This document shows positions 1 through 64,000 of a stretch of 64,000 nucleotides of DNA, in pieces. Position 1 is the first letter of the stretch; each line of letters starts with the position of its first letter. The position numbers were made by a program, and so were the translations under genes. The notes beneath the pieces are model-generated. The model made no database searches. It saw only the letters and a list, made by a program, of their open reading frames with translations, and had not been told where the DNA came from. The stretch lies in NCBI RefSeq assembly GCF_040958095.1, contig NC_091227.1:18343776-18407775 (forward strand), written 5' to 3'. The stretch comes from Procambarus clarkii (Eukaryota; Arthropoda; Malacostraca; Decapoda; Cambaridae).

Positions 1-719
1 ATTGTAGGGGCGTATATCCTAGATCCTGAGCCCAGTGCCCTATAAAGCCTCCCAATACTCCACATCTATCATAATATTATGAATAGTTAGATGAACTAAC
101 CCAGAAGATGAAGAAACAGTTCTCCGTCTTCTCAGTTTCTCCATGACGTCGTAACTTAACAAGAGGATTATTAATTATAGAATTAATACAGTGGCAAAGT
201 CAACCGTAGTAGTGGAAGGTGCATCTGAATTAGCTATCAAAATAGTAAGTGAAATTAGATGATAGCTCCCCGTAGACTTCCGTCGTATAGCTAAGCCTCA
301 GAGCCAATCACTAGTCCTCAATCTATCGTCAGAGATATCGCTCCCAGTAGTTGGTATATCTGATATATACAGTATACTGATGCCTTCTCCAAAAACCTCA
401 TTCTATCTACTTTAGTGGATATATTAATTTATACAAAAGATGAGTGTCATCGGATACTAAAATTGTTTTATGCTAACGGATTTCCTTTCTTTAACATTTT
501 GGACGCTATTGACTCTTGTATGATGGGCGGGATATTTTGGTCAGGTTACCCTGTTGCTGAATTCGATCGTAGTTAAGTCAGTCCTAAGATAAGAGTATAA
601 GAGTAGTATCTATAAACATTAAAACCTTGAAGTAAAAAGGATTGAACAAACATATATATGAAGCTAAAGCATTTTCCCTGTATCAGCTTTTATATATAAC
701 TGCAAGTTTAACAATAGAC

Positions 720-748
720 AGACAGATGCAGAGTGCTTGCATCTGTCT
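720..748. repeat. 11-bp inverted repeat with 7-base loop
   Basis: agacagatgca and its exact complement tgcatctgtct flank gagtgct, directly before a minisatellite. Confidence 0.7.
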
Positions 749-751
749 ATT

Positions 752-895
752 CTGTTCTATCACACAACACGTATAACATCTATAACCTGTTCCATCACAC
801 AACACGTATAACCTCTATAACCTGTTCTATCCCACAACGCGTATAACCTCTATAACTCGATCTATCCCACAACACGTATAACCTCTATAACCTGC
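752..895. repeat. 35-bp minisatellite, four copies
   Basis: The block cacacaacacgtataac recurs at exact 35-base spacing (761, 796, 831, 866) with a few substitutions. Confidence 0.85.
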
Positions 896-1455
896 TCCCA
901 TCCCTCATGGGCCCAGACGCTGTATTGACCCATCCCGCCAGCCAAAACTTAGTCTGGCACCGTCCACATATTAGAGATAATCACCGTTAAAATTACTCGA
1001 TCAATCGCCACGAGCCTTGCCACTCTGGTACCCACTGAGAACTGTAATATAAAACTCATTACGTTATTTATATAATGGTTATATTTATTCGACCGTGGGT
1101 TATAATTTAAGAGCATTTTGACTTAATTGTACAAGTAACGGGGGATTCTGCATACAGGTAGTAAGAGGGTAATTGTAAACATTAAACACGATCGCGTTTT
1201 CTATTACGATTTCAATGCACGTGTCGCATTCTTTGTCGATGTTTCATACTTTTGGCCGTGTGTCAATCCTTATATTTGAAAGCACATTATGGTGTGCATG
1301 ATGCAGGCGAGAATGTCGACCAAAAGAAAAACTAGTTGCTCGACGAATCTGCGTTCAGAACGAAAAGGTTTAAGTCAATCTTGCAGAATGGGAGTGCGCA
1401 TGTGAAACCATTTGAGGGCAATTTAAAGCTAAATCACTGTTGTTCTCTGACGCAG

Positions 1456-1662
1456 GACTTCACTAGAGAGCGGCCGCTGGAGCAGGTAGTGGAGCTCATC
1501 TGTCAGGAGTCCACAGCCCATGGCGTTGGTCACACCTGGAACAACCGCAGGAACTTCCTCGGGGTGTTCTGGTTCATCGTCACTGCCTCCCTCTTCATTC
1601 TCCTGCTTCTCTTGTCTGCTAGACTTTCGTGCGACTTCGTGCAGAGGGACGTTCAGTCACAG
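1456..1662 (+). CDS. Channel exon 1 of those visible: HG motif and TM1
   Basis: Acceptor after ctgacgcag; 69 codons in phase 0. Contains ESTAHGVGHTW (the gating-related His-Gly) and a 24-residue hydrophobic helix. It ends CAG followed by gcgagt, a GC-type donor; this is the only end that keeps frame with the next exon. Confidence 0.8.
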
Positions 1663-4600
1663 GCGAGTGCTTCCCGAGTCGTGTAACTGGAAAGTGTGTG
1701 CTAACAGAATCCCTTATTTCATGCTATTATTGTAAATAGTATATATATTATTCCTAGTGTCGTTGTATTCCTCTGTTGCGGTTCCCACACTGTCTCACAT
1801 AGGTTGGTGTCCCCGCTGTTCACACCCTCGCTGACGCCTCCACTTCCACACTGGCCTGGCGTCTCTATAGCTACTGTCTTTCTCGCCCCCTCACCGTGTC
1901 CCCGCTGTTCACACCCTCGCTGACGCCTCCACTTCCACACTGACCTGGCGTCTCTATAGCTACTGTCTTTCTCGCCCCCTCACCGTCTCTAGGTTCTGTC
2001 TTTCTCGCCCCCTCACCGTCTCTAGCTACTGTCTTTCTCGCCCCCTCACCGTCTCTAGGTTCTGTCTTTCTCGCCCCCTCACCGTCTCTAGCTACTGTCT
2101 TTCTCGCCCCCTCACCGTCTCTAGGTTCTGTCTTTCTCGCCCCCTCACCGTCTCTAGCTACTGTCTTTCTCGCCCCCTCACCGTCTCTAGGTTCTGTCTT
2201 TCTCGCCCCCTCACCGTCTCTAGGTTCTGTCTTTCTCGCCCCCTCACCGTCTCTAGCTACTGTCTTTCTCGCCCCCTCACCGTCTCTAGGTTCTGTCTTT
2301 CTCGCCCCCTCACCGTCTCTAGGTTCTGTCTTTCTCGCCCCCTCACCGTCTCTAGGTTCTGTCTTTCTCGCCCCCTCACCGTCTCTAGCTACTGTCTTTC
2401 TCGCCCCCTCACCGTCTCTAGCTACTGTCTTTCTCGCCCCCTCACCGTCTCTAGCTACTGTCTTTCTCGCCCCCTCACCGTCTCTAGCTACTGTCTTTCT
2501 CGCCCCCTCACCGTCTCTAGGTTCTGTCTTTCTCGCCCCCTCACCGTCTCCAGCTACTGTCTTTCTCGCCCCCTCACCGTCTCTAGCTACTGTCTTTCTC
2601 GCCCCCTCACCGTCTCTAGCTACTGTCTTTCTCGCCCCCTCACCGTCTCTAGGTTCTGTCTTTCTCGCCCCCTCACCGTCTCTAGCTACTGTCTTTCTCG
2701 CCCCCTCACCGTCTCTAGCTACTGTCTTTCTCGCCCCCTCACCGTCTCTAGCTACTGTCTTTCTCGCCCCCCTCACCGTCTCTAGGTTCTGTCTTTCTCG
2801 CCCCCTCACCGTCTCTAGCTACTGTCTTTCTCGCCCCCTCACCGTCTCTAGCTACTGTCTTTCTCGCCCCCCCTCACCGTCTCTAGGTTCTGTCTTTCTC
2901 GCCCCCTCACCGTCTCTAGGTTCTGTCTTTCTCGCCCCCCTCACCGTCTCTAGGTTCTGTCTTTCTCGCCCCCTCACCGTCTCTAGGTACTGTCTTTCTC
3001 GCCCCCTCACCGTCTCTAGCTACTATCTTTCTCGCCCCCCTCACCGTCTCTAGCTACTGTCTTTCTCGCCCCCTCACTGTCTCTAGCTACTGTCTTTCTC
3101 GCCCCCTCACCGTTTCTCTCCTCACAGACAACGGTGAAGCTGGCCAGGAGAGGACAGCTACAGCTGCCCTCAGTCGCCCTCTGCAACAGACACTTCTTCT
3201 CCAAGTGGAAACTCAGAGGTGAGGTGGGGGGGGGGGAAAGACAAGGATGCATACATCAAAAAAGACTAACAGATATATATCATGAATTAAATGGGTGACC
3301 ATACACAAGTATTTGCCTAGGTGTGCTTGTAGGGTTGAGCTTATGCTCTTGAGACCCGATTTTGGGCCATCAGCCAGGCGATCAAGTGTTGGTATTATCC
3401 ACATCATACAAAGTGACTAAAATCACGCATGTTATTCCTTCCCTGAGAGCCATTTTAACATTATCAACAACATATCCCACCTCTCCGTGTCTGCCAGCCC
3501 TTAACATCAGCACTCGCCTCGCCAACTACCTGATCGCCATCACCGGGTCCATCTTCGTAGTGCGAAAAGAGTTCCTGGTGACGAGTGAGGGACAGGCCTT
3601 CCTCAGGGACTCCCACAGCCAGCTCCTCTCCCTCATGCTCGCCCACAACTTCACACACAGCCAGCTCATCGACGCTATCTCATACAGGTATGTTTACTCG
3701 CCTGTCTATGCAAATATTGTACATATCCCCGAGGGCCACTATATCTCTAGTGGCTTTGACGGAGACAGCAAGCCAGCAGGTTGTTAAAGGTCAAAGTTGT
3801 TCATGAGGATTATCAGGTAAGGAACTAAAAATATTTGTATATTCTTCCATACGTGACCTGTACAAGTATACAATTTGTATGCCTTACCTGCCCATAACTA
3901 AGGGGTGATCTCACATAGCACATAAACATGAAAGTATGAATTATAGTTATACGGAAGGCTTAGTATAGTTGATTGTGACTGTGTAGTGTAGCCAGATGGA
4001 CTAGTATGGGTCGCTGTAAGCATCATGTTCATATGCAGACGATGAGTCACAATAACGTGGCTGAAGTATGGTGACCAGACCACACACTAGAAGGTGAAGG
4101 GACGACGACGTTTCGGTCCGTCCTGGACCATTCTCAAGTCGATTGTCAAACAACACAGTATATCGTTAAAACCAGATTACAAAGTAGTAGGCATTAAACA
4201 AGTGTACTGTAATGTATGAAGTACACCTTGGCCAAGCATATGTATACATCTACATAGAAATCAGAATACATCATCTTACCTAGCCTATCAAGGCCAATAG
4301 CAATTAGTCCTAAAAGCTATGCCGGACTATATTTCCAATCATTTTATCCCTGAAAATAGCATTTAATTTGTCTTAAGTTTAGAGTATACAGAATAGAGAT
4401 ACTGGAGTTTAGTGTAAAGGGATTGTCGACATCTTCCTAAATCATAAATTCTCAAATTTCCTTATCATCACTCATCCCTATAACATAAATAACTCCTTTA
4501 CTTCCCCCTTAACATGATTTGTTTTGACTAACCATATACTTCACCACCACCTGATAGTGCTTAGACACTCAGGGTGGCCAGAGTCACTCCCTGATCTCCC

Positions 4601-7600
4601 TTACTACAGGTGTGAAGAGATGGTGCTGCAATGTGGGGTAGGCACTCACAAGCTGGACACTGCCGAGTGTTGCAATCTGATTGTGGCCACGCCCACGATG
4701 ACAGGCAAATGTTACACCTTTTTTGGTGCTGCCAACCATACCCAGACCATGGAGGGAGACCACCTGGGAGTGACCATCTACATCAACTTTACCCAGGATG
4801 ACCAACCAGGTGAACATACGATTCTAGACTAGTATTTTTGATTGTATCAGTATCATCAAGGACCATCATCCAGCTCGGGTGAGGGCCAATCATTATCATA
4901 ACCAGGTGAGAAAGTGTGCCACTATACAACAGGTCTACCCATGATGATGATCATCCTGGTGTGGGTGTCTACATCAGTTTCATCAAGGACGACCACTTAG
5001 GTGAGCAAGTGTAGTTTTCTCATGGGGAGGATCACTTGACGGAACAGGTTTGGCCATCTACATGTCCTAAAAGTGAGCAGGTATAGCAAGATATATTTGT
5101 CAGGTAGGTAGTGAACCACCGTATTTCCCTCAATAAGAAGCACTTGCACACATTTAATGAATCTCACGAATCTATTAATTTATGTGGTCTGTCAGGGGCA
5201 AGTCTTAGTTCTAGGTTGCAGTGTGTTTGTTTTGGCTCTGTCCAATGTACCTCTTAAAATATATATATACCAATATATTTGATGAACTTGATCATATGTA
5301 CGCAACTGTCCGAGATTATATGGCACCTTACATATAACACACTAATTATGTTTTTTATTGATAAAAAAACATACTGTATATAAATTATACTAACCAAACT
5401 GTTTTTACCGACAGAGATTGACCCAGTAATCCTAGACATGCCAAAGTTTATGAAAGCGGGGTTCCAAATGACAATGATGAGCAACCACACTCACCCCTCC
5501 TACATGGTAGTGGGCCAGAGTGTGCCTCTCCTTCCCCGGATGTACACTGGAGTTGAAGTCTATCTCACTGTGGTCAGTACTTCCCCCACACGTCGTCATC
5601 CCTTCACTTTCTAGTGTGTGGTTTGGTTAACATACAGTGGAACCTCGAGTGACGAGCGTCTCCAGTTACGAGCATTTCGAGTGACGAGCAAGCTACATGC
5701 AGAAAATATGTCTCGACTGACGAGCTTTCCTTCGATTAACGAGCGTTCCCGCTGGTTCTCGGACACCTCCAGTGTCAGTTTTGTTGTTTCACAAGACAAG
5801 TTTTCCACATGATGAGCTCAGTGCTGGAACGGATTAAACTCGTTAATCGAGGTGCCACTGTATTTAAGCCACGTTATTGTGACTCCTCGTTTGCACTGTG
5901 GTTAGATTACCTCTTCATTTCTTTTTTCTTGCATGTGATACTTTTCTTTATGTTGATAGGACAAGAAAAATGCCAATATGGCTTTCATTTTAAAAGTTGG
6001 GTTTAGTTTACTAAGATGTATGGCAATAAGCAAATCTATGCATTTTGGACAGCAAAGAGCAAGATTCTTGTCCATCCAGTGTTTTGAGTTAATGTGTGGC
6101 AGATATGTAATTGGGCTAATGACATTTTCTATTTTCAAATTTAGAAACCGTAACAAAATATTGGGGTTAGCCTTGCTAGAAATAATCCAAAGAAATAGAA
6201 TCATAGGCTCAATCATTACAAACTATCTCGAGCACATCGCCACCTAGTAAAAATCAACAGTCAGAACTAGAACAAGTTATGTTCCAACAAATCACTATAC
6301 AGTATAAACATTCTAAATTTAATCCATGCATTTTATTGTGCTACAGTACAGTATTTACACTCGCAAAACTTTATGCCTCAATACTAGCTGATCTAAAGCT
6401 CTTCTTTCATGGAAGTAATACAACCCATTAACACGAGACCAGAAATAAGTATTTCTTTACCCCTATGTCAGTACCATGGGGTGTTGCTCACAGGCAAAGG
6501 TATTGCAGAACGATCACTTTATAATTGCTTGTGTAATTTAACAGATTTACAGTGATATTTCACTATCTTCTGATTCTCTACACTAATTTTTAGCTATTTA
6601 TAGAAGCTGATCCTGTAATGTTATATTTGGTATCATACGAGCCAAATTCATACAGTAAAAGTGTGTTCTTTTAGCAGCCATTTATTAAAATTAATAAACA
6701 ATTATGATTGGTTATTTGGCAAATGCATCACTAACAAAATAATAAAATTAAGTTAACTTTCAATGTAGATAAAATTTCTACAGGTTGCCAGGTACTGTGC
6801 TGTGTCTAGTGTACATTTTGCCAGGTACTGTGCTGTGTATGGTGTATAGGTTGCCAGGTACTGTGCTCTGTATGGTGTATAGGTTGCCAGGTACTGTGCT
6901 CTGTATGGTGTATAGGTTGCCAGGTACTGTGCTCTGTATGGTGTATAGGTTGCCAGATACTGTGCTCTGTATGATGTATAGGTTGCCAGGTACTGTGCTC
7001 TGTATGGACAGGTTGCCAGGTACTGTGCTCTGTATGGAGTACAGGTTGCCAGGTTTATGAAACCTGTTACTGATCCTAGTTTAAAATAGATAATGTTAAA
7101 CATTCATATTGATCATAGTTAAAAGTCTATAAATGATACTTCAAGATAAACAGGCCGCCAGATTCACTCATTTTATGTGCCATGACTGACTTCAGGTGAG
7201 GGACGTGGGCATGAAGACCGCTTTAGACTGGTCAGAGACCGAGTGTATACCATTAAACAAGATGAATTACAGGCTGGATCCAGAGGCCTTCCTAAATACT
7301 GAACCAAACTGTGATGTCGGAGCGTCAGGTTACTGCTCCAAGCACATATGCAACTGCACCATCTATGGTCTGGATAACTCGCATGGTGGGTTAAACTGTT
7401 AAACTGTGTGTCTCGGTATGTATAGAACAATGTGACAGATGTGCAATGAACTGTAAAGTCATTAGATAATAAAATATAAAACATTTTTACAGACAGCTGG
7501 GCTCCATGTCCCCTGAATATGAATTTCCAGTGTTTTGGCATAATCTTGGATGCCATGAATGTTACTCGGCAATATTACAACAGCTCCATTCTCCAAAATG

Positions 7601-8838
7601 AAAAGAAGTTGAACAGAAATCTGATTTACCAGTGCTGGAATAAAGGTAGGAAGCCATGGCAACACTGGCTAAAACATTTGTTACACTTGTTCCCTCTCGA
7701 ATGCAAACATACGTGTTTAAAATCTCGGTGCTCTACACATTTATCATTATCAACACCACATATCCCATTTGAATGGGATGGGAAGGCATTGGCTTCGAGG
7801 AAAATATAAGAAATCAATGTAGGAAATAAGATTTAAAGATACTCAAAACTGATGCCCATCCGTTTGTTATGTCTTGCACAGTAAACATAAAGTAGAATTG
7901 GCACCATTAAAATCTACCAAAATATCTACAACGTTACGCCACTTTTTTATACACTGAAGATGGCTTCTCATGGTTTTCTGTCCATTTTTTTAAATCACTC
8001 TTTTTTTTTCAGTTAACTGATTTCACCTACGGTAGATAACTGTACACCACTCCTTATGTGCTGTTTACATAATTCCTGCTTTTTCACTGAACATGCCTGT
8101 CCATCTTCTAGACATTTCTTTCCCATTCCCATCTTCTAAATCACTTAAGCAAATGCTCTTTTCACCTCTTTATCAACATATATTCATCAGTATGACTAAA
8201 CCGTCTAGATAAACCCTGATCAATTTTATAAATTTACCAACTTTTGCACTTCACATCTCCATGATAGTTTAATTTCATAATCTGCCATTCTAACACTACA
8301 AATTGATCCTGCATTGCCCCTCTTCTACTCATAACTTTTGATTTTCCACCTGCTCATACCTAATTACCTAAGTGTAGTTACAGGATGATAACTACGCTCA
8401 TGGTGTCCCATCTTCCCAGCACTCTTTATTTTGATCGTATAATGGATTGAAACTACTGATGATTTTGGCCACCACCACCTCGCTTGGTCCAACCATCTAC
8501 CACTCTGTGAAAGTAAATTTTCGTATATTTCTTTGGCAGCTTTAAGTTCCCTCCCTGTTTAGTACCTGTGCATAAAAGTACTGTAGTCTCTGACTCTTTA
8601 ATGTAATCCTCTGGCTGCCATTCTTCCTATCTCATTCTTGTTAACTCAGGCTTTCACTGTGCTGACACTTTCCTTCCCTGATGTGACTCCCAACAACTAA
8701 CACTTTCCTGTTTTATCAGTTCCACACTGCAGGTGATGAAACTTTGCCCGAAATGCTGCACGTACTAGTGGCTTTACAAGATTATAAATACTGTACTATG
8801 CTATGTATTCTCACAAACCCAATGTACCCTCTTGTATA

Positions 8839-8869
<31 letters not shown>

Positions 8870-11800
8870 ATGATAGTGTAGTCAAATTCTAGAACTTCAG
8901 CATTTACTGTCCACAACACAGTATTATTTTATAATTACTATCACTGATATACATTTGTTTACATTCACACGTAAGTCTTGTTTTGCATATCAACAATTTT
9001 CAAATGTTCTTAAATGTGTTTCTGCTAAATGTGTTCCGTTTTTATAAATCACCTCTGTTGGGAAAATCCACTGGAGCCGTGATGAGAATTTTCTCATTGA
9101 TATATAACGATAATGTGATTTCTCTGTGAATTGCCTCTATTCATAAAATGAAATAAAGTACCATATTCAATTTGCTTAATTTCACACACTAAACACCATT
9201 TACTTATTACATTAGTTTTTAATCTTGACTTCCATCATGACCACCTCATTCATAAAATCATTATAAGGACATTTTACAATTAAATCAAATTTAGAATCAT
9301 CATGTGTTTCACAACCATAGTGACACATGCCACAGAATTTAATAACAAATTTAAGTTTGTCAGAAGGATAATTTTCAGATATGCTTCACAAATACTCAGG
9401 TATAGTACTTATATCCTCTCATCCTTTTGACCATTTGTGCCAGTTTAACCTCTTGATATACCATTTTAACCCCTTCTTATACCATTTGGTAAATATATAA
9501 TCTGTTTGCATACAAGAGTAAACCTACCTAGATGTCTCTTTGCTAATGATCATATATTTTATGAATTATAATCTCTATTGGAATTAATTTATATTTGTAT
9601 TGTGTAAACAGTAAGTAAAGGATGTCGACGTCTGTGCTCACACTATTACTACATGCATGCAAGCACCCACCTGCCGATCCAGGACTACATTTACCAGAGC
9701 CTACACGATCAGTTCTCTCTCCATAATGGGTAAAGTTGCTTTTAAACTTTGTCCTTATCTGTCTTATCATATACCTAGTCATATGAGACAACAACACAGA
9801 AGAGATGGTTCAGAGAGTCTTTGAAAACATATTTAAGTAAAATGAGGTATGTCGGGCCAACTTGTTTATACTGTACCATAGCATAGCAATCCCTTTAAAC
9901 ATTAAAGTTAAATTTTATTTGTGTAAGAAATATTTGGCACCTTAATAATGTTTACAATAAACCTCCAAAAATCTACATAGGAATAGCAAACTACAAAACC
10001 TTTACTAGGAAAATTGTGCTGTGAACGAACGTCACAACCTCCATATTGAATACCCAGCACATTTTTCACGAGAACCACTGTCCAAATTATTCCTGCTCTT
10101 TCCTACTATAGTGAGCTTGTCTTAGCTCATATCTACTAAACTTATCAAAATTGGAACTGAAAAATAGTTGATATACAGTACCATAATATAGACCATGAAA
10201 TTAGGACTTTTTAAAGTGATAATTACAGCAACTGTATAATCCCTTATTCTTATTATTATTCATGCTACTTTAATAACAGATGCGTGATCTCCTATTGCTC
10301 CTTTTACTGATACAGAAAATGCAAACATTTATCAAAGGTATTCATATTCTCTTGTTTGCTGCCTGAGAATGTGTTGATTAGTTTCTTCCATTTGTGTGAC
10401 CAACCTGACAATAGGAGTGATGTGGCAGTGGCCATGGTATACTTCCCTAACCTACACTACACTGAGATCAAGCGCTGGCGTAAAGATATCGAGGAATTTA
10501 TGAGTAAGTATTTATTAAATCAAATAAATACCAGTAAATACACATTGAATAGTACTGACAATGACAGGGAAGCACTAGGTTGAGTAGATTGTATTGATGA
10601 TGATGATGATTCCTCTGTAAGGGCTTTATGAAATCTAATTTGGCAAAGCCCTTTTAGCTGAAGCATCATTTTTATTATTTCTCTCAACCTAGTACTCCTT
10701 TACAAGTACAGTATGCATATATTTTAATTGTAATGATTTTCATTGAATTATCACCCCAACAGAGCAATTCGTTTCAGAACCTTCCTGTGCGCCTGAACTA
10801 TTGCATCTAATCTTTTTTTATTTTTAGGTAACGACTAATGTTTCTGGAGGAGCTGAATGGTACTTCCCTGTTGCTAGCTGCACTGAGACAGCTTCACACA
10901 CTATATATGTAAGTCACATTAGCCCTAAAGATCCTTAATTGCCTCCCAGAGACCAAAGGCCAAGACTTGGCCCTCCCTTCACAGGAAGCAGGGGATTAAT
11001 TATCACCCTCCCTGAAGAAACAAACCCCAGAGGAAGTGAAGCAAAATGGACAACAGCAAGGTTCACAAAAAGGTAGACACATATTTCAGCAAACAGCTCG
11101 GCAAACACTACAAACTATCCACACTGTAGTTAGGTTATGTTCCTTCTAAGTTACAGCTGGCCACCTCCTGTTGGCAATACCATGGGAGCTACCAGCTCCC
11201 ATGTCAGCAGTGATCAGTTCTTTGCTTAATGTCAAATAAGTCTGACCTGCTCCTCAAGTCACTGGCTCTCCAGGTCCCAGATTTTCTAGACAAGTGTTGG
11301 CCATCCTTTTGACTGTCCTGTGGGGGGGGGGGGGCTATTTGCTTGTGCATCATTTCAATATTTAGTATCTGCCTCACATGTATGTTTACAAGCCTCTTAC
11401 AAGTAAGAGCCTTGTAAGCACTGTAACTGTAAGAGTGTAAGAAACTCTTTCATTACCTTTACAAGTGGTGGCAGTGAAAACATAAGGTAATCAATAATAG
11501 TGATAGTAAGATATTGTGAGTGATGGTTATAAGTAAGGTCATAGCCAGCTATTAAATAGAGAAAGTGAACAAATACAGTTATGGAGGTTTAAAGATAGCA
11601 CAGCAAAGGTGGTACGATGTGTTTGTATGGATGTAACATGATTGGGGTGGGGGGGTTCCTCTATCATTCTCTTCCAGTTTGACTGATGCTCCAGGTCCTG
11701 TCTAGACTGAAGCCTTACACTGGCCGAGTGATCCTTGTTGGCCAACTGAGTCTGGTTTCTGACCCTTCTGGTTTGGTGACTGAATTCTGGCGTCTTTACA

Positions 11801-14800
11801 CAGCTGCACGTCTTCAGCACATCAGTCCGGAGACATCTCACTGGTTCGAGGTTCTCCTCTGATCTGATCTTCTGCAGTTTCTGACGCTGGTCTATCACCA
11901 TCTGTATGGTGATATGGTTAGCAGAGTTCTTAGTCTTCCACCAGCATCTTTTGTTGAAGCGGCAGTACAGAAGAGGTTTCCTGACAATCTTTTTCTGTTC
12001 TATTTTTTCAGTCTCTTCATTATTTGTTTTCTGTTTCGGTATTTGTGGTCCTGTCATTTTCGTCCTGGTTATTTGTTGATGGGCATCTTATGCCAGGTAC
12101 TGTCTTCTCTTTTTGTTCAGCCTTGGTGAAGCCACTTTTGTTGGGTTTTGGCATCAATGCTTTCTGAAGGAACAAAACACTTTCTGAAGTGCATGCAGCA
12201 CATGCATTCACTTTCTGAAGGAACGATTGCTCCTTACACTTTCTGAAGGAAGTGTAAAGAACGATCTTTGAAAGCTGTACCCTAAAGTATCGCTAACAAC
12301 ACCCGCTCTTACTTTCTTATAAATAATGGAAGTGCAGGGGTCTATATAACAATAATCACCCATTCTAACTACATCTTGAGGTTATCTCGAGATGATTTCG
12401 GGGCTTTTAGTGTCCCCGCGGCCCGGTCCTCGACCAGGCCTCCACCCCCAGGAATCAGCCCGTGACAGCTGACTAACTCCCAGGTACCTATTTACTGCTA
12501 GGTAACAGGGGCATTCAGGGTGAAAGAAACTTTGCCCATTTGTTTCTGCCTCATGCGGGAATCGAACCCGCGCCACAGAATTACGAGTCCTGCGCGCTAT
12601 CCACCAGGCTACCAGGCCCTTGGGACAAGAAATACACCTTGGGGTACAATTTTACAAAAAGGATTTTATTTAACAAATACCAGATTTCCTCACACTTCTT
12701 AGAATGGGGGGGGGAGGGGTGTACTTGGATCCACCACAGGATTGATACAGACAAAAAAAGGGAGGGGGGAGGGTCCTTCTCCCTTTACAACCTGGGACTT
12801 AAGGTCATTACTCTATTCAATACAATACAATACAATTTTATTTAGGTAAGGTACATACATACAATAAATATTTACAAGGATTGTTTGACTTATAGGTAGA
12901 GCTAGTACATACAATGCCTAAAGCCACTATTACGCAAAGCGTTTCGGGCATTCCACTCCTCATAGGTCACTACAAAGGGCCTGTGTTTACAAATGAATAT
13001 ACAAAATAAATGTGGATACTCTTCCCATGTGACAAACAGCTGAGCACATACACCTGTATTAACAACACACCACTCTCCCTACACACAGGGTTCCAAAAAT
13101 CCTTATTTCCACAAATTCCTATCCTTAACTCATAAAGAAAAGGGGAAGCACCGCTCTAAACATCTATAATACTGCACTTATCTTATTTGTTGGAGACCGT
13201 CCACGACACTGGTCTGGTTCTCACTGCATCCCTCACCCAAAAACAAATGACTGCTAGAGGCTTGCATATGTCCCCTCCCTATACATGTCATACACATTTC
13301 CCAATACTTCATTTATATGTCTTATAATGTTCCAGGGTGTTTTTCTACATTTAACACTGTTTCTCTATATTTTCTTGCATTGAATCTGCTTTTTCTTAAC
13401 CATTTTATCCCTTTTGTTTACATTGGTTTTTTTTAGATTACATTTTCCTGTTGAGATGATGCTCTGTGCATCTAAAAGGGGTCAGAGTTCCAGACTGTTT
13501 TTTCATTTAACACTGCTATTTCTCCCTACACAAGGGTCTCTCTCTCTTACATAATACACTGCTATTTCTTCCTATACAAGGATCTCTCTCAATAGCACTG
13601 CTATTTCTCCCTACACAAGGGTCTCTCTCTCTTACATAATACACTGCTATTTCTTCCTATACAAGGATCTTTCTCAATAGCACTGCTATTTCTTCCTATA
13701 CAAGGATCTTTCTCAATAGCACTGCTATTTCTCACTACACAAGGGTCTCTCTCTTACATCAGCACCATTTCATAAGTTGTTTTCTGTGTTTTTTTCACCT
13801 GCAGCTTGCACATTCTCCTCCTGAACTGTCTTTGTCTCTGAATAGGGTGTTGGATTTTCTTTATTCTCCTCAGTTCTCGGTTGCCTCTTTGGTCTGTGAT
13901 TCCTTTTTTAGATCTTCATTTTTGTTGGTCCTTGCTTCCAATTGGGGAGCTTCATGCTCTCCTCTGGAAGCAGAGGTGTTGTTCCCTGGTGGGGAATTTC
14001 TTCATCTACAGCTCTCTTGTGCTTTTCTGGAGAAGATTGGAAAGGTTAGCTTCTGAAGGGGTTCTTTTGTTATTGTTTCTTAATTTATTCAGACAGGAAT
14101 GTATAATTTGTTCAGTTTCATCTGTTCATTGCTAACTGTACACAACCTGGGCTGTTTAGGAGTATACATATTGTTAATCTGATCTCCTAGGTACTGTACC
14201 TTATTCCTAAGCATATTCTCAGGTCATCTGCAGTCATAAAATCTTGGCCAGCATGTGGGCTACCATTAGGTCCATGGTGTTTGGTTTGTTTGCAGCTTTG
14301 ACTGCAATATTTCCTAGTTTTTTTTTTGGGGGGAGGGCTTGGGGTTTTTCCTGGAGTATACCTGGATTAGGTTCTAAGAGGTCTACTCTTCAAGCCTGAC
14401 CTGAGGCCAGGCCATACTTGTAACAGCTTGGTCCACTTAGCTGTTGCTTGCAGTGGCCCGCACACCTACATATCCACTACAACCTAGTTGGTCTGGCATT
14501 TCTTGCAGGAACTTGTCTAATTGTTTATTGAACCAGTCTACTTTTGTTTCTGCAATATTTCTTGCCTTAAGATATGGAACAGCTGTGGACCTTTGATGTT
14601 CATACAATGTTCTGATTGTGCATATGGCACCTCTACTCTTCAGTGGTTCTGTTCTGCATTTTTCTACCATATGCTTCACTGCAGTATGTTGTTATTTTAC
14701 TCTGAAAATTTGGGACCTGGTCTTCCAGACTCGTCCATGTATATATTATGTGGTACCTTTCATCTCTCCTCTCCTCCCTCATCTTAGCCTCTCAGATAGA

Positions 14801-16045
14801 GGCTGAGATAGATCAGCCTCTCTCTCTCAAAAAAAACTTTTTGAGAGTTTAGAGACGATGCCAATAATTTTGAGGCTTTATCATGTGTGTGGTGTCATGG
14901 TGGCTTGTTATCTGGTCAGTGTCCTGGGTAAGGGTTTGTTCTCTTGGTCTCTTCTCTTCAGTAGTTAGATTTTTGTTTTCCTCATCCTCTGATAATTTTT
15001 TTTTTTTTTTTACAAATGGTGAGCTACTGTTTGTTTCTTCAGAAAACTAGTTTTGAATGTAATGTAATGCCTCTTTCTGGGGAATCCTTGGTGGCTCCTT
15101 GCCACCCACCCTCACTCCCTTCCAACCAGGTGCTTCAGTTGGCCTTTTCTTAGCCTCTGTATTGATTATTGTTGACATGAGGAATAGGAAGCTACAACTA
15201 GAGAAAGTGGTATGACCTAATTACTTGGTGGATAGTTTGCAGACTTTCCTGCATTGTTTTACTTTCTGTGAATCTTGCAGTTCTTTGTTTTTTTTAACAG
15301 ATGGATACAGGAACAGGTGACTGCGGATTCCTGTTAGCAGGCAGAGAGCTTTCCCATCTAATAGCTCATGGTTGCCTTACCCACTGGTTTCTCTGGAATA
15401 CGACCTACTAATTGTTTAACAACCAGATACCCAATCACTTCTGGGTAAACAGAGGCCACCCTTGGTTAGAGAATAGTTAAGGACTGGTGCCTAGTCAGTC
15501 CTCCCCAGCCAGGATTCCAAACTTAGGCAAGTGTCACCACCGCACCACTTTCTTTTCTGGTGGTTTGTTTCTTTTGCCAGGCTGATTACGAATTGCCCTG
15601 CTCCCTGTGTCTCTGCGAGGGGGGGCCAGGTTTTGGCCTCGAGGCCAAAACCTGGCCGAACTGATATAATATGTGTAGACTATCTCAGTGTAGCTAGCAA
15701 CAGGGAGCCACAGATGGCTCACCCTCAGAAAGAGAAGTTTTATTACATTTAATGCAGGTTTTCTGGAGGGTTGCCCCTTGTACTCGCCTAGTTGTGCTTG
15801 CAGGGGCTGAGCTGCGGCTCTTTGGTTCTGCCTCTCAACGGCCAATCTACTTGTATACAGGTTCCTGAGTTCCGGGGTTTCCTTGTGGCTCTACCCACCT
15901 GTTGACTACTCGATGATGATTCCGAGGATCAATACCAAGAGACCTGGTTGCTTTTCTGGTGAACCAAGCTGTTCAATGCGGTTGCTCATAGCCTGGTGTA
16001 CTAGTCACAGCCTGGTTGATCAGGTGTCCTTTGAAGGTGCAGTAG

Positions 16046-16084
<39 letters not shown>

Positions 16085-17737
16085 ACAGATCAGCCAGTTA
16101 TGGCTTGTATGTGTAGAGGAAGAGTGTTGAAAAGTCTTGGGCCTTCTACTATTGCTTGAGTTCATTCTCAGCGTGCCTATTGCACCTCCACTTTTCATTT
16201 GGGCTATTTGTCTCATTGTCTCAATAAACACATTTGAACTAGGCAGCCGACGCGATGCCCCTTTACTCGACACAATGCCTCCAGTATAACACGCCAATTG
16301 CTAACTCTAGGCACAATGTTACTATTATCAGCATCCTTGTCAGTAAACCCTGAATATGAATCCTTTTGTAGTTTTCTAAAAAGAGAATGAGGTCACATTC
16401 ATGATGCATAGATGCACCAAACAATGGTAGTGTCCTGTAGTTGTCTGTCATGCTGTGAACATCAACAACAGCATTGTGTTCACTGATGTCTGAATATCAC
16501 CCCTGACCAAAGAGCCAAAGCTCACCCCCTGCAAGCACAATTAGGCGAGTACTGTACATAGTTCAGGAGCTTCAGCCTCACACGCGCGTGGGGTCCGCGG
16601 TTTGAGTCTCCTAGAGCCCAGGTGAATGAAACTGTATATAGTCTTTATTACAGTTAGGATGTTCAATAATACAATACTATCATTGTAAAATAATAGCAAT
16701 TCCTTATATATTTTATAATTTTTAAGTGATTCTGTGGACACAAGCTAAACAACAGTGCTGTTAGCATGTGCTGCATGCACCACCCTTGGTTGCTCACTCG
16801 GTATTAATGCCTTGACATTAATCCAAGAACAGTGTGATTTTTTTTTTTTTTAAATGGTATCTTAACTTGAGGCCTGAAAAAGCCAATGTGAGCCCCATGT
16901 ATTATCGGGAGTGTTAAATCTTACACTACTTTAATACAGCCCTAGCCATGGTGTGCACTGCAAGGGTTAAATGTGTATTATTGTAGTCCAAAAGTGAAGA
17001 TACAAAAGCAGTGTCAAACATTTTAAGACTACTACCTTGGTCATTAGCACTATTGCACATAATCAACTGTAAACTTTTTTTTTAACCACAGAAAAGTCAA
17101 ATAGCCGAGGAGAATAAAGGCCAACTCACTCAGTGCTTTAATAGATGTGAACAGAGAAAAATAGTCAATAAAAATTGGTTTAACATAAATGACAATTAAT
17201 AAAGTGGGGTTTTATAATGTGTAGAAGACTTCTTATGTACAAATCCACATGGGGAATTGTGTGAAACCCCGATTGGGCTTTGGAGAAGCTTCAGGATCCT
17301 CGTGAGGGCAGAAGCACTCCAGGTTGCAATTCTTTTGACCATGTCGTGGTACAGTTCACCAAGGTGCATATGGGAACATCCCGTGTGAAGGTTCGAACCC
17401 TCATCACGGCCCGAGTGCATTTGTTCATTTGATATATCACTTAATTGTGAATTCTGTGTGTACTTCATATGTAACTTATTGTTTGAGGCTTAGCATAAGG
17501 ATAATACTGTATATACAATATATATCAGATTTTTACACTAAATTAATGCAAGCTTCATGTGCAGGTGAGCTAGGAGGCTACATGGGTCTCTTCCTCGGCT
17601 GCTCCTTCGTCACCTTGATTGAGATATTTGTCTTCTTTGCTTTAATCTTTGCGGTTTTTGTGAGGCAAATCAATGTGAAACTAAGCAACAGTATTCACCC
17701 ATCCTCCTCAAAGTCCCCTTCACATGAGATGAAGTAA
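1456..17737 (+). CDS. DEG/ENaC (pickpocket-type) sodium channel subunit, ten exons, 5' incomplete
   Basis: Exons 1456-1662, 3128-3218, 3498-3687, 4610-4809, 5415-5572, 7196-7385, 7493-7645, 9621-9729, 10415-10503 and 17565-17737 join with phase kept at every junction, giving 519 codons plus stop. Seen: a His-Gly motif (about residue 22) before a first membrane helix (about 34-57); the post-TM1 stretch LPSVALCNRHFF; the family signature GKCYTFFG in the cysteine-rich ectodomain; many N-glycosylation sequons; and a last exon with GGYMGLFLGCS leading into the second membrane helix. Family knowledge: trimeric, amiloride-type Na+ channels of the plasma membrane, with both termini cytosolic and a large ectodomain. 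In arthropods they act in mechano-, chemo-, osmo- or peptide-gated sensing. The selectivity-filter triplet is Gly-Cys-Ser rather than the commoner Gly-Ala-Ser. Intron 1 uses a GC donor and intron 9 is 7 kb. No initiator Met was found, so the first exon lies further 5'. The family call is firm; the ligand is unknown. Confidence 0.88.
1812..3110. repeat. 33-bp pyrimidine-rich minisatellite, about 34 copies, in channel intron 1
   Basis: Unit core ctttctcgccccctcaccg followed by tctctag and one of two variant linkers (gctactgt or ggttctgt). A 91-base longer unit is duplicated at the left end (about 1812-1985). Because 33 is divisible by three, it reads open on the minus strand as an 11-residue GARKT.. 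repeat; that frame is a by-product, not a gene. Every unit presents a pyrimidine tract followed by AG, like a 3' splice site. Confidence 0.92.
3128..3218 (+). CDS. Channel exon 2: post-TM1 ectodomain start
   Basis: Acceptor ctcctcacag, donor gtgagg. Encodes the conserved step after TM1, LPSVALCNRHFF, equivalent to FPAVTICNxN in other family members. The acceptor tract is the last, diverged part of the intron-1 minisatellite. Confidence 0.85.
3315..3362 (+). repeat. Short fragment of a dispersed SINE-like repeat
   Basis: ctaggtgtgcttgtagggttgagctta matches the head of the repeats at 15775 (plus), about 16500 (minus) and 52745 (plus). Confidence 0.5.
3498..3687 (+). CDS. Channel exon 3: ectodomain (finger region)
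   Basis: Acceptor ctgccag, donor gtatgt; phase 1 in, phase 2 out. A mostly helical stretch ending in LIDAISYR with an NFTH sequon. Confidence 0.8.
3736..3800 (+). repeat. LINE 3'-tail hairpin fragment
   Basis: gagggccactatatctctagtggc plus the flanking aagccagcagg matches the tail hairpin seen at 43400, 44130, 38200 and 62400. Confidence 0.5.
4040..4150 (-). mobile_element. Foldback-family MITE fragment
   Basis: On the minus strand it carries accgaaacgtcgtcgtccct, then ctagtgtgtggtctggtca and the cagccacgttattgtgactc end. The same series is seen complete at 50046-50216. Confidence 0.75.
4610..4809 (+). CDS. Channel exon 4: cysteine-rich signature GKCYTFFG
   Basis: Acceptor ttactacag, donor gtgaac. 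Contains CEEMVLQC and GKCYTFFG, the family's GxCYTFN signature, plus NHT and NFT sequons. This is the strongest single exon for the family assignment. Confidence 0.88.
5415..5572 (+). CDS. Channel exon 5: ectodomain palm strands
   Basis: Acceptor ttaccgacag, donor gtcagt; phase 1 in, phase 0 out. Its reading matches the position where family members have the alternating strand region after the CYTFN signature. Confidence 0.75.
5591..5897. mobile_element. Foldback-family fragment interrupted by a Tigger MITE
   Basis: 5591-5634 (ccttcactttctagtgtgtgg...) and 5861-5897 (gccacgttattgtgactcctcg) are adjacent parts of the foldback element. They are split by the insertion at 5635-5860 and rejoin once one TA copy is removed. 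Confidence 0.8.
5635..5860. mobile_element. Tigger/pogo-type MITE, 226 bp
   Basis: Terminal inverted repeats CAGTGGAACCTCG... and ...CGAGGTGCCACTG, flanked by TA at 5633-5634 and 5861-5862. Internal repeats of acgag/tgacgagc. Too short to encode a transposase. Confidence 0.85.
6782..7050. repeat. 33-34-bp minisatellite, about 8 copies, in channel intron 5
   Basis: Repeated ggttgccaggtactgtgctc with tgtatggtgtata linkers. Open frames on both strands are by-products of the repeat length. Confidence 0.88.
7196..7385 (+). CDS. Channel exon 6: cysteine-rich ectodomain
   Basis: Acceptor ctgacttcag, donor gtgggt. Carries the spaced cysteines NCDVGASGYCSKHICNC typical of the thumb disulfide ladder. 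Confidence 0.78.
7493..7645 (+). CDS. Channel exon 7: ectodomain
   Basis: Acceptor tttttacag, donor gtagga; completes the split Asp codon of exon 6. Contains NVT and NSS sequons and ends YQCWNKG. Confidence 0.75.
8360..8570 (-). mobile_element. LINE (CR1/jockey-like) 3' ORF remnant, antisense
   Basis: On the minus strand it reads as the frayed C-terminus of a non-LTR reverse transcriptase, with YFHRVVDGWTK-type residues and then the tgggacaccatgagcgtagt end. A second copy of that end lies at 24083-24152. Confidence 0.6.
8743..8872 (+). mobile_element. LINE/SINE 3' end with (AAAT)n tail
   Basis: ttgcccgaaatgctgcacgt, actagtggctttacaagat and then eight AAAT units. Related tails occur at 12815-12965 (minus), 40690-40760 (plus) and 63715-63860 (minus). 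Confidence 0.65.
9621..9729 (+). CDS. Channel exon 8: thumb/palm cysteines
   Basis: Acceptor agtaaag, donor gtaaag. Reads GCRRLCSHYYYM, the pre-TM2 cysteine pair region; phase 1 in, phase 2 out. It is short, and was placed by phase and motif together. Confidence 0.7.
10415..10503 (+). CDS. Channel exon 9: last palm strand before TM2
   Basis: Acceptor acaatag, donor gtaagt. Encodes VAMVYFPNLHYTEIKRW, the conserved strand that precedes TM2; the split Ser codon is completed 7 kb downstream. Confidence 0.78.
11539..12057 (-). other. Unassigned 172-codon open frame inside channel intron 9
   Basis: Basic, low-complexity product with no motif I recognise. It sits among repeat debris in an intron of an opposite-strand gene. 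Probably chance or part of an old element; I do not call it a gene. Confidence 0.15.
12370..12620 (-). mobile_element. tRNA-derived SINE, antisense (family A)
   Basis: The minus strand starts with a tRNA-like head containing a B-box-like GGTTCGATTCCCGC. It continues ctttcaccctgaatgcccct, acctagcagtaaataggtac and ends gaccgggccgcggggacact. Copies at 27625-27950, 49203-49310 and 53650-53730. Confidence 0.8.
12815..12965 (-). mobile_element. LINE 3' end, antisense
   Basis: Minus strand: tgcccgaaacgctttgcgta, atagtggctttaggcattgt, ending in aaataaaattgtattgtatt. Same layout at 63715-63860. Confidence 0.7.
13500..13760. repeat. Imperfect tandem repeat (cactgctatttctccctaca units)
   Basis: Five or six units of about 45-60 bases, alternating acaagggtctctctct and acaaggatctttctca variants. 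Confidence 0.8.
13820..14070 (+). mobile_element. Fossil DIRS-like retroelement fragment (tyrosine recombinase part)
   Basis: The plus-strand reading has RVLDFLYSPQFSVASL and FFRSSFLLVLAS, which I associate with the tyrosine-recombinase region of decapod DIRS elements. The piece is isolated and broken. Family from memory only. Confidence 0.4.
15624..15657. repeat. 34-bp perfect palindrome
   Basis: ggccaggttttggcctc is followed immediately by its exact complement, centred on CTCGAG with no spacer. It sits in an old repeat related to 26660-27010. Confidence 0.95.
15680..15770 (-). repeat. Copy of a dispersed repeat shared with 26660-27010
   Basis: gggagccacagatggctcac ... cagaaagagaagttttatta ... 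aatgcaggttttctggaggg parallels 26950-27010, with further pieces near 10945-11030 and 15060-15120. Element class not recognised; orientation uncertain. Confidence 0.45.
15775..15930 (+). mobile_element. SINE-like repeat (cctagttgtgcttgcaggggc family)
   Basis: actcgcctagttgtgcttgc, ggctctttggttctgcctct and aggttcctgagttccggggt. Further fragments at 3315-3362, about 16500-16555 (minus) and 52741-52790. Confidence 0.6.
16049..16080. repeat. Poly(T) run of about 32
   Basis: Uninterrupted T tract, possibly the reverse of a retroposed poly(A) tail. Confidence 0.8.
17195..17445 (+). mobile_element. tRNA-derived SINE (family B), plus orientation
   Basis: Contains gaccatgtcgtggtacagtt and a B-box-like GGTTCGAACCC, then gtgcatttgttcatttgata. 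Other copies at 22290-22537 and 37930-38160, both minus. Confidence 0.75.
17565..17737 (+). CDS. Channel exon 10: pore, selectivity filter and C-tail
   Basis: Acceptor catgtgcag. Encodes ELGGYMGLFLGCS, then TM2 and a short Ser/Lys-rich tail ending at TAA 17735-17737. This pore motif is diagnostic for DEG/ENaC. Confidence 0.9.
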
Positions 17738-18247
17738 CTTCATCAGAACAAGACAGCTACTACCAAGCAGTTGCTCAAGAGATTCTAGCACTACTCTCCA
17801 CATTATGAGTTACACACCAGTTACTTTGTATTTTAAAATTAGCAGAAAATATAACATTGTGTCTTGGCTAATATCATCTAATATTATATGTGGTGTCTAA
17901 AGTGTGTGTGACTACAGATAAATGTTCAGTCCTTGATGTATATTCTTATTATATGTTGGTGAGAAATTATACTGTTGGGATCATTGAAATCTAAAAGTAG
18001 GAATACTGGACCTGATATTGTATAATTATTTCATCTTATAAATGGACATTTGATGGATTTTATGCACTGTGAACAATACATGGTACCACTTACCACACTT
18101 CAGTTGATTTTAATGTATAACTTCTCATTATTTATGATGGCAAATGTGGCCATTTTCAACTATTGATATTTTTAGCTGCATTACTGGAAGGGGCTGTTAA
18201 CAGTAACTTTTCAAATTCATAGTTTATTAATGTTTGCAATTAAGATT

Positions 18248-18253
18248 AATAAA
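18248..18253 (+). terminator. Candidate poly(A) signal of the channel gene
   Basis: AATAAA about 510 bases after the stop, in AT-rich 3'UTR-like sequence and before the next SINE. Cleavage itself cannot be seen. Confidence 0.45.
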
Positions 18254-18356
18254 CTAATTACATTATTTCTTTCTCAAATAATCCATACCACATTTCACAA
18301 TGAGAAAAAGACGAATTGATGTGACAGTCTCACATGAGAGTCTTGGACATACAAGT

Positions 18357-18590
18357 TATGTGCTATAGGGAAGGGAACTATCAGGAGGAAGCACCAAGCC
18401 AGTATGACTATATAGCATTTGGAAGTGATCAGGATAAGGATTTGGGATGGGACGAGGGAAAGGAATGGTGCCCAACCACTTGGACGGTCGGGGATTGAAC
18501 ACTGACCTGCATGAAGTGAGACCGTTGCTCTACCGTCCAGCCCAAGGTGGTGTAGCATTGTTAACACTGCTACACCATCATTCAATGGGC
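18357..18590 (-). mobile_element. tRNA-derived SINE (family C), antisense
   Basis: Minus strand: a tRNA-like head, gctggacggtagagcaacgg, and B-box-like GTTCAATCCC. Then cattcctttccctcgtccca and the cttggtgcttcctcctgata tail. Second copy at 21575-21795; a short piece is inserted at 27849-27895. Confidence 0.8.
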
Positions 18591-19129
18591 TCGCAATATT
18601 TAACTAATGTTTACCATTTGCTATTGCGAATTCTACCACGAACAGCTTCTTGGAGGTTTCTTAAATGAATTGTCTCCCTGCGTGCAAATGGGCAGGTTTT
18701 CTCCAATGCTGATGAGTGTGGAAAGTATTGTGACTGGATTGATTATTTTTGAACACTTGTAGGTCTACTATACATTAAAATCTTTATTCGTATCTTTTTT
18801 GCTTTAATGATTTCCTAAATCCTTACGGACAATGAATCTCCATCCCTTGAAGGTAGGAAATTGGGTATACTATAATGATATTCAGTTACATTCTATTTGC
18901 AGATATTTCTACTTGGAGAAATGGAGTGATAATGAATGATGAACGAGTAAAAGAAATGTTTTTTTGTGATCTCGTTTCCCACTTCACAGAGTGGGGAGAG
19001 ATCATTTTGTAACATATGATTGAATAATAAGTGAAAATTATACTCTGTACAGCATGACAAATTAATGAGCAATATTAAAAATAACTATCATTCATTCTAC
19101 AGTATATAACGTCTTAGATTAACAACCGT

Positions 19130-19560
19130 GGGCCCAGATGGAGTTTCACCTTGGATTCTGATAGAATGCGCATCTGTGCTGAGCACTCCACTTAAATTGA
19201 TTTTTCAGTCAATTTTTCCATCATGTGAAAAAGCGTTAAGGAATGCTCATAAAGATCTAGGCACGATCCTGGATAGAAAACTTGCATGAGGACCATGTAA
19301 ACAACATTGTATGAAGAGTATATGCTACACTCTCCAACTTCAGAATTGCCTTAAAATAAATGGACGGCGAAGTATTAAAGAAATTGTTCATGACCTTCAT
19401 GAGTCATCTGCATAGGCAGCGGATGTATGGTGCCCATATCTCAAGAAGTACATCAATAAAGAGAAAAAGATGCAAAGACATGCAACTAAATGGCTTCTGG
19501 AACTGAAACACACGAGTTCAGCCCACCCTCATAAACAAAGGTCAAAGTCCATTAAATGCA
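19130..19560 (+). mobile_element. LINE reverse-transcriptase remnant (internally deleted)
   Basis: Plus-strand pieces read GPDGVSPWIL (the non-LTR RT GPDGISP motif), then NNIVRRVYATLSNFRIALK and MQRHATKWLLELKH, which come from further downstream in such RTs. The middle is missing, so this is a decayed CR1/jockey-like copy. Confidence 0.7.
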
Positions 19561-19565
19561 CCTGC

Positions 19566-19594
19566 CAAAAGCAGGTGCATTTCACCTGCTTTTG
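19566..19594. repeat. 12-bp hairpin, 5-base loop
   Basis: caaaagcaggtg and cacctgcttttg flank cattt at the right edge of the LINE remnant. Confidence 0.85.
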
Positions 19595-19989
19595 TTTCAT
19601 GCACTTGGGTAAATATGAAACACTGTCCCATATATATACAATGTATTTGAATATTGAAATTACTATACACCAAAATAGTGTGACTGTGTTGCACAACTTC
19701 TGCAGAGACATAAGACACTTTCAACTGCAGTCATTACTAAAGCAACATATCTGCAGATTAATCTCCTTCGATGACTAGTTCAAAACTTGTATATAAATAT
19801 GACTAGCTTAATTACTTATCACAGATGGTTTACACAGTAATTAGTATATACAGCAATAACAAAACAAAATTCATTACAGCATTCATACACACTTGCAGCC
19901 ACTTTGCTTCTTTCATTTATTTATTTTTAAGTAAATGTGTGACATGTACTAAACCTTTAAATAGCTACAGCATCCATACTATACCTCCA

Positions 19990-20345
19990 AGAGTGCATGA
20001 AGCAGACATACTGTAACTCAGTAAAAGTAAAGCAGGCATACAAAGCCTTCTTATATGAAGTATATTAAACCTCCCAGTGTGGGTGTGAAGTAGGTATATT
20101 AAAACCTCTCAGTGTAGGTGTGAAGCAGGTATACTAAAACCTTCCAGTGTGGGTGTGAAGCAGGTAAATTAAAACCTTCCAGTGTGGGTGTGAAGTAGGT
20201 ATATTAAAACCTCTCAGTGTAGGTGTGAAGCAGGTATACTAAAACCTTCCAGTGTGGGTGTGAAGCAGGTAAATTAAAACCTTCCAGTGTGGGTGTGAAG
20301 CAGGTAAATTAAAACCTTCCAGTGTGGGTGAAGTACACTAATCCT
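19990..20345. repeat. 37-38-bp minisatellite, 8-9 copies, with higher-order duplication
   Basis: Unit aaaccttccagtgtgggtgt plus gaagcaggtaaatta. A two-unit block near 20090-20165 recurs near 20190-20265. A stray palindromic derivative, acctcccagtgtgggaggt, lies at 20763-20782. Confidence 0.88.
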
Positions 20346-20897
20346 TCAAGAGTGTGTGAAGCAGGCACCAAGTGGGAAGATGACTAAGCAGTTGAGTGTG
20401 GGTTTTGAAGTAGCTCTTCTTACCAATTAAGGAGACAAGACTAAAGTGTTCCAATCTTGAAAAGATAGACCCTCTGATCCTGGTCATCTGTGGAGCCATG
20501 TCCATCTTGGTTGAACTTTTCCCGTTTGGGAGTCGGGGCAAACTTTGCTCAACTGTTTAGATGAATGTTTGTGCCGTGCCAGTGACTTCATTGCTTCAGT
20601 TGAATAATTTGTCCCAGGATGTCCTAGAAATGTAAAATGTCAAAGGTGTCATTTCTCCAATTTTAGTTTGTAGCTTAAGCAAAGAAACTAAAGTGTTAGA
20701 ATTTTAAATGGATGCAGAATTATCCAGAAATTGACAATTTTATGCCGAATAATAATTATGTAAACCTCCCAGTGTGGGAGGTTTATAAGTGCCCAAATTG
20801 TTTAGGACAAATCAAATAGTATAGGTTAATTTGGCTATATCATTTTACTACAAAAAATCTCCACTTCTCTGCCATTAAAAATATAATTAAAAAAAAG

Positions 20898-20903
20898 TTT
20901 ATT
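20898..20903 (-). terminator. Candidate poly(A) signal of BBS2
   Basis: AATAAA on the minus strand only about 29 bases after the stop, which would give a very short 3'UTR. Confidence 0.4.
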
Positions 20904-20932
20904 ACAGAGTACCGTATAATATTACTAACCTG

Positions 20933-21033
20933 TTATGCACTGCCGGTGCGAATTATTTTTGTTAGTGCATTTACATTGTTGTTCTTGATTGCTTGTCGAC
21001 AGGCACTCACAACTGCAGTCTTTGACTTACCAG
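20933..21033 (-). CDS. BBS2: BBS2 exon 14 (C-terminus)
   Basis: Acceptor tttcaacag; reads [19 protein letters not shown] and ends IIRTGSA then TAA. This matches the family's GKPKNQVITACRDAIRSNN end. It lies 2.5 kb beyond exon 13 and is easily missed. Confidence 0.9.
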
Positions 21034-24000
21034 CTGTTGAAAGGATTCCAGTATTAAAGACAGATTTTAAAGTTTCACAGATTTTACACGTTTAATATCG
21101 TTGACATCTGAGTCACAGGTTTATGTTTGAGATATATATTGCTGTCAGTTATTGCAATGTACCCAAGAAATCACTACTATGCTTTGAGCAACCAAATTGC
21201 TCGTCACTTACAAACAATATTTCTCTTTTTTTTACACTCTGTAGTGGGATGAATATTTTATTTTTAAATATTTTTCAGCTTTTAAACTACCATTCACGAA
21301 TGACTCCCTTTATATTGATATATAAAATTTTCTATTTGCTTTACTTTTCATCATCTCCAGTTTCCCCATTACTTCTCCACGTATATACAGTACAGTATGG
21401 TCATCCCCGAAAATTTTCAGACATTTTATCTCCTGTTACAACTCACTGGACTGAATACAATGTTAACAGACAAAAGACTCCAAAGAAAAAAAGTACAATA
21501 TTTACAAATTAAAAATTTATGGGTACTGTAGTGCAGTGGTCTACATCATCACATCACAACTGAGGACCCTGGGGTGGGACAGGTAGTTAAGCAAGGCAAA
21601 GGGAACTATAAAAAGGAGAAAACACCAAGCCATTACAACTATAGCACTTGAATAGAATCTGGACAAGGATCTGGGATGGGACAGGGGGGAAGGAATGGTG
21701 CCCAACCATTTGTACAGTCAAGGATTGAACAATGCCCTGCATGAAGTGAGACAGTTACTTTACCATACAGCCTAAGTGGTGGGAAGGTTTATTAACCCTT
21801 AAACTGCGCAAATTGTATATTTACAATTTGAGTAAATGTCACTGAACTGCACACATCATATTATATATATATATTTTGTATATACATCTGAGGGTTCCGT
21901 GCAAGATTTAAATGTCCCGCAGCTATACGAGGTTCACATCAGCTTCATCAGGGCGTTAGTAAACAGACGCCATTTAAAAAAAAATGTGGGTAACATTACT
22001 GGGTGTGAGAGCCTCAGTATTGAGTGAGCAACCAAGGCTGGCGTTCGCCACATGAGCTAACAGCATTGCTGTTCAGCATCACCTAAAAATGTCAGAATAT
22101 ATATGTAACTGCTATTATTTAGCAATTATAGCATTACAGAAGACCCCCTGATTGTGATAAAAATAACCAGGATTCTGATAATAGCATAATTGTGGTGATA
22201 ATTAGTGCTGGGTAGTATGTTGGGAGGAGTAATCTTGGTGAGGGAGGGAGGTAGCATCATCTGCTGACTGTGTGTGGTAACCTGTTATTACACACAAAGC
22301 ACAATAGCGTGATGCATCAAATGAACAAATCAACAAGGATTCGAACCTGCGTCCGAGAGCAACCCAGACGCTGCCTTAATCGACTGAGCTACGACATGGT
22401 CAAAAAGAGTTGAAATCGAAGTTCTACTGAACTTACTGGATCCTGCAGCCTCTCCAAGACACAAACCAGGGTTTTACACAACTCCCCCATGCACTCGAGT
22501 TTGAATCCTCGTCATGGCCCTTGTTGATTTGTTCGTTTAACCTGTTATTGTCTGAACTCACCATACTAGCTTAATGGTTTGCTATAGTGAACACAAATGT
22601 AGATACTTATATATAATGTGTGTGTGTGTATATAGTGTACTAACAGCAAAAGGAGTATGATGGAAGGAGCCATTTTGGTGAGGGAGATGGCGTCATCTGC
22701 TGGCCGGTGTGACTTGTCATGCTCTGTAGGGTGACAACTATGCTGTTTGGACACCACACCAGCTTAGTTGTACAGTTATGGTGAACAAAACATGTAAATA
22801 CTTATATATAACATGTGTATATAGTGTATTAACAGCACAAAAAGAGTATGGTGGGAGGAGGAATGTTGAGGGAAGGAGCATCGTCTGCTGACTGTGTGGC
22901 AACCTGTTATTGTCTGGACTCACCATACCAACTTAGCGGTTCGTTATGGTGAACAAAACATGCAGATACTTATATGTAACGTGTGTATATAGTGCATTAA
23001 CAGCAAAACTATTTGTTTATTGTTATATGAACAAAATAATTGAATCACTAATATGACCACCATACTTTTGAGTACTATACTGTAGAGCCATGTTTCACAC
23101 ATTTTATTATATAAAGATCACACTACACACTCTTGAATAATATTACTGAAAACAAAAATCATTCAGAGACAGTTAAATAATTAGGTAATATCAACTTTGC
23201 GGCAAGTACCGCCTGACAGCGCAGGTGGAACTGACCGGCAACGGTTATGTATCCTGTCTATTATAATGTATCTGTCCCCAAGATCCCAATTGTCCAAGTC
23301 ACTAATGTCCAAAGTGTATTTTTTCCATGTGTTGAGCATCATGTTATAATTCACCTTGCTGTTTTTATTATAGATAATAATTATGGGTTATGCTAATAAT
23401 TACTTTTTCTTGTCTAAATATATAACCGACTTAAATTATGTGTAAACTAAATCAACTATAGAAGTACAACCATTTATTATTAAAGCTGTTGAATTTAAAT
23501 GTGGAAAACCTAAGGATGTGCAGAAATTTAACTAAAAAATTACAAACCCATTTAACTTTACTAACTTCTGAGCCTTCCAGCTTTTTGTATTGTCTGGTTG
23601 ACTTGCTTAAGACAGTTGAGAAGCTCTTGGTGATTGTTGCAACGGATCTTATACCCACTAATCAGGTCCTTGTTGAGATTGTATAGCTCACCGTACCACT
23701 GACGCATGCTCTGCCTGTCAAAGAAAATTATAATCTGCTTTAATTTATTAATGGACCTTAAGGATGACATGATGGGCATGCATGGCAAGTCAGGAGTAAA
23801 TTTTAACAGATGCAAATTGAAAGACATGTGCAATTTAAAAAATTATATAATACTGGTACTGTACATATTTCAAGCATAAAGGTATATAGTATGCATATTG
23901 TGGTACAAGTGAGAGGGCAGAAAGAAGGTACCTGTAAAATGGAGGATGGTACTCCACAAAGATGAAAAATGTGAAATAATAAAGTTGAGCACTTGAGACT

Positions 24001-27000
24001 GAAAGTTGGCCGAGAATTAGGAAAGGAGAACTGATAGTGATCTTGCATCAAAAGACTAACCAGAAAACCTACTGCCATGTGATTAATTACCTAAGTGTAG
24101 TTACGGGATGAGAGCTTCGCTCGTGGTGTCCCGTTTTCCCAGCACTTTTTGTCATATGTGGGAGGTACATATTTTTAGATAAGGAATGCTAAGCTGGTGT
24201 ATGATCTTGCACAAACTGATATAAAAATAAGAAGGGTTTGGTGAGACAACGAAGCAACAATAGTTTTTAATGACAGAGTTGTATTGTGTGAATACATTTT
24301 GAGAAGGAAAAGTCAACATAAAATAAAATATCGAATCATAGGAAATGACCTTTTCTGTGGGTTCCAAGTACTGTAGCTTCTCAAATTTGGCTTTGATACT
24401 ACCAAACCTTGGCCCAACACACCAGGCCCCTGAGACCTATCTGCCGGGAACAAAATCTGGTTCAGTATTAGACAAGTCGACCAGGGAATCAGAGATCAAC
24501 CACAAACTGGGAAAAAATCCATCAGAAAGCATAGGTGCAATAAATCAAGCAATTGCTTAAAGGAAAATGGTTACCCAATAGGTAAACAAGGAAAACAATC
24601 TGACTGACAAACCCTGACTGACCTCCACAAGATGGTAGCAAGCTTGCCCCCTCAATCTAGAATTACCCCATGCAAAACCTTACAACCCCACAAGCAAATA
24701 AATAAAGTCATGTGCCAAAGTGTGGCGAGTCCAAAAATCTTTCAACAAGGAACTTCTGCTGGCCAATATCATAAGGGCCAACAGAAGCCTTGAGGAATGA
24801 AATCGGCAAACCTTTGCATAACCTCAAAGTAGGACAGTCAGCTAGCCGGACCAAATCACCATGCAGAGGACCTAGGAAAAGCAGGCCATATCAGAAAACA
24901 AAGAATGATCAAGAAAGCCTGAGAAAGAGGCAAGGACACATACACTCCCCCTCCCCCCCCTCCATCAGAATGTCAATTAGAGGATCTGTCAAGGCTGTGT
25001 AATGGGACTAAATGATAATATAGGCAGCTAGTGGCAAAGCAAGAAAAAACAGGGTACATAAATTAAACTATTTGCACGGTGCAAATCAGTTCAATTCCAC
25101 AGCCCAGCTCTAAAAATTCTCATTGATATATCATATTATTGTGATTTTATTGTGTAGGAGAAATATGTTTAGGATTGGGGCAGGGTAATCTTCTTCCTAA
25201 GTAGGTAGTGCCATCTAATGAAGGTTGTGGATAGTGGGCAGGCATTTCATTCATCAGATTAGTGAGAATGGTATTTGGTAGCATTTGGAAGGGCTTTGAA
25301 TTTATTGGACTGAATCTTCGAGATCATCTTTAGCTGGATGGGTATTGTCCAATTTGTCCCCAGTACCAGTATGGCCTGACAGAAGCCCTTAAAAAAATCT
25401 CTGCTATGCTGGTGAAGTGTATTACCTTGCCTTAACTCTTCCACGTCTTGCCAATAGGATTTTGATTATGGGGCAACTGAATGCAATGGCTCGGAAATAG
25501 GAAAACAAAAAATATGAATGACAATATGTACTGTTTCAAGTTCATGAAAAGTAATTTTACATAAAACTTTAAAAGTAATTTAAAATCACATGTTAAATTT
25601 CAGATTTTTAACAAGTCCAAGATACATAAGAATATTGATAAATGTATACAAGGCAATGTTTGAAAGTAGAATAAAAGACAAAATTGATAGTATGAACAAA
25701 ATAACAACTGCTTAACATGAAATGAATTAAGCAAATGAAAACAATGAAGAAAGCTTTACTAACATGTCAGACATGAGCCTAGCATCCTCTGCTCTAACCA
25801 CTAGGGTGCGAATAACTCCCGAATGATCCGCCATTTCTGCCGAGAGACGCTGACGGGTAGCATGGTACTCCTCAACACGCTCCAGCACTGACCCAAGCTG
25901 CTCCAATTCAGATGGGAAGTCTGCCTCCACCTAGTTATAGAAATATCATTTGTTATTATTTAATAAAATGTTAATAAAAATGCAGAATACACTGGTATAT
26001 AGCCTTGAGTACTAAAAACTTAAATAAGGAGAAATAAGGTCACAGGTAACCCAAACATTGTATATTATTTTACAGTGAGGATTAATATATGAAAAGTTTG
26101 ATTATACAGTTCAGTAAGAGGTGAAACAAATTAAAAATAAGGAATGTATGTGTACAGAGCTTTAATTGTAATATCTAATTATAGTACAAGGGTTAAAATA
26201 AAAGCAAGATTTTGAGTCAAAGCCAAGTAATGTTAAAAATACATCTGGTAAAGCATCAGAACTTGGAAGCAACACAGTGAAATTCACTCAGCAGCACCTA
26301 GTCTCTTGGAAGTTCACGTGCACCAAAGGGATTCAGTCCTTGTCATTAGACTGTTATAATTTGTTCAAAATACAAAGAGAATTGTACTGCTGGAGTGAAT
26401 CCATGAATTTGGTGAACTGGCATTCACTATGAAAATGTAAACAAAATTCACAAAAGATATGTTTAGTGTACCTTATCCAAGTGATTTTGCTACCAAAATG
26501 TGCTTGGATCCACACTGAATACTGCTCACTTGCCAGGGTCTAGCTGACCTTTATTCCACTGTGAAGGAGCTTATCAAATGGTTTTCTACATTTTATAGTT
26601 AGGGAGGGGGAGACAGATAAGAGTTCTCTCAATCCACAACTAAAAAACCGAGCCTCAAATAAAATGAAATGCCTCTTTTTGGTAGAGCCCCAATGGCTGA
26701 CTAAAGCTATCTCACCGAGATTGATCCTTTCTAATGGGTCATATCAGTTGCAGAAGTTCTGTTTGGCCTACTGGAGACCAGAGCCAGAACCTGGCCCCCC
26801 TTCACAGAGGCACAGAGACAGTGATAATCAGCCATCTGACCAGGAAAGCATCCAGAAAATCAGTGGAGCTTTGCATATAACTGCAAGATTCACAAAAAAC
26901 GAAGCATTGAAACCTACAGACAAACCTGGAAGGGAGGAGGGTAATCAGGGAGCCATTGTGACTATCAGAAAGAGGCATTTCATTATATTCAATGCTAGGT

Positions 27001-30000
27001 TTCTAAACCCACTGGAGATTCCCAGAAGCTAAATAACCACAAAGAAAATGCAGGACATACCAGGGGAGGACAATTGGTAGCAGGTTATAAAATGAACAAG
27101 AGATCCCGGATGGGAAACACGCTCATAGTAACACAAGACTGACTGGGACCAGAAACATTAACCAAATACCGGGCTGCCAGAACCCTCTTAGACTGCCCAA
27201 ATCCCCCAAGCCTGAATATTCAACCTGTCCTCTCTAATAATACATTGCATTTTGACATATAAATCCCAAACAGCCAACATATGATGTACTATAAATTATA
27301 GTGGCTCGGAAAATTGACGGGCTGTCTTGTTTTCTATCTGTGGGTCCTCAGTTAGGTTAGGTTTGGCCAATTTAACTCATCATTTTTATGGTGCTGTGGC
27401 AACTCGAGAGGGTGGGCTGAAATATCAGCCCAGGACATGTTAGAGAAGACTGGTGCTTATGCAGCAGTACTTGTGAAAATCATAGAGCCGAGGGTAAACT
27501 GCAAGCTGGCTAGACTTGGTGACAATGCCGATGATCTGGGAAATGCAGGCCATGGAACACGAGGGAAAGGAAATGGTTAAACCAACAATGTGTCAACTAA
27601 GACAGAACTGGTGGTATCCTGAGGGTGCCTGGCAGCTGAGTGGACAGCGCCTCAGATTCGTAGTCCTGAGGTTCCGGGTTCGATCCCCGGTGAAGGTAGG
27701 GAACAAATGGGCAAAATGTTTCTTTCACCCTGATGCCCTTGTTACCTAGCAGTAAATAGGTACCTAGGAGTTAGACAGCTGCTACAGGCTGCTTCATGGG
27801 GGGGGGGTAACAAAAAGGAAGCCTGATTGAGGACTAGGCCGCGGGGAATTTAGTAATTATCAGGAGGGAACGCCAAGCCAGTATGACTATCCAGCAGGCC
27901 GCGGGGAAACTAAGCCCCGAAATCACCAAGATAACCTCAAGAAGATCCTACTTGGGATATCCTAAACATATAGCTATTTTTCACAAACCTTTTAAATTTG
28001 ATATGCACACAAATGTTTTGCCATCGACTTTTCTGGAATACTTTCCACAAGCAATTCAAGGGATTACTATACAAAATAGACATCACTGCACATCACTAAT
28101 CTACAAATTAAAAGCATCTTTTTGATAACTTGTAAACTGCAGAAAAATATATGCTTTTTAAGATGTAAAATCTTACCTGCAAGTCCTCCAAGTTAAGATA
28201 ATTACTAAGTGTCTGCATGATATCACCAGCCAAGTCCATATCATCCAAGCGTATAGTGATCTCACATTGTGGTGTGGCCTGAATAATGAGTGGCATATTC
28301 GAACGCAATGACAGAAATGAGACATCAAGTCCTCCTTCTTCATCTGCTTGTAGATCATCCAGGAGCAGAAAGCTTGAATTTATCCACATAACAATCTGGA
28401 AAGAAGTAGAGATGTAAAATAGGGGATACCTTTCATTGTATCATAATATAGTCAAGCACATCTATCAGTGAACCAAACACACAAATCTTGACATCGATTA
28501 TTTATACAAGCATGTCAGACATATAATGGATGTTATGGCTAAATAAGCAACTGACAACAAAGTACAAGTTACAATAACTAATAAAATATGCTACAGTGGT
28601 ACCTTCGTTTACGAATTTAATCCGTTCCCAGAGATGGCTCGTAACCCGAAACAAAAAATTTTCCCATAAGAAAGTGTAAATTGAATTAATCCGTTCCACA
28701 CTCTCAAAAATATTAACTTCAAAATACATATCATACATAACAAGCACAAATATTTTGTACTATAGTACTGTATATACAAGTTATAGCTTACCTTTATTGA
28801 TGACTTTTGTTGATGTATGGAAGACAATGAGGAGATGGTTGAGGAGAAAAGGGGTTAGTGTTTGGAAGGGGAGTCTCCATCCATTATAACATCAGGCAGT
28901 GATGACTTCTCTGGGGTACTCTCTCCCTTACGTTTTGCCTGCATACCACTAGGACCTGGTTGTGGCTCACTGCTTGTTTTTCTCACTAAGAACCTTTCCA
29001 AAGAGACTTGTTTTTCCCATCTTAACACTTGTCAGTAGTGAGAAATCACATTGTCATTAAAAAGGTTAATGCAACAGCCTGCTACAGCTTTATCTTGGCG
29101 CGTCTTTTCAGCAAAACTTTCCAGTTCTTCCCATACTTCACACATTTTCTTAATGAGGAAGGGACATCCTCTACTGCTCTACTCAACTATTTTCTTAGGT
29201 TGAACTTTACTACTGACTTTTTTGGGACCCATGGCATGATATATAATAATTACAGTACTTTTATGTTTAGAAACCCAAAAAGCTGAAAAACAATTAAATT
29301 CTTTACAAAGAATTCAAGCGCGATTGTCACTACACGGGAGGCACTGTTAAACTGAGGCACAGTCGCCCATTCCACCAGGAGTCACACACTCGTTCGACTC
29401 ATACGTGTATCAACAAACTTGCAACTCGAGGCAAAGCTCGTAACCGAATCCAATTTTACAAAGAAATTAAGCTCGTAACCTGAAAAATTTGTAAATAGGG
29501 GCATTCGTAAGCTGAGGTTCCACTGTATATAAATTTGACCCAATAAGAGCATAACAAATGTATGCATCCTACATTGCCATTCTCTAATCTGTTTTCTTCT
29601 GAGGTCTCTCAAATCTTTGGTATTCTAGTGACACTTCAATGTCCATATTATAATTTTACAACTATGTCAACTGTATTCTCAGAATAAAATATGGAACATA
29701 CCCTTGCAACGCGTTCAGTCAGTTTGAACTTGACATATCCCTGAGGCTGGTTGACTGCAGTGGTACAGAGAGCATACATTGAAAAGCGAGGAAGTTGACG
29801 GGTCAATTCAAATACATGATAGTGTAATGACCCTTTGTATCCCACCATGGCCTTGATGTGAAGATCGACTGGAACATCCTACCACAAACAAAAACTCAGT
29901 TTCACTTAACATATAAATTTGAAATTAATAAAGATCAAAATAAATAAATGAACAAAGCCCCTGGATATTTAACACACTGCTCAAACCTGTCTCACCTGTA

Positions 30001-33000
30001 TAAACTCTTTAACTAAGAGTTTCTAAATAAAAAAAGGAATATATATAGATATTAAAAAATAAACTTTACTATGTAACTACTGTAACACAAATTCTTAAGA
30101 GGTTACACAATTTATTGCTATTTTATTTTATCACATTGTCCTAACTGCAGTGTCCCTCTTACAGTTGTGCATATCCTTGTTGAATGTCCTGACTTCCCTA
30201 ATACTACAAAACCTTCCTTGATACCAAGACTGTTTTTACACAACTGCCCTTCATATTACACAAGGGGTAGCCATCAACTGCAAAACTTGTGGTAAGCACA
30301 TTGTTCACAATGGAGTTAAATTTACAGAATGTAGTGCCATCAACTCTTCTTAAAATACATAGAAAATTCTTAAATATTATGAACCAAAATCTATAATCCA
30401 TTCTCCAAATGTACATACAGTATTTTTAATTAATTCTTCACACAAATCGCTGACCAAAATCCCCCAGGGGGGATCTTAAACAAGCTGCTGGCTTCCTGTT
30501 CCTATCAAGGTCACTATTGATGGTGACCCAAAGGTAAATGCTGGTCGGTCAGATGAATAATGCCCCCTTCACTGGGAAGAAACATACCCAGGCACTCTCT
30601 CTCTCTTCGTGCTGCAACAGCATTATAACGCAGGTGCAATGCCGAGAACTCACTGTCCAGGTGACGTGCAGAAATCATGGGCAGAAGACAGGTTGGTTAC
30701 GAACAGAAACCGAGTACAGTGTATCTAAGAAGCAGGTTCACTTTCCAAGAAAAGTGGAGCATTAACTTCAAAAAAATTAAAAATTTAAATAATCACTTAT
30801 GACTGTGGGTGTTATTGTATTAATAATTACTGTTCTTACAATGGTGGTGGTGGTGTATAATAATTACAGTTCTTATGATTATTTTTGCATAATTATTTTT
30901 AATTATAATGATTATTTATGTCTATAATTATTTTTATTATGACTATGGTCTTGTTATATAATAATTATTCATGAATGTTGTGGTGTTGTATAATGTGATA
31001 AATAAAATATTGGCATCTGTATTGGTTATAAGTAGAAAAAAAAGCTTATTCAAAATCTATCCAAAGGTGTAATAAATTCATTCACCTTGGGAGGGTATAA
31101 AGGGACCCTTATGTTGCTGCTCAGTGTCGATTCTCTCGGATGAAACACATGGCTTTCCCCTTCAAAGATACCTTCGGCAAATATGATGACAGCACGTATT
31201 ACAGTGTCATTTGTTGTGGCTAGAGCAATCTCCACGTGAGGCTGGTAAATGTAAACAAAAAATTCCAGAAATAATGATTAAAAGTTATTATGTTTCATAT
31301 AAGTTCTTAGTCCCGTAGCCTTGAGGCCACGGGATTAAGCTGATGCTGATACTTCATAACCACACAAAGTCCTTAGAGCTAGAAGCAGATACACTTTCTA
31401 TATATACTTACTGGCTTATTTTTCTCTTCACTACCCATGTTAATAGCAAGCCCAGTCTGAAGTTGAGTGTTGGCCTGAAAAATAAAATGAAGTCCATAAA
31501 ATAAAATCGCAATGAGAAAAAATAATTATTCTGCACTACAGAACCTCTCAAGAAATACAGTCAGACACGGCCCTGCTGTTCACTTCATTTGGACAGCTTT
31601 ACTACATTGTTTCAGTTCAACTCAGCCTTCTCTATACACTAGTTTATTGGTTAGCCAGCTCCAGTTAACTACACACTGCGCAATTACCTAAGGCTTGATA
31701 GCCCCAGTACTATAGCTTGGAGATGTGTGGAGGAGTCCCTCCTCATACAAAAAACTAACAAAAATCCTTGCCTATATTAAGGGAATAATGTCATCAGAAC
31801 CCAGAGAGGAATTAATGACCATAATTTATATGGTGACAGAAAATACACAGTAATTTGTACGAGGAAGAGGTGATCAAGAGATCTAAAAATCCTTAAATAG
31901 AACCGAGGAGACTGACATGTCATTAAAGGAATTTTAAAGTTCGTAGAGTCCAGAACTGTCTTCAGAACTTGGCATATGATTGATTTTTCCAATGTAAACC
32001 TTTTCAAACATTAAAGACAAAGCCAGACAACAACAAACAAGCTTTAACTAGGGTTGCCAAAATAATTCAGATTAAAAGACTCGTGTTCTTCATGTCAATC
32101 TAACTCTTCAGTTATAACCTAAACTAACAATTCTGCCTCCTCAATTCAATTAACAATACCACATACACCTAGCAGTTTGTATGGTGAGCAACATACTGCC
32201 CCTTGGTGAGTATTCTTATACAATATTATTTCAGAGTGTACTGTGTACCTGAATTGTGATATTTTTGGATATAAATATTTTGCAAGGATGAAAGGGTATG
32301 TCGCCATATTCCCACAGTTGCCACATTCAACGGCATTCCATACCTAAAGTACTTGGACAGCAGGACAGTGTCTAATACAGTTCTGTAATTTTCATGAAGA
32401 TACATTATCTCAAGTTTCAATGTCTTAGCTTTAGCTGGATGATGTATAATTTACACTGCTGTTTGTCTCTGATCAAAGTTTATTGCACCTGCATAACATG
32501 TTAAAATTTAGTAGTTATCAAATAGGAACTTACAGGTATGACTCCAACTTGGTCCCCAGCAGTAGAAGGTTTCCCGAAGAGCACCTCTCCAGATGATCCC
32601 ATGCGCTGATTTTCCTCATAGTTTTTCAGCTCCAGCAGAAGATTGTGGCGTCTCTGACTCAATTCTCGGATTGTTTCTTGTTCGACATTCACATCCATCA
32701 TGGAATACCGACTCTCAGGTGAAGAAGACTGGTAACCACGAACTTCATGGAAAAGAAATTACCCAATTGCCATTTTATATGGATTTTTGTGAAAAAGTTT
32801 TACCTTAGTTTTTATATATATACCTTCCTGCATTTTGCATTTTGAATTTTAAAATATGTTACTTTTGCTAAACAAGCTATTCCATCACTCTAAAGCTCTA
32901 CAATATTTATTTTTCTAGACTATTCCACTCAAATACTACCCAAGGCAAAATCCATCTTGATCCCAAGACACGGTTACATCTATGCCAACACAACATGGAT

Positions 33001-36000
33001 CTTGTCAAATATCATGATCAAATGTCACAGTGCTAAGTGCTAAGGAGACACTGGAAAAATATTTTCATCCCAGTGGGACTGCAAAATGTTCACTCATAAG
33101 CACTCAAAGCCATTTTAAGTCCTACTTAGTATCACAAAAAAACAGCCCAGTAGTGCTTCCACAAACCACTTGCTTACAAAACTTACTGCTATCCTTGGCT
33201 GCCACCAGATGGCAGCACTCATGCCAACAGCTTTATTCCTCCCAATGAGGGATGGGAGGAATCAAGACTGATTTAAGTGAATGGACTCTGGTGACCTGTT
33301 ACAGGTTACAATTATTTGCCACCCGGTGCTGTTTGCTATGGCACACCCAACACCTTAGCGAGGCTCGGTAGGGTGACTGATGCCTATTCATTCCTAATTG
33401 AGAAGGTACTCTAGCCTGAGGTGCTATGTGAGGATTTGGTCTGGTTCCCTTGTAGCCATTGAAACCTTAACTACTCACATCTGAGAGACATACCTCTGGG
33501 TAAGGGGATTTATTTTTTTTTATCCAAGTCCATTTTGGTATGTTGCTTCCTCATTTCTACCTCAAGTCTTTATGCTGAGCAGTCCACATTCCTGGGATGT
33601 TGAATATGTTGGCTATCAGCCTATCTCAATTAAGCCATTCAGACCAAAATTCTGAAATCTAAATTAAACCAAAATGCTTCATCCAAGTTAATATACTGTA
33701 CGGTATATTAACATAAAATATAAAATTCACACTAACCTTCTCCATCAACAGAGCAACAAATAAGCTGATTTTTGCCATCCATGCGGTAGTCTCCTTGCAC
33801 AATACCAGCTATAGTTGACTGAAAGTTGTCCTGAAATGGAATAATTTCTTTAATACAAGTCACCTCAGTCATTTAACCATTTCAGCATCTTAAGACCCTG
33901 CCCCCACATGCAGTAATAATACTGCTCAACCCCAAGCATTGCTCATCATATGGTTTTACTACCAGACATTGCAAAGAAAACAGTTGAAGATAAACTTTAT
34001 TTAGAGGTAATCTTAGTGCCCATAAAGGCTTCATCAAAGCTAGCAAAGACATGCACACATAGAGCTAGTGCTTATAAAGGAAAAATGGGAAAGGTGTGGT
34101 CGAGGTCGGAAAGGTCAGGTCGAGGTCTGGAAGGTCCGGAAGGTGTGGTTGAGGCCGAGAAAGTGTGGTTGAGGTCGGGAAGGTGTGGTTGAGGTCGGGA
34201 AGGTGTGGTTGAGGTCGGGAAGGTGTGGTTGAGGTCGGGAAGGTGTGGTTGAGGTCGGGAAGGTGTGGTTGAAATATGCTACCTGGAAACAGGTGCACAG
34301 GTAAGACAATGAAACATAACCTGACCTTAAATACAACTTCTCCACTACGATCATTGCGAGCATCCATCTTCCCATTGCTCCAGCCAGTGATCAGCTCGGG
34401 AACACCGTCACCATCAAGATCATAGCTGTAGATTGCAATTGCCTGGTTCTTAGACTAGGAAAAAAATAAACAAACATTATTTATTAAAGCACAGAGAGAA
34501 CAGTATAAAAAATTAAGTTTTAATTGCATAAGAAAAGCTAATGTGTGAGCAGTACACTCAAATATTCCCTAAGGTAAGGAAGACAAGTGACATTGTCTAA
34601 AATAAAGATTTTTCTTTGACCAGTGCTTTTCTCATGGGTACTGTTTTCAATGTGAAATTATCATTTGCGTGATAAATATACATATTTGTAAATACACAAA
34701 CAATGTATGTATAAATGATGAGAGATAGAATTTGACATAGGTCATAGAGTGATAAAACTAAAATTCTTATGCATAAACAAGGCAAAATATATGCATATCT
34801 TATGCATATGCATATCTTATGCATAACAAGGCAAGATATCAAATTAAACATGTGAAAGAAGACATAATAAATAACTTATTGTTTTTAAATAAGATACAAT
34901 AACCATCTCATAATAAGAAATAAATGCAATAAAATAAATGGTACTTTTAATACATTATAAATCACCTTAATTCTCCACCACCTTGCCAGCTTTTCATAAA
35001 CTCCAACAGTACCATTGGCAAGGGCATAACCAAAACGAGAACCTTGCATCGGGCAGAGTGCCGTCACTGCTTCCGTTTCCGACATCTCAAATAAAATCTC
35101 TTCTTGTTTGAAAACTCTGATTTCAAAATCCTCCGAACCTACCAAAAGCTGCAATAGAAATGAATAAATATGGAAGATTACTGTATATATTGTTGTACAA
35201 ACATAACTTACCTACTTAAATTCTTGATAACACTGAAGGAAAAAGATAAAATTTCTCAGTATTTTAATGATCAACAGGTGCTTCAGAGTTTACATAATGT
35301 AGGTTAAGTGTATACATCCTTACTATGGTATACTTGTAAATATACTTGTATATTTACAGGTGCCCACATGAGGCACCTGTAAACATATAGCCCACACATG
35401 ACACCTGTAATCACCTGGCCCACAGTATAACTACTCTACCAGCAAATGTACAATACAACAAAATCTAAAAAAGAAACGACCCTCTGAAACCCTTTCAAAA
35501 TTTCCATACTGATTTACAATAAAAAACTTTTAACATTGGTGTTCTTACCAAAGATATTGCTGCTTACCTCATTTTCTCCATCTCCATCAAAATCTGCCAG
35601 TGTTAATGATGAAACATTATCACCAGTCACAGTCCAAAATGGATCATTGCCCTCACTGTCAAAGCCATGGATGGAACAGTTTCCTCCAATGAGAGCCAGT
35701 GGATATGTATGATGGCCCAACTGACCAATAGTAATAGCATTTGCTCCATCTGATACCTGTTGAAGTAAATTACTATTAATTTTATCTTCACGAGAATAGC
35801 GTTAACTCTTCAGGCGGAAAAAGGCAAAATATAAAATCATGTCTTCTGAATATATAAACTATTGTAATTGTATGTACTGTACTTTCTTGAGAGAATGGGT
35901 TGTAAGGTGCATGTTCTCAGTGGTCACTCACCTAACTCTGTAACTTGGCAGGCAAAGTCTATAATTGCCTGTGAAACAAAAACAAAACAAAAAAAATACT

Positions 36001-37395
36001 GTAGATCATTCTGGGCTAGATTAAATGCTTTTATTAATTTCCTAGTATCAATGAGGACCCTGCAGAAGTCGACTAAAATAAAAAAAATTCCTTTAGACTT
36101 AAGTGCAGAGTATGTTGTCCTACCTGACTGTACAATACATGAACCTGTCCTATAGATAGAACTGTTCTTACATCATCTTTTAAGCTGTGATTTAAGCTTT
36201 AAACTAAGTATTGGAAATGGTTAGGTTATTCAGTGACATGTTTTTCCCTTACAAAAGGAGTCATTAATCATTATGCTCAAAATTCTTTGTGCACTTGTGA
36301 CTATTAAATAAGCATTTCGTGTATTAACTATTTGACCACTGTACAGTGTTTTTGTGTATATTTTTATATAATTATTACTGTTATTATTATTATTACAATA
36401 CTGTTAATAAATAATAATAATAATATTACTATTGTTTTACTTCCAGATCCATAATTACTGCTGGGTGCTTAGGGGCAAAAATTGATGGAATGCTCCTACT
36501 CATTCCACCTTGCCAAGAGTTCGAACTTGGGTTGTACTCACAAGGCAAGCAGGTTAGAGCATTTACCACTACACCACAGCACTCTTAAATTAATAATGTT
36601 TACGTTATGCCTGGAAACACACTGCATATTAGTGGCTTTATATAATGTACATTTCTTACCTACAAATTCCATGCCATATCATGTAAAGCCTAGTGAAACT
36701 TTTTTTTATAAAGTAATGTGCTCAATCTGAGATTATATTAGTTGGATACTATAAAGTACATTTCATATCATGTTTTCCTTTAATGCAGGTCTCCAAACCC
36801 AGAAATTTCTGTTTAAAATTAAACTGATGACTTGCTGAATTAAGAATATTGCTCATTATATTTTAGAAATGCAACAAAAAATATTTTCCAATACAAAATA
36901 AAACAAAAACTTACATCTTTGTAAAAAACATCTGAATTATTCTGAACATCATAAGCCAAAACATTAGTTGGAGTTCCCACAACGAGGATATCACCATGCT
37001 TGGATTTGATCAATCCACCAGCTGTGAGTGCAGATACTGTCTGATTAATGTTGAGAAGGGATACCTCGGCACTACTTTGGCTGAGAGACATACGACCCCC
37101 TTCTAAACCAAGTCGCTGATGAGAGTTGTGAATGAACACCTGCAAAATGTATTTAAATCTTACTATATACAAGTAATAAAACAAAATTATGTAACAAAAA
37201 ATTATCATCATACAAGGACATGAATATCTAGTTACCTTAAGTGTAAAATTGTGGTGAACAAACTCTTATATTTGTTACCTTATCTGCAGTAGTTGATGCA
37301 GTAAGGCAACTATGGACGCCATCATATTTCCCAATGCATACTCGTCCTGGTAGAATCTTCTGGCTGAGATTCAGTGTAAATACTGGAACTAACAT
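20933..37395 (-). CDS. BBS2: Bardet-Biedl syndrome 2 protein (BBSome subunit), 14 coding exons, complete
   Basis: Minus-strand exons, 5' to 3': 37395-37279, 37139-36915, 35756-35568, 35148-34966, 34454-34326, 33830-33737, 32742-32534, 31474-31412, 31241-31086, 29878-29702, 28395-28177, 25930-25764, 23714-23566 and 21033-20933. Phase holds throughout, giving 725 residues plus stop, against about 721 in human BBS2. Recognised stretches include FTVTGDN-type [64 protein letters not shown] (coiled coil), [44 protein letters not shown] and CRQAIKNNN. Family knowledge: an N-terminal beta-propeller (about 1-320), then coiled coil, GAE/platform and C-terminal helices. It is part of the core BBSome, which moves membrane cargo in and out of cilia together with ARL6. 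In decapods ciliated cells are mainly sensory neurons, so that is the likely site of action (inference). Confidence 0.96.
21575..21795 (-). mobile_element. tRNA-derived SINE (family C), antisense, in BBS2 intron 13
   Basis: Second copy of the 18357-18590 element: gggaactataaaaaggagaa, gggatgggacagggg, then a degenerate tRNA-like head. Confidence 0.75.
22195..23010. repeat. Satellite-like tandem array, about 180-195-bp unit
   Basis: Three to four units share cttatatataatgtgtgtgt, gtgtatatagtg, attaacagcaaaa, gcatcatctgctgactgtgt and cctgttattgtctggactca. The first unit is split by a SINE at 22290-22537. Confidence 0.8.
22290..22537 (-). mobile_element. tRNA-derived SINE (family B) inserted in the tandem array
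   Basis: Flanked by the 12-base direct repeat taacctgttatt (22278-22289 and 22538-22549). The minus strand carries an A-box-like gtcgtagctcagtcgattaa and B-box-like GGTTCGAATCC. Confidence 0.88.
23566..23714 (-). CDS. BBS2: BBS2 exon 13
   Basis: [20 protein letters not shown] and [11 protein letters not shown]. Unspliced it would stop within a few bases, but a gttagt donor identical to exon 12's sits before that stop. Confidence 0.92.
24083..24155 (-). mobile_element. LINE 3' end fragment
   Basis: aattacctaagtgtagttac plus cgctcgtggtgtcccgtttt, the same end as at 8366-8430. Confidence 0.6.
25764..25930 (-). CDS. BBS2: BBS2 exon 12
   Basis: [20 protein letters not shown] and [15 protein letters not shown]. 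Ends at AT before gttagt; that donor (phase 2) is required to keep frame with exon 13. Confidence 0.92.
26660..27010. repeat. Dispersed repeat of unknown class in BBS2 intron 11
   Basis: Shares gaccagagccagaacctggc with 10945-10985. The segment cagaaagaggcatttcatta ... caatgctaggtttct is shared with 15720-15770. Probably one old transposon; class not recognised. Confidence 0.5.
27625..27950 (+). mobile_element. tRNA-derived SINE (family A) with a smaller insert
   Basis: tRNA-like head gcctggcagctgagtggaca and GGTTCGATCCCCGG, then ctttcaccctgatgcccttg, cctagcagtaaataggtacc and the ggccgcggggaaactaagcc tail. Interrupted at 27849-27895. Confidence 0.85.
27849..27895. mobile_element. 47-bp SINE-family-C fragment inserted in the family-A SINE
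   Basis: tcaggagggaacgccaagcc and agtatgactat match the tail of the 18357 copy. The 13-base duplication aggccgcggggaa flanks it (27836-27848 and 27896-27908). Confidence 0.8.
28177..28395 (-). CDS. BBS2: BBS2 exon 11
   Basis: 73 codons; [19 protein letters not shown] and LNLEDLQ match the platform region. Donor gtaaga. Confidence 0.93.
28594..29525 (-). mobile_element. Tigger (pogo/Tc1-mariner) deletion derivative, 932 bp
   Basis: Terminal inverted repeats CAGTGGTACCTTCGTTTACG and, inverted at the other end, CAGTGGAACCTCAGCTTACG, with TA on both sides. The minus strand reads like a Tigger transposase end: LFNDN-type NLFNDNV and [12 protein letters not shown], just after a Met-Gly-Pro-Lys-Lys start. 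The DDE core is missing. Confidence 0.85.
29702..29878 (-). CDS. BBS2: BBS2 exon 10
   Basis: 59 codons; [14 protein letters not shown], then [17 protein letters not shown]. Donor gtatgt. Confidence 0.93.
31086..31241 (-). CDS. BBS2: BBS2 exon 9
   Basis: 52 codons; [20 protein letters not shown] and VPLYPPK match the GAE region. Confidence 0.93.
31412..31474 (-). CDS. BBS2: BBS2 exon 8 (short)
   Basis: 21 codons, [18 protein letters not shown]; human counterpart ANTRLHTTLSVSLGNE. Too short for a stand-alone open frame; found by homology and flanking gcctgaaa/acttac splice sites. Confidence 0.9.
32534..32742 (-). CDS. BBS2: BBS2 exon 7 (coiled coil)
   Basis: Completes the split Val codon and reads [10 protein letters not shown], then the helix [19 protein letters not shown]. 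Acceptor tccatgaag, donor gtaagt. Confidence 0.92.
33737..33830 (-). CDS. BBS2: BBS2 exon 6
   Basis: Encodes [18 protein letters not shown], the end of the propeller. Donor gttagt, phase 1 out. Confidence 0.92.
34085..34270. repeat. 20-bp minisatellite, about 9 copies, in BBS2 intron 5
   Basis: gaggtcgggaaggtgtggtt, exact in five consecutive copies and diverged at the left edge. Confidence 0.93.
34326..34454 (-). CDS. BBS2: BBS2 exon 5
   Basis: 43 codons; [19 protein letters not shown] and [14 protein letters not shown] 20-bp minisatellite starts about 60 bases into the following intron. Confidence 0.93.
34966..35148 (-). CDS. BBS2: BBS2 exon 4
   Basis: 61 codons, [14 protein letters not shown] to RWWRIK. 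The donor is the weaker gtgatt, chosen because phase and homology both end there. Confidence 0.92.
35568..35756 (-). CDS. BBS2: BBS2 exon 3
   Basis: 63 codons; [20 protein letters not shown], then the FDGDGENE calcium-loop-like propeller repeat. Donor gtaagc. Confidence 0.93.
36515..36590 (-). mobile_element. tRNA-like SINE head fragment in BBS2 intron 2
   Basis: Minus strand: gctgtggtgtagtggtaaat and AGTTCGAACTC (A- and B-box-like). Same head type as 41230-41335. Confidence 0.55.
36915..37139 (-). CDS. BBS2: BBS2 exon 2
   Basis: 75 codons in phase 0. [15 protein letters not shown] and [17 protein letters not shown] match the propeller of BBS2. Donor gtaagt. Confidence 0.93.
37279..37395 (-). 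CDS. BBS2: BBS2 exon 1 (start codon)
   Basis: ATG at 37395-37393; [10 protein letters not shown] matches the family N-terminus MLLPVFTLKL. 39 codons, donor gtaaca. An acceptor (tgtttttcag) ends 18-21 bases upstream of the ATG, so the 5'UTR is probably split. Confidence 0.93.
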
Positions 37396-37929
37396 ACTGC
37401 CACTTCATATAATCTGAAAAACACAAAAAATTATTGTTAGTGCTGATTAAGAATGTGCCCATGCATTCCTGTCCTGGTACATTATTATTTTTTTATAGAA
37501 GATTCAAGATACTGTACTAGTGTATAGTGAAGAAGATATTTTTAATATTAGATTCAATTTTTATAGAAGAATTTATAGATATTGCATCAACACTGATGAT
37601 GTGGATGACAATTATCTACTGACTCAAGCATTTTTTTCCATGCTCTGTAAAAATAGTAGTCAGTGCTATTACTGTCTTGCATATCATTAGAGTGAATCAT
37701 ATCATAGAATGTACAACACTTTATAAGAGATAATCTGAGAACTGTCTGCATAATGGACCTTATACAATACCTACCTAAAGTATGATTAGAGTCTTTACTC
37801 AAATACCAAGCACTAGGACCATTACTGAGCAACATTTAATCTAAGAGTTGTACATATGTTGAATACAGACCTATGGGGCACTATACCATTTGGATACAGT
37901 ATAAAGTAAGATAATATGAACAAGAATGT

Positions 37930-38160
37930 ATTAGCGAACAAATCCACAAGGACCGTGACGAGGGTTTGAACCTACGTCCGAGAGGATCCCAGACGCTGCC
38001 TAAATCGACCGAGTTACGACATGGTCAAAAGAATTGCAATTTATTTTTTTGAGATATATACAAGAGTTGTTACATTCTTGTACATGGGGAAATCATCCTG
38101 ACCTAATGCGGGCCCTGCAGTCTCTCTGAGACACAATTCAAAATATAGCTGTATAAAAAT
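37930..38160 (-). mobile_element. tRNA-derived SINE (family B), antisense, carrying an inserted tail
   Basis: gggtttgaacctacgtccga and gagttacgacatggtcaaaa match 22320-22400. At about 38042-38092 it is interrupted by gagatatatacaagagttgt, the reverse of the 40740 SINE tail. Confidence 0.75.
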
Positions 38161-38179
38161 CATGGGGGTGGGAGGTGGA

Positions 38180-38265
38180 CCTTTAAAAGCCAGCAACATC
38201 CTGTCCTCCTTGAGGCCACTAGTGAGACGATGGCCCTCAGGTAAATTCAGGCAAACTCAGATGAA
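38180..38265 (+). repeat. LINE 3'-tail hairpin fragment
   Basis: gaggccactagtgagacgat, ggccctcaggtaaattcagg; same family as 44110-44195. Confidence 0.6.
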
Positions 38266-38612
38266 TCTCAAACCAGAGCCGTGTTGAATATTATCAGAAA
38301 CTTAAATACAAGACCATAATTATGTTGAAAACTTAATTTGATATAACATCAATAACTATTGATCTTAATAACACAATATAACATACTCGTTAGTTCAAAA
38401 TACTAAGAAACTCAGCCAACTCTGCCATAAACCAGCAATGATCAAGCTTCTTCACATATTTCAACAAAATACCACAGGAAACAGTCTTTCTTTCATGCTA
38501 CAAATATCTTCAACGTGGCGGAAAAAGCACTTATTTCATGACTTCTTGACAAACAACTTATGAACTTCTGGAGTGTTTATTTACCTCCCGGGGAATGTTG
38601 TGTCCGGACAGA

Positions 38613-38624
38613 GTTACCAGCTAC
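38613..38624. promoter_or_regulatory. X-box-like motif upstream of BBS2 (weak)
   Basis: gttaccagctac fits the RFX X-box halves GTNRCC and RGYAAC with one mismatch and no spacer. BBS genes are known RFX targets, but a 12-base near-match can occur by chance. It lies near a possible UTR donor at 38586. Confidence 0.2.
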
Positions 38625-38829
38625 ACATTGCTGAAAGTAGCGACCTGACGCGCTACAAGTAGCGAATTTGTCATAAGAGTAGCATAATTGTTTTTTTTAG
38701 TGACTTATACAGGTTGCAAAGTAATATATTTTGATGCACAGGTACACTGCACGATGTTAATTGTTTGTTTAATATATAAATATATATATATTAAACAAAA
38801 TAATAATAATACCCAAACAACCTTTGGAT

Positions 38830-40370
38830 CACAACCCACGAAGCCTAACCAGTTTTGTAACCAGAGCCCGACCACTTGTGTAACCAAAGCCTGACCAGTT
38901 CTGGAACCGGAGCCTCACCAGATGTGTAACCGAACCCCAACCAGTTGTGTAACCGCAAGCCTAGCATGCAAACAACCTCATCAAACCCACACCAAGCCAA
39001 ACAAACAGCCCCAGAGCCTAACCAAACTCCCTCCCAAGCTCTACCAAACAAACCCTTCCTTAGCCCTAACAACACCCCCCCCCCCCCCACCCTTGCCTTA
39101 ACAACTAACTTTGGAGCCAAAGCAAACAAACAATTGAGCCCTATACACAAAAAGAAACCTGGAATTCTTGCAAAAATGCAACAATGAAGCCCTAGAAAAT
39201 AAACATGCAATTAGTCATAGTCAAGAAACAACCTGATGATCTAGCAAAGAAACATGAGGCACTAACACACAACCCCTGGAGCACAACCATGCACGAACCG
39301 AAGCCCGATCATGCACAACCCTAAGCCCCAGTGACACCCCCGGAGCCCGACCAGTTAAGATAACCGGAGCCCGACCAGTTAAGATAACCGGAGCCCGACC
39401 AGTTGTGTAACCGAAGCCCCACAAGTTGTGTAACCGGACCCCGACCAGTTGTGTAACCGCAAACCTAGCATGAACGAACCAAACAACCTCTGCATCACAA
39501 CCATGCATGAACCGAAGCCCGACTATGCACAACCCGAAGCCCGACCATGCACAACCCGAAGCCCGACCAGTTGTGTAACCACAAACCGAGCAGGAACGAA
39601 CCAAACAACCTCTGGAGCACAACCATGCACGAACCGAAGCCCGATCATGCACAACCCGAAGCCCGACCATGCACAACCCGAAGCCCGACCATGCACAACC
39701 CGAAGCCCGACCAGTTGTGTAACAACAAACCGAGCAGGAACGAACCAAACAACCTCTGGAGCACAACCATGCACGAACCGAAGCCCGATCATGCACAACC
39801 CGAAGCCCGACCATGCACAACCCGAAGCCCGACTATGCACAACCCGAAGCCCGACCATGCACAACCCGAAGCCCGACCATGCACAACCCGAAGCCCGACC
39901 AGTTGTGTAACAACAAACCGAGCAGGAACGAACCAAACAACCTCTGGAGCACAACCATGCACGAACCGAAGCCCGATCATGCACAACCCTAAGCCCCAGT
40001 GACACCCCCGGAGCCCGACCAGTTAAGATAACCGGAGCCCGACCAGTTAAGATAACCGGAGCCCGACCAGTTATTTAACCGGACCCCGACCAGTTGTGTA
40101 ACCGAAGCCCCACAAGTTGTGTAACCGGACCCCAACCAGTTGTGTAACCGCAAACCTAGCATGAACGAACCAAACAACCTCTGGATCACAACCATGCATG
40201 AACCGAAGCCCGATCATGCACAAACCCTAAGCCCCAGTAACACCCCCGGAGCCCGACCAGTTTTGTAACCGGAGCCCGACCAGTTTTGTAACCGAAGCCC
40301 GACCAGTTGTGTAACCGGACCCCGACCAGTTGTGTAACCCCCAAGCCTAGCATGAACGAATCTTTTTTTA
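38830..40370. repeat. Complex minisatellite, 22-25-bp units in higher-order blocks
   Basis: Units cgaagcccgaccatgcacaa and gagcccgaccagttgtgtaa alternate within larger blocks that each restart with gaacgaaccaaacaacctct (near 39465, 39595, 39735, 39925 and 40160). Long open frames on both strands (up to 199 codons) arise from the repeat and are not called as genes. Confidence 0.93.
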
Positions 40371-40539
40371 ATACACAGTACATGAAAGTCGATAATAAAT
40401 GCGTCTTCGGGTGGTGGGGTTGGTGGGGGGGGGGGAGGGGGGGGGTCGACCGCCTCGTTAACGAGCCTAGCATGACGACGGGGCAGTTTAACACTCTGGG
40501 AAAGTGTCTTCTACATAATATCCTACCCATATAATGTTG

Positions 40540-40765
40540 GCAAATCATAATCCTCAAAATGGATTCGTATCCTAGCCGAGGAGGATTTACTGGGCGCAAA
40601 TCCTTAACTGTAGCGTCTGTTTAACTCAACAGTAAAATGTGTACTTGGTTGTAACAAGGATTCTTCGCGGCGGGGATCGTATTCCAGGGACCTGCCCGAA
40701 ACGCTACGCGTACTAGTGGCTGTACAAGAATGTAACAACTCTTGTATATATCTAAAAAAAAAAAA
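40540..40765 (+). mobile_element. SINE with A-rich tail (family D)
   Basis: ggattcttcgcggcggggat, cctgcccgaaacgctacgcg, tactagtggctgtacaagaa, ending actcttgtatatatct and then poly(A). Its 3' part resembles the LINE ends at 8743 and 12900. Confidence 0.7.
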
Positions 40766-41010
40766 ATCTTCCACAAAATCCGAGAGAGGACAGACTATTT
40801 AGCATTATTGGAATACAAACATTTGAATACTACACAACCCGGATTAACAAAAAAAATGAAAAAATTACTCTCGGAGACATTACTAAAACTCAGTGTTATA
40901 ATAGCGAACAAATGTATAATGCATTGTAGGTGGAGGTAGACTATATATTCATGCGTACCTCCCAACTGCTTAGATATATTAGAAAAAAAAAAATAAAAAA
41001 TTATCAGCCT

Positions 41011-41150
41011 TACCTAGAGGGGGAACGACGATGCTCACGCCGCCGCTGCTTCCTGACGACTGGCGGGGTCGTGGTCGTGGTCGATGACCCGTAGCGACCA
41101 ACCGACCCAGAGACCCCCTGCCTAAAATTATTTGAACGCCATATTGAAAT
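41011..41150 (-). promoter_or_regulatory. GC-rich candidate promoter / 5'UTR exon, possibly BBS2
   Basis: CpG-rich island in AT-rich surroundings. On the minus strand a tract ends ccccctctag followed by gtaaggct, a good donor, and starts near caatatggcg, which resembles a YY1 site. Splicing to the 37415 acceptor would make it the BBS2 leader. Inference only. Confidence 0.35.
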
Positions 41151-41229
41151 TCCTAGCGTATAGCGCCAGGAGTGTGTAAATTAATATTAATATGCATTAT
41201 AGGCCTTTCTAAAGTAGTTTATAGATCTG

Positions 41230-41335
41230 AATATGATACGGCCAGGATACGAATCCAGGTCAAAGTGCTGCCGAAGAGCCAGGCGCGTGTTTTACCACTA
41301 CGCCACAGAGGCTGCTTCGTGGCGTAGTGGAATTT
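41230..41335 (-). mobile_element. tRNA-like SINE head
   Basis: Minus strand: gtggcgtagtggtaaaacac and GGATTCGTATCC resemble A and B boxes. Degenerate arms exclude a working tRNA. Confidence 0.6.
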
Positions 41336-41339
41336 TGAA

Positions 41340-41440
41340 TTTTGAAACCTGACTAACCTAGCTTAATCCAACCTAACGTAACCCAAATCAAACCAATCTA
41401 ATCCAACCGAGCCCAATGCAGCCTAACCTTAATAACATAA
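41340..41440. repeat. Degenerate CCTAA-type tract
   Basis: Repeated aacctaac, aatccaacc and taacccaa variants, like decayed interstitial TTAGG arthropod telomere repeats. Shorter tracts at 57995-58030 and 62985-63010. Confidence 0.45.
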
Positions 41441-41661
41441 CGTCCCCTATGTACCCTGGTGATTTTATCGAGCAATGTTTTATCATTTACGGCTTCGTCG
41501 GGAAGGTGGTTCCATGGTTTCCCTAAATTTACTCACGGGCATGAATAGCCCGTAAGTGGAAGATTTTTTGGGGGGGGTAAATGTGATCTTTGGTCGTGAA
41601 AGGATATTCTGCGTGCTGTGCTAGCATTTGAATCGTCAGTCTGTAACCGAGGTAACCTCAA

Positions 41662-41923
41662 GGGGCCAGATTCACGAAAACACTTACGCAAGTACTTACG
41701 AACGTGTACATCTTTCCTCAATCTTTGACAGCTTTGGTTGCATTTATTAAACAGTTTACAAGCATGAAAACTTCCCATTCAACTGTTATTATTGTTATAA
41801 ACAGCCTCCTGGTTCTTCGGAACTCATTAACTGTTTAATAATTGGAAACAAAGCCGCCAAAGATTGAAAAAAGATGTTCAGGTCCGTAAGTGTTTGCGTA
41901 AGTGCTTTCGTGAATCTGGCCCC
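41662..41923. mobile_element. MITE with long terminal inverted repeats, 262 bp
   Basis: Starts ggggccagattcacgaaaac and ends gctttcgtgaatctggcccc. The pairing continues inward through cttacgcaagtacttacg and the catctttcctcaatctttg region. No coding capacity. Confidence 0.85.
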
Positions 41924-42599
41924 AGGTCTGTGGCTGCTATCGCGGGGTGCTTGTTTGTGTTGCATCTGACCATAAATAATCATCATTAAGTTTCTTAACA
42001 TTAATCGGCCAAATTAGCCCATCTTGTTTTTAAACTAGCCCAAAAACTAGCAAGTAGCGAAATTCAAAATTTGGGAGTGCGGGGCTCTCAAAAGTAGCCC
42101 AATTCGCTACTTGTAGCCCAATCTGGCAATACTGTGTCCGAATCCCTTGCTCATGTTATGCTATATTCATTTTAGACTACAATACAGATATAAAATTACC
42201 TTAAATTAATTTTGTTAGCATATAAAATTTCAAATGATTATAAATGAATTATTTCATAGTATTCGTTTATACTATAATATGCATTTTATGAGAGCACCTA
42301 AAAAATAAAACAAAGGTGGAATCGAACACTTAAAATAGAGACAGCATACCTAATATTTTTTGCTGGAAAATTTTATCATTTTAATTTTCCTTCGATTTTT
42401 ATTTATTTATAACTTTTTATTTAAATATTTTCAAACACAAAAGGGTTAAAAAAATTATCTAAAAATAGTTGGTATACAGAGCCATTTTGCTCAACTGTTA
42501 ACAAGTATAAATAGCGGTTCGACCATTAGAGCCAGTGAGAATTTGCAACGATAGTTTTCAATTGTCAGGGTTAATGAGTCTGGATCATTGAGGTCATCT

Positions 42600-42985
42600 T
42601 AGATCAATGCCTGACCTTCCCCAGGATGCAAGCAACAACAGTCTACCTACAGTAGACTCCTGGTTCAACCTTGAGGCCGAGCGGCTCCGCTTGATCACGT
42701 CTTGTTTTCGCGTTTTGGCTTTGGAACTGCCGTTTGGCATCCCTTTTCAGCGGTCCGATTGTTCGACGCCTGGCGCACATATCGCCTTGGGTCACAGGAT
42801 TGTTGATAGATTTTTTTTTTTTTTACGTGTACTGGCTGGTTCTCCCGGCGGGGTGACGGTGTTCGGGGGCCGGCTTGGCCGAGAGGTGCCGGGGGTTGGC
42901 GGAGGGGGGTAGATATAGCTACTCTATCCCTTTGAGATGTATTTATTGCTTATCTCAATAAACACACTTGAACTTGAACTTGGGA
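42600..42985 (+). mobile_element. Non-LTR element 3' end with aacttg tail
   Basis: Ends gctactctatccctttgaga, then tctcaataaacacacttgaa and acttgaacttg. The same end occurs at 54480-54565, 61330-61410 and, in part, 16180-16235. Confidence 0.65.
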
Positions 42986-43394
42986 GTTGGCGGGTCTTCG
43001 TGGGCTCCTGGTGTGCCCTCAGTTGTGGTGGGCGGCTGGCTTCTGCTCTGCCGGGGGACGCTGGATGACTTTTTGCGTTTTAGTTGGGGGCAGAGTTTTG
43101 GTTTTGCTACCTGGTGTTCTCTGTGTGGGGCGGGGCCGGTGCTTGTCACCCCTGAGGGACTCCTGGGGCTCCCCAATCATCTGCCTGACTGTGCGTTTAT
43201 TTGCCGTATGGTATATTAGTTTCTAGTGATTTGCTTCACTCGTTTTGCGATTTGGCTTGGCGTTCCACCTTTCCAGGCTTCGCGATTCACCCTTAACGGG
43301 TACACAGGTGCGCATCCGATCCCACGATCGTCGTCGCCCCTAAATCAACAACAACAACTACCTACAGTAGTGCCTGTTTATTTATTTACTAGGT

Positions 43395-43690
43395 GAACAG
43401 TATTTTACCTGAGGGGCCACTATAACTAGTGATCTCGACGAGAACAGGAAGCCGGCGGCTTGTCAAAGGTATCTCTCCTCCCATTTGTTCTGATTTTATC
43501 GCGCTTGAATTTGAATTGCAGCAGTGTTTTGGCATTGACCACTTCGGCAGGTATAAGTAGTTCCATGGGGTTTATGGCCTAATAGGTGAAAAATCAGCCC
43601 CTGCTTTCTGCCCTAGAATATGGCTTGATGAGCTTGAAACCATTGGTCCTTATTTGTGCTACATCTGACCCTTTAAAAAAAGTGGTCTGG
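43395..43690 (-). mobile_element. LINE (CR1-like) 3' end including tail hairpin, antisense
   Basis: From the right: the RT C-terminal region (gagcttgaaaccattggtcc, plus strand) and then, to the left, the hairpin cctgaggggccactataact. The order matches the sense copy at 62165-62480. Confidence 0.7.
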
Positions 43691-43869
43691 ACCAATACGT
43701 TGAATAATTATATTTAAGGACCCCATCAATATCGTGATCTTTATGAAGTTTTAATTTTTGTAATTTAAGCCTCAATATTTATAAAACTCGTCCTCTCTGT
43801 TGAGGTTATCAGCAACTTTTGATCTCATAATAATATTTTTATCTTCTTAACTGCATTGTCCTTGTGCTT

Positions 43870-44060
43870 CCACTCTAGGGCAGCCAGCCATCTGGGGGCA
43901 GCCGTAGCCATCTCTCGGGCAGCGATAACCATCTGGGGGGGCAGCCAATCACTTCTGGGGTAGTCAGGCATCTATGGGACAATCAGGCATCTACGGGACA
44001 ACCAGGCATCTCTGGGACAACCAGGCATCTCTGGGATAGCCAGGCATCGCTGGGGCAGCC
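43870..44060. repeat. 19-20-bp minisatellite, about 9 copies
   Basis: caggcatctctgggacaac, more diverged to the left (agccatctgggggc). Confidence 0.88.
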
Positions 44061-44109
44061 TCGTGGTTTAGGATATAATAAAACACACTATTTTTGTATG
44101 TATATTTGT

Positions 44110-44195
44110 TACATGTGGGGGCCCCTTTGACAAGCCGCCGGCTTCCTGTCCTCGCCGAGGCCACTAGAATTAGTGGCCCTCAGGTAAATATTTTG
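44110..44195 (+). repeat. LINE 3'-tail hairpin fragment
   Basis: gacaagccgccggcttcctg, then gaggccactagaattagtgg and ccctcaggtaaat. Confidence 0.7.
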
Positions 44196-44524
44196 AATAT
44201 AAAAACCTATATGACTTTGTGTACCTTGAGCACTTCAAGTGAGCCACCAATGACCACACAACATTATAAAGGACCTGTCTCTTTATCTAAGTAATATATG
44301 ACAAACTTGGTCATCAAGAAAAGTGGGGACATCAGACAACCTGTTTCCCTCGAGGCCACTAGAGAGAGAGAGATGGTGACAGAGAAATTCCGGTAAAATA
44401 TACATATATTGCTCCATTAATTACAATTTAGCTAGCACAAGTTTGTTCATATGTCATGAACATGCAAATATTCGTTTTTTGTGGGGTGGTGGAAGGGGGG
44501 GGGGGGAAAGTCTAGAGATTTTGT

Positions 44525-45213
44525 TTATATTGTTACTTGTTTGGAAACTTTGTGCTTCAGTGGTTTCTGGTGAGCGTCGCTTACTGCAACTCCGGAAACA
44601 TCTTGACCACCGCCGTCTGCACCATCAATGTACAAATCAATGTCTACGTTTTCACGTAAACTCACTTCTCTCTCACTACATTTGTCTACCACATCTGGCA
44701 ACTTTTCACAAAGAGTCTTCGTCGTCAATGTCCGTGACTGTAGATTCACCTGACGTTCGTGGGCTGCGAAGGGTGTTACACCATTAGTAATTTCTTCAGC
44801 TTGCCTAAAGTGAACATCATCACTACCTGGATGGCGTACGGCATCTTCACGAGCCTGATATCTGCCCTCAGTTTCTTGTAGTGGTTGACCAGGAATGCTT
44901 TCGTCCATATATAGTTCAGAGAAGTCTCTGATCCCGCTCAGTCTCACGAACTCCACAAAATCCTCCATGACAGCAAGACCTTCGGGCGAGCTCGTTGCGC
45001 CGTCAGCTTCGGCGTCCTTCTTGAGGATCTCCAGGTAGTGCTGAAACCAGTGGAGCGGCGTGCGAGTCTTCCACTCCTCGGGGATGTGGGGACTGTTCTT
45101 AAGCCTATCCTCAACGTCCAGTAGGAGAGTTTGGTCCTCAGTGGAACACTGACGCCGGGGTCTCTGGGTCATAGTGTTGAATGTGTTGGCAGTAGACGAT
45201 ATGCCGCTGTTGG
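44525..45213 (-). CDS. Nmdar1: Receptor exon 21: distal cytoplasmic tail
   Basis: Acceptor ttgcttcag completes an Ala codon, then 228 codons to TAA at 44527-44525. Acidic, with [20 protein letters not shown] and [17 protein letters not shown]. No domain recognised. The long open frame and non-repetitive composition support coding. Confidence 0.7.
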
Positions 45214-48200
45214 CTGAAGCAAAGTTGTCACTATTAAAAGAAACATTCCCCACCAATGAAATGTTATTTATGCAATATTCACATATTTACTTAAACATTT
45301 AACATAGTAACACATGAACTATTACTGAAATTAAGTGCTGACCTGTTGACACGAGAGCTGTGGAGAGGCAGCACTGTTTCCCCGTGGGATGGAAGCCCTG
45401 GTTCCTTGTGAGGCGGCATGTCTGTTCCCCTGTGGAGTCATAGCAGTTGTTCTTCATGGGGTGATCGTGTTGGTCCTCCTCGGGGTGGTAGCAATTGTCC
45501 CCTAGTGGGTGACAGTGATGGTCCCCAGTTGACGAGCAGCTCTTGTCTCCCATAGGATGCACTTCTGCTTGGGTCGTGACTCTGCTCTGCCAAGTAATAC
45601 CTCTATTAGTTTTTCGAATTATAATAAATGATAAGTGTAAGCGATGATATTGAGATATATAGCACGAACGTAGGCCTACGTGGGAATTACATTTATCACC
45701 CTAAATTTCATTATAAATTGTTTGTTTAAAACAACATCTTGTATTACAATAACAAAGCTGTGAATACCAGTATTTATTTGCAAAATTATAATAATGACAA
45801 AGCCATGAATAGCTTGGTCAGTAATGAGAGCTTCCCCTCACTACCTACCTCTAGCGCCCCTGTATTCTCAAGGTCGCCACCAGCAGTAGCGTCGTCTTCA
45901 GGTGTTGTTGGGTGCTCTGCGAGGTCCTGCTCGCTCTGGCTCTGCGGCTCCCGACTCTTGCAGCGGTCGTATATAATCTCGCCCAGAACAAGGATGGTGC
46001 CGCTGAAGATGCCGCCGGCGATCATGATGAATATACCCTCCAGGTTCTTCAGTCCTAGACGCTTTGAGAAGTCCGCGTCTTTATGGTCCTCGTCGCATAT
46101 CTCTCCATCGTTCCAGATCCACACTTTGTCCAGGTCTTCCATGTAGCCTCCTGGGACATGCATCACCAACACGACAAAGTCAGATGACAGACTAATAACA
46201 CGACTACACCATTTGATTAACAAAAACAAACCGATGTGCTGCTAAAAGATGAATAATGTGACAATATGAAATATTTTAAAGCATAATTTAAATGAACAAC
46301 ATGCTCAATACAAGACCTGTTGATATATCGACTTCATCTTAACAAAAACTCACTCTCGTGAAGATCGAGGATATCTAGAGTGATCTTGTCTGCCCAGGGT
46401 GACCCCTTCTGCAGGCCGACCCCGTAACCTGAGCGGCCGAAGAGCTCCCCGACGGTGACCAAGCTACAGTCCCGTGAGGCTTCGTACTCCAGGCGTGAGC
46501 TCTCCCATATGAACGCCTGCAGGCTCCTGTGAGACGTATGGGAAACTTTCGTGAGAAATTCAGATAATCATAATAACCGGATGAAGCTACGTCGACTGGT
46601 TATTGTGGACATCTCCCAACCCCCGTCAAAGTGAGACCAGTGGCACACTGACCCTTGACGGAGGGCGTGGAGGGCGAGGTCAACAGAGGGGTAGTTATGG
46701 GCCTCCATGACGCGGTACATGTTGGACCACTCCGTCTTCCGCCGGAAGAACATGTCCACCGCCGACCCCCTCACTGTCGCGAACGTGAAGTTCTCTACAG
46801 GGTTTCTCAGCTGTAGTGAAGAGACAGGTAGAAGTTTCAGTAGTGGTGGAGAGTGAGGCATGAGAGAAGTCTCTCTCTATGCTTCACTCTATGTCATTTT
46901 ACGGCATGTAATAATAATTCACAATTCGTATTAATTTATGTATAGTCATCTGTCCCATGTATGTCTCTGAGTCTCTCCTTATCTGTCTCTGGATGTAGCG
47001 TCTCACCCTGGCGTCGCTGATGCCTGTGATGGTGGTGGAGGGGGCGTCGAGGACGAGGAAGGCGGCGAGGTTGGCCGTATAGGAGGCCACCATGATCATG
47101 GCGAAGCCTCCCCACACTATGCCCAGCACCCGCCCACTCACACACCTCGGGGTACCTGAAGGAGACACACACCAACACTTTTACCCTCTCTAGCAGAGGC
47201 ATCACGCTACCCCACACACGTATTGTCATTTATTAATGAGAAAAGGAAGAGTCATATGAAGAATTCGAACTTGTACACTAGGTACCCCTCAAGCACACAT
47301 GTAACACGGGTTAGGGTTTCTCTCTCTTTTCTTCCTTCTTTCTACTCCCTCTACCCGTATTCTTACTTTTATTTCTAAACCAAGGGACTCCAAAACTTTT
47401 AACAAAGCCAACTCCACGCCACGTGGTCCTAAGACGATTGACCGACTTAGGATTCTACACCCAGTATGACGTGACCTAAGCTCTGAACAAAACCCTAGAG
47501 TCACCTCTGCTGCCACCACCAGACCAGTAATACAAGAGCAATGATCGAGGTCTGGATCGATCACGCTAATTAATCAACCTAGGGGCTTGATCCCCACTAT
47601 AAACGATGACCTTGAGTGTGGAATAAATTACACGGTAATGATGATTCCGATTCGATGTTAGAATCGGCGCACAATGCAACTCTGCCTCGTGTGGACCACG
47701 TGACCAGGACAAGTATACACATAAAACACATGGAAACAATAAAATGCAAATTAATAACAAATTTAATTTATTAAAAGAAAACTAAAACAAAATCTAAATG
47801 TGTTCACTCCCTATCACTTTAACACTCCCTACTTGACCTGAATGGCAAATGAGAAGACTATTTCTATACATAACCATAGCAACTATACCTTGGGCGACCA
47901 GCTAGATGTCTTGGGGAGAGGTAAGATGTTTGACCTCTCCCAGCTGCTCCCGTATTCACACTGATTTTTCCCTTGTCTCGTCTCCCCCAGACAGAACATT
48001 GTATCCTTGCGCCTAGTCAAAGTTCTACCCAGTTACTAGCAAGGTTTAAGTTATAACAATTAAACTCGGTTGTACTTAATTGATCCAGACTAGTTGAATT
48101 ATTTTACTGAAATAAATTACACAAGCCTCTAACGGCAGAGCTGTTCCCGATCACAAAAATGGTTATTAAAACTTTGAGAAATATTAGACATGTCAACCCT

Positions 48201-51200
48201 GCTGACCTATGACCGCCGGTCACTCCGCCTCAAAAGTTAGATCTGATTCGTGACGTCACTGATGGTGACTTAAACTCAATAATTAGAATACTCTTGATAT
48301 TGTATCCAGTACTATTATACAATACAATTTTAATGCAAAATGAATAAAGGCTAATTTTCTCTAAATTACTTGAATACTATAGGATGATTCATTATACGCA
48401 GATATGAACAAAGCGTCGGTTATTTCCACCGCGAATTCCCCTGGGGGTCAGGTCACCATGCGGCTCAGCTTCCCATTCTCTTTTGTCGATAAACCACTCT
48501 GGATAATTCTTACAACAGCCTAGTCTGTTACACACACCCTAAACCACTAAACCGCGATATGTTGCGCAAGTAATGCAGCCTGGGATCCAACTGAATCATC
48601 GGGGGATCTTTAGGTTTCCACTGAAGTCAAATGAGGGTTTCACTCATTACACTCTGGCTGTGGTATAGAAGTTCTACCCCCCAGCGCTTCTCTTTTGTCA
48701 ACTACATCACAGAGCTCAGGATTTTTTCCGTATATGTGCTTGCCAACCACATATTCAATGTCAAGTAGTCTAGTTATGATTATTGCTTGTATTCCTTCCG
48801 CGATTATAATTATTGACCCTGATAACAGTTGGCTTATCTTCTCTTATATATGTAAAGATTAGACAACACGTCAGCATAGCCTAAAATTAGACTTCAGAGC
48901 TTCAGGAATGAGGCGTAGTAGATCTCTGAAGCAGATATTTCACCACACGGAGCCAACTGAGAGGCTTTCAGATCCTGCTCCATTGAGGACAAGCCTTAGA
49001 TTCTATTCTTGAAGGTAGTCTCTAATCAGCTGTAAGATGAAGCTTGAGATACCTAGTACTACTTGAAGCTTTGCAAGAACTCCAAGGTGTCCCACCAGGT
49101 TAATGGCTTCTGCGCAGCCCAGCGCAACAACTTAGCTCATATTTGATACATCGAGATTGATGCCACTTGATAATGGAAAATTTTAATAAAATATCAGCAG
49201 AAGAGCGATGGGCAGAGTTTCTTTCTGATGCCCCCTTTTACCTAGCAGTAAATATATACCTGGGAGTTAGACAGCTGTTATGGGCTGCTTCCTCTGTGTG
49301 TGTGTGTGACTGCACATGGACATTGTTGCTAGAGTACTTACCCTCTGTGAGTCCGCTGTTGAGGATGACTGACCAGGAGAACCAGAAGGACTCAGAGAGT
49401 ACCAGGGAGTCCGTCTCGGCGCCCTCCAGCCTGTAGGGCAAGCAGGGAGGATTATCACACAAAGTAACACTCAGCAAGCACTCTCTCACTCTCCCCACAT
49501 GCACACGCTGAGACTCAAACCACGTGCACTCTTGCACTAACACACACCATGTACTCTCACCCCCAGCCTTCGTACGTACTCTCATCCTAACACTCATGCC
49601 AACGCACTCATACAAGATGCACTCACAATACAACACTCAATACACTGGCTGTACCAACACTCATCAGCCAGCACGATACAAACCCTCAAGTTAAATTAAA
49701 ATCTTTTCTGCATATTAATTTAAAAAATATTACATTCAACCCCTTCCTCACGTTACTATACGACTCTCTTTCTCGGGTTAACCTTAGTTCCCTCTCCGCG
49801 CCCATTCCTTTTACTGCTCCCCGTACCTCTTCCCGTTCCGCGCCTCCTCCTCCTCCTCCTCCTTCACCACTGACTTACTTGTAGACGGGGCTGAGACGGT
49901 CCAGGAGCCAGATGACGACAGCAATGACGTGGACGGTGACCAACAGGAGGAGCCACAGGGTCCCGTGGAAGGGCTGCAGGATGGACACGAGGGCCGGCAC
50001 CACGGGCGTCTGGCTCCACACGCAGGGGTCAAGTGAGATCATATGACCAAACCACACACTAGAAAGTGAAGGGACGACGACGTTTCGGTCCGTTCTGGAC
50101 CATTCTCAAGTCGATTGTGAATGGTCCAGGACGGACCGAAATGTCGTCGTCCCTTCACTTTCTAGTGTGTGGTTTGGTCATCATATTTCAGCCACGTTAT
50201 TGTGACTCCTCGTCTGCAAGTGAGATCATATGAGGAGCCGTGTACGAGAGAACATTTCTCAAAACAGATGCAGCTTTGTGCTTACGCTTCTCTGCTTTAT
50301 CTTTACTAAAGGTTCCAAATGATCTACAAATGCTTCAGATAAATTTTCCTTGCAGCTTCGGTGCAAAAATATCCAGGGAATTTCCATTCCCTGGATATAT
50401 ATCAGATCTCAAATTGTGGTTCAAATATGAATTTTAACCCCAAATATGAAATGGACAATGACAAAATGATCAAAATATTAATAAACCAGATAGGCCTATA
50501 ATCTGAACAGCCTTGGTCTCAATGTGACCCCAGGGAGTTCACCTTACTGAAAAAGTATATGACATATTTCAATTAACTGTATACATTAGCCACTAAGAAC
50601 TACAGAACTATAATCACTGTCCTCACTCAAGCTGTTCTTCAGCTCGGAGCCAATATCTTATCAACAGTGATTTAATTTCCATTCAAATCAGCAAAGCCGT
50701 TCGAGCACTCAAGCAATAACTGACTATCAGGCACATGTGTAGAATTCTTAAAATCTTGTTTTCTGTTCCAGTGGTAGTGACAGGTATTGGTATTCCACAC
50801 TGGTAGAGACAGGCTTGTAAAACAACTACTCGAATCTGAAACCTTTACATTATACTGCGACAAAGTTAAGGAAAAAACAAACTAAAGTCAGAAGGCGAGA
50901 GACGCCTTGTCTTACCCTCTTAATGAGAATGGTGATCCCATGGTACTTGAAGGGCTTGGTGAAGTGCAGGGCCTGGGAGCGCTCGGGATTGATGGTGAGC
51001 GGCGCCATGATCATGTCGACGCCCGCACTCTGGTTCACCAGCTGCCCAATCATCCCATTCCACTCCTTCTTCCCTGCAAGGTCATGTCAGGTCACGTCAT
51101 GTGGGGGTGTTGACTCCTCCGCTCTCCCGCTTGTGTTGTATTATACAGTCTGTAGACTGAGTGGTGTTAGGCTTCAACATATACCTTCTCTTCCAGCTCG

Positions 51201-54200
51201 ATGAAGCTATTGCCTGCTGCTCGCTTAGTAAAGCAGTGCTGACTTTACTGGTTCTTCCTGGCCCCTTCTTACTCTATTGATTCTGTCGCACCTTCCTAAA
51301 TATCCCCCCTACCCCTCGTTTTAGTAGCTTTTACCTTTTTTTACTCCCCACCCCCTTACCTTCATTGCCCTCCTCACTTTACTTATTCTACCTTACCTTC
51401 CTGGCCCTCCCTTGCTTTACTAGTTCTCTCTCGCCATCCTGCCTCCTGTACTGGTTCATTACCTTCTTGGTTCTCCCTGCGCTCGCCGTACAGGCCGTCT
51501 GGGGAGAGGGTGAGGTTGAACGTGAAGCCATTCCTGGCAGTCAGGGTGTGCAAGAGGTCTATACAGTACCCCCAGCAACACATCTTCTCCATCTCTGTGA
51601 GGAAGAACAGCAGTTTTACAGTGCCCAAACTACCACATCTTAGACTCTGTGGGGAATAACAACATATTGACGCAGTATCAATGCCAGAATAGTTTTCATC
51701 ACAGTGGAGACAAACAACTGATCCACACATTATCTCCCCAAGGACTATCCCAGGTGTTTTGGCTTTTATTTTTGACTCCCATTTCCTCGCCTTAAATTAG
51801 CTGCAGTGCTTGGCTTCCCTCGCCTAGTCTGGCCAACAGTGAACTAGTCTGATTCCACTCGCTTCGCCTGACCTCTACAGCATGCCTAGGGCGGTGGATG
51901 CTTCAGTCTTATTCAATTTGTACACAATTTTTCCAGTTGTGGCTCCCGTCCCCTCACGCAGCTTGCCCTGGAGGCGACTCCCCGTCCCCCGCTCCTTCCC
52001 TCACACGTGGGGCCTCTGGCAGCGGTTTTCCTTTCCTTCTTTTGCCTGATCTGTGCGGTTGCCTCCGGTGATGGCTCTATGCTTCATGTATACTTCACCT
52101 TATACCAGCGGTTTGCCCATTTTGCGTGGCTCCCTTGCCTGACGTGTAGGATTTGGTGACTACCGTTCCCCCTCGCTTAACCCGCGCTGTTTGCCTTCAG
52201 CATGGCCCCCTTTCCTTGCCCTTGCCTATTCCGTACGGCTTGCCTCCAGTGGAGGCTTGCCTCCCTTGTCCTGGCCTGACGTAACTTGCCTCCGGTGGTG
52301 GTGTTGAGGCGCGGACAAAGCTCTTCATCAGAGGCTACACACTCATCCTCTGAACTGATGGCCTCAGCGTACACGAAGGGCGTCTCCTGGATGGTCATCA
52401 CCTGAAGAGCGAAGAGTTAGTCGTAAGGAGAGGGTGAGGAAGCTAAGAGGTAATTACGATGGTGATTACACAGGATTACTTAAGAGTTTAGAGCTAACAG
52501 GGAACATATGGTTTAGAAGAAGTCAACTTTGTGGTGGTTTCTTGTGAACTTTTGATGAGTGGAATTGTATACTCAGTCTATTTTCTTTAAATGTATTTAT
52601 TGAGCTAGTATTTAATTGATTGTTTAATTGATCCAGATATTAGTAGGCTAGTGTTTAATTGATTGTATTTATTAGTATTTAATTGCAAAGTAACAGATCG
52701 ATTTTTTTTGACCGAAGGCTAATAACGTCTGTTTCATATGAGTACTCACCTAGTTGTGCTTGTGAGTGGTAGCAACCTTGAGCACCTCACGTACAACTTT
52801 TGAAAACAACCATTTTGATGCACCCACAAGATGTTATGAGAGAAACAGGTAATCGGCGGAGGAAGCAATAAAGAGGGGAAAAGAGAGAGAAGAACACCTC
52901 AAGGTGTGAACAGTTACAGCCCCGCTCCTGTACCAGGTAAGTCCACTACGGGCTCACTATAGCCCGTGCTATAAGGTGACTTACATTGAGGTGTGTGGGA
53001 AGGGAGTACCCAGGCGGGGCGACGGACGAGCCTCCTGGCCACACTATCATCGACATGTTCACCTCCAGCGTCATCTGGTCACTAGCCTGCAACAAAAACA
53101 ACATCATCTCTTCATGGACCTATAAGACAGTGTCATAATAACCTCCTACGCTTGCAGTTACAAGAATAACAATGTTGACATCATCGAGCACCCTCATCTT
53201 CTCAGCATTCAGTGTTATTGCAACACTATCAATAACAATAACAGCACCATCATCTTTTCATTAGCCAACAATAGCTAAAGTGTCATTCTCTGCTTACTAA
53301 CCAACAACAGTCGCCATCTACCCACTGGCAACAAGAACAGTCACCATCTATACACATGCATGCAATAACATCTCTCTCCTTTCCTTACTTCAACTGAACA
53401 GCTTGTCTCACCTTGTCGTAGGAGAACTCTCCGACGTGTTGAAGGTTCCTGAAGACGAGGTGGTCCTGGTGTTGGTCCTGGACGTTAAGGAGGGAGTAAT
53501 CAGCATGGGTTCTATCCCCGTTGACGTCAAAGGCCACCTTACCTGTGTGTCCGTCAATAAGTACCTGCTCCTGCATCAGTCTGGAGGAAGAGAGGGAGCA
53601 ACGTTACGCTAGTAGACGACAACCTGTTGAAACAGTAGCCAAGGTTACTTCTCAAACAGGAGGCCTGGTTGAGGAACGGGGCCGCGGGGACGCTAAGCCC
53701 CAAAGCCATCTCAAGGTAACCTCGAGGTAAGGTAGATCTTGATTTTAAAGCCTAATAAAAACTTATCCTCAGCTGATGATGATTGTTTCATCAAAGACGG
53801 CCATGAGGGAAGGGCGGAGGTATGGTTAGGTAATGATGAGGAGAAAATAATAATAATAATAATAATAATTACAAAGAATAGAGTATATAGTTGAAGACAA
53901 AAAAACAGCATTTTTCTAATCACAATATAATTTACACAAATGTTCTTGATGGCGTTCATTATCATGGCAAACTCCATACGTGCAAGCAGAGTTTTGTAAG
54001 CGTTAGTGTTGTGTGACCTGAAGAGAGTGGAGCCGGTGTGGTCCCAGCCGCCCTCAGCGTCGCAGGTGACCGGCGGCTCCGGGATCACCTCCTGGGTTTC
54101 GTGCAGCCGTCGCAGCGCCAGCGACATCACGCGCCTCGGGGGAAAGAAATAACATCGTAAAGCTCTTTTACACACACAAAACCTAGGACTGGTATTTCCA

Positions 54201-57200
54201 TGAACTATGAATACGAAGATAAATATGATACGGGGCGTCAGCAAGGTCGATACGCCCCTAAATCAACTCCAACATCGACGTTCTACTTACAGACTGTCGG
54301 TGATATGGGCCTCGTAGTCATCGGCGTGACTAAGCCGGAGGCCCAGGGCGCCGACGGGGACGTGGTGGGCTTGGAGGGCCTCTTCAGTCACCAGCCACAC
54401 GTACCCGGCCTCTGTCAGGTTGAGAGAGGCTGCGCTCTTAAAGATCCTCTCCGCGTCAGGCTCCCTAGTAGTAAGTGGAAAGAGGGCAAGGGGGTAGAAA
54501 TAGCCTAAGCTACTCTATTCATTTGAGTTGTATTTTCTTGTCTCAATAAACATACTTGAACTTGAGAGACAACAAGTCTAAAAATAACTGATTAAATGCT
54601 ATTATAACCGTAACTAACACTCTAATTTAGCGATAACAATTATACACTCAACTCAATGTTAAAAAACATCAAGTGCACGGTGAATCTGTTTCCGTCTATT
54701 AAAATAAATTTGTCTATTTCCCGTTTATTGTTTGTTTGGTTTAACCCATCAGATCATGACCCAACAGAACAAACCAATGCCGACGACATTTAGGTGTTGC
54801 TAGGCTACTACTCACTTTGCGTACAGCAGGATAACTTTGACCAGCTCCTGACGGATGCTGATCAGTTCCTCGGTGAAGGACTCCTTACCGGGTGCGAACT
54901 CTATTACAGATACCAACTGTAACGAGGAATTGTTTATTATTATTATGTCATACTAATTTATGAGTAGAAAACTGGAACGTTACAGTACCCGTTCCTTGTT
55001 ACATATAATGATCGCGGTGTGATCATAAAACAAAATTTAGAGCAGCCTAGCTAGTCTTGATGTTCAATCATAAAACCACTGGTTAAATAATGTTGTGGAA
55101 AAAAAATGGTTAAAATGCAGAAAAAATGTCGAATGAAATGAAATTAAATTACATTGGGAAAGCATTGTGAGTAGTGCTATAACGATTTATTTCCAAGGCA
55201 ACCTTTTTTTTGTAATATATATTATTGACACTGATAACGTCACAGGCTCCCATCACCAAACTTGCATATGATACACAGACATACGGGAAAGTTGTCGGCG
55301 AAACATATATGTTTAAAATTACAAAACAATCTTTCCAATCTTTCCAATCAAAAGACTGGAAAAAACTTTTGAGTTTAGAAAAGTTCAAGATCTTTCATGG
55401 CGATAGCAATACACGTCACAGCTACCGACAACTGCAGAAAATCTGAAAATAAAAACACGTGATGGGAGTAATAGTCCACAAGTCATTTAAACATTCTCAG
55501 CATTAAGGAGCTACGGTTAAGAAATAAAAGAATAATTACTAAGAAAAATCAAACGAACCTTTATCTTCAAGGAAATGAACTTCAACCTCGATAAAAATAA
55601 TGTAGATATCCATTTGCACAGATCCTTATTGCGTCCCCAGCCGGAATATTGTATCCAATCATGGATATTGATATTGGAAAAGGCTTTTGCACAGTATAAC
55701 AAGAAATAACTAAATAAACAGTCACGGAAGGATAGGTCTCATTCAGACAAGACATTGGTCACGTTAAAACGTTAATCCAGTAAATTTCTTAAAAAATGGA
55801 CCATGATTCACACCAACAGTTTCAAGCTCAACAAGCCACAAATGTACTTGTTGAGGCTTGTTGAGGCTTGTTAATGGCTTGTTGAGCTTGAAACTGTTGG
55901 TGTGAATCATGGTCTATTTTTTAGAATAGAATAGACAAAGGATAGACAACGGTAAATGTTTTTCCACCAATGGAAGATGGAGAGAAATTCCACAAGACAC
56001 CGATTACTAATAACAAGGTACAAATGAACCCTAAAAATAATAGCCTTCAGGTAAACTTTTATCCCATGCACATGTCATGTAATCTACGCCCTTGGTGTAC
56101 CGTAAACTAGCCTAGCCAAGCAGGGTGTGATGCCTCAGTACTGTATATGGTGTGGTGGGTTACCTTGATGCCCTTTTCGTCATGGCGGTGCTGAGCGAGG
56201 CTCTGGAAGCGGGTGTAGAGAGCACGGCCGTCCGTGTCAGAGGAGTGAAGGAGAATAACCTGGCGGTACTGGAGGTTCTTCAGGAGGCGCACCCACACGT
56301 CCGCCTGGTGACTATATGGCGGCACCGTCCTCAACAGCGACACATGGATGTTCTGAAAACATATGAGGTTAATGTTATTACCATCCTGGTTATGTGCTGG
56401 TGATTGTGCCCACCTCTTGCGATGGTGACCGATGGTAAATACAGTATTTAGCATGCCCAATATTTTCACCAGCTGTGGCAATACGTCAGATCCGAGACTC
56501 ACCTTGTTGGAGAAGGCAGAGTCCCTGGTGTGGGTGCAGATGACGGGGATGTGGTAGAACCCGCAGGTGTAGGACACGGCAGCTGTGGTGACGGATCCGC
56601 CAGGGGGACTAGACACCACACCCCGTACACCTGAAGGTGTTCAAATAAATTCAGGAAGGTTGGTTTAGTTCATATATTATGCACCCATCTTGTGGGTGGT
56701 GGTAGAAAGGGTTACAGAGGCTCAAGGTAAACAATACAATATCTTATATTTTCATGAATGTGTATGAAAAGTAGAGTGAGGTTTGTCTGGGAGTAACATA
56801 TCAATGCAGTATATACTTACAGCCTGAGAGATAAGGGCCTGGCAGACCTGAAGGGCGGCGGTAATAGGGCTCCCGCGCAGGACAGTAGTCACGTCGTACA
56901 GCGTCGTCTGCTCCGCAACCGACACTCCGTCAAAATTTATTCTCTAAGAAAATAATATTATCAAGCAATAAAATTTTGCATTGAACAAATATATGTTCAT
57001 ATATTTATAATTACAATCGTATTTGGCATAAAGGGAAAGTTGAGAATCAAATTATCTGAGATTTGAAAATTTTTGAGTTGAGAATCAAATCTTAAAACCC
57101 AGACATTCTATTATATAGATCGAGGACTGTAAACTTAACAATTCCATTTAGACAATATGGGGACAGGGTTTCCGTTCCGTTATGCGTTCATGAGTTAACC

Positions 57201-59828
57201 TCGTGCTGATGATACTTAATTTCTGAGTAAAGGAAGTTTCCAGTTTCCTTTCTCAAGTATATAAGGAAGCCTATGGAGCGAGATCACATTGGTGGCACAG
57301 TCTTAATCATTGATTATAGCCACCCTTCCATATTTGGAGCAAAAAGTTTCAGACAACTGTAAGATATTTTGGAAAGAAATTAAATAGTCAAACAAGGAGG
57401 CTGGTGGGAAAAGACAATCTAAATATTTCATATATAAATGGAAGAATAATAAGTGATGAAGAATAATTATGAAGCAAATAAACATCTTTGCAAATTTTTT
57501 GGGTGGATGTTATGTACAAAATAAAGTATTAACGTGATTGGTTTCGCTAGTATGAGAAGTGCTGGTTGAAGTGATGGGTGCTGCAAGAGTGTGACGGTGT
57601 TAGTTATACATAATGCTTCAGAATGCAGTGTGAAAGGTATGGGTAGAGTATGTTTTGATATAATTATATTATTCGTTCTTTCTGGCCTGAAGAGTGCGAA
57701 AACAGCGGTAGCGATAAACGTTGTTGAATAAACGTTTTATCCGGACAAATGTGCAGTATTATATTAAAATTACTTAAATTAGGTAATAAACTAATTTCAT
57801 TAGTGCACAGATGTTCATCTGGCATACTGTATGCGTCGTCACGATGTATTTTTGCGGAAGATATGCTTTTGAAACGGTCTGAAGAATTTGATTTTCTGTA
57901 AATAAGATTCTAGGGTGATATTCAAATAGTTTTTGAGTTTCAGATTTCACGTTAGAGAGTAATTCACCACAATAACGAAACCAAATGTAACGAGACCTAG
58001 CCTAACCTAATCTAACCTTAACCTAACCATGGATATAGAGTAGATAATAACACTAATTACATAGTGGTTTGACGTGATTGCCTCCAGGGGTACCTCTTCC
58101 CTGAAAACAGGTTGAAACGTTGACAGGCTGAAAGTTAGATTACCTTATCCTATATTGTTTGCCATATGAGCCTAACAATCTGGTTTAAGAACATTCTTGC
58201 TGTGTTTTAGTAATGTTTTTGGCACTTAGGGGTTCCACGGGTTTATAACTATGAGTGAAACAGCATCTCTTTGTTTTCTGTCCTACATTGTGGCTTGTTG
58301 AGCTTGAAAATATTGCTCTTATATATGTCACATTTGACCTTTTAAGGTCTGGATTCCCTCAGCCTTGCTGTGGACACTTTTAAGATGTACATTCTTTATA
58401 CTAATGAATGTATAATTGTTAATACATGTATAATATTGTATATTATTATTGAGGACAGGAATTCTATTAGGCGTATCCAGGTACTCAAATGTAAGGGATA
58501 CTTGTGAAATCACCCATCCAGTATTTAGCCCTGCCCTTGGCGATCACTGTTAAGACATAATATGGTGTTTATCTTAATTGGTTTCCCAATGTTGGGGGAC
58601 AGAAAACTTGTTAGGTTTCTCGAAAATCCCCCCCTCCCCCCTCCAACTAGACCAACAACAAACATTCCTCAGGATGCAACCCACAACAGTTGCCTCACTC
58701 CCGAATGCCAGCTTGGTGAACAGAGGGCTCAGCACACACCCTCAGAGCCCTGGTGAAGTGTTCCTGTGTGTGGTTGTTGTGCAGGACGCCCCCGATGTGA
58801 AACCTTCGTGACGGCGGCGTGATTCCCTCCGTCAGCAGCGCCGCCATAACCAGCACTGCCGCTGCCTGTAGCCTGGGGGGAGGAGAAAAGCCACATTGAT
58901 TGATTGATAAAGATTAAGTCACCCAAAAGATGGCACAGGCATGAATAGCTCGTAAAACGCTGCAGGTCAAGGCATATATATATAAACACACGAGGAGCAC
59001 GTCTCGTCATCTTCCTATAAACAAAAGTAAAACGAAAACGAAAGAAAATAAGCAAAAAACTCTCCTTGAAATTTGTTTAAACGACTGTAAACTGGTAGCT
59101 TATTTGTCTTAAATGCGAGTGGAAATATTTATTCAGCAAGCTTGCTGAGTTTTCACTAACTCTGCAACCCGTTCTCACACCAGGCTGTTTAAACCAGCGG
59201 CCGTCCTCCCCAGACGCATTCATCAATTTTAACATACTGTGTATTAAAAAATTGCTTTGTTCTCATATATAAATTAATTGTCATAAATTAAATGTAATTA
59301 AAGTGATTCCATGCACCCGCCAAACCCCCTGTTTATGAATGAAAAACGGTTTACACACGACTCACAACTGATTTCGTCCGAACACTTCCGGAACAATTGC
59401 TTCAATGACGAATTTTGTTTGAACCACAACGCTATAAATGCTTCACCACGTACTACAAATACAAATAATCGCCTACAGAACCTAAACACCTAACCTATGA
59501 TTATATATGCACAATATGCTAATATATCATAATATTTATTTATATTGAAAACATTCCTGTTTTGAATGAAACCGCATGTGAAAATTTATGAATGCGTCTG
59601 TGGGGGTCGATTGCTGGATGTAATGGACTTGAGTCGAGGACGGGTTTTGTAGTAACGGAGGGGTGTGAGGGATGGCAGGTGAGTGTGAGGGACGGCAGGT
59701 GAGTGTAGGTGTGAGGGACAGCAGGTGAGTGTGGGTGTGAGGTGGGCTGTGTTTACACCCACATGCCTGGCCTTACCCGGGCCTAACATAACAAGCCAGG
59801 CACCACTCCCCGCTCTCACCTTACGCAT
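44525..59828 (-). CDS. Nmdar1: NMDA receptor GluN1/Nmdar1-like subunit, 21 exons
   Basis: Minus-strand exons, 5' to 3': 59828-59820, 58865-58740, 56943-56817, 56630-56503, 56352-56164, 54916-54816, 54464-54291, 54134-54018, 53580-53412, 53086-52985, 52401-52290, 51594-51463, 51073-50916, 50009-49879, 49430-49342, 47155-47007, 46810-46653, 46526-46354, 46150-45849, 45586-45343 and 45213-44525. They sum to 1192 residues with phase kept. Order: signal peptide, amino-terminal domain ([16 protein letters not shown]), ligand-binding lobe S1 ([19 protein letters not shown]), M1, pore loop with Asn616, M3 with SYTANLAAF at 646-654, S2, M4 (about 817-842) and a 350-residue tail. Family knowledge: the obligatory glycine-binding subunit of Ca2+-permeable, Mg2+-blocked NMDA receptors. 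Odd: Ala688, Glu732 and Tyr487 replace glycine-contact residues, DRPEER and the C0 segment are absent, and the tail has His/Cys octapeptides. Possibly a divergent paralogue; the canonical gene may be elsewhere. Exons 1, 20 and 21 are the least certain. Confidence 0.9.
45343..45586 (-). CDS. Nmdar1: Receptor exon 20: His/Cys octapeptide repeats
   Basis: Acceptor cttggcag, donor gtcagc; phases fit both neighbours. After SRVTTQAEV it encodes eight consecutive 8-residue units (about 892-955), such as [24 protein letters not shown] and HPTGKQCC. No counterpart in GluN1 that I know. Exon status rests on open frame and splice sites. Confidence 0.65.
45849..46150 (-). CDS. Nmdar1: Receptor exon 19: M4 and proximal tail
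   Basis: [12 protein letters not shown], then [20 protein letters not shown] (M4), then [15 protein letters not shown]. Acidic, Ser/Gln-rich tail start instead of the basic C0 segment. Donor gtaggt. Confidence 0.93.
46354..46526 (-). CDS. Nmdar1: Receptor exon 18: S2
   Basis: [16 protein letters not shown]: tgg gag gives Trp731-Glu732. Then [20 protein letters not shown]. Acceptor tctcacag, donor gtgagt. Confidence 0.95.
46653..46810 (-). CDS. Nmdar1: Receptor exon 17: S2
   Basis: [20 protein letters not shown]: the codons tcg gcg gtg give Ser687-Ala688-Val689. Then [20 protein letters not shown]. Donor gtcagt. Confidence 0.95.
47007..47155 (-). CDS. Nmdar1: Receptor exon 16: M3
   Basis: [20 protein letters not shown] at the M3 gate; then [15 protein letters not shown], where GluN1 has LDRPEERITGINDPR. 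Confidence 0.96.
47300..48532. mobile_element. Candidate fossil solo LTR (gypsy-like ends)
   Basis: Begins TGTAACACGG and ends CTGTTACA, giving the short inverted TGTAAC/GTTACA ends common in gypsy LTRs, in receptor intron 15. The flanks are CA-rich, so target duplication cannot be proved. No internal coding part is visible. Confidence 0.35.
49203..49310 (+). mobile_element. SINE (family A) fragment beside receptor exon 15
   Basis: gatgggcagagtttctttct, acctagcagtaaatatatac and ttagacagctgttatgggct match 27690-27800. Truncated at both ends. Confidence 0.75.
49342..49430 (-). CDS. Nmdar1: Receptor exon 15: pore loop M2
   Basis: [18 protein letters not shown]. Asn616 is the QRN-site asparagine that sets Ca2+ permeability and Mg2+ block. 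Donor gtaagt; a SINE fragment begins about 30 bases downstream. Confidence 0.95.
49879..50009 (-). CDS. Nmdar1: Receptor exon 14: M1
   Basis: [20 protein letters not shown] and [13 protein letters not shown] match GluN1 MQPFQSTLWLL..LLDRFSPF. The acceptor (gtgtggagccag) lacks a good pyrimidine tract, and a foldback element lies about 23 bases further 5'. Confidence 0.92.
50046..50216. mobile_element. Foldback element with 17-bp target duplication
   Basis: Two inverted arms (ccacacactagaaagtgaag ... and its complement ... cttcactttctagtgtgtgg) meet near 50112. A gccacgttattgtgactcct tail follows. caagtgagatcatatga flanks it on both sides. Confidence 0.88.
50916..51073 (-). CDS. Nmdar1: Receptor exon 13: S1 core
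   Basis: [20 protein letters not shown] and APLTINPER. Pro520, Thr522 and Arg527 keep the agonist carboxylate clamp (rat P516, T518, R523). Then [16 protein letters not shown]. Confidence 0.96.
51463..51594 (-). CDS. Nmdar1: Receptor exon 12: S1
   Basis: [15 protein letters not shown], then SPDGLYGER; Tyr487 takes the place of glycine-contact Phe484. Acceptor ctcacag, donor gtaatg. Confidence 0.92.
52290..52401 (-). CDS. Nmdar1: Receptor exon 11: S1
   Basis: [15 protein letters not shown] matches IVTIHQEPFVYVKP. Ends GGAG before gcaagt: a GC donor, the only nearby choice that gives the phase-1 end exon 12 needs. Confidence 0.85.
52985..53086 (-). CDS. Nmdar1: Receptor exon 10: S1 start
   Basis: [20 protein letters not shown] matches GluN1 KIIWPGGETEKPRGYQMST. 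Acceptor tgttgcag, donor gtaagt. Confidence 0.9.
53412..53580 (-). CDS. Nmdar1: Receptor exon 9: ATD to S1 linker
   Basis: [20 protein letters not shown] matches [20 protein letters not shown]. Acceptor cctccag, donor gtgaga. Confidence 0.92.
53645..53735 (+). mobile_element. SINE (family A) tail fragment
   Basis: ggttgaggaacggggccgcg, gggacgctaagccccaaagc, catctcaaggtaacctcgag. Confidence 0.7.
54018..54134 (-). CDS. Nmdar1: Receptor exon 8: ATD end
   Basis: [19 protein letters not shown] and [11 protein letters not shown], aligned with HELLEKENITDPP..WKTGPLF. The donor gtcaca is weak but keeps phase. Confidence 0.78.
54291..54464 (-). CDS. Nmdar1: Receptor exon 7: ATD
   Basis: [20 protein letters not shown] and LVTEEAL match GluN1 [20 protein letters not shown]. 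Acceptor tactactag, donor gtaagt. Confidence 0.88.
54480..54565 (+). mobile_element. Non-LTR element 3' tail
   Basis: gtagaaatagcctaagctac and tctcaataaacatacttgaa, directly upstream (in plus coordinates) of intron 6 sequence. Confidence 0.65.
54816..54916 (-). CDS. Nmdar1: Receptor exon 6: ATD
   Basis: [17 protein letters not shown], then VKVILLYA at the place of GluN1 ARVIILSAS. Acceptor cgttacag, donor gtgagt, phase 2 out. Confidence 0.82.
55799..55914. repeat. Perfect 40-bp inverted repeat, 36-base loop, in receptor intron 5
   Basis: Left arm 55799-55838 and right arm 55875-55914 are exact complements. The loop repeats cttgttgagg. The arm text ggcttgttgagcttgaaa also occurs in the LINE piece at 58290, so the arms derive from a LINE. 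Confidence 0.95.
56164..56352 (-). CDS. Nmdar1: Receptor exon 5: ATD
   Basis: 63 codons; [16 protein letters not shown] is almost identical to GluN1 [16 protein letters not shown]. Acceptor gttttcag, donor gtaacc. Confidence 0.93.
56503..56630 (-). CDS. Nmdar1: Receptor exon 4: ATD
   Basis: [20 protein letters not shown] and [19 protein letters not shown] parallel GluN1 SHPPT..PVSYTAGFYRIPVLGLTTR. Donor gtgagt. Confidence 0.88.
56817..56943 (-). CDS. Nmdar1: Receptor exon 3: ATD
   Basis: [19 protein letters not shown] and [13 protein letters not shown], like GluN1 MALSVCEDLISSQ. Two overlapping donors (gtaagt, then gtatat four bases on); only the second keeps frame with exon 4. Confidence 0.75.
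58205..58350 (-). mobile_element. LINE (CR1-like) RT C-terminal fragment, antisense
   Basis: gtggcttgttgagcttgaaa, then tatgtcacatttgacctttt; parallels 43600-43680 and 62210-62260 (opposite strand). Confidence 0.6.
58740..58865 (-). CDS. Nmdar1: Receptor exon 2: signal peptide core and ATD start
   Basis: Hydrophobic [14 protein letters not shown], then [18 protein letters not shown], matching GluN1 VNIGAVLSTRKHEQMF. Acceptor taken at gctacag; an alternative acceptor 7 bases upstream would need a phase-2 upstream exon. Confidence 0.75.
59640..59745. repeat. GTGAGGGA-type minisatellite
   Basis: gtgtgagggacggcaggtga repeated four times with indels, in receptor intron 1. Confidence 0.85.
59820..59828 (-). 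CDS. Nmdar1: Receptor exon 1: Met-Arg-Lys of the signal peptide (predicted)
   Basis: ATGCGTAAG followed by gtgaga. Spliced in phase 0 to exon 2 it gives [17 protein letters not shown], a typical signal peptide. A start-stop ATGTAA lies 11 bases upstream. Predicted from phase and signal-peptide logic only. Confidence 0.45.
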
Positions 59829-60221
59829 CGCCCTTTTTACATGAATGTGCTTACGAAAGAACCTTAATCATATATATTTTTGGATATAATGATACGTCTA
59901 CCGAGGCGGTATTCTTAGGATATATATCTTGTTTCCAGCAGTTATCACCATACTGAAAAAATGCTTTAGAAAAGTGTGACGTATCATTGACGTACAGTTA
60001 GTATGACGAACTGTGAATAGACTGTTGATACATATGTTAACATGTTCTGTAACAAGCACATCAATGCTTGACTAGGGACTTGCTTCCCTAAATGAATTTG
60101 GGGTAAATTTCCTGAGCCCATGATATGCCTCTGCTACACAGGCTACACGGCTTGCTGCCTTCTTTTGATAATTACTATGTCTCTCTTAACTTTTTCCACT
60201 TCCGATCAACAATATGGGTAT

Positions 60222-60375
60222 GAGTGCATTGCTACTCACAGGATAGATATGGGGTTGCACTATCACTCACAGGATGGGTGTGGGAGCGCACTGCCACTAT
60301 CAGGATGATTATGGGGTGCATTGTCACTCACAAGATGGGTATGGGGTGCACTACTACTCAGAATGTGTGTGGTGG
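60222..60375. repeat. About 33-bp minisatellite (cactcacaggatgggtatgg)
   Basis: Five units with ggggtgcactgccact-type linkers. A related 37-bp array lies at 61695-61815. Confidence 0.8.
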
Positions 60376-61329
60376 TGCACTATAAACAAACTGATGAAAT
60401 CAGTTACAGTTCATAACAGCGTATTTGTTGGATTAACCAAGTACCTCTCAGTGTAGCGTGTTAAGTGGCTTTATAAAACAAAAACATATAAATATTGACT
60501 ATTGTGTTAAAATTGTAATCAAACCCTCTGAAATATTTGTACATAAGTGATTATGAGTATTATTACCACTGAATACATCACGTTAATGTGATTTCTTTGC
60601 GTATTATTATCATTATTAGTGTTAAGGTTGCGGGACACGCTGGCCAACACGGCTCATGGCGGTCTTGGAAAAAAAAGTATTTTCGTTCACTATTGTTCAG
60701 TAGCGCGCCCGAGCGCCCCACGCTGGTGAGGTGCTCCAGTTTCACCGAGACTCGATACCCGTTATCTCATAATATACCAGCGCCAGAGTTTAAATCCGTA
60801 GCGAAACTTGCATGTGTAGACCTCTCAAAACTATTGAGCACTGCACAACACAGCATCACAGTGGTGTAGACAACACTCGCTTGAGCGTTGTGCAGGAGCA
60901 TTCAAGAGTTCTCCACACACGCGCACTGATTAAGTTTCACTCAACACATTTCAGTACCTGAACATGGCTGGATGGAGAAGCTTGGCATCAGTAGAGCAGA
61001 CGAGGCAGTGGGACAACCTGTCTGGCACTGGCACTGTGAGCTACGCGTGTATAGCGACTAGCACAGGGCATCATGCCAACCCTCCCACCACCCTCTCCGT
61101 CTCTATACCTCTAAAAAGCACCTATATCACACACCTTTGCTCCTTAGACAAAAACACCTCTACAACTCATGCTTCCACGAAAACAAAACTCCTGCATCTT
61201 ACATACATTTTCTTTGGACAGAGTTCCTATAACTCGTTCTGTTTTCCTTAAAAAATAAGTATCACAGAAAAATATGTTTCCTAGACACAACATCTTTGAT
61301 AACTGTTACCATTTGCGTGTCTGGAGGGA

Positions 61330-61410
61330 GCAGCGGTAGAAATAGCCTAAGCTACTTTATCCCTTTGAGATGTATTTCTTTCTTCTCTCAATAAACATAC
61401 TTGAACTTAA
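61330..61410 (+). mobile_element. Non-LTR element 3' tail
   Basis: gtagaaatagcctaagctac, tttatccctttgagatgtat, ctcaataaacatacttgaac. Confidence 0.65.
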
Positions 61411-61694
61411 AAGCAACTGCGACACACATTAATGTTTCTGTGGACCTGTCACAGTCCTCTCAAGTTTAGTTTCCCGCTTGTTGGCTAAAAGTAAATCGAT
61501 TTTTTTCGACCAATATTAAATATAGCCTGTTTGTGGAGGTCTGTGAGCCGTATTGATGGCCTGTGCATGGTAACTGTTGACAATATGGAGGGCCTGTACA
61601 TTGAAGATTAATGTGAATATTAATTATCTATGACTAAAGGATAATTGGTAATATTGGTGTGAGCTAGGGAAATACTTCGTTACATAGATGGCCT

Positions 61695-61815
61695 GTATGT
61701 GAGGGATGAGTACGGGTTGCACAGTGAACTACCGCTCACAGGATGAGTACGGGTTGCACAGTGAACTACCGCTCACAGGATGAGTATGAGATACGCAATA
61801 AACTGCCACTAACAG
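61695..61815. repeat. 37-bp minisatellite, three copies
   Basis: gatgagtacgggttgcacag plus tgaactaccgctcacag. It shares its core with the 60222-60375 array 1.4 kb away. Confidence 0.85.
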
Positions 61816-62164
61816 GATGAATCCCTTTGCCACTAGACATCCCCCCCCCACATTTCGCGATAGTGTGGTTTCACTTTTGGTTCGTACTGGCCTTTTTTGC
61901 GGTTCGCCTTTATGTTATGTAGTGGAGGCATCGGGCTCGTTTTGCCAGCTCCTGGTCCAAAGATTCTCTGGGTCTTTCAGGTCATTTCCCGCTCCACAGC
62001 ATTGTCGCTTGGATCGTCGACTTCCTATGGCGTCACATGTTACACATTTACTTCTAATTTCGTTATGAAATTAGATTATTTCAGTGTAAACATAGTTGAT
62101 CATGTTCTGCATTCTGGACCAATATTATTGTGACTAAATAAACCATATCTCTTCATTACTTACG

Positions 62165-62480
62165 TAAGCTAGCAGGATTTGGGTAAATTTGGATAATTCT
62201 ACGGACCCGTCAGATGTAACACAGACAAGAGCTTGAAACCGTTGCTCCAACACGCCACAATGTAGGACTGAGAACAGGAGAATCTTTTTCACCCACATGG
62301 TTATAAAAACATGGAACCGCCTACCCGCTGAAGCTATAAATACCAAAACTGTTAAATTGTGAAATTCAACTAGAAAAGATCATCCAGGTAAATAGGGGGG
62401 GGCCTTCAACTAGCTGCTAGCTTCGTCTTCTCGTCAAGGCCACTAGTGTTAGTGGCCTTCGGGTAAATTCAGGTAAAAAC
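62165..62480 (+). mobile_element. LINE (CR1-like) 3' end with tail hairpin, sense
   Basis: Reads FTHMVIKTWNRLPAEAIN, the end of a non-LTR reverse transcriptase. Then ccaggtaaataggggggggc and the hairpin aaggccactagtgttagtgg ccttcgggtaaattcaggta. This copy links the hairpin to the LINE. Confidence 0.75.
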
Positions 62481-63074
62481 TATTGGTAAAAAAAACATAA
62501 TTTAATTCTCAGGCCAAGATTATTGGTGTTTATTTAAAGGGACAAGACACTTGTGCTTACTTTAAACCATAAAATAATAGTATGTCATAGAATATCTAGA
62601 AATAATTATTCTACTGCAAGTGAATGTCATAATTAAGCTAACTCTTATTAATTTTATTTTTAGAAGCATTATCTTTCAAGACTGAACATGGATACAACCC
62701 AATAAAAGATCAAGTCTAGAAGGAGCAGCAGATTTCTTTGAAATATCAATACTAACCTCTTGAAAAACAAGGTTTCCCAACTTGCTGCACATGATTATTG
62801 GCTTTATAAAAAATATAAATGCCTACTATGAACATTATTAATTAGACCCTGTGTAATTTTTTATATAATACTATAATTATTATTCTTATAAGGAGTCTAG
62901 CAGTAAGGTCTAAAGCCTGTACCAGCATGATAATTATAATCCACACCTAATGCATCCCATATATAACATTTGATCTCCTATTTTTGTTAGGTTAGGCCGG
63001 GTTAGATTAGGTGTTTTGAAAGAGTAGCAGTGACATATCGGAGTACATACTTGTTTCAGGTTTTAGACACTGCT

Positions 63075-63190
63075 TAATTTATAATAATAATAATAATAAT
63101 AAAAATGTATTTACACAAATGTACATACATATTATAAACAGAGGAAGATACATAGACAAGTACAGTACAATCCATCAAGCCAGTAATACA
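63075..63190 (-). mobile_element. LINE 3' end, antisense, with (AAT)n
   Basis: Starts with a run of aat, then aaaaatgtatttacacaaat and gtacatacata; similar in layout to 63715-63860. Confidence 0.45.
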
Positions 63191-63714
63191 CTGTGTTTCA
63201 GGCACAACTTAAGATAATGTAGTTAGGTTGTTTAATTAAAGGTTCGATGATGTAGACATTTAATACTAACAAGAAGCAAGCTAAGATATACAGTACATCG
63301 TTCAAGACATTTAATAAATGCTATACAGCTTTTAGGAAGGGCATTATATAAAAAAGAAATATAAAAATGAACAAGTGCAAATAGGGAATACTTAATATTA
63401 AGAAAGATAGGGAAAAATTATTGAATTGTTGAAAGATTTGAAATAACTGACAATTAAACATAAGACACTTATAAATGGCAGCTGCTTTAACAGTTTACAT
63501 GTATATAGTTACTAATTTTTAAAAGTAGATAAGAATACGAAAAATAACATACAATGCTTTATGATATACAGTATAGGAAGAGCAGAACTGTATTTAGTAA
63601 CAGCAAATATAAAGTAATTAATAAGTAAAGTTTACAATAACAGCAAAACTCAGGTTGACATGAAAGATGAGAAGTGGTGAGGAAAATTGGTTACATAATG
63701 TTAATAAAGTAGTT

Positions 63715-63860
63715 ATAATAATAATAATAACAATAATAATAATGTTTGTTCAGGTAAAAGTACATACATTCAAAATGAGGTACAAACAATGTTGGATTTC
63801 TAGATAGAGCTAGTATATACTATGCCTAAAGCCCTAGTATGTACAGCATTTTGGGCAAGA
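63715..63860 (-). mobile_element. LINE 3' end, antisense
   Basis: (aat)n, gttcaggtaaaagtacatac, agatagagctagtatatact, atgcctaaagccctagtatg, acagcattttgggca; matches 12815-12965. Confidence 0.7.
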
Positions 63861-64000
63861 TGTGGGGAAAACGCTTAGACTAAAACTTAAAACTAATTGA
63901 CATCAAAAGCATAAATTGAATTGAAAAAGGTAAAAAATAAAAAAATGATAATAATTACATGATGGATGGAACAGCAGAAGTAATTTTAACAAAATAAACA

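What the first reader, a model, noticed from the sequence alone, without database searches (positions are those of the whole stretch)
45343..45586. Eight in-register His/Cys octapeptides in the cytoplasmic tail of a glutamate receptor
Seen: units [56 protein letters not shown] and HPTGKQCC follow each other without gaps, i.e. a 24-base coding tandem repeat in one exon with fitting splice phases. Inference: it may bind Zn2+ or Cu2+, or act as a redox switch beneath a Ca2+ channel. I know of no NMDA receptor with such a tail.
Basis: partly seen in the sequence, partly recalled or inferred. Interest (0 to 1): 0.78.

Follow-up and report, generated by a model that had tools for sequence, protein, structure and literature searches.

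The report
Old octapeptide repeat in receptor tail
A GluN1-type glutamate-receptor gene of an unnamed animal carries, in the part predicted to code for the tail inside the cell, a worn eight-fold repeat rich in histidine and cysteine; the repeat is real, but nothing here shows that it binds metal or senses redox state, and it looks most like an old coding minisatellite that serves as a loose spacer.

Summary
Eight 24-bp units lie head to tail at 45559-45368 (- strand), in the open frame of predicted exon 45586-45343. Lag-24 identity is 0.457 against 0.273 in codon shuffles (0 of 20,000). The units are worn (28% mean amino-acid identity) and Tandem Repeats Finder misses them. The gene looks like an intact GluN1-type NMDA receptor subunit: 18 exons join into one frame of 1,104 residues, best solved-structure match GluN1 (E 7e-149). 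Homology stops just after M4, so the repeat lies in a tail unlike that of known GluN1. Metal or redox function is not supported: simulated neutral decay of the consensus unit keeps as many His+Cys in 17-25% of runs, and synonymous versus non-synonymous change between units does not clearly depart from neutrality. The exon's acceptor is mediocre; no transcript or related species could be examined. Most likely it is an old coding minisatellite acting as a flexible spacer. More notable, outside the finding, are three changed glycine-pocket residues (F484Y, S688A, D732E).

The parts
45343..45586 (-). predicted tail exon e19 (244 nt, enters in phase 0, leaves in phase 1), 81 residues
   Evidence: open frame; acceptor cttggcag|AGC, donor CAACAG|gtcagc; codon log-odds 0.143 per codon in this frame (-0.011 and -0.11 in the other two) against an intron maximum of 0.018
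45368..45559 (-). eight 24-bp units (unit 1 at 45559-45536 ... unit 8 at 45391-45368), consensus CACCCCACGGGGGACCAGTGCTGC = HPTGDQCC
45849..46150 (-). exon e18: end of the ligand-binding domain, M4, first part of the cytoplasmic tail
   Evidence: GluN1 match ends just after M4; donor GAG|gtaggt
44525..45213 (-). last predicted exon e20: 229 residues to the stop, with a predicted helical stretch (about 45160-44912); the second half has weak coding statistics
   Evidence: (log-odds 0.174 first half; second half -0.35, no better than the next frame at -0.332)
46354..46526 (-). exon e17 (second lobe of the ligand-binding domain; carries D732E)
46653..46810 (-). exon e16 (second lobe of the ligand-binding domain; carries S688A)
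47007..47155 (-). exon e15 (M3, SYTANLAAF)
49342..49430 (-). exon e14 (pore loop, ILNSG; N616 kept)
49879..50009 (-). exon e13 (M1); palindrome just upstream of its acceptor
50916..51073 (-). exon e12 (first lobe of the ligand-binding domain: P516, T518, R523 kept)
51463..51594 (-). exon e11 (first lobe of the ligand-binding domain; carries F484Y)
52290..52401 (-). exon e10 (start of the ligand-binding domain; GC donor)
52985..53086 (-). exon e9
53412..53580 (-). exon e8
54018..54134 (-). exon e7 (amino-terminal domain)
54291..54464 (-). exon e6 (amino-terminal domain)
54816..54916 (-). exon e5 (amino-terminal domain)
56164..56352 (-). exon e4 (amino-terminal domain)
56503..56630 (-). exon e3 (amino-terminal domain)
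56817..56943 (-). exon e2 (amino-terminal domain; a donor at 56817 keeps the frame with e3)

Best explanation
The gene encodes a divergent GluN1-type NMDA receptor subunit with a tail unlike that of known GluN1. One tail exon arose by tandem duplication of a 24-bp, frame-keeping unit (ancestral peptide near HPTGDQCC), a coding minisatellite whose copies have since drifted to about 54% mean pairwise nucleotide identity. The translated segment most likely acts as a flexible, low-complexity spacer between M4 and a distal helical stretch; its His and Cys are inherited from the ancestral unit rather than kept for metal or redox chemistry. Shown: the repeat, the open frame, GluN1 homology up to M4, no detected homology after M4. 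Inferred: that the exon is spliced in, that it is cytoplasmic (from family topology), that it is a spacer.
For: Repeat beyond chance. One frame of 1,104 residues over 18 exons with consistent phases. Exon codon statistics lie above each of 222 overlapping intron windows, though below the six core-exon windows (0.143 against 0.246-0.544). Skipping the exon to the 45213 acceptor breaks the frame. In the search with e8-e20, GluN1 homology runs to query residue 525, just after M4, then stops although the best-matched chain is 938 residues long. No Pfam family or solved chain matches the tail exons. The window is rich in other minisatellites (28 TRF rows at score 120 or more, some describing the same array), so a minisatellite origin needs nothing special. 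His+Cys of 15 or more arise in 17-25% of open neutral simulations. The pS-pN difference is reached by 20 of 665, 127 of 651 and 239 of 618 open simulations at transition weights 1, 2 and 4.
Against: The acceptor at 45586 is mediocre and not unique: 34 of 459 acceptor/donor pairs keep the frame open to the e20 stop, 9 of them with donor 45343. In 21 cases e18 can also be joined directly to an AG inside e20 with an open frame. The coding frame of e19 beats the other two frames only modestly (0.143 against -0.011 and -0.11). About 12-13% of neutral simulations keep the array open anyway, and at transition weight 1 the pS-pN excess is mildly unusual (20 of 665), which leaves room for selection on the peptide. 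The 15 His+Cys far exceed core windows of the same protein (mean 2.8, maximum 7). No transcript or orthologue was seen.
Confidence: 0.6

Rival explanations
1. The octapeptides form a metal-binding (Zn2+ or Cu2+) or redox-sensitive tail that regulates the channel from inside.
For: 8 His and 7 Cys in 64 residues, far above core windows of the same protein (maximum 7); clusters such as DHHCH and HDH, and a terminal CC.
Against: His+Cys content is within neutral decay of the consensus unit (17-25% of simulations). Position 7 is Cys in only 3 of 8 units, position 1 His in 5 of 8; unit 7 (RLTRNQGF) has neither His nor Cys. No Pfam family or solved chain matches.
Confidence: 0.08
2. The array is not part of the mature mRNA: it is an intronic minisatellite that happens to be open, and the real tail uses intron retention (ending ...[20 protein letters not shown]) or joins e18 directly to an AG inside e20.
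For: Mediocre acceptor (17.7% of decoys as good or better); 21 alternative direct joins of e18 to e20 and a short retained-intron tail are open; an open frame through the array is expected in 12-13% of neutral simulations; the window holds several other minisatellites.
Against: Codon log-odds above each of 222 intron windows tested; best-scoring donor of the stretch at 45343, in the right phase.
Confidence: 0.22
3. The repeat is a selected protein-protein or lipidation platform (for example cysteines for palmitoylation) of a lineage-specific receptor tail, without metal binding.
For: pS 0.61-0.63 exceeds pN 0.43 in the coding frame, while the other two frames give about equal values.
Against: The excess is reached by 3-39% of open neutral simulations depending on transition bias; no relatives to test conservation.
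Confidence: 0.1

Closest known systems
GluN1 (NMDA receptor subunit 1, vertebrate)
   Same: 205 of 384 aligned positions identical in four rows of the best alignment (chain residues 418-818); N616 pore asparagine, [10 protein letters not shown]744/C798, P516/T518/R523/V689/W731 kept
   Different: Glycine-pocket changes F484Y, S688A, D732E; no match to the GluN1 tail after M4; different, repeat-bearing tail
Decapod NMDA-1A and NMDA-1B transcripts (Cancer borealis, Homarus americanus; PMC5096308, passages seen)
   Same: Both species are reported with two 1-like transcripts, so a divergent second GluN1 gene in a decapod would be no surprise
   Different: Panulirus argus was reported with one NMDAr1 homologue (PMC6150509, passages)
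Prion-protein octarepeat (recalled)
   Same: Tandem octapeptides encoded by 24-bp units, containing His
   Different: Units here are worn, lack the HGGGW core (recalled), and would be cytoplasmic; likeness of unit length only
Coding minisatellites in disordered protein segments (general class, recalled)
   Same: Unit length a multiple of three, in-frame tandem copies
   Different: This array is so diverged that TRF does not call it

Membership tests
GluN1-type NMDA receptor subunit | Best match among solved structures is GluN1 over ligand-binding domain and membrane region | tested here: met
   (query e8-e20): E 7.4e-149; the 60 listed of 368 matched sequences are all GluN1; GluN2 and GluN3 scores were not seen and no tree was made
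GluN1-type NMDA receptor subunit | Amino-terminal domain, ligand-binding domain, M1-M4 in one frame | tested here: met
   (ANF_receptor 1.9e-25, Lig_chan-Glu_bd 9.4e-28, Lig_chan 4e-34); the first exon and signal peptide were not settled
GluN1-type NMDA receptor subunit | Pore-loop asparagine N616 | tested here: met
GluN1-type NMDA receptor subunit | Glycine-site residues F484, P516, T518, R523, S688, D732 (list recalled in part; F484, T518, D732 named in PMC6707325) | tested here: inconclusive
   three kept, three changed (Y, A, E)
GluN1-type NMDA receptor subunit | C0 segment of the tail after M4 (C0 recalled) | tested here: not met
   best alignment ends at chain residue 844 of 938; none of the 60 listed best stretches runs past query residue 525. 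C0 is a feature of known GluN1 tails, not of the receptor core
Metal-binding octarepeat (prion-protein-like) | Regular His in every unit | tested here: not met
   His at position 1 in 5 of 8 units; units 6 and 7 have no His
Metal-binding octarepeat (prion-protein-like) | Measured metal binding | not testable with these tools
   needs peptide or protein
Coding minisatellite | In-frame tandem units beyond chance | tested here: met
Coding minisatellite | Copy-number variation between individuals or species | not testable with these tools
   no relative or second individual in reach

The most novel reading that the evidence does not exclude
A lineage-specific GluN1 paralogue has swapped the calmodulin-binding tail (recalled for vertebrate GluN1) for a His/Cys octapeptide array that senses cytosolic Zn2+ or Cu2+ or redox state beneath the Ca2+-permeable pore, in a receptor whose glycine pocket has also changed (F484Y, S688A, D732E).
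Probability: 0.06. Interest if true: 0.8.

Novelty: new variant of a known kind. Interest (0 to 1): 0.33.

Why it matters
If transcribed, it shows how the tail of an otherwise conserved receptor can be replaced, in part by repeat expansion. Together with the changed glycine pocket it marks a GluN1-type gene whose co-agonist and regulation may differ from the canonical receptor. If the metal or redox reading were true it would be a new control route for NMDA receptors, but nothing here favours that.

Tried and rejected
Metal or redox function as main explanation: set aside for lack of support. Dispersed repeat family: apart from the eight units, no cluster appears among the 25 best matrix hits in the window, and a consensus-like pattern with up to 3 mismatches hits only units 1 and 8. 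Periodicity running across the exon junctions: beyond e19 the lag-24 identity in the spliced tail falls to 0.19-0.32, so no extra evidence for splicing came from it. A frameshift between e2 and e3 (the donor GCT|gtaagt does not fit the phase of e3): set aside because a donor GTAA|gtatat at 56817 keeps the frame. Known fold for the helical stretch of e20: AlphaFold2 without relatives gave mean pLDDT 44.0 for the 228-residue exon and 71.9 for an 83-residue stretch; Foldseek with the short model gave 74 matches at E up to 10, best E 1.3, so no assignment. Relatives: viral contigs with e20 and e19 and genome contigs (bacteria and archaea) with the receptor core e8-e18 gave no relative; these are not animal collections, so the absence says little. 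Literature: nine searches showed no such tail in the titles and abstract openings listed; lists were capped (20 of 50, 15 of 25 and 8 of 11 papers shown), and the library lacks most subscription papers. I saw only passages of PMC5096308, PMC6150509, PMC7510291, PMC6307864 and PMC6707325.

Full report
What is there. The minus strand between about 56.9 and 44.5 kb carries a receptor gene. Exon by exon reading and joining of 18 exons (e3 to e20) gave one frame of 1,104 residues with a single terminal stop. e2 joins in frame through a donor at 56817, and a probable further exon lies at about 58.87-58.74 kb; the start of the protein was not settled. Pfam finds ANF_receptor, Lig_chan-Glu_bd and Lig_chan. 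With e8-e20 as query the best solved-structure match is GluN1, E 7.4e-149; the 60 listed of 368 matched sequences are all GluN1. Over four rows of the best alignment (chain residues 418-818) 205 of 384 aligned positions are identical.

The repeat. The frame 45586-45343 holds the eight octapeptides exactly as reported. Lag-24 identity is 0.457 against a codon-shuffle mean of 0.273 (0 of 20,000 shuffles), and unit peptide identity is 0.281 against a largest shuffle value of 0.138. The array is old: units differ from their consensus CACCCCACGGGGGACCAGTGCTGC (HPTGDQCC) at 3 to 10 of 24 positions, and TRF at minimum score 30 misses it. Beyond e19 the lag-24 identity in the spliced tail falls to 0.19-0.32. 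The window as a whole is rich in clearer minisatellites, and other lags reach higher identity elsewhere in it, for example lag 33 with 0.988 near position 2260.

Is it an exon? For: phases 0 and 1 fit the neighbours. Codon log-odds is 0.143 per codon, above the largest of 222 overlapping intron windows (0.018; mean -0.64) but below six windows of the core exons, 0.246-0.544, of the same gene, which trained the score (those windows left out in turn). The donor at 45343 scores best in its stretch. Skipping the exon to the 45213 acceptor gives a stop after 14 residues. Against: the other two frames of e19 are only modestly worse (-0.011 and -0.11). The acceptor is mediocre, with four higher-scoring AGs between 45809 and 45400. 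Of 459 acceptor/donor pairs, 34 leave the frame open to the final stop, 9 of them with donor 45343; 21 direct joins of e18 to an AG within e20 are open too, and retention of the first intron gives a short tail. So inclusion is likely, not proven, and the exact start is open.

Where is it in the protein? The GluN1 match ends at query residue 525, just after M4, although the best-matched chain runs to 938 residues. In the joined frame 42 residues lie between that point and the first octad. By topology of the family (established knowledge) this is the cytoplasmic tail. The two tail exons e19 and e20 have no Pfam match at E up to 10 (the program's filters drop most weak matches) and no solved chain at E up to 10. 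The last exon has a predicted helical stretch (single-sequence AlphaFold2, mean pLDDT 71.9 for 83 residues) without a convincing structural match (best E 1.3). The second half of e20 has weak coding statistics, -0.35 against -0.332 in the next frame, so the true end of the protein is less sure than the open frame suggests.

Does the repeat look functional? Between units pS is 0.63 and pN 0.43 in the coding frame (0.61 and 0.43 when paths through stops are allowed), and about equal in the other two frames. In simulations that scatter the observed number of changes over the consensus, the same pS-pN excess is reached by 20 of 665 (transition weight 1), 127 of 651 (weight 2) and 239 of 618 (weight 4) of the runs that stay open, and 12-13% of runs stay open. 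His+Cys is 15 of 64; neutral runs average 12.0-12.9, and 17, 18 and 25% reach 15. Hence the His/Cys wealth is explained by the ancestral unit. It is real compared with the rest of the protein (64-residue windows of e8-e18: mean 2.8, maximum 7), but there is no sign that it is kept by selection. One genome cannot exclude selection either.

Mechanism. My best reading is a worn coding minisatellite that lengthens a disordered tail as a spacer (0.6). Rivals are an unspliced intronic array (0.22), a selected non-metal platform such as lipidation or binding (0.1), and a metal/redox tail (0.08).

What is known. Crab and lobster are reported with two 1-like NMDA transcripts, NMDA-1A and NMDA-1B (PMC5096308, passages); the spiny lobster with one NMDAr1 homologue (PMC6150509, passages) and later five NMDA receptor types in all, one of them NMDAr1 (PMC7510291, passages). 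None of the passages I saw describes the tail. My nine literature searches listed no paper on such a repeat in a glutamate receptor; the lists were capped and the library is partial.

Beyond the finding. In the alignment the glycine pocket keeps P516, T518, R523, V689 and W731 but has Y for F484, A for S688 and E for D732. [quoted passage not shown] The substitutions here are different ones, so their effect is open. By the rule in PMC6307864 (passage: serine at 653 and a non-polar residue at 655 in glycine-binding receptors; that 653/655 correspond to GluN1 687/689 is recalled) the subunit would still be of glycine type. This deserves a specialist's look more than the octads do.

Noticed in passing
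window 46526-46354, 46810-46653, 51594-51463 (-): Three glycine-pocket residues of GluN1 are changed: D732 to E, S688 to A, F484 to Y, while P516, T518, R523, V689, W731 and pore N616 are kept.
   Followed up: partly
window 28108-37265 (-): Downstream on the same strand lies BBS2 (BBSome subunit 2): Pfam BBS2_N 1.8e-24, BBS2_Mid 1.3e-07, BBS2 platform 4.8e-16 in three open stretches.
   Followed up: partly
window 50034-50190: A 76-nt palindrome (91% complementary arms, 5 nt between), MITE-like, ends some 25 bp upstream of the first base of e13, whose acceptor is itself weak.
   Followed up: partly
window 52290 (-): Exon e10 appears to end at a GC donor (GGAG|gcaagt), a GC-AG intron.
   Followed up: no
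window 1336-1686 (+) and 1953-3117: Weak match to an amiloride-sensitive sodium channel (E 0.00049, below Pfam's cut-off), beside a 33-bp minisatellite of 35 copies that is open in long frames on both strands.
   Followed up: no
window 38841-40339: Complex arrays of 22-23 bp units, with higher-order units of 122, 144 and 188 bp.
   Followed up: no
window 12547-12617 (-): tRNA-Thr (CGT): Rfam reports a tRNA here and ARAGORN calls it tRNA-Thr.
   Followed up: no
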